Origin: Kutzneria viridogrisea
GTDB lineage: Bacteria; Actinomycetota; Actinomycetes; Mycobacteriales; Pseudonocardiaceae
DNA: 64,000 nucleotides
Reading direction: 5' to 3'
Assembly (NCBI GenBank): GCA_014138725.1
Contig: JACJID010000001.1
Location: 558,001-622,000 of the forward strand
The translations under genes were made by a program, and so were the position numbers. This document shows, piece after piece, positions 1-64,000 of this stretch. The stretch's first letter is position 1; every line of letters starts with the position of its first letter. Below the pieces are notes generated by a model that was given only the letters and a program-made list of their open reading frames with translations, did not search any database and was not told where the DNA came from.

Positions 1-1
1 T

Positions 2-949
2 GCTCGGGTCGCGGGCGAGTTCTACGTCAACGCCATCAACGTCATGCGCGGCGCCGAAGCGGTGTCGACCTACGCTCCGATCCCGGAAAGCGAGAAGTTC
101 CGGATCGAGTACTGGTCCCTGGAAGAGGCCAAACTCCAGCGGATGCCCAAGGCCAAGCCGCTGGCGGGCCGGATCGCGCTGGTGACTGGCGCCGGTTCGG
201 GCATCGGCAGGGCCATCGCCGAACGCCTCGCGGCCGAAGGCGCCTGCGTGGCTGTCGCCGATCTCAACGCCGACACCGCGGCCGAGGTCGCCAAGGGCAT
301 CGGTACTACGGACAAGGCCATCTCGGTGATCGCCGACGTCACCGACGCCGCCGCCGTCCAGGCTGCCGTGGACGCGACCGTACTGGCGTTCGGCGGTATC
401 GACCTGGCGGTGAACAACGCCGGGTTGTCGATCTCCAAGCCGCTGCTGGAGACCAGTGAGGAGGACTGGGACGTGCAGCACAACGTCATGGCCAAGGGCT
501 CCTTCCTGGTGTCCCAGGCGGCGGCCAGGGCCATGGTGGCGCAGGGGATCGGCGGCGACATCGTCTACATCTCGTCGAAGAACTCGGTGTTCGCCGGGCC
601 CAACAACCTCGCCTACGGCGCCGCCAAAGCCGATCAGGCCCACCAGGTCCGGCTGCTGGCCGCCGAACTCGGCGCGCACGGTATCCGCGTCAACGGGGTC
701 AACCCGGACGGCGTCGTGCGCGGCTCGGGGATCTTCGCGGGTGGCTGGGGCGCGCAGCGCGCTGCCGTGTACGGCGTGCCTGAGGAGAAGCTGGGCGAGT
801 TCTACGCCCAGCGCACGATCCTCAAGCGTGAGGTGCTGCCCGAGCACGTCGCCGCGGCGGTGTTCGCACTGACCGGCGGCGATCTGACCCACACGACCGG
901 TCTGCACGTGCCCGTGGACGCGGGCGTCGCAGCCGCTTTCCTTCGCTGA
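2..949 (+). CDS. Bifunctional rhamnulose-1-phosphate aldolase/short-chain dehydrogenase, 5' truncated by window edge
   Basis: The frame is open to the left edge, so only the C-terminal part is present and the aldolase half lies outside the window. What remains is a linker (ARVAGEFYVNAINVMRGAE...) and a complete SDR Rossmann domain. It has the nucleotide-binding signature TGAGSGIGRA (about 186-216), NNAG, and a catalytic Ser (ISSKNS) followed by YGAAK (about 613-627). Actinobacterial proteins of this architecture cleave L-rhamnulose-1-phosphate to DHAP and L-lactaldehyde and oxidise the aldehyde with NAD. The rhamnulokinase gene directly downstream fits that role. The internal ATG at 44 is unlikely to be the true start, because coding sequence typical of the family continues upstream of it. 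The SDR assignment is firm; the substrate is inferred from family and context. Confidence 0.85.
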   Translation, partial: ARVAGEFYVNAINVMRGAEAVSTYAPIPESEKFRIEYWSLEEAKLQRMPKAKPLAGRIALVTGAGSGIGRAIAERLAAEGACVAVADLNADTAAEVAKGIGTTDKAISVIADVTDAAAVQAAVDATVLAFGGIDLAVNNAGLSISKPLLETSEEDWDVQHNVMAKGSFLVSQAAARAMVAQGIGGDIVYISSKNSVFAGPNNLAYGAAKADQAHQVRLLAAELGAHGIRVNGVNPDGVVRGSGIFAGGWGAQRAAVYGVPEEKLGEFYAQRTILKREVLPEHVAAAVFALTGGDLTHTTGLHVPVDAGVAAAFLR

Positions 950-964
950 CGCAGGAGAGAGAGC

Positions 965-1072
965 ATGATCGACACCCCGGAGCCTGGTCTGGAGGGGATC
1001 ACCCCGCGCAGGGCCCGCATCGGCCTGGTCGCCGACCTGCTCGGGCTGGAGCTAGAGGTGGTGCGGCTCTGA
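965..1072 (+). CDS. 35-codon ORF between the aldolase/dehydrogenase and rhamnulokinase genes
   Basis: This short frame starts with ATG behind a strong Shine-Dalgarno sequence (AGGAGAGAGAG at about 952-962). Its TGA overlaps the ATG of the rhamnulokinase gene (ATGA at 1072). The predicted peptide, beginning MIDTPEPGLEGITPRRAR, is not recognised. The good ribosome binding site and the overlap make translation plausible, either as a small protein or as a leader that couples translation of the kinase. It could also be the decayed remnant of a larger gene of the operon. No function is assigned. Confidence 0.4.
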   Translation: MIDTPEPGLEGITPRRARIGLVADLLGLELEVVRL

Positions 1073-2532
1073 TGCGGCTGGCAGCGGTCGATCTTGGTGC
1101 TTCCAGCGGGCGCGTCATCGTCGGGTCCGTGGGCCCCGGGCAGTTGGAGATCGAGGAGGTGCGGCGGTTCGCCAACGGTGCCGTCCGGATCGGGCACCGC
1201 AACGGTTCCACCCTGCACTGGGACGTCCTGGGGATCTACCGGGAGACCTTGACGGGCTTGCGGGCCGTGGGGGACCTGGACGGGATCGGGATCGACTCGT
1301 GGGCGGTGGACTACGGGCTGCTCGACGCCCACGGCGCGCTGCTGGGCAATCCGGTGCACTACCGGGACTCCCGCACGGACGGCGTGCTGGAGAGCCTGAT
1401 CCGGAGGGTGCCAGCGCGGAAGCTGTTCGACATCACCGGGTTGCAGCAACTCCCGTTCAACACCCTGTACCAGCTGATCTCCGACCGGGAGCGGCTGGAC
1501 TCGGCCGAGACCATGCTGATGATCCCGGACCTGCTGGCGTACTGGCTGACCGGTCGGATCGGCGCCGAACGCACCAACGCCTCCACGACCCAGCTCTACG
1601 ACGTGCGCGCTCAGGCCTGGGCGATCGGGCTGGCCGAACAGGTCGGCATCCCGGTCCGGTTGTTGCCACCGCTGCGGGATCCAGGGGAGCGCATCGGCAC
1701 GCTGCTCCCCGACCTCGCCGCTGAGCTGGGCATGCCGGAGGTTCCTGTGGTGGCCGTGGGTTCGCACGACACCGCATCCGCCGTCGTTGCCGTGCCTGCC
1801 GAGTCGGGTGCGAACTTCGCGTACATCTCCTCGGGCACGTGGTCGCTCGTCGGGCTCGAGCTGGACGCGCCCGAGCTCAGTGATGCCGCGATGGCTGCCA
1901 ACTTCACCAACGAGACCGGGGTCGACGGCACGATCCGCTTCCTGCGCAACGTGATGGGTCTGTGGGTGCTGACCGAGACCCTCCGGACCTGGGATGCGCG
2001 AGGCCACCACGTCGACCTGGCCGAGGTTCTCACGGCTGCCGCCGAGGTTCAGCCCTTGCGCGCGGTCGTGGACATCGATGCGCCCGCTTTCCTACCGCCC
2101 GGGGACATGCCCGCGCGCATCAGGGCCGCGTGCGAGCAGACAGGACAGCGCCCACCGGAAAGCGCCGCCGAGACGGTTCGATGCGTTGTGGACAGCCTGG
2201 CGTTGGCCTACCGGCGGACTGTTCGGCAGGCTGCTGAACTGGCGGGCAAGACCGTCGACATCGTTCACCTCGTCGGAGGCGGCACACGCAACCAGCTGCT
2301 GTGCCAGTTGACCGCCGACGCTTGTGGCGTGCCGGTGCTGGCGGGGCCTGTCGAGGCGGCTGCCCTGGGGAACGTGCTGGTCCAGGCACGGACACTGGGC
2401 GCGGATCTGCCCGACCTCGCCGCGATGCGAGCGTTGGTTCGGCAGACCCAGCCGTTGCGGACCTACCAGCCGTCGGGCACGGACGACTGGGCCGCTGCGG
2501 AAGCACGGCTGGCACCGGGACGTGTCGGATGA
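1072..2532 (+). CDS. rhaB: Rhamnulokinase (FGGY family)
   Basis: This 486-residue FGGY carbohydrate kinase phosphorylates L-rhamnulose to L-rhamnulose-1-phosphate using ATP. The N-terminus reads RLAAVDLGASSGRV, the phosphate-1 loop typical of rhamnulokinases, which have DLGASSGR rather than the DxGT of xylulokinases. Other family features are DSWAVDYGLLD (sugar-binding region), GSHDTASAV, SSGTWSLVG (phosphate-2 loop) and VGGGTRNQLLCQ (adenosine region). The length is normal for RhaB. It overlaps the preceding 35-codon frame by ATGA and follows the rhamnulose-phosphate aldolase gene, so kinase and aldolase are in one catabolic operon. An isomerase gene presumably lies to the left of the window. 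The function is well supported by both sequence and context. Confidence 0.9.
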   Translation: MRLAAVDLGASSGRVIVGSVGPGQLEIEEVRRFANGAVRIGHRNGSTLHWDVLGIYRETLTGLRAVGDLDGIGIDSWAVDYGLLDAHGALLGNPVHYRDSRTDGVLESLIRRVPARKLFDITGLQQLPFNTLYQLISDRERLDSAETMLMIPDLLAYWLTGRIGAERTNASTTQLYDVRAQAWAIGLAEQVGIPVRLLPPLRDPGERIGTLLPDLAAELGMPEVPVVAVGSHDTASAVVAVPAESGANFAYISSGTWSLVGLELDAPELSDAAMAANFTNETGVDGTIRFLRNVMGLWVLTETLRTWDARGHHVDLAEVLTAAAEVQPLRAVVDIDAPAFLPPGDMPARIRAACEQTGQRPPESAAETVRCVVDSLALAYRRTVRQAAELAGKTVDIVHLVGGGTRNQLLCQLTADACGVPVLAGPVEAAALGNVLVQARTLGADLPDLAAMRALVRQTQPLRTYQPSGTDDWAAAEARLAPGRVG

Positions 2533-2575
2533 GGGCGCGGTACCACATAGCCCAGCGAGGACGTGTGCACTGCGT

Positions 2576-2609
2576 CCGCTGGGCCGTCAAGTAAGCGACG
2601 GCCCAGCGG
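2576..2609. terminator. Bidirectional terminator hairpin
   Basis: A perfect 13-bp inverted repeat, CCGCTGGGCCGTC (2576-2588) and GACGGCCCAGCGG (2597-2609), flanks an 8-nt loop. It lies between the convergent rhamnulokinase and FAD-monooxygenase genes. There is no U-tract, as is usual for actinomycete terminators. Confidence 0.75.
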
Positions 2610-2634
2610 CGCAATTTGGGCGGTGGCCACGGCC

Positions 2635-4206
2635 TCAGGGCGAGAGGAACCTGGCGAGGTAGGTGCGGAGGGCCTCGACGCGGTCGATCGGGGCGGACAG
2701 CCCGACATACCCGTCCGGCCGAATCAGCTTGAGATCGTGCACGCGACCCAGGTGCCGGGTGGGATCCCGATCTGCCGCGAGGACGGGCAGGACGTCGATG
2801 GGAGCCGGGGAGTGCGCGCAGTCCTGCCGAAGCCGGTGCAGGGTGCCGGCGTCGGCTCGGGCAGCGGCCACCAGCAGCGTCCAGCGGTCGTACCCGAGGA
2901 GCTGGTGCAGGCGAACAGGTGGCCCACCGGCAGCGGGGATGACGAGGACGTCCGGCATCCGATCGCCGGCCCGCGGCCCGCGACCGGGCAGGAGCGGCAG
3001 TTGCCACGACAGCGGGCTCCCACGGTGGTTCCTGCCGAAGTCGCTCATCAGCCACTCCACCCGCCGCTGGCAGCCCGGCCACGGCAGCGCGGCCTTCAGC
3101 AGGGCGGTTCGCACCCGGTGTAGCGGCTCCGGCAGGAGCGTCTCCATGATGTTGAGCCTCATGTCGCGGATCACCCCCTGAGCGAGTGCTCGCTGCTCGG
3201 TGTCGTAGGAGTCCAGCAGGATCTCGGCCGCCTGACCGCAGTGCACCGCGGCGAGTTTCCAGGCGAGGTTGTGGGCGCCGAGCATGCCCACGTTCATCCC
3301 GTGCCCGCCGATGGGCGCCCAGGCGTGCGCGGCGTCGCCAGCCAGCAGCACCCGGCCGTGCCGGAACGCGGCGGCGAGGCGGTCGGAGAAGCGCCCTCTG
3401 CTCAGCCAGACCGGTTCCACCACGGTGAGCCGCAGCTCCGGGATGTCCGCGGTGGCCGCCACCAGGTCACGCAACTCCGTCAGCGTGGGCGGTTCCGTGT
3501 GCGCTGGTTCCGGGTCGTCGCGGACGCAGAAGATGCGGTACCCGGGACCCGGCGTGGGGAAGGCGATCACCGTGCACCGCCCGGCGAGGAAGATATAGCC
3601 GTGGCCCGGCCGGTCGGACAGGGGCCAGGACGGCACGACATTGCCCTGGATCACCTGAAGGTTGGCGCGACGCTTGCCCTCGAAGGGGATGCCGAGCCAC
3701 TCGCGGACCGCACTGCGGTTGCCGTCGCAGGCGACCACCCACGGCGCGGTGGCCACCTGGCTGCTGCCATCGGGCAGCCGCAACGTCACCTCGACGTGGT
3801 CCGCGTCCTGGCGCATCCCCGTCGCCTCGGTCCGCCACTCGACGTTCACCTCGCGCTCTGCCAGCTCCTCGGCGAGCAACCGCTCGATGTCGTTCTGCTC
3901 GATGGTCATCGCGCACGGGTAGTCCGAGTCGAACCGCCCGGTCACGAAGGAACCCAGGCGACGCCCGTCGCCGTAGAACTCCGCGCCGCGCATCTGGTAG
4001 GAATGCCGCCGGATCGTCTCGCCGACGCCCAGCGCGCCGAGCGCCTCGCCAGCCCGGGGAAAGATCACATCGGCCCGAGGTTCCCGGTTGGTGCCCGGCG
4101 CCCTGTCCACGATCCGCACCCGCACGGACAGGCGCCGCAGGGCGTTCGCGAGAGTCAGGCCCACCGGCCCCGCACCGATCACGAGCACGTCAGCGGCGTG
4201 TTCCAT
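2635..4206 (-). CDS. FAD-dependent monooxygenase, RebC/StaC-like indolocarbazole tailoring enzyme
   Basis: This 523-residue class A flavoprotein monooxygenase has the FAD dinucleotide fold GAGPVG at residues 11-16. It also has the DG motif in VVACDGNRSAVREW (about 155-168) and the GD motif GRVLLAGDAAHAWAP (about 281-295). In rebeccamycin and staurosporine pathways the homologous RebC or StaC acts with the P450 on chromopyrrolic acid and sets the oxidation state of the pyrrole-derived ring, giving arcyriaflavin or K252c. Here it is the last gene of the O-D-P-methyltransferase-C operon, 15 bp after the methyltransferase gene. The ATG has a GGGAGGTCG ribosome site upstream. By sequence alone it could be any aromatic hydroxylase; the operon context carries the assignment. 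RebC-type cannot be told from StaC-type, or from a hydroxylating relative, by eye. Confidence 0.8.
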   Translation of the reverse strand: MEHAADVLVIGAGPVGLTLANALRRLSVRVRIVDRAPGTNREPRADVIFPRAGEALGALGVGETIRRHSYQMRGAEFYGDGRRLGSFVTGRFDSDYPCAMTIEQNDIERLLAEELAEREVNVEWRTEATGMRQDADHVEVTLRLPDGSSQVATAPWVVACDGNRSAVREWLGIPFEGKRRANLQVIQGNVVPSWPLSDRPGHGYIFLAGRCTVIAFPTPGPGYRIFCVRDDPEPAHTEPPTLTELRDLVAATADIPELRLTVVEPVWLSRGRFSDRLAAAFRHGRVLLAGDAAHAWAPIGGHGMNVGMLGAHNLAWKLAAVHCGQAAEILLDSYDTEQRALAQGVIRDMRLNIMETLLPEPLHRVRTALLKAALPWPGCQRRVEWLMSDFGRNHRGSPLSWQLPLLPGRGPRAGDRMPDVLVIPAAGGPPVRLHQLLGYDRWTLLVAAARADAGTLHRLRQDCAHSPAPIDVLPVLAADRDPTRHLGRVHDLKLIRPDGYVGLSAPIDRVEALRTYLARFLSP

Positions 4207-4221
4207 GTTCGACCTCCCTGC

Positions 4222-5244
4222 TCAGACGGGAACGACCTCGAGCACGTTCAGCGCTGACTCGGTATCGAGGACACGGGTCAACCGCAGTCCAGCCTCGGCG
4301 AGGAGAGTGACGTACTCGTCCTTTGTGCGTTCGCGTCCCCCGTAGACGAAAAGCACGGCGAGATCGACGAACTTGCTCGGGTGGGGCGTGTCCCCGCTGG
4401 GCACCACCCAGTCGACGAGCAGGAGCCGACTCCGCGTGTCCAGTGCCCGGCGGCAGTTGCGCAGGATGGTCAGGACCTGCTCGTCGGGCCAGTTGTGCAG
4501 GATCCCCTTCAGCAGGTAGACGTCACCGCCTGCGGGGACCGACCAGAGGAAGTCGCCGCCGAGGAAGGTGCAGCGCTCGGCCAGTCCGTTGGCGGCCAGC
4601 AGTTCGTTGGCCGCGTCGGCGAGATGCGGCTGGTCGTAGACCACGCCGGTGGTTGCGGGGTTGGCGTGCAGGATCGCGCTGAGGAAGGCACCGTTTCCGC
4701 CACCGACATCGACGATCTGGCGCGCTGCGGAGAGGTCGCAGGAACCGGCCAGTGCCTGGCCCATCACACGGCTGTGCTCGCCCATCGCGGCGTTGAAGAT
4801 CGCACCGTGCTCGGGATGGGTCCGCAGGTGGTCGAACAGCGACTCGCCGAAGACCTGTGGAACGGTCGCGCTGCCCGTTCGCAGGCTGTACCCGGCCTCG
4901 GCGTAGACCCCGTTGAACAGCGCCTGGAAGAGCACCCATGACCGCAACGACTGCGAGTGGTCCGCCCGCAGTCGGTCGCCGACCGGTGTCAGTGCGAACC
5001 GGGCCGGTTCGACCTCGGTGAACACGCCGACACCGGCGAGCGCCCGCAGCAGCCGGTACAGGGCGTCAGGGTGAGTCGAGGTCGCGCCCGCGAGATCCTT
5101 GGTGTCGCGTGGCCCGTCACCGAGCAGGTCCGCGACCCCGATCTCGGCGGCGAGCTGGAGGGCTCGGGCCGGGCCGAACCCCTCGGACAGCCGCAGGAGC
5201 TGGAAGGCGTGGTTGGTGCGCTGCTGCTGGTCGATGTCATGCAT
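4222..5244 (-). CDS. SAM-dependent O-methyltransferase (Methyltransf_2 type) of the indolocarbazole operon
   Basis: This 340-residue protein has an N-terminal winged-helix dimerisation domain (about residues 10-100) and a Rossmann SAM domain with VDVGGGNGAFL (about 177-187). It resembles polyketide O-methyltransferases of the DnrK/RdmB group. LLKGILHNWPDE carries the His that acts as base in the O-methylating members. The start is taken as ATG 5244 because a GGGGGA ribosome site lies 4-5 nt upstream; an in-frame GTG at 5259 lacks one. The gene overlaps the P450 stop by 8 nt, so it is translationally coupled to the indolocarbazole core. The likely acceptor is a hydroxyl or carboxyl of the aglycone. 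Carboxyl methylation has been described for environmental tryptophan-dimer clusters, so both remain open. Confidence 0.8.
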   Translation of the reverse strand: MHDIDQQQRTNHAFQLLRLSEGFGPARALQLAAEIGVADLLGDGPRDTKDLAGATSTHPDALYRLLRALAGVGVFTEVEPARFALTPVGDRLRADHSQSLRSWVLFQALFNGVYAEAGYSLRTGSATVPQVFGESLFDHLRTHPEHGAIFNAAMGEHSRVMGQALAGSCDLSAARQIVDVGGGNGAFLSAILHANPATTGVVYDQPHLADAANELLAANGLAERCTFLGGDFLWSVPAGGDVYLLKGILHNWPDEQVLTILRNCRRALDTRSRLLLVDWVVPSGDTPHPSKFVDLAVLFVYGGRERTKDEYVTLLAEAGLRLTRVLDTESALNVLEVVPV

Positions 5245-6478
5245 CAGATCCCCCTGCACAGGTGGTGAGCGTGAGTCGTTCCGGGCCGTGGAAGACCACG
5301 TCCGGGGCGAACTGGACCGGTTCGTCGGTCAGGTGGAGCCCGGGAAGCTGCCGGAACAGCTCGTTGAGTCCGATCTCGGTCTCCGCCCGTGCCAGCGCGG
5401 AGCCCAGGCAGTGGTGGATGCCGATGCCGAAGCCGCAGTGCCGGTTCGGCCGCCGGTCCAGCCGCACGACATCGGGATCGGGACAGAGCAGCGGATCGCG
5501 GTTCGCCGAGCCGAGTACGAGCACCAGCTTCTCGCCCCGGTGGATGGACCGTCCACGCAGCACCTGGTCGCGCTGGGCCCAGCGGGTCACCATCTGTACC
5601 GGGGGGTCGTAGCGGATGAGTTCGTCCACCGCGACAGGCATGAGTTCGGGGTTGGCGCGCAGCTCCCCGAGTACCTCCGGCGTCCTCAGCAGCGCGAGCA
5701 CCGACTTGCTGATGAGGTTCGTTGTCGTCTCGTGGCCGGCGGTGAGCAGGTGTACGCAGGTGGCGATGAGTTCGTCATCGGTCAGTGACCCGCCCCGATC
5801 CTTGGCCCGCACCAACAAGGCGATCAGATCCTCGCGAGGTTCGCGTCGGCGCCGCTGTACTTCCCGCCGGAAGTAGTCGGAGAGTTCGCAGGCTGCCGTC
5901 TCCGCCTCGGCGTAGTTGCCGGACCGCCCCGAACTGGCCTGCTGGAGCGACATGGCCTGCTTCCGGAGCCAGATGCGATCCTGCCGGGGCACCCCCAGCA
6001 GTTCGCAGATGACGAGGATCGGCAGGGGAGCCGCGAAGTCCGCGACCAGGTCGACCGTCGGGCTGCTCGCCATGGCGGTGGCGAGTTCTCGTGCGATCGC
6101 CGCCACGCGTGGTCGCAGTGTGGTCACGACCTGGGGCGAGAACTCTCTGGTGAGCAGGGAACGCAGGCGGGTGTGGCGTGGTGGATCCAGGAAGACCAGC
6201 CAGTTCGAGACGATCCTGCGCAGGGCGGCGCATTCCGTTGGCACGACCGAGGAGAACTGGGTGTCGCCGCGCCCGAAGCACCGGTTGGACAGCACGCTCG
6301 TGACGTCGTCGTAGCGGAAGGCGAACCAGGTGTTGGTTCCGCTGGCGTTCGCCGGACCGAGGTGGACCGGATCGGTTTCGCGATAGTGACGGTAAATCGG
6401 GTAGGGGTTGGCGAGGTCCTCGGCCGACCAGCCTCTCAGGTCGAACCGTCGCGGAGCCTGTCTGGTCATGGCGCTCAT
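5237..6478 (-). CDS. Cytochrome P450, StaP/RebP-like chromopyrrolic acid aryl-coupling enzyme
   Basis: This is a 413-residue soluble bacterial P450. The N-terminus, RFDLRGWSAEDLANPYPIYR, matches the CYP245 (StaP/RebP) pattern. The I-helix reads TAGHETTTNL, the ExxR helix is in VDELIRYDPP, and the heme loop FGIGIHHCLGSALAR supplies the Cys ligand. Family members carry out the oxidative C-C coupling of the two indoles of chromopyrrolic acid, with decarboxylation completed together with the RebC/StaC flavoenzyme. ATG 6478 overlaps the TGA of the upstream D gene (ATGA), and the stop overlaps the methyltransferase start. Assignment rests on the combination of N-terminal similarity and the flanking D, O and C genes. 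Confidence 0.85.
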   Translation of the reverse strand: MSAMTRQAPRRFDLRGWSAEDLANPYPIYRHYRETDPVHLGPANASGTNTWFAFRYDDVTSVLSNRCFGRGDTQFSSVVPTECAALRRIVSNWLVFLDPPRHTRLRSLLTREFSPQVVTTLRPRVAAIARELATAMASSPTVDLVADFAAPLPILVICELLGVPRQDRIWLRKQAMSLQQASSGRSGNYAEAETAACELSDYFRREVQRRRREPREDLIALLVRAKDRGGSLTDDELIATCVHLLTAGHETTTNLISKSVLALLRTPEVLGELRANPELMPVAVDELIRYDPPVQMVTRWAQRDQVLRGRSIHRGEKLVLVLGSANRDPLLCPDPDVVRLDRRPNRHCGFGIGIHHCLGSALARAETEIGLNELFRQLPGLHLTDEPVQFAPDVVFHGPERLTLTTCAGGSDA

Positions 6479-9400
6479 GTGCCGCTCGTTTCGGAGGTGT
6501 GGAAGAAGCTGGTCAGGTAGTCGAGGGTTTCCGCCACGCTGGCGGGGACGATCTCGCACTTGTGGGCTGCCAGCGCGAGGTGCCGGAAGCGCAGTGCGAT
6601 GGCCCGCCGCGCCACGTCCGGCCGGGACAGGTGCCCGGGCGGGGACTCCAGCTCGAACGATGGCCCGGCGGTCGCTCCCGGTCGCCCGGAGGGCAGGGTC
6701 GCCAGCAACTCGCCCAGCGGTCGCATGACCCCGGCCATGACGTCGATGGCCCTGTTCATCAGTGCCGAGCGCCGCAGGCTGGCATCCGGCTGCTGGCCGA
6801 AGTGCTGGACCATCAGCTGGAGCGCCATGAAGTAGGACCGGTCGAACAGTCGCACGACCTGTGCCGCCGAGGGGTCGACGACCAGTTGCCGCACCGGGTT
6901 TCCCTCCTGCAGGGTGGGGTTGCGCAGCATCGGGTAGGCCGGCCACGGTGTGCGTCGGCCACCCCAGCCCGTGACCTGTTCGGTCACGAGGAGTTCGGCC
7001 ATGTGCTGGAAGGTGTCGAAGTGGGACCTCTCGGTGGGATCGGGATTGGCCGGGGTGAGCACGTTTCCCTCGCCCTGTTCGGTGATGACGTCGATGGCGA
7101 ACAGGGCACTGGCGAGGTCGTCGACCTCGAGTTGGTAGTCGGGGTGGACCGTGTTGATCGACTCCCGGAGGAAGAGGTGGTGTTCCCCTCCGCCGCGCCC
7201 CTTGCGCACCATGAACAGGTCCGGGACGCGGTGCAGGCCGTCGCGGATGTCCGCGTACAGCTCGCTCAGTGAGCCGTAGCGGTTGTCCGTGCTGGTTCCT
7301 GGCCGCGTGAGGGCACTGTGCTCGACTGTGTCGACGAGCCGGTCCGGTTGCTCGATGGCGATGAACCGCTGGACACTGCTGAGGCTGAGGGGTTCCAGCG
7401 ACAGGTCGAGTGGAATGGCCAGTTGGTGGTTGATGGTGCCGAAATCGACGAGCGGAACGTGGAACGGTTCCCCGATCGCCATGATGATGTTGTTGACGGC
7501 CAGGAAGTGGATCATTTCCTCGCGTGCCACGGCCAGCAGGCTGCCTCGTATTCCGCCGTCCTGTGTTTCGCCGCCGTCACCACAGGCCAACCGCGCCTGG
7601 TGGATCGACCACTGGCCGCGGCGCACGTACTCGGCCGCGGCACCGTGCGTGGGCACCGAGAACGCCGCGTACAGGTACTGCAACATCACGGCGAGCTCGA
7701 TCGTCGCGGCATCGCGCAACGCGAGCAGGAGCCCGCCGCGGGTGGTGATCCGCCCAGTGGCCGACCGGGTCGCCGGAACGAACGCGGGCACGCTGCTCAC
7801 TGCGTTCTGGGCGTGCAGGAATCGCAGTAGCAGGCGCGCCTTCGGCTCGGAGAGGTCCCGTGTGGACGGCATGTAGTAGGTCTTCGTCTTGTTGCGCGGG
7901 TCGCACATCTGCCAGATCAGGTCGCGGTAGGTGCGCACCATGAACTGGTCGGCCAGACTGAACACCTCGGCCCTCATGAAGGGGTACAGGAGTTCGTAGT
8001 AGGCGAAGACCTCCCGGTACACCAGGTCGAAGGTGACGTCCTCCTGGGCGATCTCGTCCAGTCGCCAGTCGTCCGGGAGCACGCGCACCGACAGCGCCCC
8101 CGCACCGGCCCAGTAGCCGAGCAGGTCGTCGTTGTCGTAGCTGGCCGCGGCGGAGCCTGGCTGGGTCCGGTCACACGGCAGGTCCTCGCGGTGCGCGGAG
8201 AGCAGGACACGGGCGGTGCCCGCCCGTGCGCCACGCATGCTGAACCAGCCGCGGCCCGCCTCGTCGGTGCGCAGGGTGCAGGTACCGGACCAGTCTCCGG
8301 GATCACCCAGTCGCCCGGCCCGCAGGCGTACGATCTCGACGTCCTCTGGTCGTGCCTGGGGTGATTGGGCCACCTCGTCCCGTGGAAGCGCCCGGGGATT
8401 GAAGAACTGCCGCACGTGGACCCCTTCGACGGCGTGCGGGCGGCCGCGCACGAAGGACCGGACGGGCACTTCGATGTCGTGCTCGGAGTCCTCGCCGTGT
8501 CGAGGGTGTTCCAGGATGAGGCAGGCGTCGTCGACCTGGAGGTTGATCTCCCGCTCCCGGAGCAGCATCATGCGGGCGCCGGTGAAGTCGGTGCCCATCA
8601 GGCACAGGGCCTGCTCATCGGCCGCCGAGGGACTCTGAACGGGAACCGTCACGATGCCACTGGTCAGGCTGGCGCCGCGGAGATAGGTCGCGGCGGGCAC
8701 GTGTGCGACGAGCTGGTCGGTGTCGACGGTGCGCAGCTCCAGGTCGCCCAGATCCAGCAGCGGGCCAGGTTTGCCGCTACCTGCGCGACCTGTCACTGGT
8801 ATCGCATTGATCATGTTGAGCGTGACCTGGTCGGGCGTGACCTCGACGGTGAGGGTGTGCAGGCCCGGCCGTTGCGGCAGGAGCAGGCGTCCCGCCGGAT
8901 AGGTGCGTGCCTCGTGCGCCCGCCAGGGAGCGATCGTGCCGCGCAGCTGCCAGCAGCTGGGTGCGTCGGGCGCGCGCGGTGGGGACATGTTGCTGAGTCC
9001 GAACTGGACCACCAGGCCGTCCGCCGCACCGGAGTCGAGCAGGGCTCGCATTCGGGTGACCGTCGGCGAGACCGAGGCCTCCTCCAGCCAGGTGAGCCCG
9101 GCGCCCGAGGGCACGACGAACTGGTAGAGGGTGGACAGCCTCAGCAGCGGTGCCAGGTGGTGGTCGCCGACCTCCAGGACGTGGTTGAAGTTGTGCCACC
9201 GCGGCGGTTGCAGCCCGGTCACCTCCCCGGCGAGCAGGTAGCCCACGTCGTGGGAGCGGCCCGCACGGCCCACGCAGAACCGGCCGACCATCAGGGCGGT
9301 GGTCCAGTTCGAGGAGGGATCGACATCGAACACCCTGGCCCGGTTGACCGTGGTGGCCAGGTACGGGTTGTAGTGCCCCCACATGTCGACGCTGCGCCCG

Positions 9401-9732
9401 ACCACCGGGTCCGTGAGGTCGACGGTGTTCTCCTCGACCTCGCCGCTGACGATCTTCGCGTCGATCGAGAAGTGCCCGTTACCGCCGAAGCACCAGCCCC
9501 TGGCGGCAGTGAACACGCGGTGCTGGGACGCCTGGCCGGACGCGTCGAAGTGCGGGCCGAGCAGGTCCAGGTACTCGTGGTACTCCCCAGCCGGGCGGTG
9601 CACGGGGAACGGTCCGTCCTTGGTCAGTGCGGTGTTGGTGGCCAGGTCGACCAGGCCGTTGCGTGCCCCGGTCGGCAGTTGGGTCGTCGCCGTGCCCGCG
9701 AAGTGCAGGCGCGGCAGGTCGAACACGCTCAT
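6475..9732 (-). CDS. Chromopyrrolic acid synthase (RebD/StaD/VioB family)
   Basis: This 1085-residue protein begins MSVFDLPRLHFAG, the conserved opening of RebD, StaD and VioB. The C-terminal half contains the ferritin-like domain of this family, with IELAVMLQYLYAAF at about residue 675 and AREEMIHFLAVNNI at about residue 737 providing metal-binding Glu and EExxH residues. Family knowledge: the enzyme couples two molecules of the imine of indole-3-pyruvate, made by the O enzyme, into chromopyrrolic acid. The length agrees with the roughly 1000-1100 residues of known members. The start ATG at 9732 overlaps the stop of the oxidase gene (ATGA). This is the signature gene that identifies the locus as a tryptophan-dimer pathway. 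Confidence 0.93.
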   Translation of the reverse strand: MSVFDLPRLHFAGTATTQLPTGARNGLVDLATNTALTKDGPFPVHRPAGEYHEYLDLLGPHFDASGQASQHRVFTAARGWCFGGNGHFSIDAKIVSGEVEENTVDLTDPVVGRSVDMWGHYNPYLATTVNRARVFDVDPSSNWTTALMVGRFCVGRAGRSHDVGYLLAGEVTGLQPPRWHNFNHVLEVGDHHLAPLLRLSTLYQFVVPSGAGLTWLEEASVSPTVTRMRALLDSGAADGLVVQFGLSNMSPPRAPDAPSCWQLRGTIAPWRAHEARTYPAGRLLLPQRPGLHTLTVEVTPDQVTLNMINAIPVTGRAGSGKPGPLLDLGDLELRTVDTDQLVAHVPAATYLRGASLTSGIVTVPVQSPSAADEQALCLMGTDFTGARMMLLREREINLQVDDACLILEHPRHGEDSEHDIEVPVRSFVRGRPHAVEGVHVRQFFNPRALPRDEVAQSPQARPEDVEIVRLRAGRLGDPGDWSGTCTLRTDEAGRGWFSMRGARAGTARVLLSAHREDLPCDRTQPGSAAASYDNDDLLGYWAGAGALSVRVLPDDWRLDEIAQEDVTFDLVYREVFAYYELLYPFMRAEVFSLADQFMVRTYRDLIWQMCDPRNKTKTYYMPSTRDLSEPKARLLLRFLHAQNAVSSVPAFVPATRSATGRITTRGGLLLALRDAATIELAVMLQYLYAAFSVPTHGAAAEYVRRGQWSIHQARLACGDGGETQDGGIRGSLLAVAREEMIHFLAVNNIIMAIGEPFHVPLVDFGTINHQLAIPLDLSLEPLSLSSVQRFIAIEQPDRLVDTVEHSALTRPGTSTDNRYGSLSELYADIRDGLHRVPDLFMVRKGRGGGEHHLFLRESINTVHPDYQLEVDDLASALFAIDVITEQGEGNVLTPANPDPTERSHFDTFQHMAELLVTEQVTGWGGRRTPWPAYPMLRNPTLQEGNPVRQLVVDPSAAQVVRLFDRSYFMALQLMVQHFGQQPDASLRRSALMNRAIDVMAGVMRPLGELLATLPSGRPGATAGPSFELESPPGHLSRPDVARRAIALRFRHLALAAHKCEIVPASVAETLDYLTSFFHTSETSGT

Positions 9733-11273
9733 CGGCACGCCGCCTTCGCGCCGGCGACACCGCTCAACTGCTTCGTCCGGGACTCGTGGAGTTGGATCTC
9801 GTGCACGGCGTTGACCGCCGATTCGATCGCCCCCTCGAGCCACGCCGTGGTCGAGGAACAGTGCTCTCCGGCGAAGAACAGGCGGTGCTCGGGGCAGGCC
9901 GCCAGGCGGCGTTCCTCCTCGCAGGCCGCAGTGTCCTTCCCCCAGCGCACGCAGGCGGCACCCTCACTCCACCAGCGCCGTCCCCAGGTCAGGCTCACCG
10001 CGTCGAGGATCATGCCGGGGCGCAGCACCTCCGGGTGCATCTTGCTCAGTTCCTGGAGAACAACGGCGTGCCGGACGGCCGCCGGCAGGTGGCCGAGCGC
10101 GTCGGCATCGGCGCCGATGGTGTAGCTGGCCAGCAACGCCGCACCACTGTCGGGGGCACCCTCGACGGCGGGGTAGTAGGTCTGCCGGAGGCGTCCGCCG
10201 CAGAACGAGGCACCCCCGGTGATCCCGTCGCGTTCCCAGAAGGGCTCCCGGCAGAGAAACGCGATCTTCGTCGCCGACCAGTACTGCGCTTCGCGGATCA
10301 CGGCCATCTTGGCTTCGCTGAGGCCGTTGAGCCACAGCCTGCGCAGCACGGAGAACGGGATGGTGCACAGCACGTAGTCGCAGCGCCGGGCGCGCACGTG
10401 ATCGCCGTACCGGATGTCCACCGCCACGTGGTCCTCGCGGGCGTCCAGGCCGACCACTTCCTGGCCGCAGGTGATGGGGCCCTGTATCCGCTCGGCGAGT
10501 CGTCGGACGATCTGGTCCATCCCGCCCTCGAGCCGGACGAGTTCGGAACTCGTCTCGCTGAGCACGTCGTCCAGGAAACGGGTGAGGCGTCCGTCGCGGC
10601 CGGAGCGGACCTCGGGGTGCAGCGCGAAGAAAGCATGCAGGTCTACCTGGTCCCTCGCGCTGCCCCGGAGAAACGGGGCCAGATCGAACCGGTTGACCAG
10701 GTCGAGCAGTTCGATGCTGAAGTCGTCGCGAAGGTCCGCGCGGAAGTCGGCTGGCGCGATGGCGTTGCCGATCGCGGTCAGCCAGGCACCGAACAGAACG
10801 GCCTCGTCACTGTACTTCCGGGCGGGCAGGGTCTGGCGGAAATCGGCGACGAGGACCTTCGCGGCCTCGTGGACGCGGAGGTGGCCCGCACTGGTGGCAC
10901 AGTAGGAGGTTGCCTCGGAAAACAGCGTCCTGAAGTCTCGTATCTTGTCTGCCAGTCCGAGTTCGTTGATGTAGTGCATGGTGCGCCGGTGCTTGACCGG
11001 AATACGCATGGCTCCGAGTTCGACGAGTGGGGCGCCGGGACCGCAGTGAAAGCGGTGGGTGTGGATCCGGCCACCGATCTGGCTACTTCCCTCGAGAATC
11101 TCGACGAGATGTCCACGCCGTTCCAGTTCGTAGGCTGCCACCAGGCCGGCCAGACCGGCACCGAGAATGGTGATCCTCTTGGCGCCTCCTGCCTCGGTGG
11201 CCCTCGCCGGCCCCAGCGGGCCGACGGGCGGCTGCGGGGCTCTCGAACAGTCCTCGGCGTATGTGTTCCGCAT
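9729..11273 (-). CDS. L-tryptophan oxidase (RebO/StaO-like flavin amine oxidase)
   Basis: This 514-residue FAD-dependent L-amino-acid oxidase has the dinucleotide-binding GAGLAG at residues 38-43, followed by EGSSQIGGRIHTHRF with the flavin-binding GGR. C-terminal FAD contacts are FFAGEHCSSTTAWLEGAIES. In this context it should oxidise L-tryptophan to the indole-3-pyruvate imine used by the D enzyme. It is the first gene of the five-gene minus-strand operon. ATG 11273 is chosen because GGGGGT lies about 7 nt upstream and the protein then starts at a normal distance from the FAD motif; a longer frame from 11360 has no ribosome site. No tryptophan halogenase is nearby, so the substrate is probably unmodified tryptophan. 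Confidence 0.88.
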   Translation of the reverse strand: MRNTYAEDCSRAPQPPVGPLGPARATEAGGAKRITILGAGLAGLVAAYELERRGHLVEILEGSSQIGGRIHTHRFHCGPGAPLVELGAMRIPVKHRRTMHYINELGLADKIRDFRTLFSEATSYCATSAGHLRVHEAAKVLVADFRQTLPARKYSDEAVLFGAWLTAIGNAIAPADFRADLRDDFSIELLDLVNRFDLAPFLRGSARDQVDLHAFFALHPEVRSGRDGRLTRFLDDVLSETSSELVRLEGGMDQIVRRLAERIQGPITCGQEVVGLDAREDHVAVDIRYGDHVRARRCDYVLCTIPFSVLRRLWLNGLSEAKMAVIREAQYWSATKIAFLCREPFWERDGITGGASFCGGRLRQTYYPAVEGAPDSGAALLASYTIGADADALGHLPAAVRHAVVLQELSKMHPEVLRPGMILDAVSLTWGRRWWSEGAACVRWGKDTAACEEERRLAACPEHRLFFAGEHCSSTTAWLEGAIESAVNAVHEIQLHESRTKQLSGVAGAKAACR

Positions 11274-12308
11274 TGCGATATACCCCCACAATACAACTGC
11301 GTTGACAAACGAATGGTCAGTGTGTGCATCAGAAATTCCTCCCCCAGAGGTGTGCAACACAGTGACGTCCCGGTGTGGCGGCGAGCGTGGCCAGAAGCGG
11401 TGGGCATTCCAAGTCCGAAAAGCGCTTACCGCTTCGGTGGCAGCCAGGAACCCGGGGATGGGTGAGACGTGCCTGGAAAGAATCAGGTCAACTTCGGATC
11501 ATTCGTTTCGCCCCCTCTGTTCGCTTCGGCGCAGGTCGCGCTCAAAGTAGCGAAAGCTGGAATGATGAATAGGCAATTACCCTAACTATGCTGCTGGGGA
11601 AGTTCAAGTTCAACCGGTGGCGTCTTGGCGTCGCTGTCGTTTTTCGGGCATCTCGCCATGGTGGTGATTTTTGCTAACCCCAAGTCGGGCCTGTGTCAAG
11701 CTCGCTCGGTCGTCGATCGTCCTGGAGGGGCGCCTCGGGGGCCTATTTCGGGCTAGCTGCGCTGTTCCTTCAGAGGGGTTTGTGCCTCGTTCGGTTGCAC
11801 TGCAATCGTGCATTTACGACTTGGCGACGAGAATCGGGCACCGCGCGTGGTGCGGGGTGCCCTTGGAGACGGCGCTGGTTGTGGTGGGACAGATACCACC
11901 TTGGCACCGTGCACGGCTGCCGTGCGGCTTCAGTAGTGCCACACCAGGCGAACCGGGGTGTTTTCGACACTGCCATTCCAACGTCGCGCATCGAAAGATC
12001 GAAACTTTTGTCCTCTACGGACTGCGCGGACTCACGGTGACTGGCGCAGTTGGCCGAGGCCGGTGCTGTCGACCGGCTCAAGGCATACGACCGCTTGCTG
12101 CCGGTCGCATTCGGCGGCGGACTCACCGGGAATGCGGCTGTGTTCGTGGTGCCCGACTTCGGGTACTCGGCCGGGGGTAGCTGTATCGAAACCTGAACCG
12201 ATGCGGTCGGGTTCACGGTGTCATCGAGGTCACCGAGTGATTGCGGGGGTGGTCCGGCCACTCGACACTGAATGACCTGCCTGGCGCCTACGCAGAGGAG
12301 ACCTCAGG
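11274..12308. other. About 1 kb divergent intergenic region between the indolocarbazole operon and ppdK
   Basis: No convincing intact gene is seen on either strand. The stretch from about 11280 to 11660 is less GC-rich than its surroundings and must hold the promoter for the minus-strand oxidase operon. The open frames through 11671-12275 lack ribosome sites and family features. The exception is a 51-codon open tail at 12041-12196, listed separately. No StaR- or RebR-type regulator gene is present. Confidence 0.6.
12041..12196 (+). pseudogene. Possible gene remnant (51-codon open tail, no start)
   Basis: The frame directly after an in-frame TGA at 12038-12040 reads LAQLAEAGAVDRLKAYDRLL, then VAFGGGLTGNAAVFVVPDFG, and ends at TGA 12194-12196. 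Third codon positions are mostly G/C and the translation looks protein-like, but there is no start codon with a ribosome site and no recognisable family. It may be the end of a decayed gene, or chance. Confidence 0.25.
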
Positions 12309-14993
12309 ATGCCCAAGTTCGTCTATGCCTTCGCGGAAGCCAACAAGGACATGAAGGACCTGTTGGGGGGCAAGGGAGCGAATCTGGGGGAGATGACCAG
12401 GCTGGGCCTGCCGGTGCCGCCTGGCTTCACGATCACTACTGAGGCGTGCCTGGCCTACCTGGCGACCGGGCGTGAGCCTGACGGGCTGGCCGAGGAGGTG
12501 TCCGAGCAGCTGGCCAAGCTGGAACAGGCGATGGGCAAACGGCTCGGCGACACCGAGGACCCGTTGCTGGTGTCGGTGCGCAGCGGGGCCAAGCACTCCA
12601 TGCCCGGCATGATGGAGACGGTCCTCAACGTCGGTCTCAACGACGAGTCGGTGCACGGCCTGGCCGTACAGGCCGGTGACGAGCGGTTCGCCTACGACTC
12701 CTACCGCAGGCTGATCCAGATGTTCGGCAAGACCGTGCTGGGCGTCGACGGCGAGCACTTCGAGGACGTGCTGGAGGCGGCCAAACAGGCCAAGGGCGTC
12801 ACCAGCGACCTCGACCTGGACGCCAAGGACCTGCGTGAACTCGTACAGGTCTACAAGGACATCGTCGTGGAGCACGCCGGGCAGCCGTTTCCACAGGACC
12901 CGCGCGAACAGATGGAGTTGGCGACGCGGGCGGTGTTCGACTCGTGGAACACCCCGCGCGCGGTCATCTACCGCCGCCAGGAACGAATCCCGTCGAATCT
13001 GGGAACGGCGGTGAACATCGTCGCGATGGTCTTCGGCAACCTGGGGATGGATTCCGGCACTGGCGTCGCGTTCACCCGAGACCCGGCCAGTGGTGCGCAG
13101 GGCATCTACGGCGACTACCTCCAGAACGCGCAGGGCGAGGACGTGGTGGCCGGCATTCGCAACACGGTGCCGCTGCGTGAGCTGGAACGGATCGACAAGC
13201 GTTCCTACAACGAGTTGTTGCATATCATGCAAACACTGGAGGAGCACTACCGCGATCTGTGCGACATCGAGTTCACCATTGAGCGCGGCAAGCTGTGGAT
13301 GTTGCAGACCAGGGTCGGTAAGCGCACGGCGGCCGCGGCCTTCCGTATCGCGACCCAGCTGGTGGACCAGGGCCTGATCGACATGACCGAGGCGATGTCT
13401 CGGGTCAATGGCGCGCAGTTGGCGCAACTGATGTTCCCGCGTTTCGACGAGAAGGCGGAGCGCCACAAGATCGCCCAGGGGATGAACGCCTCACCCGGCG
13501 CGGCCGTGGGCAAGGTCGTGTTCGACTCCTACACCGCCGTCAAGTGGTCCCGTTCCGGTGAGCAGGTGATCCTGGTCCGCCGCGAGACCAACCCGGACGA
13601 CCTGAACGGAATGATCGCCGCCGCGGGCATTCTGACCAGCCGTGGCGGCAAGACCTCGCACGCGGCGGTGGTCGCCCGCGGCATGGGCAAGACCTGCGTC
13701 TGCGGGGCGGAGACCCTCGACGTGGACACCAAGCAGCGCGTGCTGCACGCCCCGCACGGCATCGAGGTGCACGAGGGCGACGTGATCTCCGTCGACGGCG
13801 GCACCGGCGAGGTGTTCCTCGGCGAGGTGCCCGTGGTCGACTCGCCGATCGTCCGCTACTTCGAGGGCGAGCTGGATCCCGCGGACGAGGAGGCCGACGA
13901 CCTGGTCAAGGCCGTTGACCGGATCATGCGGCACGCCGACGGCGTGCGCCGGATGGCCATCCGCACCAACGCGGACACGCCGGAGGACGCGGCGCGGGCA
14001 CGTCGGTTCGGGGCGCAGGGCATCGGCCTGTGCCGCACTGAGCACATGTTCCTCGGTGAACGCCGCGCGCTTGTCGAACAGCTCATCCTCGCCGACACCG
14101 ACCAGGCGCGCGAACGGCAGCTGGCCGAGCTGCTTCCGTTGCAGCGCGCGGATTTCATCCAGCTGCTCCGGGAGATGGACGGGCTGCCGGTGACGATTCG
14201 GCTGCTCGACCCGCCGCTGCACGAGTTCCTGCCCGACATCACTGAGCTGTCGGTGCGGGTGGCGGTCGCCGAGGCGCGTGGCGAGCAGCGCGAGGGCGAT
14301 CTGCGGCTGTTGCAGGCCGTGCACCGGCTGCACGAGCAGAACCCGATGCTGGGCCTGCGCGGCGTGCGCCTCGGTGTGGTCATCCCCGGCCTGTTCCAGA
14401 TGCAGGCCCGCGCGATCCTGGAGGCCGCGGCGGAGCACACGAAGACGGGTGGCGTGCCGCGGGTGGAGATCATGGTGCCGCTGGTGGCGAACGTGCAGGA
14501 GTTCGAGACCGTCAAGCAGGACATCATCCAGGTGGCGCGGGAGGTTCGGGCCGCGGAGTCGGTGCACCTGGAGTTCCTGATCGGCACGATGATCGAGTTG
14601 CCGCGCGCCGCGCTGACCGCGGACCAGATCGCGGAGGCCGCCGAGTTCTTCTCCTTCGGTACCAACGATCTCACCCAGACCACGTGGGGCTTCTCCCGTG
14701 ACGACGTGGAGGCCGCGTTCTTCTCGGCGTACCTGGAGAAGGGCATCTTCGGGGTCAGCCCGTTCGAGTCGCTGGACCGGGAGGGCGTCGGCGAGCTCGT
14801 GCGGATCGCCGTGGGCAAGGGGCGCTCGCAGCGGCCGGGGCTGAAGCTGGGCGTCTGCGGCGAGCACGGCGGTGACGCCGACAGCGTGCACTTCTTCAAC
14901 GCGGTCGGCCTGGACTACGTGTCCTGCTCGCCGTTCCGCGTGCCGGTGGCGCGGCTGGAAGCTGGGCGCGCGACCTCAGCCGGGCGGAAGTAG
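12309..14993 (+). CDS. ppdK: Pyruvate, phosphate dikinase
   Basis: This 894-residue PPDK has the usual length and three-part layout. The N-terminal ATP-grasp/nucleotide domain begins KFVYAFAEANKDMKDLLGGK. The central swivelling domain carries the phosphorylated His451 in GGKTSHAAVVARG. The C-terminal PEP/pyruvate TIM barrel includes GIGLCRTEHMF and the late LGVCGEHGGD with the catalytic Cys. It interconverts ATP, phosphate and pyruvate with AMP, PPi and PEP in the cytoplasm. The ATG follows a GAGGAG ribosome site (12296-12301). It stands alone, divergent from the indolocarbazole operon, and there is no sign that it belongs to secondary metabolism. Stop is at 14991-14993. Confidence 0.95.
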   Translation: MPKFVYAFAEANKDMKDLLGGKGANLGEMTRLGLPVPPGFTITTEACLAYLATGREPDGLAEEVSEQLAKLEQAMGKRLGDTEDPLLVSVRSGAKHSMPGMMETVLNVGLNDESVHGLAVQAGDERFAYDSYRRLIQMFGKTVLGVDGEHFEDVLEAAKQAKGVTSDLDLDAKDLRELVQVYKDIVVEHAGQPFPQDPREQMELATRAVFDSWNTPRAVIYRRQERIPSNLGTAVNIVAMVFGNLGMDSGTGVAFTRDPASGAQGIYGDYLQNAQGEDVVAGIRNTVPLRELERIDKRSYNELLHIMQTLEEHYRDLCDIEFTIERGKLWMLQTRVGKRTAAAAFRIATQLVDQGLIDMTEAMSRVNGAQLAQLMFPRFDEKAERHKIAQGMNASPGAAVGKVVFDSYTAVKWSRSGEQVILVRRETNPDDLNGMIAAAGILTSRGGKTSHAAVVARGMGKTCVCGAETLDVDTKQRVLHAPHGIEVHEGDVISVDGGTGEVFLGEVPVVDSPIVRYFEGELDPADEEADDLVKAVDRIMRHADGVRRMAIRTNADTPEDAARARRFGAQGIGLCRTEHMFLGERRALVEQLILADTDQARERQLAELLPLQRADFIQLLREMDGLPVTIRLLDPPLHEFLPDITELSVRVAVAEARGEQREGDLRLLQAVHRLHEQNPMLGLRGVRLGVVIPGLFQMQARAILEAAAEHTKTGGVPRVEIMVPLVANVQEFETVKQDIIQVAREVRAAESVHLEFLIGTMIELPRAALTADQIAEAAEFFSFGTNDLTQTTWGFSRDDVEAAFFSAYLEKGIFGVSPFESLDREGVGELVRIAVGKGRSQRPGLKLGVCGEHGGDADSVHFFNAVGLDYVSCSPFRVPVARLEAGRATSAGRK

Positions 14994-15016
14994 GGGTTCC
15001 CGCGGTAGCTGGGATC

Positions 15017-15043
15017 GGGCCGGCGGCAACAGGCCGCCGGCCC
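15017..15043 (+). terminator. Terminator hairpin after ppdK
   Basis: A perfect 11-bp inverted repeat, GGGCCGGCGGC (15017-15027) and GCCGCCGGCCC (15033-15043), has a 5-nt loop. It lies 24 nt after the ppdK stop. Confidence 0.7.
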
Positions 15044-15065
15044 GGCCGTGCCGGTTCGGCGAAGC

Positions 15066-15095
15066 GGGAAGAGTGACCATGATCACTCGTTTCCC
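15066..15095. promoter_or_regulatory. Operator-like inverted repeat upstream of the Asp-box protein gene
   Basis: GGGAAGAGTGA (15066-15076) faces TCACTCGTTTCCC (15083-15095). The inner GAGTGA-6nt-TCACTC is perfect, and the outer arms match with a 2-nt insertion. It lies about 90 nt before the ATG at 15183, in the only space available for that gene's promoter. A regulator is not identified. Confidence 0.35.
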
Positions 15096-15182
15096 GGCTG
15101 GACACGCGGTCTTTGTGCGACCTTGAATTTGCTTCGTCAAGCGCTGTCCTTTGAGCCGCCGCCGCGTCATGAGGGAGAGTGC

Positions 15183-17204
15183 ATGAGGCTGAGAACGTCC
15201 AGAACGCGGTTAGTGGTACTGGGACTGCTCGCGTCGTTGATGATCGGAGGCGCATCACAGGCGTACGCCGCCGAGGGGCCGGTCGGTGGCGAGGACGCCG
15301 TGCTCGACGCGACCGGGACGCCGGCCGGTGGCTGGGCGGCCGTCGGGCCCAACAGCGTCGGCGGGCTGCTCGGCGTGTCCACCTCGCCGACCAAGCTCGC
15401 GTTGATGCAGCCGGCGCCGCCCGCACTGTGGGTGTCCGATGATCGGGGGCGCAACTGGGAGGCGCGCCGCACGCTGCCAGAAGAGGTTGACGGGGGCACG
15501 GCGACCGGCTTCTTCGTCAACCCCGCCAACCCGGACCGGATGCTGGTCTCGGTCAACAGCCGGGTGCCCGGTTCGATGACCGACTGGATCGGCCGCCTGC
15601 TGAGCACCCGGGACCGGGGCCGCAGCTGGCAGGTCGTACGGGAGTGGCAACCCGGCGGGGCTTTCCAGTTCGTGGCCGACCGCACCGGCCGCACGCTCGC
15701 CGTGCTCGGGCTGGACGCGCTCAGCATGAGCACCGACGGCGGCGCGACCTGGCGCGACATCCAGCGGGAGTGGCCGCGCGGCCAGTTCGCGCTGCCGATG
15801 GGAGCGCACCGGTTGGCACTGGTGGGCGATGACGTCCTCACCACGACGGTCTCGCCCGAGTTCGCGCTGTGGGCGGTGCGCGGCGCGACCGGTGCCACGC
15901 CGCGCTCCGAGCGGGTCTACCAGCCCCAGGACGGCGAGTTGGGGGAGTTGGCCGTCAACGGCCGCCAGCTCGTGGTGACCGTCGGCGATCAGCTGCGCGG
16001 CTCGTTCGACGGCGGCCGCAGCTGGCAGCTGCTGCGCACCGATCCGGACGGCAAGCCCCTGCGGGGCCTGACCGTCGTTGGCGGCCGGCTGTACGCGGGC
16101 ACCTACGACAACCTGGACGTCAGTGCCGACGAGGGGCGCAGCTGGTCGCGGAGCCTGGTTCCGGCGGCGGGCGAGGGCACGAGCGACATCGCTGAGCTGC
16201 CAGGGGAGAACGGCGGTCCGGCCACCACCCTGGTCTCCGCCGTCTACCGGGGCGTCTACGCGATCGACGGCGGGAACGGCTACCGGTCGCTCGGCGTGCC
16301 TGGCGAGACGATCGCCAGCCTGACCACGGCTGGCGGCAACCGGGGGCAGCAGCTGCTGGCCGCCGGGGTGCAGGACGTCTTCCGCGCCGCGCTGCCACGC
16401 GAGCAGGTCACGCCGCGCACCCGGATCTGGGAGCGGCAGACCACGACCAGCCTCCAGGAGAGCCCGGCATTGTCGGTGTCGCCGAAGCGGTCGGAGGTCG
16501 TGTGGAAGGCCGCGCGCAACGGGTTCTCCACCGATGTCTCGCGGAGCGCGGACTCGGGCGGGAACTGGCAGCTGGTGGGCGTGCACCTGCCTGGCACCCC
16601 GTGGACGGTGCTGGCGCATCCTGCCGACCCTGACCGGATTCTCGTACCGGCCTTCACCGAGAACGGCGAGGCACTCCACCTGAGCGCGGATTCGGGGCGG
16701 ACCTGGCGGACGGTGCCGCTGCCGGTGGGCCTGTCCACGCTGGCTGGCGATCCGCGCGACCCGTTGCGGGTGTGGGGCGGCAACTCGAGCGGGGGCCTGT
16801 GGCGCTCCGAGGACGGTGGCCTGACCTGGAAGCAGGTCGCTGAGGACCCCGTCAGCGCGATCGCCGTGGACCCCAGGCATCCGGAGCGGATCGTCGTCGG
16901 CGGCGCTGGACTGTTGCGCAGCACGGATGGCGGGCGCACGTTCACCCGGGTGCGCGATGGTGCCGGTCCGCAGGAGGTGCGGCAGGTGCTCGTGAACCCG
17001 CGTGACTCGCGGGTCTGGTACGCGGCCAGGAGCACCGGCGACGGCGTCGGGGTGCTGCGGAGCACCGACGCGGGCCGGACCTGGTCGCCGCTGCCCGGCC
17101 GGATCGCGGACAGCAGGGTGCTGTCGCTGGCGATCAGCGAGGACGGCCAGTGGCTGTTCGCGGGCACGCTCCAGTCCGGCGTGTACCGCCTGCGGCTGCG
17201 GTAG
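15183..17204 (+). CDS. Secreted Asp-box (BNR/sortilin-like) beta-propeller protein
   Basis: The protein has 673 residues. It starts with a Sec signal peptide: basic RLRTSRTR, a hydrophobic stretch LVVLGLLASLMIGGA, and cleavage near AYA-AEG. The mature part is a run of Asp-box repeats of the form S-x-D-x-G-x-T-W, for example SDDRGRNW, STDGGATW, SFDGGRSW, SADSGRTW, SEDGGLTW and STDAGRTW. These build sialidase-like or VPS10-like propellers. The catalytic Arg triad and FRIP motif of true sialidases were not seen, so enzymatic activity should not be assumed. ATG 15183 is chosen over the upstream frame because of the GAGGGAGAG ribosome site and the signal peptide directly after it. It is a single gene bounded by terminators on both sides. 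The function is unknown; a cell-surface or extracellular binding role is likely. Confidence 0.75.
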   Translation: MRLRTSRTRLVVLGLLASLMIGGASQAYAAEGPVGGEDAVLDATGTPAGGWAAVGPNSVGGLLGVSTSPTKLALMQPAPPALWVSDDRGRNWEARRTLPEEVDGGTATGFFVNPANPDRMLVSVNSRVPGSMTDWIGRLLSTRDRGRSWQVVREWQPGGAFQFVADRTGRTLAVLGLDALSMSTDGGATWRDIQREWPRGQFALPMGAHRLALVGDDVLTTTVSPEFALWAVRGATGATPRSERVYQPQDGELGELAVNGRQLVVTVGDQLRGSFDGGRSWQLLRTDPDGKPLRGLTVVGGRLYAGTYDNLDVSADEGRSWSRSLVPAAGEGTSDIAELPGENGGPATTLVSAVYRGVYAIDGGNGYRSLGVPGETIASLTTAGGNRGQQLLAAGVQDVFRAALPREQVTPRTRIWERQTTTSLQESPALSVSPKRSEVVWKAARNGFSTDVSRSADSGGNWQLVGVHLPGTPWTVLAHPADPDRILVPAFTENGEALHLSADSGRTWRTVPLPVGLSTLAGDPRDPLRVWGGNSSGGLWRSEDGGLTWKQVAEDPVSAIAVDPRHPERIVVGGAGLLRSTDGGRTFTRVRDGAGPQEVRQVLVNPRDSRVWYAARSTGDGVGVLRSTDAGRTWSPLPGRIADSRVLSLAISEDGQWLFAGTLQSGVYRLRLR

Positions 17205-17220
17205 TCCGTCAGGAAATCCC

Positions 17221-17258
17221 GGCGTGCCCCCGAACTCGGTGGAGTTCGGGGGCACGCC
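17221..17258 (+). terminator. Strong terminator hairpin after the Asp-box protein gene
   Basis: A perfect 17-bp stem, GGCGTGCCCCCGAACTC (17221-17237) and GAGTTCGGGGGCACGCC (17242-17258), has a GGTG loop and starts 17 nt after the stop codon. Confidence 0.85.
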
Positions 17259-17327
17259 GCTGCCTCCCGAGGACCGTTCTAGTGGCTCGCCGGCGACCAC
17301 CCAGCCACGCCCGCCGACGCGGGCCGT

Positions 17328-17380
17328 GTCGTGAAAGTGCCGTTCAGGACACTGGATGTCTCGAACGGCACTTTCATGAC
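17328..17380. repeat. Intergenic palindromic element with GAAAGTGCCGTTC arms
   Basis: The left arm GTCGTGAAAGTGCCGTTC (17328-17345) and right arm GAACGGCACTTTCATGAC (17363-17380) pair with one G-T mismatch around a 17-nt centre that itself contains GACACTGGATGTC. It lies between convergent genes and after a separate terminator. I recall similar GAAAGTGCCGTTC palindromes dispersed in Pseudonocardiaceae genomes, but only one copy is present here. Confidence 0.6.
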
Positions 17381-17432
17381 ACCGCAGCCTCGGCCCGGAC
17401 CGGATACCAGGTCAACGATGCGCGACGCGCCA

Positions 17433-18038
17433 CTAGATCTTCGCCACCGCCATGCCCAGGTTCGCGCAGGTCTGCTCGTCGCCCGGGAACACGCCGACGC
17501 TGCCCTCCTCGGCGTCGACGGCGTGGGAGTTCAGCACGCAGGCCACCAGTGCGGGCGCGGAGCGCTGCTGCTGGCCGCTGCTGGCGGGGAACCAGTCGTA
17601 GTAGTTCTTCTCCCACGCCTGGCGGCAGATGTTCATGATGTGACCGGTCACCTCGCCCCTGCCGTCGATGTGCCCGTTGATTCCCACGGCGACGTGCTGG
17701 TTGGTGGCATCGGTGGGAATCGTGATGTCGGCGGTCCGGTAGCAGTAGGCCATTGTCTTCTGCGAGGGGGCCGCGGTGCTGATCACCGGCTTCGGGACGG
17801 TGGTCGAGGTTCCCGGGCTGGCCGGGGTGACCTGCGCGGGTGAGGTGTCGTGGCCGTTCACGACCACCACGCCCCCGGCGACGAGGGCGACCGCGGCCAT
17901 GGTGGTGGCCAGCGGGATGATCTGGCGACGACGCCGAAGCGCGCGTCGCCCCTGCGCCTCGACCGCCTCGAGGTCGACCGTCATGGGGGGCTCGTCCTCG
18001 CCAAGGGCCTGCCGCAGCAGCGACTTCTCCGACATCAT
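17433..18038 (-). CDS. Membrane-anchored protein coupled to a SigE-type sigma factor (possible anti-sigma factor)
   Basis: This 201-residue protein has an Arg-rich cytoplasmic N-terminus (RRALRRRR at 31-38), one transmembrane helix at about 40-60 (IIPLATTMAAVALVAGGVVV), a Ser/Thr/Pro-rich stalk and an outer domain. The outer domain has four cysteines (AYCYR, NICRQ, VACVL, QTCAN), enough for two disulfides. Its ATG overlaps the TGA of the sigma gene (ATGA at 18035-18038). That arrangement and topology are typical of SigE-family partners that hold or sense for the sigma factor. The zinc anti-sigma motif HxxxCxxC is absent, so it is not a standard ZAS protein. The role as anti-sigma or sensor is inferred from context. 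Confidence 0.6.
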   Translation of the reverse strand: MMSEKSLLRQALGEDEPPMTVDLEAVEAQGRRALRRRRQIIPLATTMAAVALVAGGVVVVNGHDTSPAQVTPASPGTSTTVPKPVISTAAPSQKTMAYCYRTADITIPTDATNQHVAVGINGHIDGRGEVTGHIMNICRQAWEKNYYDWFPASSGQQQRSAPALVACVLNSHAVDAEEGSVGVFPGDEQTCANLGMAVAKI

Positions 18039-18547
18039 CGCCCATCTCCCTGCGTGCCGAGCTGTGCGAACCTCGCGGATTCGGGAAGGAAGGAACGCAG
18101 CGTGGTCAGGCCACGGGTGGTCTGCGACTTCACCGTGCCCTCGCTGATCCTCAACGCGGACGCGGTCTGCGCCACGGTGAGATCGCAGTAGAATCGCAGC
18201 GCCAGGACCGCCCGTTGACGCGGTGGCACCTTGCTCAAGGCCTCCCGCACGTCCACGTGGTCGTCCACGGGAACACCACCGGCAGGGGCGTCCGGGGGTT
18301 CGGAGAGCACCTCCGCCCGTCGATGCGCGCGGCGCGACTCGTCGATGGCCACCCGCACGATGACCTTTCTGGCATAGGCGTCGAGGCCTTCGGGGTCGAT
18401 GCGGTGCCAGTGCCGGTACAGGCGAAGCAGGCTCATCTGGAGGATGTCGTCGGCGTGCGTCCAATCGCCGCAGATCAGGAACGCGATACGCCGCCAGTCC
18501 CGAGCCCGCCGTCGCACTGTTGGCGTGAACGCCTCACGGTCAGCCAC
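18035..18547 (-). CDS. SigE-family ECF RNA polymerase sigma factor
   Basis: This 170-residue ECF sigma factor has region 2 at about residues 20-80 (FLICGDWTHADDILQMSLLR, RLYRHWHRID) and region 4 at about 105-155. Region 4 contains LSKVPPRQRAVLALRFYCDLTVAQTASAL followed by the helix-turn-helix ISEGTVKSQTTRGLTTLR. The pattern matches the actinobacterial SigE-type (TIGR02983-like) group. The start is GTG 18547 with AAAGGGG 6-7 nt upstream. It is coupled by ATGA to a membrane protein that is its probable controller. The genes it drives are unknown. Confidence 0.88.
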   Translation of the reverse strand: MADREAFTPTVRRRARDWRRIAFLICGDWTHADDILQMSLLRLYRHWHRIDPEGLDAYARKVIVRVAIDESRRAHRRAEVLSEPPDAPAGGVPVDDHVDVREALSKVPPRQRAVLALRFYCDLTVAQTASALRISEGTVKSQTTRGLTTLRSFLPESARFAQLGTQGDGR

Positions 18548-18652
18548 TGGCGCCCCTTTCTGTCACGCCTGTCCATACGGGCGCGCCCCTGGCGAAGGTT
18601 GCATCCTCCGCTGCGAGATCGTGCGCTGTCCCGGTGCGGACAGTGCGAGCCG

Positions 18653-21187
18653 CTATTCCTTGATGCCGATCGCCTCCACCGGACGCAGCCGCAGCGCGAT
18701 CCGCGCGGGTACCTCGGTCGCCAGCAAGGCCATCACCGCGACCACGCCGACCAGCCCGCCGTAGAGCTCGGGTGGCGCGTACGGCATGGGCGAGCCGGTC
18801 AGCCCGAGGCTGATCGGGATCAGCGTGGCGGCGGCGACCGCGGTGCCCAGCACCACCGAGGAGACCACCACGAGCGCGCTCTCCCACCGGGTTGTGCGCA
18901 GGATCTGGCCACGAGTGGCGCCGACCAGCCGCAGCAGCGCGAACTCCCGGGTCCGCGCGCTGGTCGCCATCACCAGTGTGTTCACCACGGCGATCCCGGT
19001 GTAGAGCAGGATCATGCCGACCACCAGCAGGTTGAGCCACGCGTTGGCGCGTAGCTGGTCGGTGCTGGCGGCCCGCACCGCGGCCCCGTCGGTCACCGAC
19101 AGCGCGGGGAACCGCTGCGTGAGCACACCCAACGCGGACCGGTCCGCGCGTACCAACACCTGGTCGTCGCGTTCGCGAGTGGTGTGGCCGGCCACCAGCG
19201 TCCGGTCCAGCACCGCCTTGCCCAGTCCCAGTTCCCGGTCGAAGGTGCACACCAGCCGCAGTTGCACCGGGCTGCCGTCGCCCAGGCGCAACCGGACCTG
19301 ATCGCCGACGTGGACTCCCATGTCCTCGGCGGTCTGCCGGGACAGCGCGATGTCCTTGCCCCGCACCTGGCTCAGGCTGCCCTGCTGCTGGCCAAGGTCC
19401 AGGGTCCGGCCCGGGTCGCCGGGGCTGATCGCGATCGCACTGACCACCTCGGCGCCGACCTCCTCGCCGAACCGCCATTCCCGGATCACCTCGGTCTGCC
19501 GCAGCGCCGTGGCCGATGAGACGCCGGGTACCTTGCCGATCTCGCCGACCACCGAGGTCGGCACACCCTCCGGCGCGGTGAGCACGTAGTCGGCGGTGAT
19601 GCTGGCCTTCGCGTTCTGCTCGGTCGCGTGCAACTGCGTGGTCTGCACGAACACCGCCACGCAGCCGAAGCCGATCGCCAACACCAGCGGCGTGATCGAT
19701 CCGGCCAGTCGGATCGCGTTGGTCACGCTGTTCGCGCTGGCCAGATAGCCGCCGACGCGGAACCGGCGCATCACCGGAGCGCTCACCAGACCGACCAGCT
19801 TGGCCACGACCGGACCGAGTACGGCGACCGCGACGATCAGCAGCAACACCACTCCGCTGGCGGCCCCGGCGCTCGCGGTGCCACGAAGCGAACTGGACAC
19901 CACGAGCAGTGCGGCGCTGGCGGCCAGCAGCACCAACCCGGTGATCAGCCGGCCCCTGCCGATCAGCGTGCGCTGTACGGCAGCCTCACCCAGCGCCTCG
20001 GTGGGCCGCGTCCTGGCCGCCCGGCGAGCCGCGCTCAGACCAGCCACTACGGCGGCGAGCACGAGCGAGGCCACCGCGGCCAAGGCCGGCAACGGACCGG
20101 TGATCAGCCGAACCTCCGGGGACACGAGGTGGCTGTCGACGAACACCGTCAACAGCCACTGCGCGACCGGGAACCCGGGCAGGCAGCCCAGAACCGAGGC
20201 GAGCAGGCCCAGTACGAGCGCCTCACCACCCACCAACCGACGCAACTGCTGAGGGGTCGTGCCGATCGCGCGCAGCAACGCCATCTCGCGCTGCCGTTGC
20301 TGCACCGACAGGGCCAGCGTGCTGGACACCACGAACAGCGCCACCATCAGCGCGATGCCGCCGAACGAGGCCGACAACCCGATCAACGCCACCAGCGAGT
20401 TGCCATCGGAGAGGAACTCCACAGCACCCCGGTCGGTGCCGGTGCGCGTGACGATTCCGCGCTCGGGCAACGCCTGGGAGATCCGGTCGGCCAACGAGTC
20501 CGGCGCGGTCCCTGGCTCGGCGATCACCCCGAAGGCGTCCACCCGCCCACCGGTACCGGCCAACTCGGTGGCCCGCTGCGGCGTGAAGAACAGCGCGGAC
20601 TGCTTGGCCAGCTCCCCGCCGACCGGCTCGACAATCCCGGTCACCCGGTACGCCACCGGATCCGCGTTGACCTGCAAGGCAATCCGGTCACCCGCGTGCA
20701 CGCCCGCACGATCGGCCAGGCTGGCGTCCAGCACCACCTCGTCGGCCTGCTGCGGGGCGTGGCCGGCGCGCAGCGTGAACGGAGTCAGCCGCGCGCTGTC
20801 CCAGCCGTGACCCAGCACCGGTGGACCGGCCACGGGCGCGGGCATGGTGACCGGGAACGACACGTCGGGTACGACCGTGCGCACGCCAGGCACGGCGCCG
20901 ATCCGGCCGGCCAGCCCGGCGTCCAGCCGAACCCGCTCCCGCAGTTGCCTGGTGGGCGGATCTGGCCTGCTGGGCTGGCTCGCCAGTCGTTGCGGGACGT
21001 AGGACTGGGCACCGGCGACCACCACGTCCGCCGACCGGTACCGCTCGGCGGGCACTCCGCCCGCGATGCCGGTCTGCAGCAGCACGCCGCACGCGGTGAT
21101 CAACGTGGCGGCCACCAGCAGCGTGCCGAAGGCCGCGACGAACGCGCCCTTGCGTGCCCGCAGCGTCTTCAACGCCAGGATCAGCAT
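18653..21187 (-). CDS. ABC transporter permease, FtsX/MacB-like
   Basis: This 844-residue membrane protein starts LILALKTLRARKGAFVAAFG, an N-terminal transmembrane segment. It is followed by a large extracytoplasmic domain, a cluster of helices including GGIALMVALFVVSSTLALSV, a second extracytoplasmic domain, and a C-terminal four-helix FtsX block ending in VEAIGIKE. The QRQREMALLRAIGTTPQQLRR and ARTREFALLRLVGATRGQILR coupling helices occur twice, as expected for a duplicated FtsX permease. It overlaps the ATPase gene by 7 nt and must work with it. Such pairs export peptides, lipids or antibiotics and are often induced by the neighbouring two-component system. The substrate is unknown. Confidence 0.88.
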   Translation of the reverse strand: MLILALKTLRARKGAFVAAFGTLLVAATLITACGVLLQTGIAGGVPAERYRSADVVVAGAQSYVPQRLASQPSRPDPPTRQLRERVRLDAGLAGRIGAVPGVRTVVPDVSFPVTMPAPVAGPPVLGHGWDSARLTPFTLRAGHAPQQADEVVLDASLADRAGVHAGDRIALQVNADPVAYRVTGIVEPVGGELAKQSALFFTPQRATELAGTGGRVDAFGVIAEPGTAPDSLADRISQALPERGIVTRTGTDRGAVEFLSDGNSLVALIGLSASFGGIALMVALFVVSSTLALSVQQRQREMALLRAIGTTPQQLRRLVGGEALVLGLLASVLGCLPGFPVAQWLLTVFVDSHLVSPEVRLITGPLPALAAVASLVLAAVVAGLSAARRAARTRPTEALGEAAVQRTLIGRGRLITGLVLLAASAALLVVSSSLRGTASAGAASGVVLLLIVAVAVLGPVVAKLVGLVSAPVMRRFRVGGYLASANSVTNAIRLAGSITPLVLAIGFGCVAVFVQTTQLHATEQNAKASITADYVLTAPEGVPTSVVGEIGKVPGVSSATALRQTEVIREWRFGEEVGAEVVSAIAISPGDPGRTLDLGQQQGSLSQVRGKDIALSRQTAEDMGVHVGDQVRLRLGDGSPVQLRLVCTFDRELGLGKAVLDRTLVAGHTTRERDDQVLVRADRSALGVLTQRFPALSVTDGAAVRAASTDQLRANAWLNLLVVGMILLYTGIAVVNTLVMATSARTREFALLRLVGATRGQILRTTRWESALVVVSSVVLGTAVAAATLIPISLGLTGSPMPYAPPELYGGLVGVVAVMALLATEVPARIALRLRPVEAIGIKE

Positions 21188-21915
21188 CGCGCGGCCCGCC
21201 GATCGTCCAGGTGCGTCATCCGCGCCGCCACCTCGGCCGGGGTCGGCCGGTCGAGGTGGCCGACCAGTTGGCCGTCGGCCAGGAACAGCACCCGGTCGGC
21301 GTGCGCGGCGGCGACGGGATCGTGCGTCACCATGATCACGGTCTGCCGGTGCTGGTCGACGACTGCTCGCAGCAGCGCCAGCACCTCCGCGCCGGTCCTG
21401 GTGTCGAGCGCGCCGGTGGGCTCGTCGCCGAAGACGACGTCGGGACGGGTCACCAGGGCCCTCGCGATGGCCACCCGCTGCTGCTGGCCACCGGAGAGCT
21501 CGCCCGGCCGGTGGTGCAGCCGGTCGGCCAGCCCGACCTCGGCCACGACCTGGTCGAACCAGGCCCGGTCCGCGCGCGTGCCCGCCAGCCTCGGCGGCAG
21601 CAGGATGTTGTCCCGCACACTCAGCGACCCGATCAGGTTGAACGCCTGGAACACGAACCCGATCCGCTGCCTGCGCAGCTCGGTGAGCCTGCGTTCGCCC
21701 AGGGTCGCGAGATCGACCTCGCCGAGCATGACCGATCCGGAGCCGGGCCGGTCCAGCCCGGCGGCGCAGTGCAGGAAGGTGCTCTTTCCGGAGCCGGACG
21801 GTCCCATTACGGCGGTGAATGTTCCCGCAGGGAAGACGTACGACACGTTGCGCAACGCGTGCACCGCGTTGTCGCCCTTCCCGTACGTCTTGCTGACCTG
21901 AGCCAAGCGAATCAC
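21181..21915 (-). CDS. ABC transporter ATP-binding protein (MacB/LolD-like)
   Basis: This 244-residue ATPase has Walker A GPSGSGKST at residues 38-46, signature LSGGQQQR, Walker B DVVFGDEPTGALD and the switch His in MVTHDP. GTG 21915 is chosen as start because GGGAGA (21921-21926 on the plus strand as TCTCCC) lies 5 nt upstream. An in-frame ATG at 21945 and a longer frame to 22140 have no comparable ribosome site. The stop overlaps the permease start (ATGCTGA). Together with the permease it forms an exporter. It is divergent from the histidine kinase gene, with a hairpin in the shared promoter region. Confidence 0.92.
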   Translation of the reverse strand: MIRLAQVSKTYGKGDNAVHALRNVSYVFPAGTFTAVMGPSGSGKSTFLHCAAGLDRPGSGSVMLGEVDLATLGERRLTELRRQRIGFVFQAFNLIGSLSVRDNILLPPRLAGTRADRAWFDQVVAEVGLADRLHHRPGELSGGQQQRVAIARALVTRPDVVFGDEPTGALDTRTGAEVLALLRAVVDQHRQTVIMVTHDPVAAAHADRVLFLADGQLVGHLDRPTPAEVAARMTHLDDRRAARC

Positions 21916-21920
21916 GCGAA

Positions 21921-21926
21921 TCTCCC
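21921..21926 (-). promoter_or_regulatory. Ribosome binding site deciding the GTG start of the ABC ATPase
   Basis: GGGAGA on the minus strand sits 6 nt before GTG 21915. The competing ATG at 21945 is preceded only by CTAATCTTCC, which is not a ribosome site. Confidence 0.6.
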
Positions 21927-21998
21927 GAGGTTTCTCAATTGCCATCGGAAGATTAGGGTGAAATCGGCCCGGGGACATTGAGGGTGCCCTTTGTTTCG

Positions 21999-22020
21999 GG
22001 GGTGGGGCTACCCCCACCCC
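21999..22020. promoter_or_regulatory. Palindrome in the divergent ABC-transporter/two-component promoter region
   Basis: GGGGTGGGG and CCCCACCCC arms (21999-22007, 22012-22020) flank CTAC. The site lies between the divergent ATPase and kinase genes and could be the response-regulator box for autoregulation, or a simple hairpin. Confidence 0.4.
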
Positions 22021-22064
22021 GGCCGGGCCTGCTGGCCTGATGGCATCGGGGCGCACGACCGGGG

Positions 22065-23318
22065 ATGCTTGGCGCCATGTTGCTCCAGGCGCGCCGTGAC
22101 CTCGTCTACCTGCTGCCGACACTGGCCATCTCGCTGGCAAGCTTCACCGTGTTGATCGCGTGCGTGATGACCAGTGTGCCGCTGGCCATCGTGTGGGTCG
22201 GGGTGCCGCTGCTCGCCGTGGCGCTGGGCCTGGCCAAGTGGTTCGCGGATGTGGAACGGCGCAGGGTGCGCGTGCTGACCGGGCTGGACCTGCCGCCCGT
22301 CTACTACCGTCCCACCGGGGGCGGCACCTTGCCCAGCCTGTTGGTCATGCTGCGGGATCCGCAGCGCTGGCGTGATCTCGCGCACGGAATGCTGGTCATG
22401 CCGCTTTCCATGATCACCTGGATCCTGGCCATATTCTGGGCCGCGATCGGGGTGACCGGCACGCTGTATCCGCTCTACGGCTGGGCCATGCCCCGGTATC
22501 CGGGCAGTATCGGCGTCAATGATCTGATCGGTTTCCACGGATATCCCGCCGCGGCAGTGGCGAACCTCCTGATTGGAATCGTGTTCCTGGCCACCGGCAT
22601 TCCTGTGTGGCGGGGGTTGGCAGGCGTCCACGCGGCGTTCGCCCGGGTCCTGTTGACCAACGAGAAGGCCGCGCTACGGGCCAGGGCCGAGCACCTGTCC
22701 GCCAGCCGTACCGCCGCGGTGCAGGCCGAGGCGCAGACGCTGCGCCGGGTGGAGCGGGACATCCACGACGGGCCGCAGCAGCGACTGGTCCGGTTGACCA
22801 TGGATCTGGAGTCGGTGCGCAGGCGGCTGGACGACAACCCCGACGCGGCGCGCGGCCTGGTGGACGAGGCGCTGACCCAAAGCCGCGAAGCCCTGTCCGA
22901 GCTGCGCGCGGTGTCCAGGGGCATCGCGCCGCCGATCCTGGCCGACCGCGGCCTCGGCCCCGCGCTGGCCGCGGCCGCGGCCCGATGCCCGGTCGACACC
23001 ACGGTGGAGTGCGAACTGCCCGAGGGCCGGCGGCTGCCCGAGGCGGTGGAGAACGCGGCCTACTTCGTGGTGAGCGAGGCGTTGACCAACGTGGCCAAGC
23101 ACGCCGGCGCCAGCAGGTGTGCGGTGACGGTGACGGCGGAGGCCAGCACGCTGTGGCTGCGGGTGACCGATGACGGAGTTGGCGGTGCCCACCTGGGCAA
23201 GGGACACGGCTTGGCCGGGTTGGTGGACCGGCTCGCCGCGGTGGACGGCCGGCTGGACGTGCACAGCCCGACCGGCGGTCCGACGGTGCTGACGGCCGAG
23301 ATCCCCGTCAACCAGTAG
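22065..23318 (+). CDS. Sensor histidine kinase (HisKA_3, NarL-type partner)
   Basis: The protein has 417 residues. The N-terminal half holds about four hydrophobic helices (LVYLLPTLAISLASFTVLIA, TSVPLAIVWVGVPLLAVAL, PLSMITWILAIFWAAIGV, ANLLIGIVFLATGIPVW) forming an actinobacterial membrane sensor domain. The HisKA_3 dimerisation helix contains the phosphorylated His234 in RRVERDIHDGPQQRL. A C-terminal HATPase domain has NAAYFVVSEALTNVAKHAGA (N box) and DDGVGGA/GHGLAGL (G boxes). ATG 22077 is an alternative start with better spacing to GGGGA. The response regulator follows 10 bp later. The pair is divergent from the ABC exporter and probably controls it in response to an envelope or antibiotic signal. 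Confidence 0.9.
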   Translation: MLGAMLLQARRDLVYLLPTLAISLASFTVLIACVMTSVPLAIVWVGVPLLAVALGLAKWFADVERRRVRVLTGLDLPPVYYRPTGGGTLPSLLVMLRDPQRWRDLAHGMLVMPLSMITWILAIFWAAIGVTGTLYPLYGWAMPRYPGSIGVNDLIGFHGYPAAAVANLLIGIVFLATGIPVWRGLAGVHAAFARVLLTNEKAALRARAEHLSASRTAAVQAEAQTLRRVERDIHDGPQQRLVRLTMDLESVRRRLDDNPDAARGLVDEALTQSREALSELRAVSRGIAPPILADRGLGPALAAAAARCPVDTTVECELPEGRRLPEAVENAAYFVVSEALTNVAKHAGASRCAVTVTAEASTLWLRVTDDGVGGAHLGKGHGLAGLVDRLAAVDGRLDVHSPTGGPTVLTAEIPVNQ

Positions 23319-23328
23319 CATCCGGTGC

Positions 23329-23982
23329 GTGCGTGTGGTGCTTGCCGAGGATTCGATGTTGTTGCGTGAGGGCCTGGTGCGGTTGCTCGACGAGGCCGGT
23401 GCCACCGTGGTGGAGGCGGTTGAGGACGGGGAGCAACTGGTCCGCGCCGTGGTCGAGCACCGGCCGGACGTGGCGGTCACCGACGTGCGGATGCCGCCGT
23501 CGTTCCGCGACGAGGGGCTGCGCGCGGCGATCGAGGCGCGGCAGCGGGTGCCGGGCACGGCGGTGCTGGTGCTGTCCCAGTACGTGGAGGAGTCCTACGC
23601 CTCCGACCTGCTGGCCGAGGCGGGGAACCCGGCCTCCGGCGGGGTCGGCTACCTGCTCAAGGACCGGATCTCCAAGCTGGAGGAGCTGTCCGACGCCCTG
23701 CACCGGGTGGCAGCGGGCGGCACGGTGCTCGACCCCGAGGTGGTCGCCGGGCTGTTCGCGCGTCGCCGGCGCGATCCGCTCGACGGGCTGACGCCGAGGG
23801 AGCGGGAGGTGCTGGGCACCATGGCCGAGGGCCGCACCAACGGCGCGATCAGCAAGCGGCTGGTGATCAGCGAGGGGGCCGTGGAGAAGCACATCTCCTC
23901 GATCTTCGCCAAGCTGAACCTGCCGCCGTCCGAGGACGACCACCGCCGCGTGCTCGCCGTCGTCGCCTGGCTCAAGTCCTGA
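23329..23982 (+). CDS. LuxR/NarL-family response regulator
   Basis: This 217-residue regulator begins with GTG. The receiver domain (1-125) has the acidic pair E7-D8, phosphorylated Asp52 in VTDVRMP, and Lys in LLKDR. The C-terminal helix-turn-helix (about 150-200) reads LTPREREVLGTMAEG followed by SEGAVEKHISSIFAKL. It is the cognate partner of the kinase encoded 10 bp upstream. The likely target is the divergent ABC-exporter promoter, where a palindrome is present. The operon ends against the convergent STAND gene with only 37 bp between stops. Confidence 0.92.
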   Translation: MRVVLAEDSMLLREGLVRLLDEAGATVVEAVEDGEQLVRAVVEHRPDVAVTDVRMPPSFRDEGLRAAIEARQRVPGTAVLVLSQYVEESYASDLLAEAGNPASGGVGYLLKDRISKLEELSDALHRVAAGGTVLDPEVVAGLFARRRRDPLDGLTPREREVLGTMAEGRTNGAISKRLVISEGAVEKHISSIFAKLNLPPSEDDHRRVLAVVAWLKS

Positions 23983-24019
23983 TCGCCAGCCAAGAGGCCG
24001 GCTCGCGCCGCCTGACCGG

Positions 24020-26119
24020 TCATGCCTGCTGGCTCCGCTCGCGCGCGGTCGCCAGGGTCTCCGCGGCGGTGGCGGTCGCCGGGTGCCCGGTGCCGAGCAC
24101 CCGTTCGCAGTCGGCGAGCACCGCCTCGTGCAGGGCCATCGCGCGGTCCCATTCCCCGACCGAACCACAGGCCACCGCGAGGTTGGTGCGCGACACGATC
24201 GTGTCCGGGTGCTCGGCGCCCAGCACCCGCGTGCGGTCGGCGACCAGCAGCTCCAGTTCGTCCAGCGCGCTGGCCCACCCGTGGATCTGCGCCTTGGCGC
24301 AGACCAGGTTGTTGCGCGCCAGGAGGGTGAAGTGGTGGTCGGGCCCGAGCAGGCGTGTGCAGTCGGCGAGCACCTGCTCGTACATCCCGAGGGCCTGGTC
24401 CAGTCGGCCCGCCGACTCGTAGGCGTAGGCCAGCGCGTTGCGGGAGCCCACCGTGTCCACGTCGTCGGGGCCCAGGACGCGTTCGCAGTCGGCGAGGGTG
24501 CTCTCCAGCAACGGGATCGCCCGGTCGAGGTCGCCCAGTGCCTCGTAGACAGCGGCCAGGTTGTTGCGGGAGGTCAGGGTGTCGCGGTGGTCGGGGCCCA
24601 GCACCCGCTCGCGGTCGGCCAGCACGTCGGCGAAGATCTCGGCTGCGCGTGCCCCCTCCCCGTTCGCCTCCAGCAGGAACGCCAGGTTGCTCCGGCAGGT
24701 CAGGGTGTCGGGGTGGTCGTGCCCCAACAGCCGCTCGGTGGCCGCCAGCGCGCGGCGCGCGTACCGCTCCGGCAGGTCCGGCCTGCCCTGGAAGCCCAGG
24801 AACGCCGAGGTGTGGTTGAGCAGGTTCGCGGTGGTGAGGGTGTCCTCGGCGGCCTCGGTGCGGTCGGCCAGCGCCTGGATGTGCGGTAGCAGTGGCTGGA
24901 GCACCGGCACCGCTGACGGTGCCCTGGGGTCGGTGGCCTGCACGGTCTCGGACAACAGGCGGGTGGCCTGCTCGCGGGCGGCGTGTATGTCCGCGCGACC
25001 GCGGTGGGGGTCGGCCGGGTCCGGGGTGCGGGTCACCGCCTGCACTAGCCGGTGCACGCTCACCGCGGTTCCGGTGGCAGTGATCATGCTGTACGCGTGC
25101 AGCCGCCCGACCGCCCGCCGCACGGTGAGGTCCTCGTCCATGCCGTCCAGCAGCGGCCGCGGTACGAGTTCCGGCGCCATCCACGCCAGCACCCGCAGGA
25201 CCTCCACCGCCAGGGGAGTGCTGGCCAGCCGGTCCATGCTCACCCGCCAGACCCGTGCCATGGTCGGCTCCACCCAGTCCACCGTCGCCTCCTGGTACAC
25301 GGCGGCCGGTTGCCGGGTCAGCAGGTCCAGGTAGTCCGTCGCGCTGGTCATGGTCTCGGCGAGGTAGGCACCGGCCTGCCTGACAGCCAGTGGCAGGCAG
25401 CCCAGTTCGCCGCACAGCGCCCGTGCCCCGGGCAGGTCGGCACTCGGACCGGCTGTGCTGGTCAACAGGTCCACGGCGTCGTCGTGGCCGAGCACGTCCA
25501 GGGGCAGCGCGGCCACGCCCTGCCAGCCGGTCGCGCGGCGGCTGGTGAGCAGCACCCGCCCGGCGGCGATTCCGCCCAGCACAAGCTCGACATCGCCCCG
25601 GTCGTTGACGTTGTCCAGCAACAGCAACCACTTGTCGTGCGTGCTCAGCCACCGCAGCGCCTGGCCGGGCAGCACCTGGTGCGGGAGCGTGGCCAGCTGC
25701 GGCTGCAACCTGACCGCGAGCTCCGCCAGGCCCGCGGTGATCTCCGCGGCGCTGTCGGCGGCGATCCACCACACGACCTGGTAGTCCACCAGGTGCTCGC
25801 GTGCGTAGTGCGCGGCCAGGGTGCTCTTGCCGACACCGCCCAGGCCGTGCACCACGGCCACGGTCACTGGCCCGCTCCCGCGATCGGTCAGCACCGCGTG
25901 CAGCCGGTCCACGTCCTCGTCGCGACCGACGAACAGCGCTGGGGACTCCGGCAGGTTGACCAGGCCCACCGGGGCGTCGACCTGCTCCATCGGCGTGATC
26001 GTGGGCGGGAGGTGCTGGTGCTGCTCGTTGTGCGTCTGGTCGCCGATGGACACGATGCCGCTGTTGTTCCCGCCGACCTCGACTTCCGCACCCGTCATGC
26101 CCTCGGCACCATCCCTCAC
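24020..26119 (-). CDS. STAND (NB-ARC-type) NTPase with tetratricopeptide repeats and N-terminal amyloid-like motif
   Basis: The protein has 699 residues. Its N-terminus contains EVGGNNSGIVSIGDQTHN (about 12-29), a Gly/Asn-flanked beta-strand stretch of the kind seen before actinobacterial NB-ARC domains. The NTPase follows: P-loop HGLGGVGKSTLAA, Walker B WLLLLDNV, sensor GRVLLTSRR and GLPLA-like CLPLAVRQAG. The C-terminal half (about 380-690) is a run of about 42-residue TPRs with the LGPDHPDTLTSRNNLA consensus, for example HDHPDTLTCRSNLAFL and GPDHRDTLTSRNNLAAVY. Such proteins sense a ligand through the repeats and oligomerise on ATP; some defend against phage. No effector domain is fused, and no obvious effector gene is adjacent. 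ATG 26098 is an alternative start. Confidence 0.85.
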   Translation of the reverse strand: MRDGAEGMTGAEVEVGGNNSGIVSIGDQTHNEQHQHLPPTITPMEQVDAPVGLVNLPESPALFVGRDEDVDRLHAVLTDRGSGPVTVAVVHGLGGVGKSTLAAHYAREHLVDYQVVWWIAADSAAEITAGLAELAVRLQPQLATLPHQVLPGQALRWLSTHDKWLLLLDNVNDRGDVELVLGGIAAGRVLLTSRRATGWQGVAALPLDVLGHDDAVDLLTSTAGPSADLPGARALCGELGCLPLAVRQAGAYLAETMTSATDYLDLLTRQPAAVYQEATVDWVEPTMARVWRVSMDRLASTPLAVEVLRVLAWMAPELVPRPLLDGMDEDLTVRRAVGRLHAYSMITATGTAVSVHRLVQAVTRTPDPADPHRGRADIHAAREQATRLLSETVQATDPRAPSAVPVLQPLLPHIQALADRTEAAEDTLTTANLLNHTSAFLGFQGRPDLPERYARRALAATERLLGHDHPDTLTCRSNLAFLLEANGEGARAAEIFADVLADRERVLGPDHRDTLTSRNNLAAVYEALGDLDRAIPLLESTLADCERVLGPDDVDTVGSRNALAYAYESAGRLDQALGMYEQVLADCTRLLGPDHHFTLLARNNLVCAKAQIHGWASALDELELLVADRTRVLGAEHPDTIVSRTNLAVACGSVGEWDRAMALHEAVLADCERVLGTGHPATATAAETLATARERSQQA

Positions 26120-26487
26120 CCGCCATCAGCGCGACCGTCGTCCGGTGTTACATCGCTGACGGCGCCGCGGCGTAACCACCCCCGCGCGACAAGTTGACCT
26201 CGGTCGGGCAGCTGGTACGCATCGCCGTCCACTTGAGACGACCGTGTGAAGGTCCACGACCTGGCTGGTACTCACACCTGGGGCATGACCTGACGCCCAC
26301 GCTCGGCCGAATGGCCTAACACCAAAGTTGTCAGCGCGGGCCACCTTAGTTGTCGAGCGGTGTGCGGTTTGACCGTCGACACCTAGCGTCGTCCTCGAAC
26401 GAGCAGCCACAGTGTCGTGGGCCCTGCGTGCCGGAGGCATTCTCGTGCCAGCGGGCGCTTGGGGTGAGCGAGGTAGGGGCTTCATAC
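26120..26487. other. Intergenic stretch between the STAND gene and a truncated mobile-element-type gene
   Basis: No gene is supported here. The frames that cross it lack ribosome sites and family features. Two near-identical words, AAGTTGTC (26324-26331) and TTAGTTGTCGAG (about 26347-26358), are the only repeats noticed. Because the next gene is truncated at its other end, this could be the flank of an old insertion. Confidence 0.4.
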
Positions 26488-26871
26488 ATGAGAATCTCCA
26501 AGGAACAGCGTCGGCAGATCGAGGATCGCATTCGTGCCGCCATCGACATGTTGTTGGCCGGTGACCTGCCCCCTGGGGGCAAGTGCGACGTCAGCACGCT
26601 GGCCACGGTGGCCGGAGTCGGTCGAGGTGCGCTGTACACCACCTATCTGCACCTCAAGGAGGAGTTCGAGCACAGGCGTGTCGCGGAGGGAATTGTTCGC
26701 GGCGACCCGACGGAGATGCGCATCGCGAGCCTCGAAGCGCAGTTGACGAGCCTGCGCGAGCTGATGGTGGAGCGGGACAACGAGGTGGTCGCGCTCAAGG
26801 AGTTCCGCTCCCGTGCGGTGGCAAGGATGATCGCCATGCACGAGAAGATCGTGCGGCTCCAGCGCGGTGGG
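26488..26871 (+). pseudogene. Truncated DNA-binding/coiled-coil protein of the type found with actinomycete site-specific recombinases
   Basis: The N-terminal 128 codons look genuine. They contain MRISKEQRRQIEDRIRAAID, a helix-turn-helix-like segment CDVSTLATVAGVGRGALYTT, and a coiled coil of Glu/Leu heptads (IASLEAQLTSLRELMVERDN) ending at AMHEKIVRLQR. Close relatives recalled from actinomycetes are small accessory proteins encoded beside tyrosine-recombinase transposition modules. At about 26860 the protein-like sequence stops; from there the open frame (to 27165) is simply the antisense of the convergent UbiA-family gene. The gene therefore appears cut off where the butyrolactone-type operon begins. 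No recombinase gene is in the window. The family call is from memory. Confidence 0.5.
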
Positions 26872-27777
26872 CTACCCGACCGTCGCTGCCTGCGCGATCA
26901 GGCTGGTGCACAGGACCACCACGAAGCCCACTGCGGTGCCCTTGGGCCAGTTCAGCCGACCAGGGCGCTTTCCCCAGTAGCCCCACGCCCCGGCCAGTGG
27001 GAACACCGCGGCAAGACAGGGCAGCAGCGCCTCGAGGAGCGCGCCGCCATCGCGCAGCCGCGGCACGACCAGCGCGAGGTCCAGCCCGATCGCGACGAGC
27101 GCGAGCAGCAGGGTCCACGCCCCGCTTCCGTGCACACCGAGCACCTGCGGGTACAGGCGTTCTGACTGCTCACCCTGCCGGGTTTTCCGTGCGAGTTCGA
27201 AGTGGACGAACACGCAGGCGTACAACACCAACATCCAGGCCAGGTCACCGTTGAGGCGGATGGCACCTGTGCCGGACAAGGACAGGCACAGGTAGGTGTT
27301 GAGCAGTGCCTGGATGGGCAGTGCGGCGACCAGGTTGAGCAGGATGTCCTCGCGTACCAAGGGGAACACGGTCTCCGCGGCCCACAGGACCAGTCCGTAC
27401 GCCAGCACGACCAGCACGGCGCCCGCCGAGAGCGGGGACACCACGGCGTTGAGCGCCAGCAACACGACGGCGATCACCGCCATGGCCGCCCGCAGCTCCC
27501 GTGCGGTGATCGCGCCGATGACCAGCGGTCGGTCCGGGTTGTGCAGCACGTCGTAGTCGAAGTCCTTCTGCTCGTCCAGCATGCGCATGAACAGCAGTGC
27601 CAACACGACGGTCACCACGCGCACCAGGGTCGCCAACGAGGGCGACCACGCGCCGGAGCCGGCCAGCAGCACGGCCATGCCCTCGAAGGAGACAGTCCAC
27701 AGTAGACCGTAGGTCAGGTGGGTCCCAGGGGGGAACATCACCACGACGAATCGGGCCAGCCTGCTCATCGAGTTCAC
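26872..27777 (-). CDS. UbiA-family membrane transferase of the butyrolactone-phosphate operon
   Basis: This protein of about 301 residues has eight or so transmembrane helices, such as LVRVVTVVLALLFMRMLDEQ, MAVIAVVLLALNAVV, AGAVLVVLAYGLVLWA and LLLALVAIGLDLALVV. The first Asp-rich motif is DEQKDFDYD. The second active-site region is HFELARKTRQGEQSERLYPQ, which fits the ELARK...Y pattern of UbiA relatives. UbiA enzymes transfer prenyl or other pyrophosphate-activated groups at the membrane. Here the donor may be a nucleotide-activated alkyl phosphate rather than a prenyl diphosphate; that is inference from the operon. GTG 27777 overlaps the upstream TGA (GTGA); ATG 27768 is the alternative start. 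It is the last of eight coupled genes. Confidence 0.75.
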   Translation of the reverse strand: MNSMSRLARFVVVMFPPGTHLTYGLLWTVSFEGMAVLLAGSGAWSPSLATLVRVVTVVLALLFMRMLDEQKDFDYDVLHNPDRPLVIGAITARELRAAMAVIAVVLLALNAVVSPLSAGAVLVVLAYGLVLWAAETVFPLVREDILLNLVAALPIQALLNTYLCLSLSGTGAIRLNGDLAWMLVLYACVFVHFELARKTRQGEQSERLYPQVLGVHGSGAWTLLLALVAIGLDLALVVPRLRDGGALLEALLPCLAAVFPLAGAWGYWGKRPGRLNWPKGTAVGFVVVLCTSLIAQAATVG

Positions 27778-28394
27778 CAACAATCCCACCGCCACGTGTT
27801 GCGGGCGACCACCTCGGCCACCGGGTTGCGAGGTGCCCGCGAGGGCGGCACGGCCAGGTGGCCGACGACGACCAGCGCCACCTGGGTCACGCGCTCGAAC
27901 GGGATGCCCAGCAGTTGGGCCACTTCGCGTTCGTAGGCCAGGTGCACCGTGGTCATGGCGGTGCCCAGTCCCCGACTCCGGGCGGCCAGCATGAAGCCCC
28001 ACAGGGCCGGGTACACCGAGCCGTAGAAGCTGGACAGCTTCGCGGGCGGCGCGTCCGCGGCCACCCGCCCCAGCTGGCAGGCCAGCAGCAGAACAGGGGC
28101 CTGGTGCAGCCGGTCGGCCAACGCGCTGGCCGACCGGCCCATGGGTCCCTCCGCCGCCCCGCTGCGCGCCAGGTACTCGCGTGAGGCCAGCCGGTAGTAC
28201 CCGGCGACCTCCGCCTTCACGGCGGGGTCGTCGAGCACCAGGAACCGCCAGTCCTGGCGGTTGGCGCCGTTCGGCGCGTGGCAGGCGAGTTCGAGGCACT
28301 GCTCGATCAGCTCGACATCCACCGGCCGGTCGAAGTCGAGGCCGCGCCGCACGGTGCGAGTCGTGGTCAGCACCTGGTCCAGGTACTCGTTCAC
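27774..28394 (-). CDS. Nitroreductase-family flavoprotein
   Basis: This 206-residue FMN-dependent oxidoreductase has the family opening TTTRTVRRGLDFDRPVD, the FMN-binding ACHAPNGANRQDWRF (S/A-P-x-x-x-N-x-Q-x-W), and C-terminal SRGLGTAMTTVHL with the Gly-rich loop. The start is GTG 28394, overlapping the stop of the AfsA-type gene (GTGA); the stop overlaps the UbiA-family start. Enzymes of this group reduce enones, quinones or nitro groups with NAD(P)H. In this operon the most likely task is reduction of the butenolide double bond, the step performed by BprA-type reductases in A-factor-like pathways. That assignment is inference. Confidence 0.78.
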   Translation of the reverse strand: MNEYLDQVLTTTRTVRRGLDFDRPVDVELIEQCLELACHAPNGANRQDWRFLVLDDPAVKAEVAGYYRLASREYLARSGAAEGPMGRSASALADRLHQAPVLLLACQLGRVAADAPPAKLSSFYGSVYPALWGFMLAARSRGLGTAMTTVHLAYEREVAQLLGIPFERVTQVALVVVGHLAVPPSRAPRNPVAEVVARNTWRWDCW

Positions 28395-29392
28395 CGGGAA
28401 GCGACCAGCGCCATCGGCGTGATCTCCGAACCAGTGCCGTCGGCGGTGTCGGGAACGCGCACGAGGCCCACCTCGGCCTCCAGCACAGTGCGACCGGCCT
28501 GGACCACCCGCACCGGTACCCGCACCCCGTCCTGGTCGCCGTCCTGCGGCTCGGGCAGGTCGGTGACGCAGTGCGTGGGCAGGTCGAACTCGGCGAACTC
28601 GCGGAACCGTGCCGACAGCCGGTCCAGCCGCCAGCCCGGGCCCAGCGAGGCCAACGCGAGCTGGCGGCACGCCTCCACCTCCAGCATGCCGGGCAGGTGG
28701 TCGAGCGGGTGGTCGAACAGGCTGGGGTGGGTGGTGTCGGCGATCAGCGCCGCGCGATGCCCGCCCCGATCGTCCCGCACTGGCCGGGAGATCACCACGT
28801 TCAGCGGCACCCGGCGGTTGACCAGTTCCGCCGGGGCCCGTCGCGCCGCCGGGCACGCGGTGGGCCTCGCGCCGAGCCCAAGATCCTCCCTCGACCTGGT
28901 GCGCAGCGCGTCGTGCTCCCGCGCGGTGATCCAGGAGGCGCTGAGCTCGCACTCGACGGCGACACGGCCGTCGATCACCACCTGGTAGCCCACCCGCATC
29001 CCGGTCAGCGCCCGGTCGCGGTTGCGGAACTGCCGCTGCACGCGCACGTGCAGCACCGCCTCGGTGGGCGTCTCGCCGATGGCCAGCAGGTCGGAGTCGA
29101 CCACCCGCACGGCCACGTCGCGCAGGATGAAGTTGCGGTCCAGCGGCACGTCGTGGAACAGGTGCACGACCACGTAGGTCGACTGGCGGCACGCCTCCAG
29201 GAAGAACATCGGGTCGTAGCGCCCGGTGGTGTGCAACGCATCGCCGTACATGCCGTGGTGGCGCGGCACCTGCACCCCGATCCGGTACTCGCCCTCAGCC
29301 GCCGCCACGGCGCCGGTCACGAACACCTCGGCGACCGCGACCCGGTGCACAAGGGCCTTGTCCATGGTGCGGGAGAAGTCCATCTTCGTCAT
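28391..29392 (-). CDS. AfsA/ScbA-family gamma-butyrolactone (butenolide) synthase
   Basis: The protein has 333 residues with two hotdog repeats, as in AfsA. Repeat 1 (about 12-160) has VHRVAVAEVFVTG, QVPRHHGMYGD and YDPMFFLEACRQS. Repeat 2 (about 190-320) has THPSLFDHPLDHLPGMLEVE followed by ACRQLAL. These Glu/Arg-containing motifs are the hallmark of the family, which condenses a beta-ketoacyl-ACP with dihydroxyacetone phosphate to make the phosphorylated butenolide precursor of A-factor-type hormones. No TetR-type receptor gene (ArpA/ScbR) is adjacent, which is unusual for a pure signalling locus. The gene sits in the middle of an operon of acyl-activation and phosphotransfer genes. The family call is firm; the product type is inferred. 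Confidence 0.9.
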   Translation of the reverse strand: MTKMDFSRTMDKALVHRVAVAEVFVTGAVAAAEGEYRIGVQVPRHHGMYGDALHTTGRYDPMFFLEACRQSTYVVVHLFHDVPLDRNFILRDVAVRVVDSDLLAIGETPTEAVLHVRVQRQFRNRDRALTGMRVGYQVVIDGRVAVECELSASWITAREHDALRTRSREDLGLGARPTACPAARRAPAELVNRRVPLNVVISRPVRDDRGGHRAALIADTTHPSLFDHPLDHLPGMLEVEACRQLALASLGPGWRLDRLSARFREFAEFDLPTHCVTDLPEPQDGDQDGVRVPVRVVQAGRTVLEAEVGLVRVPDTADGTGSEITPMALVASR

Positions 29393-29407
29393 CGTCCGTC
29401 CTTCCGG

Positions 29408-30382
29408 TCAGTGCCCGGCCACGATCGGGAGCCAGTCCGCCGCCGTCACCGCGGCGATCACCGGCTGGTAGGTCCTGTCCTTCATCGGGAACACGCTCGC
29501 CCCCACGACGGTGACGTCCCATGGGTCCAGCGCCAGCTCGTGCCGCCACGCCGCCGACAGCAGCTCGCGCAGCCCCTCCTCGCCCTGCGCGGCCAAGGCG
29601 TCGACCAGGTCGGCGCGGGCCGCCTCGTGCAGTCCGCCGCCGCGCGCCAGCCGCTGGGCCTCGGCCCGCAACCGGGTCGCGGCGGGCTCGAACCTCAGAT
29701 CACGAGCAGGCGCCGCTGCGTACAGCTCACCGGCCAGCGCACGGGCATGCTGTCCACTGTCCTCGCCGCGCAGCGCCCGCCGGAACACCTCGCCCCTGGC
29801 CGCGTAGTCCATGTGCACGCCGAGTTCCCTGACGACGTCGGCCGGTTCGTCGGCCGTGTGCACCAGGTTGAGCAGGAACGAGAACCTGCCCAGCTCGTAG
29901 CGCAGTTGCCCGGGTTGGCGGCGGTCGGGGTCGGTCGGCCCCTTCAGCTCGGTCAACAGGGTGGACACCGGCAGCGTCGAACCACCGTCCTTGCGGATCA
30001 CCAGCAGCAGGGAGGACACGGTGGCGGTGAACAGATCGGCGATCCTGCGCCGGTGAGCCGTGGCCAGGTTCCACTGGAAGTACCACAGCGAGCGCACCAC
30101 CGCCGGGGTCAGCGCCACCTTGCGCGCCGCGACCACGGTGAACCCGCTGCGCTCCAGCCAGTCCACTGTGGTCAGTAGCTGTCGCGCCACGACGGCGTCC
30201 GGCTTGAGCAGCAGCAGCCCGTGCCGGGACGCGAAGTCCGCCGGGTCGGGGGTCAGCTCGGCCAGCTGCGCCCACGACTCCTGGAAGAACGTGTCGGCGC
30301 CGAACAACTCGCGCTTGCGTTCGTTGCGGCTCAACGATTCCAGCAGTAGCGGCCCGTACCGGCCGCGAAGCTCCTCGTGCAT
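29408..30382 (-). CDS. Nucleoside-diphosphate-kinase-like protein with extra C-terminal domain
   Basis: This 324-residue protein contains an NDK-like fold at about residues 54-190. LLLLKPDAVVARQLL aligns with the TLxxIKPDAV strand (Lys60 binding phosphate), and LRYELGRFSFLLNLVHTADE aligns with the RNxxHGSD segment, keeping a His (His175) at the phosphoacceptor position. Normal NDKs are about 140 residues; here there is a 50-residue N-terminal extension and a helical C-terminal domain of about 130 residues with no recognised family. Its ATG overlaps the stop of the SDR gene (TGATG). Most likely it transfers or exchanges a phosphate on a nucleotide-activated intermediate of the pathway. A housekeeping NDK role is unlikely given its divergence and context. 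Confidence 0.7.
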   Translation of the reverse strand: MHEELRGRYGPLLLESLSRNERKRELFGADTFFQESWAQLAELTPDPADFASRHGLLLLKPDAVVARQLLTTVDWLERSGFTVVAARKVALTPAVVRSLWYFQWNLATAHRRRIADLFTATVSSLLLVIRKDGGSTLPVSTLLTELKGPTDPDRRQPGQLRYELGRFSFLLNLVHTADEPADVVRELGVHMDYAARGEVFRRALRGEDSGQHARALAGELYAAAPARDLRFEPAATRLRAEAQRLARGGGLHEAARADLVDALAAQGEEGLRELLSAAWRHELALDPWDVTVVGASVFPMKDRTYQPVIAAVTAADWLPIVAGH

Positions 30383-31464
30383 CAGTTCCCCCTGTTCCGC
30401 AGTTCCGCCAGGACCTGGTCCACCCCCGGTAGCGAGGCGCCGAGGTAGCCAGCCCGCAGCGCGTACTCCAGCAGCCTGCGCAGGAAGGCCTGCCCGGTCG
30501 CGGGCGGCTTCACCGGCATGAACCGCTCGGTTTCGGTGCGGTCGAAGGTGATCCGCCTGCGGAAGTAGCTCTCGTAGAGCTGGACCACCTTGTCGTAGTA
30601 GGCGCGCTCACCCTCGGGCAGCCGTTGCGGGTCGAACGCCGAGGGCGCGACGAACCTGGGCACGTGGAAGGAGGGGAACTCGGCGAGCACGTCGGAGAAA
30701 TCGCGCAGGCTCAGGCCACCGCCCACGGCGTGGAAGGTGCGGCCCTCCGCCTCGGTGAACCGATCGACCGTCTGTGCGACCACGTCCGCGACGTGGTCCA
30801 CGGGCACCAGGTCCAGCATGGCGTCGAAGTGGCCGGGCACCGAGCGCACCCTGCCCTGGGTGGTCAGCTTGAGCACCACGTAGATGTTCTTGAAGTCGCG
30901 CACCACCCCGGTTCGCGCCGCACCGACGACGATGCTCGGGCGCACCACGGCCACCGGGAGCCCGTCGGCGCCCGCCTTGCGCACAAGCGTCTCCGCGCGC
31001 AGCTTGCTCTCCTCGTAGTGGTTGCCCATCCGTTGGCCGAGGTCCAGCTCGCTCGCGGCGATGGTGCCCGACCGCTCACCGCAGACGTAGGCGGTGCCCA
31101 CGTGCACCAGGGGAGTGGACCGCTCGCGCGCCAGCTCGATGACGTGCTGGGTGCCCGCCACGTTCACCTGCTGGTACAGCTGTTCGGGGCGGCCGAAGTC
31201 GGTGATCGCCGCGCAGTGCACGATCCGGTCCACGCCACCGGCAAGATTCGTCCACTCAGGACGGTCCAGCCCGAGGTCGGGTCGGGTGACGTCGCCCTTG
31301 ATCAGGCGCAGCCTGCCCTCGGGCGCGTGCAGCGGACGGCCGTTGTTGCCGATCAGGTTCTCGACACGGTGCACAAGTGCGACCACCTCGTGCCCAGCGG
31401 ACAGCAGCCGGGCCACCACCTCGGAACCGACCAGTCCGGAGGCTCCAGTCACCAGCACGGTCAT
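30382..31464 (-). CDS. Extended SDR, thioester-reductase/fatty-acyl-reductase-like
   Basis: This 360-residue NAD(P)-binding protein has VTGASGLVGSEVV at the N-terminus (GxxGxxG at 7-13), a long linker with LIKGDVTRPDLGL, VDRIVHCAA, and the catalytic NHYEESKLRAE (Tyr-x3-Lys). The loop after the first strand and the KGDVT segment are typical of the thioester-reductase or Male-sterility group (NAD_binding_4), which reduces carrier-bound acyl groups to aldehydes or alcohols. ATG 31464 overlaps the TGA of the ACP gene (ATGA), implying that it acts on the acyl-ACP encoded next door. A reductive release giving a fatty alcohol would supply the alkyl chain of an alkyl phosphate; this is inference. Confidence 0.75.
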   Translation of the reverse strand: MTVLVTGASGLVGSEVVARLLSAGHEVVALVHRVENLIGNNGRPLHAPEGRLRLIKGDVTRPDLGLDRPEWTNLAGGVDRIVHCAAITDFGRPEQLYQQVNVAGTQHVIELARERSTPLVHVGTAYVCGERSGTIAASELDLGQRMGNHYEESKLRAETLVRKAGADGLPVAVVRPSIVVGAARTGVVRDFKNIYVVLKLTTQGRVRSVPGHFDAMLDLVPVDHVADVVAQTVDRFTEAEGRTFHAVGGGLSLRDFSDVLAEFPSFHVPRFVAPSAFDPQRLPEGERAYYDKVVQLYESYFRRRITFDRTETERFMPVKPPATGQAFLRRLLEYALRAGYLGASLPGVDQVLAELRNRGN

Positions 31465-31721
31465 CGCGTCTCCCCGAGCAGCGCGGCCACCAGGTCGACG
31501 ACGTCCCCGACCGTGGTCACCGTGGCCAGTTGGCTCTCCTCCAGCGCGGCCAGCCCGAAGTGCCGCTCCAGTGCGATGGACAGCTCGATCAGGCGGACCG
31601 AGTCGTAGGCGAGATCGGCGACCAGCCGGGTGTCCTCGGCCAACTCGTCGGCGGCCGTCGGGCTCGGCGCCATCGCGGCGACCACGGCGTGCACCTCGGC
31701 ACGGCAGTCGGTGTTGATCAT
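31461..31721 (-). CDS. Acyl carrier protein
   Basis: This 86-residue free-standing carrier protein has the phosphopantetheine attachment Ser41 in LAYDSVRLIEL. The helices are typical: a first helix with VHAVVAAM, an acidic helix 2, and a third region TVGDVVDLVAALL. The ATG has a strong AAGGGGGT ribosome site. It lies 11 bp after the acyl-AMP ligase fusion gene and overlaps the reductase gene. It should receive the fatty acyl group from the ligase and present it to the SDR, and possibly to the AfsA-type enzyme. Confidence 0.88.
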   Translation of the reverse strand: MINTDCRAEVHAVVAAMAPSPTAADELAEDTRLVADLAYDSVRLIELSIALERHFGLAALEESQLATVTTVGDVVDLVAALLGETR

Positions 31722-31732
31722 GTCGACCCCCT

Positions 31733-34700
31733 TCAGGCCACGTGCGGCTGACGGCCGCCACTGCTCAACAGGTCACGTGCCTCGTCGATGGGCAGGTCCG
31801 CGTCCAGGTAGGCGCCCAGCCGCAGCCAGTCGTAGCCGATCGCCAGCGTCTGCTCCCACGCCTGGACGGAGTCGAAGGAGGACGGGAACACCAGCGAGCC
31901 GGTTGCCGTGCGAGTCAGCTCGACCAGGCGCTCCAGTTCGGCGAGCACCTGTCGCGCCCGCTGCGCGCTGTCCAGCACCGAGGTGTCGATCGCCGCGGCC
32001 AGCGCGCGGATCGGCTCGACCTCCTCGGGCAGCAGCCGCAGCCCGCGCACCACCTCGGAGTCCGGCGGTAGCGGGTTGACCCCGTACGCGCTGAGCAGGC
32101 CCCGCGCGCAGACCAGCACCACCCGGTGAGCCGAGAGCTGGGCGACCCGCCACTGGCCGCGGGCGACCGCGCCGGACAGGTCCTCGATCACGTTCTCGAT
32201 CAGCACGTTGGACCACATCAGGTTCATCGCGGCGGCGCCGAACCTGGTCGCGGGCAAGGGAACCAGCTCCACCGCGCGCTCGTCGGCCACCTCGGCGCCC
32301 TGCAAGCGCACCGAAGGACGCACCCGGCTGGGCGGCGGGCTGATCGGCCCGGCGGGCGCGCCGAGCGGCAACGCGGGACAGACCGTGCCGCCACCACGCC
32401 ACGCCAGCCGGATCAGGCCCAGCCGCAGGAAGTCGGCCACCAGCTCACCGGGTTCGTCCACCCCGTGGGCGGCGGCGAGGGTATCCGGCAGCGATCGACC
32501 GAACACGATCGACCGCCACAGCCGCCCGGCGGCCGAGCCCAACGCGAACACGTCCCGCTTGTCCCGCACCACGTGCACGCGGTCCCCGGTCTGCCAGGTG
32601 GTGACCCCGGCGACCCGTTCGACGCTGAGCTGACCGACCCCGCCGGTGCAGCCGGAGACGCCGAGGTCGGCGACCAGCCGCACGCAGTCGTCCAGGTACC
32701 GCTGGCCACTGCCCGCACTGGCCAGCGCCCAGTACCGGGCCGCCACCTGCTCGTCACCGATCCGCTCCAACTGCATGGACAGCCACTTGGGCTCCAGGTA
32801 GGTCTCACCCCGGCCCGCCGCCCACGCCTTGACCGCCTGGACCAGCGCCGACCGCGCCCACGCCGCGGCCTCCTCGTGCTGCCCGAGCGCGCCGAGCGCG
32901 ACGGCCTGCCGTGCCGACTGCCGCGCGTAGTGCGACCACCAGCGGGTCATCACACCGGCGAACTCCGCGGCAGGCAACATCTCCTTCACCCTGGCCACCA
33001 GCTCATCGCCGCGCAGCACGTGGCTGCCGAGCAGGCGCTGGCACCGGTTGAGCAGGTCCTCGTGTAGCGCCGAGACCCTGCGCCCCGCCTTGGCGCGCAG
33101 CTGCGCGAACTGGGCCGCGATCTGGCCGGTGGTGCGGGTGCGCACCTCGACCCTGCGGCCGTCGACGAACAGGATCGACGGCATGGTGGGCAGTTCGCCG
33201 TCCTCCTCGACGATCAGCAGGAAGTCGATGTCCGACGAGGGGTTTCCGAAGCCCTCGGCGATCGAGCCCTCCAGCACCACCGCCCAGTCGGGCGCGGCCC
33301 CCACCTGCTCCAGCGTCTGCTCGGTGATCCGCTGCAACTGGTCCTCGGACAGGATCATCCGCCCGCCTCTCCCTTCTCGTTCCGGTGCCAGCACGCGCGC
33401 CCCGTCGGGCAGCCCGCTGCCCAGCAGTGCGCTCAGCAGCGCGCGCCGGGGCTTGCCGCTGGTGGTGCGGGCGATCAGCCCACTGCGCCCGCTGATCACG
33501 GTGACCGCGACGTCCTGGCCCAGGCGTGCGGCCAACGCCCTGCGGGCCGTCTCCACCCACGCGCCCGGTGCGGACTCGGCCAGCAGCGCGACCCGAGCCC
33601 CGCCCGCGGTCGGCGCGCTGACCACCGCGAACCTGTTGTGCGCCAAGCCCGTCTCCTGGGCGACCGCTGCCTCCAGGTCCTCCACGTACACGCTGCGCCC
33701 GCGCACCTTGAGGCTGTCGCCCATGCGGCCGAGCACGAACAGTTCGCCGCCGTACTGGAAACCGGCGTCCCCGGTGCGCAACTCGGCGCCCGCGAACCGG
33801 GTGGAGCCCCCGGCGCGGCCCGCGTGGTAACCGTCCACAACGGACGGTCCGGTCACCGCGATCTCCCCGAGGTGGCCCTCGGGCAGCCGCCTGCCCTCCT
33901 CGTCCAGAATCCGCACTGTGAAGCCGTTCCTCGGCTGACCGCACCCGACCACCCAGCCGGCGCGCTCGGTGGGCTGGGCCTCACCGAGGCGGTACCACTG
34001 CTTGATGTTCACCGGCTTGCCCGCGCGCAGCGTGGCCACGTCGGGGCGCACCGCGTGGGGCGCCTGCTCGCCGCAGTGCGCCGTCACCGCCAAGGTGGCC
34101 TCGGCCAGTCCGTACGCGGTGCGGTACGCGTTGCGGCGGAACCCGGCCCGTTCGGTCAGCCGCGCGAAGTTCTCCAGCACCACCGGGTCGATCAGCTCGG
34201 CGCCCACGATCAGGTTGCGCCAGCCCGACAGGTCCAGCTCCGCCAGCTGCTCGGGGCGCACCCGGCGCGCCAGGTAGTCCAGCGCGAACGGCGGCGCGGC
34301 CGTGTGCCGGGCGAAGGCCATGCACTCCAGCCACCGCAACGGTTCGCGGATGAACTGGCTTGGTCGCATCAGCCACAGGTCGCACTGCGCGGTGACCGGC
34401 GTGAGCAGGCAGCCGATCAGGCCCATGTCGTGGTACAGCGGCAGCCACGAGGCGGTGACGTCGCCGTCCGACCAGTCCAGCCAGTCCTTGATCAGCGCGA
34501 TGTTGGCCGCCAGGTTGGCCCAGGTGACCCGGGCGCCGCGTGGGGCGCCGCTGGACCCGGAGGTGAACTGCAACAGGGCCAGTTCCCCCGGCGCGACCTG
34601 AGCCGCCTCGGTGTCGGCCTCGCGCAGCGGCCACGGCGCGTCGTCCAGCCCGGCCTCGGCCATGGCCCGCGCGGTCACCGGGGCCAGCTCCGGCGAGGTG

Positions 34701-35038
34701 ACCGTGAGCCGGGGCGCTGCCTGTGCCAGCACGGCGGCGACGTGCGCGGCGTAGTCCTGCTCGGCGGTGAACGCGGGCGGGCTGATCAGGCACGGCGTCG
34801 CACCGGCCACCCACACCCCGAAGAAGGCGGCCAGCGCCTCGAACCCGGTCGGCATGAGCACGCACACCACGTCCCCGGCCCGCACACCCTCGGCGATCAG
34901 CGCGGCGGCCACGCGTCGCGCCGAGCGGGCGATCCGCGGGTACTCGCGCAGCTCCCACTCGTCGGCGCCACCGGCGATCCGCACACCCCGGCCCGCTCGC
35001 GGCGCGCTCAGCCAGCCGAGCAGCTCCTGGGCGGTCAC
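31733..35038 (-). CDS. Fusion protein: fatty-acyl-AMP ligase + MNT-type nucleotidyltransferase + PqqD-like + helical domain
   Basis: The protein has 1101 residues. Residues 1-555 are a FAAL-type adenylation domain: FTSGSSGAPRGARVTW (P-loop), WLPLYHDMGLIG, TAYGLAEATL, and a GDS...VRGRSVYVEDLE hinge. Residues about 570-800 contain a nucleotidyltransferase core, LEGSIAEGFGNPSSDIDFLL, with the GS and D-x-D metal motif near 601-603. Residues about 815-890 read VHVVRDKRDVFALGSAAGRL and then a GRSLPDTL helix, like PqqD or other RiPP-recognition winged helices. The last about 180 residues are helical and unrecognised. The start is GTG 35038, overlapping the preceding stop (GTGA). The FAAL should load the ACP encoded 11 bp later. 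The NTase may make a nucleotide-alkyl-phosphate. Fusion of these activities is unusual. Confidence 0.8.
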   Translation of the reverse strand: MTAQELLGWLSAPRAGRGVRIAGGADEWELREYPRIARSARRVAAALIAEGVRAGDVVCVLMPTGFEALAAFFGVWVAGATPCLISPPAFTAEQDYAAHVAAVLAQAAPRLTVTSPELAPVTARAMAEAGLDDAPWPLREADTEAAQVAPGELALLQFTSGSSGAPRGARVTWANLAANIALIKDWLDWSDGDVTASWLPLYHDMGLIGCLLTPVTAQCDLWLMRPSQFIREPLRWLECMAFARHTAAPPFALDYLARRVRPEQLAELDLSGWRNLIVGAELIDPVVLENFARLTERAGFRRNAYRTAYGLAEATLAVTAHCGEQAPHAVRPDVATLRAGKPVNIKQWYRLGEAQPTERAGWVVGCGQPRNGFTVRILDEEGRRLPEGHLGEIAVTGPSVVDGYHAGRAGGSTRFAGAELRTGDAGFQYGGELFVLGRMGDSLKVRGRSVYVEDLEAAVAQETGLAHNRFAVVSAPTAGGARVALLAESAPGAWVETARRALAARLGQDVAVTVISGRSGLIARTTSGKPRRALLSALLGSGLPDGARVLAPEREGRGGRMILSEDQLQRITEQTLEQVGAAPDWAVVLEGSIAEGFGNPSSDIDFLLIVEEDGELPTMPSILFVDGRRVEVRTRTTGQIAAQFAQLRAKAGRRVSALHEDLLNRCQRLLGSHVLRGDELVARVKEMLPAAEFAGVMTRWWSHYARQSARQAVALGALGQHEEAAAWARSALVQAVKAWAAGRGETYLEPKWLSMQLERIGDEQVAARYWALASAGSGQRYLDDCVRLVADLGVSGCTGGVGQLSVERVAGVTTWQTGDRVHVVRDKRDVFALGSAAGRLWRSIVFGRSLPDTLAAAHGVDEPGELVADFLRLGLIRLAWRGGGTVCPALPLGAPAGPISPPPSRVRPSVRLQGAEVADERAVELVPLPATRFGAAAMNLMWSNVLIENVIEDLSGAVARGQWRVAQLSAHRVVLVCARGLLSAYGVNPLPPDSEVVRGLRLLPEEVEPIRALAAAIDTSVLDSAQRARQVLAELERLVELTRTATGSLVFPSSFDSVQAWEQTLAIGYDWLRLGAYLDADLPIDEARDLLSSGGRQPHVA

Positions 35039-37725
35039 GGAACCGGCTCCTGTTCGCGGTCCTCGCTCAGCACGAGCACTTCCCCGGTGGAGCCGTCGAT
35101 GCGCACCCGCATCCCGGTGCGCAGTTCCCGGGTGATGTCCTTGATCTGCACCACCGTGGGCACCCGCAGCTCCCTGGCCACGATGGCCACGTGGGTCAGC
35201 GGGCTGCCGCGTTCGATGACCAATCCCGCCGCCGAGGCCAGCGAGGCGACCCAGCCGGGATCGGTGCGGTAGGCGACCAGGATGCCGCCGTTGACCTGCT
35301 CGGGCCTGGTGGTCACCACGGCATCACCCTCGGCGACGCCGGGGCAGGACGGCGTGCCCCGGAAGTGCTTGCGGCCCTCGCGGGTGTCGCTGTCGGCGAC
35401 CCAACCGCCCACCGGGAGATTGCCGTTCCAGTAGGCGGCTCCCCTCGTGGTGAACCGGGATGGTGCGCGAAGCAGTTCGTCGGCCTCGCGGCGCCGCTTG
35501 CGCATGGCCACCAGTTCCGGCAACTCGTTGTGCGCGATGGTGCCCTCGAACGCGCCGCGCACCTCCTCGATGCGCAGCTGGAACACGTCGCTCCACTCCC
35601 GGATCGCGCCCATGGCCGCCAGGTCCCGGCCCATCGCGCGCAACATGCGCTTGGCCGAGCCGAAGGCGCGGGTACGGCAGAACCGCAGCCGTTCCCTGGC
35701 CGCCAGGCTGGCGCGCGTCTTGCGGCGCACCACCTCGTAGACCCATCTGCGCGGCCCGCGCAGGTGCGCGTCCAGGTACTCCTGCGCGGTGTCCGGCGAC
35801 TTGCCCGTGCTCTCCGGCAGCGCGTCGCGCAGCATCGTGAACAGCATGGCCGGGTCCTCGCGCAGGTCGGGCACCTCCAGCTTGAGTTCGTCCGGGCTGC
35901 GGTAGCCGTACTTGGCCACGTAGTCGTCCACCGCGGCGAGCAGTCGGTCGTACCCGGCCTCGTGCAGCGCCTGCCTGGTCCGCTCCGCGGGCGTGCTCGT
36001 GATCAGCGCGGTCAGCGCGGGGTCGGCGCGCACGGTGTCGGCCAGCGCGGACAGCGCCAGCGCGGGCTCGGCCGACTCGATGCCGGCACCGGGGTTGACC
36101 ACCGCCCAGTTGAACCACTCCGGCGCGTCGGGCAGCCATTTCCTGGTCAACAGGTACAGCGCGCCGAAGGACAACAGGATGGTGGCGTCCAGCGCCATCA
36201 TCGGGCCCCACTTCTCCAGCAGGTCCCGTTCCAGCTCGCGGAATCGCCGATACGTCTCCGCGCCCGGCCTGCCGTCGTAGTCCTCGTTGTCGAAAACCTC
36301 GTAGGCCCGGTAGAACTCGGCGACGAACCGGTCGACCGAACGGCCCATGGTCAGGAACCTGCGGGCGAATTCCACGTGCCGGACGACGCCTGACAGCCGA
36401 CGGCCCAAGGTGGTGCGGAACGTGAAGGGGTACAACGTGTCGGCCAACTCGGGGGACAATGTCTCCTCGACCCCGAGTGAGACTTCCAGAACCCGCCGGG
36501 TCAACGGGTAGGCCGGTGCCAGCCGGACCATTCGGTACCAGTGCAGCAGGTTGTAGTAGACCCTGCCGTGGAAGTACCCGAGCATCGACGGCAGCCAGTC
36601 GTCCATTTGACGCAACTGCGCGTCGGGCACCCGGAGAGCGCGGGCGTAACCGCGGTAGACCTTGGCGTAGGCGTCGGCGGCGAACGAATAGGTCAGTGGT
36701 GAGGTGATGCCGCTGAAGCTCTCGATGATGTTGGAGTTGTCCCAGACGCGCAGCTCGCCGGTCGCGGGCGCGGCCTGCTCCTCGACCGGCCCCCGCGCCG
36801 TCGCGGTGACCGGCCTGCTCTGCAACAGCCACAGCCGCCGGTCGGCGCCGATGGCCCACTCGATGTCCTGCGCCGCGCCGAACACCTCCTCGACGCGGAC
36901 GCCCAGTTCGCGCAACCCGGCCAGGTCCCGCGCGTCCAGCGACAGCCGTGCCCGCTGCTCCTCGGGCACCTCGCGGATCGAGTTGCCCGCCTGGCCGTCG
37001 GCGTCCATCCGCTGCGCCTTGTCCCCGAGGACGGTGTCCACCACCTCACCGGTGTCCTTGCGCAGCACGACGGTGTCGGCGTCGACCATGCCGGACACCA
37101 GCGACTCGCCCAGCCCGTACACCGAACTGACCACGCACTCCCGCTGATCACCGGTGAGCGGGTTGACCGTGAACAGCACCCCGCTCAGCTCGGCGTCGAC
37201 CATGCGCTGCACGACGACGGCCATGTCACCGACCTGGGCGACCCCACCGTTGGCCAGCCGGTAGGACAGCGACCTCGGGCTGAACGCCGAGGCCCAGCAG
37301 GCCAGCACCGCCTCGCGCACCGCGGCCGATCCGCACACGTTGAGCCTCGTGGTGAACTGGCCGGCGAAGGACAGGGCGGTGCCGTCCTCGTCGAGATTCG
37401 AGGAGCGCACCGCGACCCGACCGCCGCCGACCGTGCGGTACGCCCGCTCGATCTCGGCCTCGATCTCGAAATCCAGACACGTACCGAATATGAGTTCGGA
37501 AATTGAGTCGGCGATCTGGTCGACCGTGTTATTAGTGACACGGCCGAGCAGTTCGTGTACGTTTTCCCGTAGGCCGCCGATGTCGAGCAGGCGGGCGAAC
37601 AGGTCCGAACCCAGTACCACCCAGTCCGGCACTGAAAGGCCGTTTCCGGTGAGTACGTGCAGGCTACGGCCCTTGCCGCCGGCCAGGCGTTCGACCTGGT
37701 CGGCACTGCTTTGAGGTGTGATCAC
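35035..37725 (-). CDS. PEP-synthase-like/rifampin-phosphotransferase-like dikinase, first gene of the operon
   Basis: The protein has 896 residues. The N-terminal ATP-binding domain (about 10-320) has LAGGKGRSLHVL, AVRSSNLDEDGTALSFAGQF, VVQRMVDAELSGVLFTVNP and AQDIEWAIG. A long central region (about 330-780) is unlike the PEP/pyruvate TIM barrel. The C-terminal swivelling domain has GVAEGDAV and SPLTHVAIVARELRVPTVVQ, with the phosphorylated His845. This three-part plan, without the pyruvate barrel, matches rifampin phosphotransferase-type enzymes, which put the beta-phosphate of ATP on an alcohol. A plausible acceptor here is the fatty alcohol made by the SDR. GTG 37725 is preferred, as GGAAAGAG lies about 6 nt upstream. 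The only alternative, TTG 37752, is weaker. Confidence 0.8.
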   Translation of the reverse strand: MITPQSSADQVERLAGGKGRSLHVLTGNGLSVPDWVVLGSDLFARLLDIGGLRENVHELLGRVTNNTVDQIADSISELIFGTCLDFEIEAEIERAYRTVGGGRVAVRSSNLDEDGTALSFAGQFTTRLNVCGSAAVREAVLACWASAFSPRSLSYRLANGGVAQVGDMAVVVQRMVDAELSGVLFTVNPLTGDQRECVVSSVYGLGESLVSGMVDADTVVLRKDTGEVVDTVLGDKAQRMDADGQAGNSIREVPEEQRARLSLDARDLAGLRELGVRVEEVFGAAQDIEWAIGADRRLWLLQSRPVTATARGPVEEQAAPATGELRVWDNSNIIESFSGITSPLTYSFAADAYAKVYRGYARALRVPDAQLRQMDDWLPSMLGYFHGRVYYNLLHWYRMVRLAPAYPLTRRVLEVSLGVEETLSPELADTLYPFTFRTTLGRRLSGVVRHVEFARRFLTMGRSVDRFVAEFYRAYEVFDNEDYDGRPGAETYRRFRELERDLLEKWGPMMALDATILLSFGALYLLTRKWLPDAPEWFNWAVVNPGAGIESAEPALALSALADTVRADPALTALITSTPAERTRQALHEAGYDRLLAAVDDYVAKYGYRSPDELKLEVPDLREDPAMLFTMLRDALPESTGKSPDTAQEYLDAHLRGPRRWVYEVVRRKTRASLAARERLRFCRTRAFGSAKRMLRAMGRDLAAMGAIREWSDVFQLRIEEVRGAFEGTIAHNELPELVAMRKRRREADELLRAPSRFTTRGAAYWNGNLPVGGWVADSDTREGRKHFRGTPSCPGVAEGDAVVTTRPEQVNGGILVAYRTDPGWVASLASAAGLVIERGSPLTHVAIVARELRVPTVVQIKDITRELRTGMRVRIDGSTGEVLVLSEDREQEPVP

Positions 37726-37916
37726 GGCAGCTCTTTCCGGCCGGGTAAGCAAATTCGTGCCGGGAATCTTCCACGTGGCCCTCTAGGGAAAACACTAGTG
37801 CTCATACCGCTGTTTCGACGGTAAGACTGGAAGGGCGTCCGGCCGTGGATTGCCGTCTGGCCGGATCGCAATACCGCCACGACGGCAAATCCATTCCGAG
37901 GTCAGGTGGGGTCGCC
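37726..37916. promoter_or_regulatory. Divergent promoter region with two inverted repeats
   Basis: This 191-bp region separates the butyrolactone-type operon from the glycosyltransferase operon. It contains TACCG-9nt-CGGTA (37805-37823) and TTGCCGTC (37850-37857) paired with GACGGCAA (37881-37888). The AACACTAGTGCT word (about 37791-37802) is also nearly palindromic. Any of these may be an operator; no regulator gene is adjacent. Confidence 0.45.
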
Positions 37917-39191
37917 ATGCGGGTTGTGATCGTGGCCGTGGGGACGCGTGGTGACGTCGCCCCCTACACCGGACTGGCCGCGCGGTTCGCCCAGGAGGGG
38001 CACGAGGTCGCCATCGCCGCGTACCGGCCCTTCGCCGAGCTGGTCACCTCGGCCGGCGCCGAGTTCGTCGCCCTGCCTGGCGACCCGCGGTCGGCCACCT
38101 CGTGGACCCAGGTCCAGCACGGTTCCAAGATCGGCACCGGACCGCTCGGGCTGGCCAGGCTGATGCGGATGATGACCGAGGAGATGGTGGAGCTGGCCGA
38201 GGCGATCCGGCTGGCCGCCTGCGAGCGCGCCGACGTGCTGCTGCTGTCCATGCCCGCGACGCTGGGCTACCACGTCGCCGAGCACCTCGGCCTGCCCAGC
38301 ATGGGCGTCTTCCTGCAACCGGCGTTCCCGACCGCGGAGCACCCGCCCTCCCTGCTGGGGTTCGGCCGCTCGCTGGGCGGGCTGGGCAACCGGCTGGCAG
38401 GCCACCTCGTACTCGGCTCGATGGGCGCGATCTTCGCCCGCGCCATCAAGGCCGTGCGGGCACGGCTCGACCTGCCCGCGCTCAGCCCGGCCGAGCTGAC
38501 CAGGGCGATGTCGGCGTGGCCGGTGCAGCACGGCTACAGCCCGACCCTGTTGCCGCGACCCCGCGACTGGCGGCAGGGCCTGGACGTCGCCGGCTTCCTG
38601 TGGCCCGCGCCCGACCCCGCGTGGCGGCCACCGCGTGAGCTGCTCGAGTTCCTTGATGACGGACCGCCCCCGGTGTACGTGGGCTTCGGCAGCCGGGTGT
38701 TCGGCGACGCGCCACGCCTGAGCCGACTCGTCGACGAGGCGCTGGCCGCGGCGGGGGTGCGCGGGGTGATCCAGGCCGGTTGGGCGGACCTGCGCGCGAG
38801 GTCGACGCGGTCGATCACCATCGGCGAGGCACCGCACTCGTGGCTGTTCCCCAGGATGGGCGCGCTGTTGCACCACGCCGGCGCGGGCACCAGCGCGGCA
38901 GGGCTGCTGGCCGGTCGCCCGACGGTGTCGGTGCCCGTGCTGGCCGACCAGCCGTTCTGGGCCTCCCGGCTGACGATGCTCGGGGTGGGCCCCAAACCGG
39001 TGCCGCACCGCAAGCTCACCGCCGAGCGGCTGGCCGGGGCGATCCGGGCCGCGATCGGGCACCAGCCCTACCGCGAACGGGCACTGGAGCTGTCGGCCAG
39101 GTTGCGCGCCGAGGACGGTGCGGGACAGGTCGTCGCCGCGGTGGAACGGCTCGTGCGGACCGCGGCGGCCGACCCGAGGAGGCAGTCGTGA
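37917..39191 (+). CDS. GT1-family glycosyltransferase (UGT/sterol-glucosyltransferase-like)
   Basis: This is a 424-residue GT-B glycosyltransferase. The N-terminal acceptor domain begins RVVIVAVGTRGDVAPYTGLA, with the conserved GTRGDV loop. The C-terminal donor domain has VYVGFGSRVF, then the nucleotide-sugar site HHAGAGTSAAGLLAGRP (about 318-334) and VPVLADQPFWASRL. Family members move sugars from UDP/TDP donors to hydroxyls of macrolides, glycopeptides, sterols or lipids. ATG 37917 has GGTGGGG just upstream; the frame extends further left but without a ribosome site. The next gene, a P450, overlaps by GTGA. No deoxysugar genes are in the window, so a common nucleotide sugar is the likely donor. 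The acceptor is unknown. Confidence 0.85.
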   Translation: MRVVIVAVGTRGDVAPYTGLAARFAQEGHEVAIAAYRPFAELVTSAGAEFVALPGDPRSATSWTQVQHGSKIGTGPLGLARLMRMMTEEMVELAEAIRLAACERADVLLLSMPATLGYHVAEHLGLPSMGVFLQPAFPTAEHPPSLLGFGRSLGGLGNRLAGHLVLGSMGAIFARAIKAVRARLDLPALSPAELTRAMSAWPVQHGYSPTLLPRPRDWRQGLDVAGFLWPAPDPAWRPPRELLEFLDDGPPPVYVGFGSRVFGDAPRLSRLVDEALAAAGVRGVIQAGWADLRARSTRSITIGEAPHSWLFPRMGALLHHAGAGTSAAGLLAGRPTVSVPVLADQPFWASRLTMLGVGPKPVPHRKLTAERLAGAIRAAIGHQPYRERALELSARLRAEDGAGQVVAAVERLVRTAAADPRRQS

Positions 39192-40492
39192 ACCCGTTGC
39201 GGGAACTGAAGATCGGCCTCACCACGCTGGCCATGCGCTCGGTGGTGCGCGGACTGGCCCTGACCGGTGACCCGGTGGCCACCGTACTGGGCCGCAGGGC
39301 GCTGGCCGACCCGTATCCGCACTACGAGCGGATCAGGGCGCGCGGTGAGGTCAGCAGGCACGTCATCGGGCTGTACCTGACGGCGGGGCACGGCACCGGC
39401 AAGGCGGTGCTGCGCGACCCCAGGTTCGGCGTCGAACCCGCCGTCGACCACGGCGGCGTGGACTGGAACCGCGAACCCGGCGACGAGTACCGGCTGGTCC
39501 ACCCGATGGAGCAGTCCATCCTCACCATGAACCCGCCCGGCCACACCAGGCTGCGGCACCTGGTCTCCCCGTGGTTCACCCCGTCGGCACTGCGCGAGTT
39601 CACGCCCCAGGTGCACCGCATCGTCGAGGAGGCGCTGGACGCGGTGTCCGCGCGGGCCCGGTTCGACCTGGTGGCGGAGTTCGCCGCGCGGGTGCCGATC
39701 CAGGTGATCAGCGCGCTGTTCGACATCCCCGCCGCCGACCAGGTCCGCTTCGCGCGCTGGGGCAGCGTGCTGACCGGCACCCTGGACGGCATCCGCACGA
39801 TGGCCGAGCGCAGGGCCGTGCACCGCACGGTGTCGGAGATGACCGAGTTCCTCACCGACCTGCTCGCCCGCCGCCGCACCGGTGCGGGCACCGACATGAT
39901 CAGCAAGCTGGCCCGCTCCGAGCTGGGTGAGTCCAGCCAGGGCGTGCGCGAGTTGGTCGCGCTGATCGGCCTGCTGCTGGTCGCCGGGTTCGAGACCACG
40001 ATCAACGTCATCGGCAGCGGGGCGCTGCGGTTGATGCGTGACACCGAGCTGCGCACCGCACTGCTGGACGAGCCCGAACTGGCCGCCCCGATCGTGGAGG
40101 AGATCATGCGGCTGGAGCCGCCGGTGCAGTTCACCCTGCGCAAGGCACTCGAGCCGGTGACGGTGGCCGGACAGGACCTGGCCGAGGGCGCCATGCTGGT
40201 GGTGCTGATCGCCGGGGCCAACCGCGACCCCTCGGCTTTCCCGGACCCCACGCGCTTCGACCCGTTGCGTGCCAACGTCCGAGACCACCTCGCCTTCTCC
40301 AGCGGCGTGCACTACTGCCTCGGTGCCGGTCTGGCCAGGATCACCGCGGCGGCCGCACTGCGCGGGCTGTTCCAGCGCATGCCGGGACTGGGGCAGGCGG
40401 GACCCGCCCGCTACAAGCAGACCCGCAACATCCGTGGCTGCTCGACCATTCCCGTTCAGCACACGGGAACCAGGATTTCCCTTGGGGGGTAA
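39188..40492 (+). CDS. Cytochrome P450
   Basis: This 434-residue P450 has the I-helix motif VAGFETTINVI (conserved acid-Thr pair present), ExxR in EEIMRLEPP and the heme loop FSSGVHYCLGAGLAR. An N-terminal extension of about 30 residues (NPLRELKIGLTTLAMRSVVR) precedes the usual DPYPHYERIRARG. The start is GTG 39188, whose TGA overlap (GTGA) with the glycosyltransferase stop indicates translational coupling. The C-proximal half ends 10 bp before the NRPS gene. It probably hydroxylates the peptide or amino-acid product of the adjacent NRPS, or its glycosylated form; the substrate cannot be read from sequence. Confidence 0.88.
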   Translation: MNPLRELKIGLTTLAMRSVVRGLALTGDPVATVLGRRALADPYPHYERIRARGEVSRHVIGLYLTAGHGTGKAVLRDPRFGVEPAVDHGGVDWNREPGDEYRLVHPMEQSILTMNPPGHTRLRHLVSPWFTPSALREFTPQVHRIVEEALDAVSARARFDLVAEFAARVPIQVISALFDIPAADQVRFARWGSVLTGTLDGIRTMAERRAVHRTVSEMTEFLTDLLARRRTGAGTDMISKLARSELGESSQGVRELVALIGLLLVAGFETTINVIGSGALRLMRDTELRTALLDEPELAAPIVEEIMRLEPPVQFTLRKALEPVTVAGQDLAEGAMLVVLIAGANRDPSAFPDPTRFDPLRANVRDHLAFSSGVHYCLGAGLARITAAAALRGLFQRMPGLGQAGPARYKQTRNIRGCSTIPVQHTGTRISLGG

Positions 40493-40502
40493 GGACACCG
40501 CC

Positions 40503-43500
40503 ATGACCACCATCGCCATCGCGGGCGGCGAGGCCACCGACTTCGCGCGGCCGCTCGCCCAGACCGACAAACTGGGCTTCCTCATCCAGCCGCCCAGGAT
40601 GTCCATCATCGTCACCACCTTCGTGGAGGGTGTCGGCCGGATCGACCCGGAGCGGCTGACCGAGGCCGTGGCGGTCGCGGCGCGGGCCTGCCCCGGGATG
40701 CGGCTGGCGCTGACCTCCGAGGAGCCGGTGTGGCGGGACACCGGCCTCGCGCCGAGGGTCCGGGTCGTCGAGGCCGCGCGGTTCGACTTCGAGCAGTTCG
40801 CCGACGAGCCCAACATCCGTGAGGGCCTGGTCGAGGAGGGCGGCCCCACCTGCGAGGTGGTCCTGATCGAGGGGACCGACTCCACGGTGCTGTTCCGCGC
40901 ACACCACGCCGTCACCGACGGCGCCGGGATGCGCACGTGGATCCAGGAGGTCTTCCGCGCCCTGCGCGGGGAACAGCCGCTGGGGGCCACCGATCCCCGC
41001 AACATCGACGAGTTGCTGGCCAGCCTGCCCAAGCCCGCGTGCGAGGAGGAGCCCGCACCGGAGACGCCGATCCCGTCCGTGCTGCCCAGGCCGAGCGAAC
41101 TCACTCCACGGCGCCACTTCTGGTTGCGCCGCACCGTGCCCGGCAACCACCCCGCCGTGGTCGCCAAGATCGCCGCCGCGCTCACCGCCGCCAGTGGACT
41201 GGACCAGGGTGGCTTCTGGATCCCCGTGGACCTGCGCAGGCACCTGCCGGAGCTGCGCACGACGGCCGGTCTGGCCAAGGTGATCACCCTGCGGACCGGG
41301 CGCGGCGAGGACTGGACTCAGGTGCAGGACCGGCTGCTGGCCCTGCTGGCCGAGAACTACGACCTGGTCGACCACTTCGACTACGGCCCGCTCGCCGAGT
41401 ACTCGCTGGCCGAGATCAGGGACTTCCTGGACACCAGGGAGGAGGAGTCGATCCAGATCGCCGAGCGCGACTATGGCGGCAGCGCGGCACTGTCGCACCT
41501 GGGCAGGTTCGAACTGGCCGAGCTGTCCACCGAGTCCTTCGAGGCGACCACCGTCTACGGCCTGCCCAGCCTCGGCTACGCGTCCATGCCGCTGTTCGAC
41601 ATCGCCGAGTGCGACGGACGTACCGAGATCGTGGCCACCTGGTACGACGGCCCCGGCATGGTCGAGCGCCTCGGTGAACTGCTCGACGACATCGCCGAGT
41701 CGTTGGCGCCCGCCGCCCACCAGCGGTGGGTTGGCAACGACACGCACCGCGCGCTGCCGCCGACACCGACGCTGACCGCCCTGTTCGCCGAGCGGGTGGC
41801 CAGGACCCCGGACGCGCTGGCCCTGGACGGACCGCAGGGGCCGATGACCTACGCGGAACTGGACCGGCGGGCCGAATCGGTGGCCGCGGTGCTGCGCGGG
41901 ACCGGCGTGCGGCCGGACACCGTGGTCGGCATCCTCGCCGATCGGAGCCCGGCCGCGGTGACCGCGATCTGGGGCGTGCTCAAGGCGGGGGCCGCGTTCC
42001 TCGCGCTGGACCCGCGCAACCCCGACAGCAGACTGGGGGAGTTGCTCGCCGACGCGGGTGCGCGGATCTGCCTCGCCGCGCGCGCCGACGCCCACCGCGT
42101 CCCGGGCGTCGAGGTGATCGTGCTGGACTCCGTGCCCACCAGCGACGCGCCCGCACCGGCCGACGCCGTGCGACCGGGTGACCTGGCCTACGTGATCTAC
42201 ACCTCCGGCTCGACCGGGCGCCCCAAGGGCGTGCAGATCGAGCACCACAGCATCGTCAACTACAGCCTGTGGGCGGCAAGGGCCTACGGCTTCGACGACA
42301 CGACCAGGATCCCGCTGATCGCGCCGATGTCGTTCGACTGGGCGTACAACACGCTGTTCCCGCCGATGCTGGCCGGGTCGACGGTCGTGCTGGTGCCCGA
42401 GGAACCCGACCACGTCGTGCTGCGCAGGATGCTCACCGAGTCCGGGGCGAACGCCGCCTCGCTCACCCCGGTCCACCTGGACATTCTGTCCACAATGGAC
42501 CTCGAGCTGTCGGGGTACCGGTTCGTGGTGTCCTGTGGTGAGCCGCTGCCGACCTCGGTGGCCGAGCGCGCGCAGGCACTGTTCGGGCCGGACTGCCGAG
42601 TGGTCAACGCGTACGGGCCCACCGAGGCGGCCATCGCCTGCACCGCGACGGTCTACCGGGGCGAGAGCGGACCTGGCAACCTCAGCATCGGGCTGCCCGG
42701 CGACAACACGCGGGTGTTCCTGCTCGACGGCCACCGCCGCGCCGTGCCACCCGGCGAGGTCGGCGAGATCTACCTGGCAGGGGAGCAACTCGCGCGCGGC
42801 TACCACGGCCGCGCGGACCTGACCAGGGACCGCTTCGTGCGCCTGGCCGACGGCACCCGTGCCTACCGCACCGGCGACCTCGGCAGGCTGCTGCCCGACG
42901 GCCGGCTGGCCTGCCTCGGCAGGGTGGACCGCCAGATCAAGGTCAACGGGTTCCGGGTGGAGCCGGACGAGGTGGCCAGGACGCTGGAACGCCATCCGGC
43001 GGTGCGCAGCGCGGTGGTCACCGGGGTGCGTCGCGGTGAGCGGGGCAAGGTGCTGTGCGGCTACGCGGTGACCGAGGCCGATCCCGCCGAACTCCGGGCG
43101 TTCCTGGCGGATCTGCTGCCCGCGCACATGGTCCCGGTGAGCATCACGCCACTGGCCGAGCTGCCGGTGAGCCCGAACGGGAAGATCGACGTCAACGCCC
43201 TGCCCGACCCCTTCGCCACCGCCGCGCCCGCGGGCGGCGCGCGGGCCACCGACGACACCGAGGCGGCTATCGGCGCCATCTGGGCAAAGGTGCTCGGCGT
43301 GGACGGTGCCGCCATCGCCGGTGACTCGGAGTTCACGCAGCTGGGCGGCACCTCGACGGCCATGATCAAGATGGTCGCCGAGGTCTGCGCCGAGGTGGTC
43401 GGCGCCGGGGGCGAGCGGGAGTTCATGCGCCGACTGCCCGAGGTCATCGGCAACCCGACCCTGGCGGCGGTGTGCTCGCTGGCCAGGTCCGCGAGGAGGC

Positions 43501-43517
43501 CCAGTGCGGTTCGATGA
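40503..43517 (+). CDS. Nonribosomal peptide synthetase, C-A-PCP
   Basis: This single-module NRPS has 1004 residues. The condensation-like domain (1-420) has the active-site FRAHHAVTDGAGM at about residue 132 (HHxxxDG). The adenylation domain (430-890) has YVIYTSGSTGRPKG, NAYGPTEAAIAC, YRTGDLGR and PNGKIDVN. The PCP (about 915-1000) has LGGTSTAMIKM with the phosphopantetheine Ser. The specificity residues, read by eye as D-W-N-S-V-C-A-I-A, match no code I recall, so the amino acid is not assigned; Asp235 argues for an alpha-amino acid. There is no thioesterase or epimerase. A GGGGGG ribosome-like run lies 10-16 nt upstream. The C domain at the N-terminus implies that it accepts an acyl or peptidyl group from another carrier. 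Confidence 0.88.
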   Translation: MTTIAIAGGEATDFARPLAQTDKLGFLIQPPRMSIIVTTFVEGVGRIDPERLTEAVAVAARACPGMRLALTSEEPVWRDTGLAPRVRVVEAARFDFEQFADEPNIREGLVEEGGPTCEVVLIEGTDSTVLFRAHHAVTDGAGMRTWIQEVFRALRGEQPLGATDPRNIDELLASLPKPACEEEPAPETPIPSVLPRPSELTPRRHFWLRRTVPGNHPAVVAKIAAALTAASGLDQGGFWIPVDLRRHLPELRTTAGLAKVITLRTGRGEDWTQVQDRLLALLAENYDLVDHFDYGPLAEYSLAEIRDFLDTREEESIQIAERDYGGSAALSHLGRFELAELSTESFEATTVYGLPSLGYASMPLFDIAECDGRTEIVATWYDGPGMVERLGELLDDIAESLAPAAHQRWVGNDTHRALPPTPTLTALFAERVARTPDALALDGPQGPMTYAELDRRAESVAAVLRGTGVRPDTVVGILADRSPAAVTAIWGVLKAGAAFLALDPRNPDSRLGELLADAGARICLAARADAHRVPGVEVIVLDSVPTSDAPAPADAVRPGDLAYVIYTSGSTGRPKGVQIEHHSIVNYSLWAARAYGFDDTTRIPLIAPMSFDWAYNTLFPPMLAGSTVVLVPEEPDHVVLRRMLTESGANAASLTPVHLDILSTMDLELSGYRFVVSCGEPLPTSVAERAQALFGPDCRVVNAYGPTEAAIACTATVYRGESGPGNLSIGLPGDNTRVFLLDGHRRAVPPGEVGEIYLAGEQLARGYHGRADLTRDRFVRLADGTRAYRTGDLGRLLPDGRLACLGRVDRQIKVNGFRVEPDEVARTLERHPAVRSAVVTGVRRGERGKVLCGYAVTEADPAELRAFLADLLPAHMVPVSITPLAELPVSPNGKIDVNALPDPFATAAPAGGARATDDTEAAIGAIWAKVLGVDGAAIAGDSEFTQLGGTSTAMIKMVAEVCAEVVGAGGEREFMRRLPEVIGNPTLAAVCSLARSARRPSAVR

Positions 43518-44718
43518 CGTGCGGATCTTCGACGGCGAACAGGTGATCGAGCGGGGCAGGGTGCTCGTCCGCGACGGGGTGATCGCCGAGGTCGAGCCCC
43601 TGCCCGCCGAGGGCCCGGCCACGCACACCCTGCTGCCCGGGTTGATCGACGCGCACACGCACGTCTTCGGGTGGACGGGCAACCTCCAGCTGGCGCTGGC
43701 CTTCGGCGTCACCACCGAACTGGACATGTTCTGCTACCCGCCACCGCTGGCCGACCAACTGCGCACCGCTGCCGCCGCGGCGACCGACATGGCCGAGCTG
43801 TACAGCGCGGGCACCGTGGTCGGTCCGCCGGGCGGATACGCCAGCACGGTCGTGCCTGAGGCGCCGACCCTGGACGGACCGCGGGAGGCCGACGCGTTCG
43901 TGGCCGCACGGGTGGCTGAGGGCTCGCAGTACATCAAGATCGTGCTCGACAACGGCGCCACCCACGGCATGTCCGTGCCGTCGCTGGACCTGGCCACCGT
44001 CACGGCGGTCGCCGAGGCCGCGCGGGCACGGGGCCTGCGCACGGTCGCGCACATCTGCGACGCCCAAGGCGTGCGACTGGCACTGGAGGCCGGGGTGGAC
44101 ACCGTGACCCACGTGCCGTTGGCGGAGGTCCTCGACGCCGACATCGCGGACCGGGCGGCGCGCCGGGGGCAGGTGCACATCCCGACACTGGCCATGATGG
44201 AGATGACCGCGGGCGCACCGGGCGGGCGGCGCCTGGCAGACGATCCGCGCCTCGCCCCGCAACTGCCCGAACGGCTGCGTGCCGCGATCACCGAGAGCCG
44301 GGAGAGCCTGGCCGGTGACCACCTCGGACCGGACGCGGACTTCGCCAACGCCCTCACCAGCGTGCGCCGCCTGCACGAGGCCGGGGCGCGCGTGCTCGCG
44401 GGCACCGACGCCGACGACGTGCCCGGCAAGTCGGCTCCCGTGGTGCACGGGGTGAGCATCCACCGGGAGTTGGCCCTGCTCGTCGAAGCCGGGCTCAGCC
44501 CGGTGCAGGCGCTGGTCGCGGCCACCTCGGCGCCCGCCGAGCACTTCGGGCTCGCCGACCGGGGGCGCATCAGGCCGGGGCTGCGCGCGGACCTGCTGCT
44601 GGTCGAGGGCGACCCGACCGAGGACATCACCGCGACAAGGGCGATCTCGGGAGTGTGGCGCCAGGGCGTGCGGTGCGACCGCGAGGCCTGCCTTGCCAGT
44701 CAACGAGGAGTGGAGTGA
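43504..44718 (+). CDS. Metal-dependent amidohydrolase (imidazolonepropionase/prolidase-like)
   Basis: This 404-residue amidohydrolase starts with GTG and overlaps the NRPS gene by 14 bp. Metal-site motifs are in order: LIDAHTHVFG (HxH), QYIKIVLDNG (bridging Lys), RTVAHICDAQG (His), TVTHVPLAE (His) and LAGTDADD (Asp). The N- and C-terminal strands form the usual small beta domain (FDDVRIFDGEQVIERGRVLV; GLRADLLLVEGDPT). The set matches the Xaa-Pro dipeptidase/imidazolonepropionase-like branch of the superfamily, acting on cyclic or peptide amides. Such a gene within an NRPS operon is uncommon. It may hydrolyse or close a ring in the product, or remove a protecting acyl-peptide. The start is soluble; no signal peptide is seen. 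Confidence 0.85.
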   Translation: MRFDDVRIFDGEQVIERGRVLVRDGVIAEVEPLPAEGPATHTLLPGLIDAHTHVFGWTGNLQLALAFGVTTELDMFCYPPPLADQLRTAAAAATDMAELYSAGTVVGPPGGYASTVVPEAPTLDGPREADAFVAARVAEGSQYIKIVLDNGATHGMSVPSLDLATVTAVAEAARARGLRTVAHICDAQGVRLALEAGVDTVTHVPLAEVLDADIADRAARRGQVHIPTLAMMEMTAGAPGGRRLADDPRLAPQLPERLRAAITESRESLAGDHLGPDADFANALTSVRRLHEAGARVLAGTDADDVPGKSAPVVHGVSIHRELALLVEAGLSPVQALVAATSAPAEHFGLADRGRIRPGLRADLLLVEGDPTEDITATRAISGVWRQGVRCDREACLASQRGVE

Positions 44719-44720
44719 CC

Positions 44721-45935
44721 ATGACGACTGCGGACGCCGCCACCCAGCAGGCCAACCCGCTGGCCGCGTTGTTCGATCCCGGCGTGCGGGCCGATCCCTA
44801 TCCGCTCTACCGCGCGCTGCGCGAGCATGGGCCGCTTGTCAGCCCCGACGGCTCGCTGGCCACCGTCGGCTCGCACCGCGACTGCCTGCGCGTGCTGCAC
44901 GACCCGAGGATGAGCAACCGGCCGAGCCTGGACCCGCTGCCGCCCGACGCACCGCCTCAGTCGTTCCTGTTCCTCGACCCGCCCGACCACACCAGGCTGC
45001 GTTCATTGGTGTCCAAGGCGTTCACCCCGAGGGCCGTGGCCAGGCTGGCGCCCAGGATCACCAAGATCGTCGACGACGCGCTGGACGCCGCGGCCGAGCG
45101 GGGCGGCATGGACCTGGTCGAGGACCTGGCGGCCCCGCTGCCGATCACCGTCATCAGCGAGTGGCTCGGGGTGCCGACGCAGGACGGCCCACTGCTGCGG
45201 GGCTGGTCGGAGGTGATCACCAGGGCGCTCGACCCGGTCGGCGCCGCCGACGAGCAGACCGTGCTGGCCAGCCAACAGGCCGGTGGCGAGCTGGCGGCCT
45301 ACTTCGGCGAGCTGATCGCCGTGCGCTCCCGCGAGGAGGGTACCGACCTGCTCTCCCAGTTGGTGCGGGTCGAGGAGCGCGGTGAGAAGCTGACGATCGG
45401 CGAACTGCTGGCCACCATCGGGCTGCTGCTGGTCGCCGGGCACGAGACCACGACGAGCCTGATCTCCAACGGGCTGCTGGCCATGCTGCGCAACCAGGTG
45501 GAGCTCGACCGGTTGCGCGCCGACCCGTCGCTGGCCGAGCGGGCGGTGGAGGAGACACTGCGCTACGACGCACCGGTGCAGCTGACCCACCGATTGGCCA
45601 CAAAGGACACTGTGATCGGCTCGGCCGAGGTGCCCAGGGGCAGCATGGTCGCGCTCATGCTGGCCGCCGCGAACCGGGACCCCGAGCTGCACCGAGACCC
45701 CGACGTGTTCTCCCTGGAGCGCGAGGACACCACGCACCTGGCGTTCTCGGCAGGCCCGCACTACTGCGTCGGTGCCGGTCTGGCGCGCCTGGAGGCCGCC
45801 GTGGTGTTCCGCAGGTTCACCGCCAGGGTGGTGCGCCCCGAAGTCGACGAGAGCTCGCTGGTCTACCGCCCGCACATCAACCTGCGCGGCCCGGCGCGGA
45901 TGTCGCTGGGGTTCTCGGCGGTGCGCCGGGACTGA
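44721..45935 (+). CDS. Cytochrome P450
   Basis: This 404-residue P450 of the common actinomycete CYP105/107-like type has I-helix VAGHETTTSLI, ExxR in VEETLRYDAP, and heme loop FSAGPHYCVGAGLARLE. ATG 44721 has GGAG at the right distance. A GTG at 44715 overlaps the amidohydrolase TGA and is a possible coupled start. It is the last gene of the plus-strand group 37917-45935, ending 15 bp before a strong terminator. It probably oxidises the same product as the upstream P450; the two share only general P450 features and are not a recent duplication. Confidence 0.9.
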   Translation: MTTADAATQQANPLAALFDPGVRADPYPLYRALREHGPLVSPDGSLATVGSHRDCLRVLHDPRMSNRPSLDPLPPDAPPQSFLFLDPPDHTRLRSLVSKAFTPRAVARLAPRITKIVDDALDAAAERGGMDLVEDLAAPLPITVISEWLGVPTQDGPLLRGWSEVITRALDPVGAADEQTVLASQQAGGELAAYFGELIAVRSREEGTDLLSQLVRVEERGEKLTIGELLATIGLLLVAGHETTTSLISNGLLAMLRNQVELDRLRADPSLAERAVEETLRYDAPVQLTHRLATKDTVIGSAEVPRGSMVALMLAAANRDPELHRDPDVFSLEREDTTHLAFSAGPHYCVGAGLARLEAAVVFRRFTARVVRPEVDESSLVYRPHINLRGPARMSLGFSAVRRD

Positions 45936-45950
45936 CCGTCCACTGAGGAT

Positions 45951-45991
45951 CGTGATGAGGGGAGCAGCCCGGGGCTGCTCCCCTCATCACG
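45951..45991. terminator. Strong bidirectional terminator between convergent biosynthetic groups
   Basis: A perfect 19-bp stem, CGTGATGAGGGGAGCAGCC (45951-45969) and GGCTGCTCCCCTCATCACG (45973-45991), has a 3-nt loop. It ends exactly at the stop codon of the minus-strand glycosyltransferase-methyltransferase gene (45992) and serves both directions. Confidence 0.85.
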
Positions 45992-48049
45992 TCAGCGCTG
46001 TCCGAACAGCAGGGCGACGCGGCAGGTGTGCGGGTACTGGGGATCGAAGGTGGGCGGCATGGGGCGTGCGTGCTCGGCGGCCAGGTCGGCGAGCTCGCGG
46101 GTGTGTGCCTGCCAGCCGTGGACGGTCAGCCACCGCGTTGGCTCGGTGGTGGATTCGTTGCGCCACAACGACACCAGCATGGCCAACGTGTCGTCCTGCC
46201 CGGTTGCCAGCAGCTGCCTGGTCGGCTCGGTCAGCAGCATGTCGCGGGTCAGCGCCTCGATGGCGATCCGGCTGCCGGGCGCGCTGAGCTCGCTGATCCC
46301 GGCCAGCAACCGGTCGGTGTCCTGCTCGCTGAGGTACACCACGAGGCCCTCCAGCAGCCAGGCGCTGGGCAGCCGCGGGTCGAACCCGCTGTCCAGCAGG
46401 CTGCGTGCCCAGTCCTCGCGCAGGTCGGCGGTCACCACGACACGCTGGCACAACGGGGCGGCCCCCGTCCTGGCCAGTACTGACTCCTTGACCCCCAGCA
46501 CGTCCGCACGGTCCACTTCGTACACTCGGGTGCCTTCCGGCCACGGCAGCCGGTACGCCCTGCTGTCCAGCCCGGCGGCCACCACGACGACCTGTCGGCA
46601 ACCGGCCTCGGCGGCGCCGAACAGGTAGTCGTCGAACAGCTTCGTCCGCAGGGCCAGATAGTCGCCCATCGCCGAGGAGACCACTGTGGCGTCCTCCTCG
46701 AACCGCTGCGCCTGCCACGCGCCGGAGGCGCGGACGAACTCGGCGGCCAACCGGTCCTCGAACAGCCGATCGGGCCGCAGGCTCTCCTGGGCCCGCGCCA
46801 TGGCCACCCCCAGCGCCGTCGAACCGATCTCCGACAGCGCCGCCAGCTCACGCAGGCGCTCCTCCACCAGGTCGGCGGCCCGTACCGCGCCGTCCATGGC
46901 CACGATCTCCGCCCGCAGCGCGGAAACGGCCGCCCGCATCCGCTCGTCGGCCGCCACGTCCAGCACCGCCTGCCTGAGCTGCGCCGCCGTTGTCCGCGCG
47001 AGGTCGATCGTGCGGGCCACCCCGGTGCGCACCGCCTGGGCCGTCGTGGCGTGGTGATCGATCAGCTCCGGTGCCAACAGCATGGGAGTGCCCTGCCGGA
47101 CCGAGTTCATGATCGCGCCCATGCCGCCGTTGTTCAGGCACACCGAGGCGTGCGCCAGCACCGAGCGCATCGGCACCCAGGACCGCACCTCGAAGTTCGG
47201 CGGGTACTCGCGGCCCGCACCCTCGGCCTCGCCGCCAAGGGTGAGCACGACGTGCCAGTCCAGTTCGCCGAAGGCGTCCACGCACAGCCGGGTGAAGTCC
47301 TTGTCCTGCTTGACCATGGACCCCAGCGAGATCAGCAACACCGGTTTGCCGTCCGAGGGCGGCTGCCAGTCCCCGACGTAGGACCGCCCCTCGACGGCGG
47401 GGCCGACGATCTGGTGGTTGGGGGCGAGCTTCTCCCGGTCCGGATGGAAGCTGGGCGGCAGGAAGCACAGCGCCAGTTCCCGGGTGCTCGCCGACTCGTC
47501 CTCGCCGAGCCCGTGTGCGGCCTTCGCCTTGGCCAACCGCCCGCCCAGCTCGATCAGCTCGGGGTCGTCCAGCCCGGGGAACGCCTGTTCCAGTCGTGCC
47601 TGCCGCCAGTCCACGTTGTCGTCATAGGCGAAGTGCAGGTGCGTGATGACGACCGGGACCTGCCAGCGCCTGGCCAGCACCATGGCCGCGTCGAACATCA
47701 TCGGGTCGGCGAGGATCAGCGCCGGTCGGTCACCCTCGAGCGCCTCGCCCAACTCGTCGATCAGCAGCAGGCTCTGCTCGACGAACCGCATCCCCATCAG
47801 GGTCGCCTTGGCTGTGGTCACCTCGCCCATGCCGGCGAACGTGGCGTTGTCGGCCATCTCGTCGGGGTAGACCAGCAGGCGCGCGCCACTGCGTTCGACC
47901 TCAGCGGAAAAGGACTCGCTGGCGCCGTAGGTGACCCGGTGCCCGCGACGCACGAGTTCCTCGGCGAAGTTGAGCGTCGGGTAGACGTGGCCGTACAGGG
48001 GAAGGCTGAGATAGAGGAGGTGCTGCTCGACAGTGGCCATGCACGCCAT
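45992..48049 (-). CDS. Fusion of an MGT-type glycosyltransferase and a class I SAM methyltransferase (LCMT/PPM-like)
   Basis: The protein has 685 residues. Residues 1 to about 395 are a GT1 macrolide-type glycosyltransferase: LLYLSLPLYGHVYPTLNFAE, VLLISLGSMVKQDKDF, and the donor site LNNGGMGAIMNSVRQGTP, with Asn-Asn where His-Gly/Ala is usual. Residues about 420-685 are a SAM-dependent O-methyltransferase of the leucine-carboxyl-methyltransferase-like group, with FEEDATVVSSAMGDYLALRT, VVVVAAGLDSRAYRLPW (motif I at about 490), YEVDRADVL and WLLEGLVVYLSE. Normally these are separate genes of about 390 and 280 residues. The reading frame through the junction is continuous. ATG 48040 is an alternative start; neither has a clear ribosome site. 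The fusion could glycosylate and then methylate the sugar or aglycone. Confidence 0.85.
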   Translation of the reverse strand: MACMATVEQHLLYLSLPLYGHVYPTLNFAEELVRRGHRVTYGASESFSAEVERSGARLLVYPDEMADNATFAGMGEVTTAKATLMGMRFVEQSLLLIDELGEALEGDRPALILADPMMFDAAMVLARRWQVPVVITHLHFAYDDNVDWRQARLEQAFPGLDDPELIELGGRLAKAKAAHGLGEDESASTRELALCFLPPSFHPDREKLAPNHQIVGPAVEGRSYVGDWQPPSDGKPVLLISLGSMVKQDKDFTRLCVDAFGELDWHVVLTLGGEAEGAGREYPPNFEVRSWVPMRSVLAHASVCLNNGGMGAIMNSVRQGTPMLLAPELIDHHATTAQAVRTGVARTIDLARTTAAQLRQAVLDVAADERMRAAVSALRAEIVAMDGAVRAADLVEERLRELAALSEIGSTALGVAMARAQESLRPDRLFEDRLAAEFVRASGAWQAQRFEEDATVVSSAMGDYLALRTKLFDDYLFGAAEAGCRQVVVVAAGLDSRAYRLPWPEGTRVYEVDRADVLGVKESVLARTGAAPLCQRVVVTADLREDWARSLLDSGFDPRLPSAWLLEGLVVYLSEQDTDRLLAGISELSAPGSRIAIEALTRDMLLTEPTRQLLATGQDDTLAMLVSLWRNESTTEPTRWLTVHGWQAHTRELADLAAEHARPMPPTFDPQYPHTCRVALLFGQR

Positions 48050-48166
48050 ACTCGCGCCACGAATCGATGCGCCGGTGACCTGGTGTGTGCTCCCAATGAA
48101 TTCCCTAGTCCTTTGTCGGCAGGGGGAGTTCTCGTCAGCTTGTCGCGTGTGGAATCGAAGTTCCTT

Positions 48167-48196
48167 ATCAGTACAGGGATCCCTCGGTGTACTGAT
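48167..48196. promoter_or_regulatory. Operator-like inverted repeat between megasynthase and GT-MT genes
   Basis: A perfect 9-bp inverted repeat, ATCAGTACA (48167-48175) and TGTACTGAT (48188-48196), has a 12-nt spacer. It lies in the 210-bp gap upstream of the GT-MT gene. The shape and spacing suit a dimeric repressor site, implying that the GT-MT gene has its own regulated promoter. Confidence 0.5.
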
Positions 48197-48259
48197 TACG
48201 GGCAGCATCGGTTCCCTTGCCGGATGTCCTATGTGGTGGGCTTGCGCAGTCGTTGCTGA

Positions 48260-54262
<6,003 letters not shown>

Positions 54263-54535
54263 CGGCCTGTCCCATCATCAAAGTCCACCCAGGTCGGCGA
54301 ATGGTCCCAACCGTTCGGAGCACGCACTACCGACGATCGGCGGGAGAAGTTTGATTCACAACTACCAGTCGGAGCCTGGCCTCCCAGGGGCGGCCGCGGG
54401 ACCGGCCGTGGACGTCGGGCCAACGGCACTATTGCCACGTAAGGGTGTCTTTGCGACATTGAACGCGAGGTGGCCGGAACCGCCGTTCGGCGACAGCCGC
54501 ACCTGAGCGGATGTGCAGATGGTGCCTCGTTGGGC

Positions 54536-55495
54536 CTACTTGGATTCGACGCGTCCGAACGGGTTGGGGTCGGCCGCCAACGCGTCACACGCTGCCTGCC
54601 AAGCGGAATCCCCGGGGTAGAGCTCGGTGCGGAGGTAGGCCCAGGTGAGCCGCTGGACCGCGGCGACTCGCTCGGGGTTCTCGTCCGTGGTCTCGGCGAC
54701 GTCATATCCGGAGATCCCGCCGAGCCCGTGCTCCGCGTCAAACAGGGTGAGCAGGGACTTGGGACCAGGGGAGAGGAGGTACGGATCGGTGTGCCAGTCC
54801 GCGCCCGCGACCGTCAGGTGGGTGGAGGTGTCCTTGTCACCGGCGACCACGAGCGCGGGCGTTGTCATATGGGAGAAGTCCGTGGTCGAGAAGAAGGAAT
54901 AGTTCTGGGCCACGGACTCGGTGAGGGCGTCGCCGCCCCTGCCGGGCGCGGCGAGCAGCACGCCCGCCTTGATCCGAGGTTCGGCCAGGTTCACTTCCGT
55001 TCCGTCGTAGGGATCGGTGAGCCGCGCGCCCAGCAGCAGGCTCGCGGTGTGCCCGCCCATTGAGTGCCCGGCCACGGCGACCTTGCTTCGGTTCAGGCGC
55101 CCGAGGAGCTGTGGGACGGCGGCTTCGATCGCGTCGAGCTGGTCGAGGATGCGTGTCATGTCCTCGGCCCGCGATCGCCAGTACAGCGGCGCCTCGGGGT
55201 CGTCGGTGTCCAGGCTCAGCGTCCTCGAGCTCAGATGGGTGGGCTGGATCACGACAAATCCGTGTGCCGCCCAGAAGTTGGCGAGTGGGGCGTAGCCGTT
55301 CAGCGAGGAGAGGTTGTTCGAGTAGCCCTGGCCGTGCGAGAGCAGGATGATCGGCAGCTCGGTTCCGGTCACGGGCGCGGAGACTCGCACCTGGAGATCC
55401 ACGGCGCGGCCGGGAGCTGGCAGCACCACCGGACTGACCGAAAGGACAGCAGTGGGCGCGCTGACGGTGTCGGCTGCGTGAGTCGGTTCACCCAT
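54536..55495 (-). CDS. Alpha/beta hydrolase (PAF-acetylhydrolase/chlorophyllase-like)
   Basis: This 319-residue alpha/beta hydrolase has oxyanion strand IILLSHGQGYSNN, nucleophile elbow VAGHSMGGHTASLL, acid in VVAGDKDTSTH and catalytic His in FDAEHGLGG. No signal peptide is present, so it acts in the cytoplasm. The family includes PAF acetylhydrolases, chlorophyllase-like and dienelactone-hydrolase-like esterases. ATG 55495 has GGAAGGGAA about 10 nt upstream; the frame continues to 55528 without a better site. A large palindrome lies 34-75 nt upstream. It is a monocistronic gene between the megasynthase and a membrane protein gene. Its link to the biosynthetic locus is unproven. Confidence 0.8.
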   Translation of the reverse strand: MGEPTHAADTVSAPTAVLSVSPVVLPAPGRAVDLQVRVSAPVTGTELPIILLSHGQGYSNNLSSLNGYAPLANFWAAHGFVVIQPTHLSSRTLSLDTDDPEAPLYWRSRAEDMTRILDQLDAIEAAVPQLLGRLNRSKVAVAGHSMGGHTASLLLGARLTDPYDGTEVNLAEPRIKAGVLLAAPGRGGDALTESVAQNYSFFSTTDFSHMTTPALVVAGDKDTSTHLTVAGADWHTDPYLLSPGPKSLLTLFDAEHGLGGISGYDVAETTDENPERVAAVQRLTWAYLRTELYPGDSAWQAACDALAADPNPFGRVESK

Positions 55496-55528
55496 GATGT
55501 GCAGTTCCCTTCCATTTGCCGGACTCAA

Positions 55529-55570
55529 AGCGGAGCGTAGTTCCGGAACTATATGGAGCGACGTTCCGCT
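55529..55570. promoter_or_regulatory. Nested palindromic operator upstream of the hydrolase gene
   Basis: The core is a perfect 14-bp palindrome, TAGTTCCGGAACTA (55538-55551). The outer arms AGCGGAGCGT (55529-55538) and ACGTTCCGCT (55561-55570) match at 9 of 10 positions. The element overlaps the expected promoter of the hydrolase gene. It looks like the site of a TetR- or MarR-type dimer pair, but no such regulator gene is in the window. Confidence 0.6.
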
Positions 55571-55710
55571 TTGTCAACGGCCGCCCGGGAGGAGAGATCG
55601 TGGCCAGAGCCAGCGTCGACAGGTAGAGGCGCTGGCCCGCATGTCGATGCCGTCGAGCTGCTCGGCGTGTCGTCGGATGTCCCGGCCGTGGCGTCGTCAA
55701 TGCTGGGGTT

Positions 55711-56853
55711 GTGTCGGAGATTCCCGTGCGAGCGCAGCGAGGCGACCCCAGGCCGGGCAGGCTGGTCGGCATCGACCTGGCCCGGGGGCTGGCCGTGTTC
55801 GGGATGTACGCCGCCCACGTCGGACCCGACCCGGAGACCGAGGGCGGTGTGCTCGGTGCTGTGTTGCAGCTTGCGCACGGCCGTTCCTCGGCGCTGTTCG
55901 CGGTGCTGGCCGGGGTCTCGGTGGCGATCCTCACCGGCCGGACCGAGCCGGTGTCCGGCCGCGACCGCAGGCAGGCCATGACCCGGATCGCCATCCGCGC
56001 CGTGATCCTGGTGGTACTGGGCATCGCGCTGGCCCTGCTCGACACCTCGGTGGCTGTGATCATTCCCTACTACGGGGTGTACTTCCTGCTCGCCTTGCCG
56101 TTGGTGCGGCTGCGAGCCCGCGCGCTGGCCGTGCTCGCCGCGGTGTTCGCGGTCGTCGGCCCGCAGCTGTCCTTCGCCATCCGCTTCGCGGGCGCCGTGC
56201 CGCAGACTGAGACTCCCGACACAGTCGTGGACGGCATCGCGGAACTGCTCGTGTCCGGCACCTACCCGGCGATCACCTGGATGCCGTTCGTCATCGCTGG
56301 CATGGCACTGGGCCGGATCGACATCAGCACCGCGCCGGTGCTGCGCAGGATTGCCTGGCTGGGGACCGTGCTGCTGCTCGCCGGGTACGGGGGCTCGTGG
56401 CTGGCGCTGAATGTGTTCGGTGGCCGGGCGGCGCTGCTGGCGTCCCCGCACGCTGCGGCCGTGGCCGCCAGCGAACCGGGCGCGGTCAGCACGGACTCCC
56501 TCGCGGGGCTGCTGGTCGCCACACCGCACAGCGGGACGACCTTCGAGGTTCTCGGCGCGCTGGGCTGTGCACTGCTGGTGGTGGCCGGCGCGACGTGGCT
56601 GACCCGCAAACCGCGTGTGCTGCTGGTTCCGGTGATCGCGGTCGGCAGGATGTCACTGTCGGCCTACGTCGGGCACGTGCTGGCGATGTGGCTGCTCGAC
56701 CCGGAGACGATGAGCACCCCGCCGCTACTGGTGCTGCTCGGGTTCGTGCTCACCACTGCCGCGCTGGCCACGCTGTGGAGCCGCGCGTTCCGCAGGGGGC
56801 CGCTGGAGCACCTGCTGTACCTCGCGACGACACCGGCACGACTGATCCGGTGA
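55711..56853 (+). CDS. DUF418/heparan-acetyltransferase-like integral membrane protein
   Basis: This 380-residue polytopic protein has about ten transmembrane helices. The opening RLVGIDLARGLAVFGMYAAH is the signature of the DUF418/DUF1624 acyltransferase-related group. Later segments include IRAVILVVLGIALALLD, YYGVYFLLALPLVRLRARAL, ITWMPFVIAGMALGRID and VIAVGRMSLSAYVGHVLAMW, the last with the typical GRMSLSxYxxH motif. Members are thought to handle acyl groups or ions at the membrane, but the biochemical role is largely unknown. GTG 55711 is used; an internal start near GIDLARG is possible. It is monocistronic, with a 389-bp gap downstream. There is no evidence that it belongs to the flanking pathways. 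Confidence 0.75.
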   Translation: MSEIPVRAQRGDPRPGRLVGIDLARGLAVFGMYAAHVGPDPETEGGVLGAVLQLAHGRSSALFAVLAGVSVAILTGRTEPVSGRDRRQAMTRIAIRAVILVVLGIALALLDTSVAVIIPYYGVYFLLALPLVRLRARALAVLAAVFAVVGPQLSFAIRFAGAVPQTETPDTVVDGIAELLVSGTYPAITWMPFVIAGMALGRIDISTAPVLRRIAWLGTVLLLAGYGGSWLALNVFGGRAALLASPHAAAVAASEPGAVSTDSLAGLLVATPHSGTTFEVLGALGCALLVVAGATWLTRKPRVLLVPVIAVGRMSLSAYVGHVLAMWLLDPETMSTPPLLVLLGFVLTTAALATLWSRAFRRGPLEHLLYLATTPARLIR

Positions 56854-57242
56854 TCTCGCCGGAACACGTTCGCACCAGCCGGATGTGGCGCTGCCGGACA
56901 TCCGGTATCGCCAACCGGGCGATCGCCGCGGGTGGCCCCCTTCCCAGCCTCGCCGCCCGTCCCTAACGTGGAATGAGGATTGCTCCCTGGCGAACACGAT
57001 CCCCGCAGCCAGCCCAAGCGCAATGCACGTGAATGTCCACACCTGTCAGGGAAAGAGGAAGGGCTCAGCAGTTCGCCCAAGAACACCGTACAGCCCGGCA
57101 GCCGTGGTTTTCGCCGGCAGTCAGCGCGCTCTCATCGAAGCCAGCTGGATCCGGTTGCCAGGTGCCATGACAAGACCGATGGGTGAGAAGCAACTCGCTT
57201 CCGTTGATCATGCAGGCGTGTGCGACAGAGAGGGGCCCGATC
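56854..57242. other. Intergenic region before the ammonia-lyase operon
   Basis: No gene is supported in this stretch. It should contain the promoter for the plus-strand lyase operon. Frames crossing it have no ribosome site or recognisable product. No strong hairpin was noticed after the membrane-protein gene. Confidence 0.5.
57227..57235 (+). promoter_or_regulatory. Ribosome binding site deciding the GTG start of the MIO lyase
   Basis: AGAGAGGGG lies 7 nt before GTG 57243. The longer in-frame start at 57183 has only GATGGGTG nearby and would add 20 residues with no family match. Confidence 0.6.
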
Positions 57243-58781
57243 GTGTCAGTCAAGCCCGCAGCTCCGGTCGTGAATGCGTCGTCGATGAGTGTCGCCACGC
57301 AACTGACACCACACCTGCTGGAACAGGCGGCGGGTCCGGTACAGGTCACCGTGAACTCCGTGGTACGGGAACGCATCGCGGCCTGCCACGAGTTCGCCCT
57401 GATTCGCATCGCCGGTGGTACGCCGGTCTACGGTGCCACAACGGGTTTCGGTCCGCTCGTGGCATTTCCCGGTCGCGAGGACTCGGCCGAACAGTGCGAC
57501 AACGTGCTCGACCACCTGATCGCCGGGCAGGGTCCTGATCTGGAGCCAGCCGTGGCTCGTGCCGCTGTCCTCGCACGGCTCTGGTCACTCGCACAGGGCC
57601 TTTCCGGCGTCTCGTTGTCAGTCATCGACGCCCTGATCGCCATGCTGGCTACGGATTTCGCGCCGGCAGTGCCATGTGTGGGGTCGGTCGGCGCCAGCGG
57701 GGACCTCATTCCGCTCGCCTACGCGGCGCGCGCACTGCGAGGTGTCGGCAGCGCCTACCTGGCCGGTGAGCGAATGGCGGCCGGAACCGCATTGCGGCTT
57801 GCCGGTCTCACTCGCCTGGAGTTGGACGGGCGAGACGCGCTGGCATTGGTCAACGGTACATCGCTGACCGCTGCCGCCACGGGGATCGCGGTCGCCGGGA
57901 TCCGCAGGTCCCACGTGGTCGCCATGGTGCTGTCGGCGCTGTTGACGGACCTCCTCGGGTCCGACCCGGTGTTCCTGTCGGCGGATCTGCTCGACGCGTT
58001 CGGTCACCAGCACGCCACCGACACCGCCCGGCAGTTGCGCGTACTGCTGGCGGGCACCAGCCCGTCGGGAACCCGGCCGTTGCAGGAGCCCTACAGCATC
58101 CGCTGTGTACCGCAGCTGCTTGGGGCGGTGGCGTCATCGGTTCACCACGCGGAGCAGGTGGTGTGTGATGACCTCAACGGGGTGAGCGACAACCCGCTGT
58201 TCTTCCCCGACCAGAACAAGGTCGTCCACGGCGGCAACTTCTTCGGCCAGCCGTGTGCGTTCGCGGCCGACCTGCTCTCGCTGGCGGCGACACAGCTGGG
58301 CAACCTCGCGGAGCGTCAGCTCGACCTGGTGGTCGACCCGCACCGCAACGGTGGGCTGCCACCGATGTTGTCGGCCGAACCCGGCCGTCAGCACGGCATG
58401 CAAGGTGTGCAGCTCGCGGCGACCGCGACCCTCGCGGCCATGCGTCGCTGCGCCGTTCCCGCCTCGGTCCAGAGCCTGCCGACGAATCTGCACAACCAGG
58501 ACGTCGTCCCGCTGGGCACCCAAGCGGCGTTGAACGCGTTGGACACGGCACGTTCTTTGCGATGGCTGCACGGTTCCCTGGCCGTGGCACTGCGCCAGGC
58601 CACGCACGTCGGCGCGCGCCGACCGACCGCGCCGGTGTGTGCCTCGGTGCTCGACGCCCTGCGTGAGCTGATTCCGCCCATCGTGGACGACCGGCCGCTC
58701 GACGAGGACGTGCGGCGGGCCGCTGACCTGCTCGACGGTTTCGCGAAGAATCCCGGACTGTTCACGGGATCCCGGCCATGA
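57243..58781 (+). CDS. MIO-type aromatic amino acid ammonia-lyase or aminomutase (HAL/PAL/TAL family)
   Basis: This 512-residue protein carries the self-cyclising Ala151-Ser152-Gly153 triad in GSVGASGDLIPLAY, which forms the methylidene-imidazolone cofactor. Other family features are VYGATTGFGPLV (catalytic Tyr loop), ALVNGTSLTAA and the QEPYSIRC-QLLG segment. It also has DDLNGVSDNPLF and GNFFGQPCAFAAD. The substrate-selectivity pair, which is SH in histidase, reads DHL (LDHLIAGQG), so it is not an ordinary histidase. The adjacent tyrosine-hydroxylase-like and catechol-methyltransferase genes suggest tyrosine or DOPA as substrate, giving a cinnamate, or a beta-amino acid if it is a mutase. 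Its TGA overlaps the next ATG (ATGA). Confidence 0.85.
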   Translation: MSVKPAAPVVNASSMSVATQLTPHLLEQAAGPVQVTVNSVVRERIAACHEFALIRIAGGTPVYGATTGFGPLVAFPGREDSAEQCDNVLDHLIAGQGPDLEPAVARAAVLARLWSLAQGLSGVSLSVIDALIAMLATDFAPAVPCVGSVGASGDLIPLAYAARALRGVGSAYLAGERMAAGTALRLAGLTRLELDGRDALALVNGTSLTAAATGIAVAGIRRSHVVAMVLSALLTDLLGSDPVFLSADLLDAFGHQHATDTARQLRVLLAGTSPSGTRPLQEPYSIRCVPQLLGAVASSVHHAEQVVCDDLNGVSDNPLFFPDQNKVVHGGNFFGQPCAFAADLLSLAATQLGNLAERQLDLVVDPHRNGGLPPMLSAEPGRQHGMQGVQLAATATLAAMRRCAVPASVQSLPTNLHNQDVVPLGTQAALNALDTARSLRWLHGSLAVALRQATHVGARRPTAPVCASVLDALRELIPPIVDDRPLDEDVRRAADLLDGFAKNPGLFTGSRP

Positions 58782-59647
58782 CCGCGGCGACCACCGAACG
58801 AACGGTCCCCGGTGTCGGTTGCGTGACACTTCCGCTGCCGACACAACGGTTCGTCGGGCAGTGCGGTCAGCCAACCCGAACGGCCATCGCCGAAGCCGCC
58901 GCGTTCGCGGTGAACGAAGCCGAACACGCGCGCTACCGGTGGCTGCTCGGCCACCAGGCGGCGTTCTGCGTCTGGCGCCTGCTCGCGGACCTGTTGCGCT
59001 CGGCACTCGCCCAACCGGACGAGGCACAGCCGCAGGTCGCGGTCGCGGCGCACCTGGTCGACGCGTACTCCGTGCTGCTGCTGTACTCCGGGAGCTGTTC
59101 CACCGAGATCTACCACTCCACGATCAGGCCCGAGATGATCGCGGCGCACCCGGCGTTCAGCGGCAAATGGTCCAGGGACTACGAACCGCTCCCCGCGTTG
59201 ATACGCGCCTCGCGGTCCGTTCTGCCAGCACAGGCCAAAGGGCTCGCCGCAAGCGCGAAGGCCAACCAGCTCGTGCACATGGCCATCGCGGACAAGCTTG
59301 TTCCGCAAGGACAATCGCTGCTGCGCGCGGCCAGCGGTTCCGGTCCGGTCGTGACATCGGAGGTCGAACGCGATCTGTTCGACCAGTTCTTCCTCGTCCA
59401 ACGCCGCCCCGTCAGCAAGGAGGTGCTCATCGGTCAACTCGGTGAGCGGCTCGATCGGATCGCGGCCGACCTCATGGCGAGTCCGCTGCCGGAGCCCCCT
59501 TGGCGCGACACCGAGCCGGTCATGTGGTTGCACCGCAACAGTGCTGGAATCTTGGCGGAGGCCACGGGGTGGCTGCGGGAGGTCAGCGTCGGCGATCACG
59601 CAGGCACGAAGGGAAGAACATGGGCGAGTTCAAGAACATCGTTGTGA
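58778..59647 (+). CDS. Probable heme-dependent L-tyrosine 3-hydroxylase-like protein (LmbB2/SfmD/TyrH type)
   Basis: This 289-residue soluble protein has no P450, flavin or Rieske motif. Its most distinctive stretch is LYSGSCSTEIYHSTIRPEMI, then AHPAFSGKWSRDYEPLPALI and FFLVQRRPVSK. From memory, this pattern and length (about 290) recall the heme-dependent aromatic oxygenases that hydroxylate L-tyrosine to L-DOPA in lincomycin, anthramycin and saframycin pathways. I could not confirm the heme ligand. It overlaps the lyase by ATGA and the methyltransferase by 28 bp. Hydroxylase, lyase and catechol methyltransferase together would convert tyrosine to a methoxylated hydroxycinnamate. If the recalled family is wrong, the protein is simply an unassigned helical oxygenase-sized protein. 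Confidence 0.5.
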   Translation: MTAATTERTVPGVGCVTLPLPTQRFVGQCGQPTRTAIAEAAAFAVNEAEHARYRWLLGHQAAFCVWRLLADLLRSALAQPDEAQPQVAVAAHLVDAYSVLLLYSGSCSTEIYHSTIRPEMIAAHPAFSGKWSRDYEPLPALIRASRSVLPAQAKGLAASAKANQLVHMAIADKLVPQGQSLLRAASGSGPVVTSEVERDLFDQFFLVQRRPVSKEVLIGQLGERLDRIAADLMASPLPEPPWRDTEPVMWLHRNSAGILAEATGWLREVSVGDHAGTKGRTWASSRTSL

Positions 59648-60282
59648 ACGGCAAGATCGATGCCTACATCCGCGGCCAGACCGCACCGCAACTGCCCGCC
59701 CAGCGCAAGCTGGTCGAGCGGACGCACGCGCTCGGTGACCTCGCCGAGATGCAGATCCCGCACGAGCAGGGCATGTTGCTCACGCTCCTGGTGAAGATCC
59801 TGGCTGCCGAACTGGTCGTCGAGGTGGGCACCTTCACCGGGTACTCGGCGCTGTCACTGGCACTCGGCCTGGCGGCGGGCGGCAAGGTGATCACCCTTGA
59901 CCGGTCCGAGGAGTGGCTGGACCTCGCCAGCGAGGCGTGGCAGGAGGCCGGCGTCGCCGAGCTGATCGAGTTCCGGCTCGGTCCGGCACGGGAAAGCCTG
60001 TTCGCGCTGCCGGACAGCCCGGAGATCGACCTGGCATTCATCGACGCGGACAAGGTCGGCTACATCGACTACTGGGAGCAGTTGGTGCCGAGGCTGCGTG
60101 CCGGCGGCCTGATACTGGCCGACAACGTGCTCTACCGAGGCGAAGCCGCCGATGACAGCGCGACCGGCAACGCCAGGGCGATCCGTGAGTTCAACGACCA
60201 CGTCCTCGCGGACCGCCGGGTCGAGTCGGTGCTGCTCCCAGTCGCGGACGGGTTGACCATCGCCCGCAAGCGCACCCGGTGA
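59620..60282 (+). CDS. Class I cation-dependent catechol O-methyltransferase (CCoAOMT-like)
   Basis: This 220-residue methyltransferase has the family order. A helical cap (AEMQIPHEQGMLLTLLVKIL) precedes motif I VVEVGTFTGYSALSLALGL, and VITLDRSEEWLDLA follows. The metal-binding DLAFIDADKVGYIDYWE and RLRAGGLILADNVLYRG come next, with the second metal Asp-Asn pair. These Mg-dependent enzymes methylate one hydroxyl of a catechol such as caffeate, DOPA or caffeoyl-CoA. ATG 59620 has GAAGGGAAG upstream and lies inside the end of the preceding gene (28-bp overlap). With the lyase and hydroxylase genes before it, a caffeate- or DOPA-type substrate is likely; the regiochemistry cannot be read. Confidence 0.85.
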   Translation: MGEFKNIVVNGKIDAYIRGQTAPQLPAQRKLVERTHALGDLAEMQIPHEQGMLLTLLVKILAAELVVEVGTFTGYSALSLALGLAAGGKVITLDRSEEWLDLASEAWQEAGVAELIEFRLGPARESLFALPDSPEIDLAFIDADKVGYIDYWEQLVPRLRAGGLILADNVLYRGEAADDSATGNARAIREFNDHVLADRRVESVLLPVADGLTIARKRTR

Positions 60283-60327
60283 ACCACGCCCCGATACGTC
60301 GGTTCAGCCTGTGAAGAGGAGAACAGC

Positions 60328-61545
60328 GTGACCGTCAGCGGGATTCCTGAGCACTGCGCTCGTCTGAGCATGCAGTCACTCATGACCGATCCCTATCGGA
60401 TACTGGCTCGGTTCCGCGAACAGGCGCCCGCTGTCGCTGTCGAGCACACCGGCTATCGCATGTGGCTGGTCACCCGCTACGAGGACGTGCGCAGGATACT
60501 CGCGGGCACCAGCGTGATCCGTGACTTCGTCGCGAACCAGCATCGGATCAACACCAACAGCCGGGTCCGGCCAGTGTCGCAGGCCCATCTGGTGGACGCC
60601 TCACGCCGCAGCTTCTTCGAGCGTGACGGTGCTGACCACCGTCGGCTGCGAGGATTCGTCAACGACGTGTTCACCCCAGATCGGCTCGCACAGCTGCGCG
60701 TCGAGGTGGAACAACTGGTCGAGCGACTGCTGGACACGCTCCCGGTTGGTGAACCCGTCGACCTCATGACGGCATACGCCTACCCGATCGCCATGACCGT
60801 GATCGGCGACCTCGCCGGGGTACCCAGCCAGCCAAGGAAGAACATCCCCGTCTGGATATGCGAGATGATCACCTCGCCGGTGATCAGCGAGATCGAGCAC
60901 GGCGCGAACCAGTTGCATGCCTTCTCCGTCGAGATGGCGGCGCTGAAGCGGGCCGAGCCGGGACAGGACCTGTTCACCGACCTCCTCCAGGTGCGCGAGC
61001 GGGAACTGATGACCGAGGACGAGCTCACGTCGATCTACCTCCTGTTCCTCGTCGCTGGGACTGAAGCGGCCTCCGCGATCGGTAACGGTCTGCTGACCCT
61101 GCTGCGGCACCGCGACCAACTCGACGAACTGCTTGCCACGGGGGACAGTTTCGCCGATGCGGTGGAGGAGATCCTTCGCTTCGAGTCACCCTTCCGGCTG
61201 ATGGGACCGCGCCTGTCCACCAGGCCGGTGGCGTTGGACGGGCCGACCATCCCCGCGGGCGAGCTCATCCTGCTCTCACCCGGTGCGGCAAACCATGATC
61301 CGCTGCGGTTCCCGAACCCGGACGAGTTCGACGTGCGACGCCGCCCGAGCGGACATCTCGGGTTCGGACACGGCCCACACCACTGCCTGGGTTACGCGCT
61401 CGGCCGACTGGAGACGACCACGGCGCTGCGGCAGCTGTTCCGGCGCTACCCGAACACCGAACTGGTCCACTCACAGCGGCCGGCGGACTGGCGTCCGGGA
61501 AAGTTCATGCGCAGGCTCAACACGCTGGCCGTCATCCTGCGTTAG
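60328..61545 (+). CDS. Cytochrome P450 lacking the conserved I-helix threonine
   Basis: The protein has 405 residues and starts with GTG behind AGAGGAGA. The heme loop FGHGPHHCLGYALGRLE and the ExxR helix VEEILRFESP are intact. The I-helix reads FLVAGTEAASAIGN, where A-G-x-E-T-T is normal, so the proton-relay Thr is Ala. P450s with this change often rely on a substrate hydroxyl or carry out couplings and other non-standard oxidations. Other features are normal (MTDPYRILARFRE near the N-terminus). It follows the catechol methyltransferase by 45 bp, and its 3' end overlaps the convergent aldo/keto reductase gene by 14 bp. A likely substrate is a hydroxycinnamate, tyrosine derivative or carrier-bound form. 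Confidence 0.88.
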   Translation: MTVSGIPEHCARLSMQSLMTDPYRILARFREQAPAVAVEHTGYRMWLVTRYEDVRRILAGTSVIRDFVANQHRINTNSRVRPVSQAHLVDASRRSFFERDGADHRRLRGFVNDVFTPDRLAQLRVEVEQLVERLLDTLPVGEPVDLMTAYAYPIAMTVIGDLAGVPSQPRKNIPVWICEMITSPVISEIEHGANQLHAFSVEMAALKRAEPGQDLFTDLLQVRERELMTEDELTSIYLLFLVAGTEAASAIGNGLLTLLRHRDQLDELLATGDSFADAVEEILRFESPFRLMGPRLSTRPVALDGPTIPAGELILLSPGAANHDPLRFPNPDEFDVRRRPSGHLGFGHGPHHCLGYALGRLETTTALRQLFRRYPNTELVHSQRPADWRPGKFMRRLNTLAVILR

Positions 61546-62515
61546 ACCAGGCGCGTTCCGGGTAGCCGAGATGGGGTTCGGACACCTGGTCGAGCCTGGT
61601 CCTGATCTCCGGCGGCAGGTCGAGTTCGGCGACCGCGAGCGATTCCCGCAGCTGCTCGGCGGTGCGCGCGCCCACCAAGGGGGCGACGACACCTTCCCGG
61701 TCCCGCACCCAGCTCAGCGCGACACCCAGTGGCGGAACCCCCAGCTGCTCCGCCGCCGTCGCGACCTCCTCGACCACGGCGGCGGCCCGCTTGCTCTCCG
61801 CGAGGCCGCGGACGTACCACTGGAAGAAGCGGCTGTCGGCCCGCTCCGCGGGAACACCGTTGCGGTACTTCCCGGTCAGCACGCCGCGACCGAGCGGCGC
61901 CCATGGCAGGATGCCGAGCCCGAAGTGCCGCGCCGCCGGTAGCACCTCACGCTCGATTCCCCGTTGCAGCAACGAGTACTCGACCTGCACGGAGCTCAGC
62001 TGCGGACGTCCGAGTTTGTCCTGCGTGGTCGCCGCCTTCGCGGTCTGCCAGCCGGTGTAGTTGCACAGCCCCGCCGTGCGGGCCCGGCCGCTGGAGATCG
62101 CCTGCTGGATGGCGTCGAGGGTGTCGTCGAGTGGGGTGTGGTCGTCCCAGATGTGCATCTGCCAGACATCGACGTGGTCCAGACCCAGCCGGTTCAGCGA
62201 CTTGGTGAGCTCAGCCAGCAACGTCGCGGCCGAAGCGTCCGTCCCGAACGGCGGTTTCTCACCGGTGAGCACGGCTTTGGTGCAGAGCACGATGTCCTCG
62301 CGGGGAACCGTGCCGCGCAGCAGTCGGCCGAGGATCTCCTCGCTGCGCCCGCCGCCGTAGATGTTGGCCGTGTCCACGAGATTGCCACCCGCGTCGACGT
62401 AGTCGGTCAGCTGTGCGCCACAGTCGTCCTCGGACGTGCCCAATCCCCAAGTCGCTGTACCGAGACCGATCCGTGCGACACTGATACCGCTGTGCCCGAG
62501 GGTCCTCCGCAGCAC
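61532..62515 (-). CDS. Aldo/keto reductase
   Basis: This 327-residue TIM-barrel reductase has the catalytic tetrad regions. NLVDTANIYGGGRSEEILGR holds Asp and Tyr, IVLCTKAV holds Lys, and VDVWQMHIWD holds His. C-terminal NADPH contacts are LVGARTAEQLRES. The sequence is like the YajO or Tas/perakine reductase group. It starts at GTG 62515, 3 nt after the stop of the CoA-ligase-like gene, so the two form a minus-strand operon. It converges on the P450 with a 14-bp overlap of the coding ends. It reduces an aldehyde or ketone; the context of an acyl-CoA/AMP ligase suggests a phenylpropanoid carbonyl, but this is unproven. Confidence 0.88.
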   Translation of the reverse strand: MLRRTLGHSGISVARIGLGTATWGLGTSEDDCGAQLTDYVDAGGNLVDTANIYGGGRSEEILGRLLRGTVPREDIVLCTKAVLTGEKPPFGTDASAATLLAELTKSLNRLGLDHVDVWQMHIWDDHTPLDDTLDAIQQAISSGRARTAGLCNYTGWQTAKAATTQDKLGRPQLSSVQVEYSLLQRGIEREVLPAARHFGLGILPWAPLGRGVLTGKYRNGVPAERADSRFFQWYVRGLAESKRAAAVVEEVATAAEQLGVPPLGVALSWVRDREGVVAPLVGARTAEQLRESLAVAELDLPPEIRTRLDQVSEPHLGYPERAWSNAG

Positions 62516-62518
62516 CGC

Positions 62519-64000
62519 TCACACCCCTTTCCCCTGCGCACGCAACCGTGGTTTGCCCATCGCGTTGCGCGGGATCGAGTCGACTTCCTCGATCAGCCTG
62601 AGCTTGTTGTGCGGCGAGACCCTGCCAGCGACATGGGCGATGATCTCGTCGAGGTCGACGGGGTGTCGCAACACCACGTACGCCTTCGGCAGTTCGCCAG
62701 CGATGTCGTCGGGATGGCCGACAACGACGGCGTCTTCGACGCCGGGGTACTCCAGCAGCAGCGATTCGAGTTCCTCCGGGCTCACCTGGTACCCCTTGTA
62801 CTTGATCAGGCGCTTGTGCCGGCCCGTGATCGTGACGTGGCCACGGGGATGCGCCCGCGCGAGATCACCGGTGTGCAGCCAGCCATCGCTGTCCGTCAAC
62901 GCCACCGAGGACGCGGGATCGCCGAAGTAGCCAGAGGAGACCTGCGGGCCTCGGATGCGAAGTTCGCCTTCGTCCCCAGGGATCACATCCGTGCCCGTTG
63001 CCAGGTCCACGATGCGCGTTTCGGTTCCGGGCAGCGCGATGCCGACCGCCCCCGGCGGCCCGGGGTCGCCATCGGGAGTCACATGGGTGCAGCCTGCTTC
63101 TGTCATGCCATAGCCCTGTACGACGGCAACCCCGAACCTTCGCGTGCAGTTCTGCGCGAGTGCGGCGGGCAACGGTGCTCCGCCGGAGAAGATCAGTCGC
63201 ATACCGGCGAGGTCGGTGTCCTCCACATCCTCGCTGCGCACGAGTTCAGCGAGGATGCTCGGCACGAGATAGGGGACGGTGACTCCGTGGCACCGTATGG
63301 TCTCAACCAGGTTTCGCGGTGTGACGGGTGTTGGGGCAATGACCAGTTTCGCCCGTGCACGCAGCGCGCGGTTCATCGCCATCTGCATCCCGTAGATGTG
63401 CCACAGCGGAGTCACCGCGAGCACGACGTCCTCGGACGTCAACTGGTGCAGCAGGTCGATTTGGGCCAGGTTCACCGCGAGATTGCCGTGGGTCAGCATC
63501 ACCTGTTTCGGGATTCCCCGCGTCCCGCTCGACGCGGCCAGTACTGCGACGTCGGAGCCACTGGGCTGATCACCGGCCACTCCGCCACCCTCGTCGAGCG
63601 ATCCGGGTTCGTCGACCGTGAGGACCTTGCCGACCTCGCTGGTCAGTTCACCGAACCCCCGCAGCGTTGACGTCGTCAGAATCGCCGATCGGACTTCGTG
63701 TCCGCGCAACGACCGCCGCCATTCCCTGACACCGCCACGCGGATCAAGGGCGAGCACCGTGCCCCCAGCAAGCAGGATGCCGTGAAACGCGCCGATCAGG
63801 TCGACACCGTTCGGGCAGCTCAGCACCACCCGATCGGCTCTGCCCACCCCGCTAGCCGACAACCACGAGGCGATCCTGCGTGTCAGGTCGTACAGTTCGC
63901 GGTAAGTGGCGCTACGACCGGTGGCACAGTCGACCACCGCGATCCGATTCGCGCACACAGCCCCGGGGCCCGTACCCCACACATGACCCGGAAGGCTTCG
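62519..64000 (-). CDS. 4-Coumarate-CoA-ligase-like AMP-forming acid ligase, 5' end beyond window edge
   Basis: At least 493 codons are open and the frame continues to the right edge (RSLPGHVWGTGPG...), so the true start is probably outside. The ANL features are AASSGTRGIPKQVMLTHGN (P-loop), TPLWHIYGMQMAMNRAL, VVQGYGMTEAGCTHVTP, WLHTGDLA and the 4CL-type hinge GRHKRLIKYKGYQVSPEELE. IPRNAMGKPRLRA carries the C-terminal catalytic Lys. The hinge and GYGMTE wording match plant and actinobacterial 4-coumarate:CoA ligases. Together with the ammonia-lyase, hydroxylase and methyltransferase across the convergent junction, it should activate a hydroxycinnamic acid as AMP, then as CoA or carrier-bound thioester. 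Ribosome site and start cannot be judged. Confidence 0.85.
   Translation of the reverse strand, partial: RSLPGHVWGTGPGAVCANRIAVVDCATGRSATYRELYDLTRRIASWLSASGVGRADRVVLSCPNGVDLIGAFHGILLAGGTVLALDPRGGVREWRRSLRGHEVRSAILTTSTLRGFGELTSEVGKVLTVDEPGSLDEGGGVAGDQPSGSDVAVLAASSGTRGIPKQVMLTHGNLAVNLAQIDLLHQLTSEDVVLAVTPLWHIYGMQMAMNRALRARAKLVIAPTPVTPRNLVETIRCHGVTVPYLVPSILAELVRSEDVEDTDLAGMRLIFSGGAPLPAALAQNCTRRFGVAVVQGYGMTEAGCTHVTPDGDPGPPGAVGIALPGTETRIVDLATGTDVIPGDEGELRIRGPQVSSGYFGDPASSVALTDSDGWLHTGDLARAHPRGHVTITGRHKRLIKYKGYQVSPEELESLLLEYPGVEDAVVVGHPDDIAGELPKAYVVLRHPVDLDEIIAHVAGRVSPHNKLRLIEEVDSIPRNAMGKPRLRAQGKGV

Follow-up and report, generated by a model that had tools for sequence, protein, structure and literature searches.

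A Kutzneria viridogrisea operon related to Salinispora spt and its predicted lipid-phosphate butyrolactone product

The operon and its divergent neighbours

We analyzed a 64,000-nucleotide stretch of the Kutzneria viridogrisea genome (contig JACJID010000001.1, positions 558,001 to 622,000), hereafter the window. A minus-strand run of eight genes, A to H, lies at positions 26872-37725 (Table 1). The operon is real: all eight genes were present at the coordinates given by the initial annotation, and each of its family assignments was backed by profile searches. Its description of almost every junction as overlapping was slightly too strong. Four of the seven junctions do overlap (A-B GTGA, C-D ATGA, D-E TGATG and F-G GTGA), whereas B-C and E-F are separated by 11 bp and 15 bp, and G-H shows either a gap of 8 bp, if H starts at ATG 27765, or a GTGA overlap, if it starts at the in-frame GTG 27777. 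The same gene set recurs in other genera with its order nearly unchanged, and the operon is thus more than a chance arrangement; in Kutzneria sp. CA-103260 the order of the eight genes is identical and the proteins share 71-86% identity.

The boundaries first drawn around the locus proved too narrow: the cluster also takes in the divergent neighbours, out to about 48.2 kb, and DNA synteny with a sister Kutzneria covers positions 26483-48013. Inspection of the binding pocket of the NRPS module by eye yielded no substrate assignment. The PKS-NRPS gene at 48260-54262 was rejected as a cluster member because nothing in the sister species matched it at length on the DNA level, apart from one 312-bp piece (69.6%) in the opposite orientation; its best protein match among 7 Kutzneria genomes was 45%.

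Table 1. Features of the operon and its neighbours (window coordinates)
Feature	Position	Strand	Evidence or remark
H, UbiA-like membrane transferase	26872..27777	-	UbiA, under cut-off; start GTG 27777 or ATG 27765
G, nitroreductase-family flavoenzyme	27774..28394	-	Nitroreductase PF00881
F, AfsA/ScbA-type butenolide phosphate synthase	28391..29392	-	AfsA profile and NF041195
E, NDK-fold protein with C-terminal extension	29408..30382	-	NDK profile
D, SDR of thioester/acyl-reductase type	30382..31464	-	NAD_binding_4 / thioester-reductase profile
C, acyl carrier protein	31461..31721	-	PP-binding
B, FAAL and nucleotidyltransferase fusion	31733..35038	-	AMP-binding (FAAL type), then nucleotidyltransferase-like domain
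A, dikinase-type phosphotransferase (ATP-grasp and phospho-His domain)	35035..37725	-	PPDK_N and PEP-utilizers mobile domain
Intergenic region, operon / divergent gene set	37726..37907		Probable promoters, from gene layout
Glycosyltransferase (GT28 N / EryCIII-like C)	37908..39191	+	Rhodococcus rhodnii L068 homologue in same place, 53%
Cytochrome P450 a	39176..40492	+	Start approximate
NRPS module (HHxxxDG in a weak condensation-like N-terminus; adenylation; carrier)	40485..43517	+	Start approximate
Amidohydrolase, prolidase-like	43504..44718	+	Adjoins spt-type operons in 14/87 loci (including best 80 of 119 relatives)
Cytochrome P450 b	44655..45935	+	Start approximate
Glycosyltransferase (MGT, TIGR01426) and methyltransferase (LCM/TIGR00027) fusion	45992..48208	-	Profiles

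Protein families and comparison with Salinispora spt

Conservation was followed in a set of 87 loci, made up of the best 80 of 119 relatives together with L045, L048, L050, L051, L147, L148 and L149; duplicates of named loci (L043, L044, L046, L047, L049 and L150) and matches to the NDK-like gene only (L052-L057) were excluded. In dikinase A only PF01326 and PF00391 were found. The absence of the PEP/pyruvate-binding C-terminal barrel (PF02896), which a separate dikinase at 12309-14993 of the window carries, led us to reject a plain PEP synthase reading. A passed profile NF004881, named PEP synthase (1079 vs a cut-off of 883), and scored far under the cut-offs of RIF_Ptrans_rph (286 vs 999), RedH (356 vs 1350) and PigC (305 vs 1300). 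Its closest solved relatives, 5fbs and 5hv1-3, were deposited as PEP synthases, and we take them to be the Listeria rifampin phosphotransferase; this enzyme and the RedH/PigC ligases share both Pfam domains of A and are its best solved or profile relatives. The His loop of A orthologues showed one motif in 82/87 loci and a variant form in 4 more. The C-terminal domain of B scored 20.8 bits against NTP_transf_2, just below the Pfam cut-off of 21, and the nucleotidyltransferase (NTase) motif was kept in 88/88 rows of this set, which includes the best 80 of 119 relatives; no relatives of the NTase were found on plasmids.

In E, residues K60, R161, N172 and H175 were invariant in all 48 aligned sequences. 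Across the wider set, again with the best 80 of 119 relatives, the KPD motif was present in 79/79 and the histidine region in 78/79, the sole miss being a truncated locus. H reached 27.9 bits against Pfam UbiA (cut-off 34.2). In its family alignment (33 aligned) R61, D64, D68, R193 and K194 were invariant and D72 nearly so; the first Asp motif is kept, with an invariant RK further along, and no second Asp-rich motif was observed.

Alignment and gene-order comparison bore out the proposal that the operon is related to Salinispora spt. Seven of nine functions (dikinase, FAAL, NTase, ACP, SDR, NDK-like and UbiA-like) were shared at 36-61% identity, each time within one operon of about 11 kb and in a common order except for the UbiA gene; A was 54-55% identical to the product of the first spt gene and D 59-61% identical to the spt SDR. 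In the Salinispora-type loci L092, L093 and L148 the genes run dikinase, FAAL, NTase, ACP, SDR, NDK, UbiA, luciferase-like and AfsA. In L093 the operon has nine genes over 5617-16774 (11.16 kb), and this locus is anchored by its agreement in gene count and length with S. tropica spt, which a published table (PMC7888443) lists as RS20900-RS20940, nine locus tags over 11.1 kb.

The lactone side of the operon did not show the equivalence to spt that the initial annotation had suggested. F lies outside the clade of the Salinispora AfsA (Spt9), to which it is 28-30% identical, and a common clade of all spt-linked AfsAs was rejected (AU p 0.0147; 36 spt-linked vs 7 other AfsAs) in a test whose group was defined after a first tree and in which long branches were flagged. 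Two L191 fragments, and AfsA sites for which no locus had been retrieved, were excluded from this tree. Likewise, Kutzneria has nitroreductase G (PF00881) where Salinispora has, at the Spt8 position, a luciferase-like enzyme (PF00296, L093). Furthermore, the Kutzneria AfsA gene comes ahead of those for the reductase and the UbiA-like protein, the fused FAAL and NTase are two separate genes in Salinispora and Kutzneria CA-103260, and the Kutzneria cluster has extra neighbours out to 48.2 kb. Since F and G are not of the Spt9 and Spt8 lineages, the product may differ from salinipostins. Spt-like clusters outside Salinispora were reportedly described by Creamer et al. in 2021, and the window operon is probably of the kind counted there and by Kudo et al. 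in 2020.

Relatives with and without a butyrolactone synthase

Within the 87-locus set (best 80 of 119 relatives plus seven), NTase and SDR genes were found in all 87 loci, the dikinase gene in 86 and the UbiA gene in 84; L091, L119 and L125 are truncated at the ends of their loci, and L099 has no UbiA gene. The window operon, with dikinase, NTase and SDR genes together and a UbiA-like gene nearby, is of spt type in this wider sense. FAAL and ACP were both missing from 26/87 loci, and neither flavoenzyme was found with the seeds used in 20 of the 77 AfsA loci; relatives can thus do without the FAAL part of B (B1), C and G. The NDK-like gene accompanied AfsA in 77/77 loci. In the same set, eight complete loci carried the dikinase-NTase-reductase core without AfsA, on two branches of a tree that used 44 of 88 rows, and in six of these eight genomes AfsA was absent genome-wide. 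All eight also lacked the NDK-like gene, and seven had thymidylate-kinase-like genes instead, a count that rests on seeds TMKa or TMKc, found in each. This kinase swap amounts to two independent events, too few pairs for significance (sign test p 0.5). In the Lentzea, Plantactinospora and Antrihabitans/Gordonia types, thymidylate-kinase-like enzymes were combined with either P450/methyltransferase or ketosynthase/condensation-type genes; an AfsA-less operon of Lentzea waywayandensis (L105) lies at about 5.2-12.3 kb of its locus.

Because the lactone-building genes differ from those of spt and some related operons lack them, these patterns suggest shared lipid-phosphate machinery fitted to different target molecules. 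The best reading of the gene content is a chassis for lipid-phosphate transfer whose acceptor genes can be exchanged and which in this operon would make a butyrolactone. A broader proposal, to which we give slightly less than an even chance, is that actinobacteria share a general machine for lipid-phosphate transfer, of which the salinipostin operon is one instance and whose acceptor genes and partner kinase are swapped as units. The chassis would then consist of dikinase, nucleotidyltransferase, acyl reductase and UbiA-like transferase, and the exchange units would be AfsA, nitroreductase and NDK in Kutzneria, AfsA, luciferase-like enzyme and NDK in Salinispora, and the combinations given above in the Lentzea, Plantactinospora and Antrihabitans/Gordonia types. 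If so, AfsA-less clusters would make lipid phosphate esters of non-butyrolactone molecules, of which no isolation was found in the limited literature searched, and the Kutzneria lactone would be joined to or modified by the NRPS module, P450s, glycosyltransferase and methyltransferase.

Natural phosphotriesters are rare and hit lipases and parasites; their bacterial biosynthesis is unsettled in the literature reached, and no paper on the enzymology of an spt-type pathway was found in the literature searched. In relatives that keep the genes for dikinase, nucleotidyltransferase, reductase and UbiA but have no butyrolactone synthase, the lipid-phosphate steps stand apart from those that build the lactone, so that each half can be tested alone. 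Moreover, the chassis idea, if right, would provide a search key for new lipid phosphate esters, and it might supply a set of enzymes that could be reused to make them.

Predicted pathway and alternative readings

We consider it likely that this is an spt-type cluster whose product is a gamma-butyrolactone bearing an O-alkyl phosphate ester and further tailored, probably in the form of a cyclic enol phosphotriester. Cyclophostin and the cyclipostins, Streptomyces bicyclic enol phosphates according to the accessible part of PMC6681047, are of this predicted product class; no gene cluster for them was found in the literature searched.

The order of steps put forward in the initial annotation is plausible; the one proposed here is drawn wholly from protein families. 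A fatty acid would be loaded on the ACP by B1 and C and reduced by D to the fatty alcohol, which dikinase A would phosphorylate with ATP, much as rifampin phosphotransferase acts on a hydroxyl; the NTase domain (B2) would then activate the alkyl phosphate with a nucleotide. On the lactone side, F would condense a beta-ketoacyl thioester with dihydroxyacetone phosphate to a butenolide phosphate, G would reduce it and E, which has an NDK fold and keeps the active-site histidine, would act on the lactone-side phosphate, before H joins the two halves in the membrane. The balance moderately favours A-D as the lipid half in these roles, and the parts assigned to B2, E and H are each doubtful.

The same product class might instead arise with the phosphorus of dihydroxyacetone phosphate, retained on the AfsA product, which is possible but the less probable route. 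E would then add a second phosphate as activation, attack by the enol would close the ring, and H would transfer to a phosphate oxygen the alkyl group of an activated donor made by A and B2. This fits the strict pairing of the NDK-like gene with AfsA and its replacement by thymidylate-kinase-like genes in seven of the eight AfsA-less loci described above, the lack of any phosphatase gene in profile searches of the eight operon genes, and the only solved relative found for H, digeranylgeranylglyceryl phosphate synthase (E 2e-4). However, the kinase pattern reduces to the two non-significant events, and to our knowledge there is little precedent for a UbiA enzyme that alkylates from a donor whose alkyl group is saturated and non-allylic.

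It is unlikely that the 26.5-48.2 kb region holds two unrelated clusters, an spt-type operon and an NRPS/glycosyltransferase cluster, co-inherited by chance. The NRPS module is well matched only in two Kutzneria loci (other tblastn scores <=141 bits), and most spt-type loci, among the best 80 of 119 relatives plus seven, have no such neighbours within the fetched flanks. Yet the methyltransferase part of the terminal fusion adjoins spt-type operons in the same 14/87 loci of that set as the amidohydrolase, both genes sit inside the operon in L096, and R. rhodnii L068 has a glycosyltransferase, both P450s, an amidohydrolase and a methyltransferase around its operon.

A free butyrolactone signal of the A-factor kind as the product of the operon, with the lipid-phosphate genes making a separate lipid, is quite improbable: F, the sole AfsA of the genome, does exceed the cut-off of the ScbA/BarX profile NF041195 (209.7 vs 200 bits), and spt itself reportedly yields both salinipostins and free butyrolactones (Kudo et al., in 2020), but the gene overlaps and the conservation of the operon point to a single pathway, and no ScbR-type receptor in the genome reached the curated cut-off. 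The genome-wide search for such a receptor gave 149 matches, the best at 72.8 vs 150 bits, with a profile that gives sub-cut-off background matches in 13/14 control genomes and could miss a divergent receptor; a canonical AfsA-ScbR signalling system is thus unsupported. The likeness to A-factor and ScbA-ScbR systems lies in the AfsA-family synthase, which in Kutzneria, unlike in those systems, is accompanied by no receptor over cut-off and sits in a lipid-phosphate operon.

An spt-type operon with divergent lactone genes

We found all eight minus-strand genes claimed by the initial annotation in the window, and profile searches agreed with the families assigned to their products, with the UbiA-like protein H and the nucleotidyltransferase (NTase) half of B scoring below Pfam cut-offs. 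Overlap at almost every junction was only partly confirmed: of the seven junctions, four have overlaps of 1 or 4 bases, and a fifth does so if H starts at GTG 27777, but the remaining two leave 11 and 15 bases between genes. FAAL and NTase run on as a single open frame at 33340-33420 of the window and are separate, overlapping frames in Kutzneria sp. CA-103260 (L043, about 10840-11030); of the 59 rows having both, 40 carry them in a common frame.

In three Salinispora-type loci (L092, S. cortesiana, and L093, S. oceanensis, both among the best 80 of 119 relatives, and L148) the gene order is dikinase, FAAL, NTase, ACP, SDR, NDK-like, UbiA-like, luciferase-like, AfsA. With nine genes in 11.16 kb, the L093 operon agrees with the published S. 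tropica spt entry, RS20900-RS20940 and 11.1 kb (PMC7888443). Alignment of the window proteins with those of the three loci gave identities of 54-55% for the dikinase, 49-50% for FAAL, 51-52% for NTase, 47-49% for ACP, 59-61% for the SDR, and 36-38% for both the NDK-like and UbiA-like proteins. At the sequence level the proposed resemblance to spt is real, but it did not extend to the lactone genes: AfsA shares only 28-30% identity and the nitroreductase has no match in these loci. Because of these two genes, we class the window operon as an spt variant, outside the spt cluster in the strict sense.

Operons of this kind have reportedly been described outside Salinispora, by Kudo in 2020 and Creamer in 2021. 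Scanning named genomes with an alignment built from the NTase portion of B, we confirmed 119 relatives and took on the best 80. At E 1e-20, NTase matches occurred in 9/397 genomes of the order and 6/394 of the class. Within the genus, 4/7 genomes had a match and CA-103260 had two; its L043 has an identical eight-gene order, with proteins at 71-86% identity. Further Kutzneria operons of the spt kind (L044, L045, L046) lack FAAL and ACP, and CA-103260 holds both types. No other operon genes were found near relatives of the NDK-like protein E (26-35% identity) in L052, L053, L054, L056 and L057.

Probable exchange of AfsA and its reductase

Gene presence was counted over 87 distinct loci (the best 80 of 119 relatives plus seven added). 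NTase and SDR occur in all 87 and the dikinase in 86, while FAAL and ACP are both present in 57 and both absent from 26. AfsA is present in 77 loci, every one of which has an NDK-like gene. With the seeds used, the reductase in these 77 was a nitroreductase in 50, luciferase-like in 7 and neither in 20; in all ten of those 20 that were measured, the AfsA-UbiA spacing is too small for a gene.

A 44-row NTase + SDR tree placed the window and the luciferase-like Salinispora/Actinoplanes type in one supported 19-row set (SH-aLRT 96), and loci lacking AfsA on two separate branches (support 96 and 100); an earlier FastTree had the same outline. AfsA presence changed twice on this tree, with NDK changing in the same direction both times, too few events for significance (p 0.5). 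In the AfsA tree, the luciferase-linked and the other spt-linked group were each split off by a branch of support 99. Furthermore, a single clade of 36 spt-linked AfsAs versus 7 other AfsAs was rejected (p-AU 0.0147), a value that carries the caveats that the group was defined after an earlier AfsA tree had been seen and that the program flagged long branches. Set against each other, the two trees indicate that AfsA and its reductase were probably swapped as a pair, with the lipid half (genes A-D) retained.

Loci without AfsA

Ten of the 87 loci lack AfsA, two of them incomplete at the locus end (L091, L119). None of the eight complete loci, tabulated below, has an NDK-like gene; seven instead carry one or two thymidylate-kinase-like P-loop genes, and two such proteins checked directly exceeded the Pfam cut-off for PF02223. 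In L099 neither gene type was found, nor was UbiA. Whole-genome searches found no AfsA in six of the eight genomes, the absence being less sure for the Gordonia MAG, a possibly incomplete assembly of just 3.0 Mb. The N. mexicana genome has several AfsAs despite its AfsA-less locus, and the Rhodococcus MAG has a weak match (halves 35.5 and 34.3 bits). A literature search, mostly outside subscription journals, found no paper on the gene set of these AfsA-less loci.

L099 (5019-5034 and 2-7739) also holds a dikinase-type gene, a carrier protein and an opposite-strand 1540-aa open frame. Pfam showed a ketosynthase-carrier-thioesterase in L124 (1496-8167), and ABC-transporter-like genes were recognised by eye in L129 (12945-16174).

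Features around the window operon and complete loci lacking AfsA
Feature	Location	Remark
Dikinase-type gene with PEP-binding C-terminal domain	12309-14993	contrasts with gene A
Sensor histidine kinase, then LuxR-type response regulator	22065-23982	
FxSxx-COOH system TPR protein	24020-26119	NF040586, 365 vs 300 bits; just outside conserved block
PKS-NRPS hybrid (KS, condensation, adenylation, carrier, thioesterase)	48260-54262	adjoins cluster
AfsA-less locus	L098	Plantactinospora
AfsA-less locus	L099	Nocardia mexicana, second locus
AfsA-less locus	L101	Antrihabitans cavernicola
AfsA-less locus	L105, L107	Lentzea
AfsA-less locus	L124	MAG named Rhodococcus
AfsA-less locus	L129	MAG named Gordonia
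AfsA-less locus	L147	same family as window

Proposed pathway and wider cluster

Sequence comparison showed that active-site motifs are retained in the operon proteins, and a profile search found no PEP-binding domain in dikinase A. H keeps R61, D64 and D68, with R193-K194 invariant; its only solved relative found was digeranylgeranylglyceryl phosphate synthase (E 2e-4). Solved relatives of the NTase were weak (DrrA, aminoglycoside adenylyltransferase), and talin-1 ranked top (E 0.0013), probably by chance. In the pathway we propose, a fatty acid would be loaded onto the ACP and reduced to an alcohol, which the dikinase would phosphorylate; the phosphorylated alcohol would undergo nucleotide activation, and the UbiA-like protein would link the lipid to the AfsA-derived lactone. 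The linkage of the NDK-like protein with AfsA points to an action of this protein on the phosphate of the lactone side, in which case the product's phosphorus could come from either ATP or dihydroxyacetone phosphate. The window's genome has one AfsA, and no ScbR-type receptor over cut-off was found in it.

DNA synteny with CA-103260 covers 26483-26669, 26888-37738 (81.6%) and 37907-48013 (78.2%); in the 75 kb compared, the only other piece above 150 bases was one of 312 bases, and the PKS-NRPS hybrid had no long DNA match in this sister species. The neighbours beyond A that this adds to the cluster encode a glycosyltransferase, a P450, an NRPS module, an amidohydrolase, a second P450 and a fused glycosyltransferase-methyltransferase. 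In 14/87 loci, relatives of the amidohydrolase and of the methyltransferase part co-occur beside the operon; in L096 they sit between the UbiA and luciferase-like genes, and in R. rhodnii L068 they are joined by homologues of the first glycosyltransferase and of the two P450s. The CA-103260 homologues of these neighbours lie just beyond its named locus as taken and were found in L152, and CA-103260 alone gave a good match to the NRPS module.
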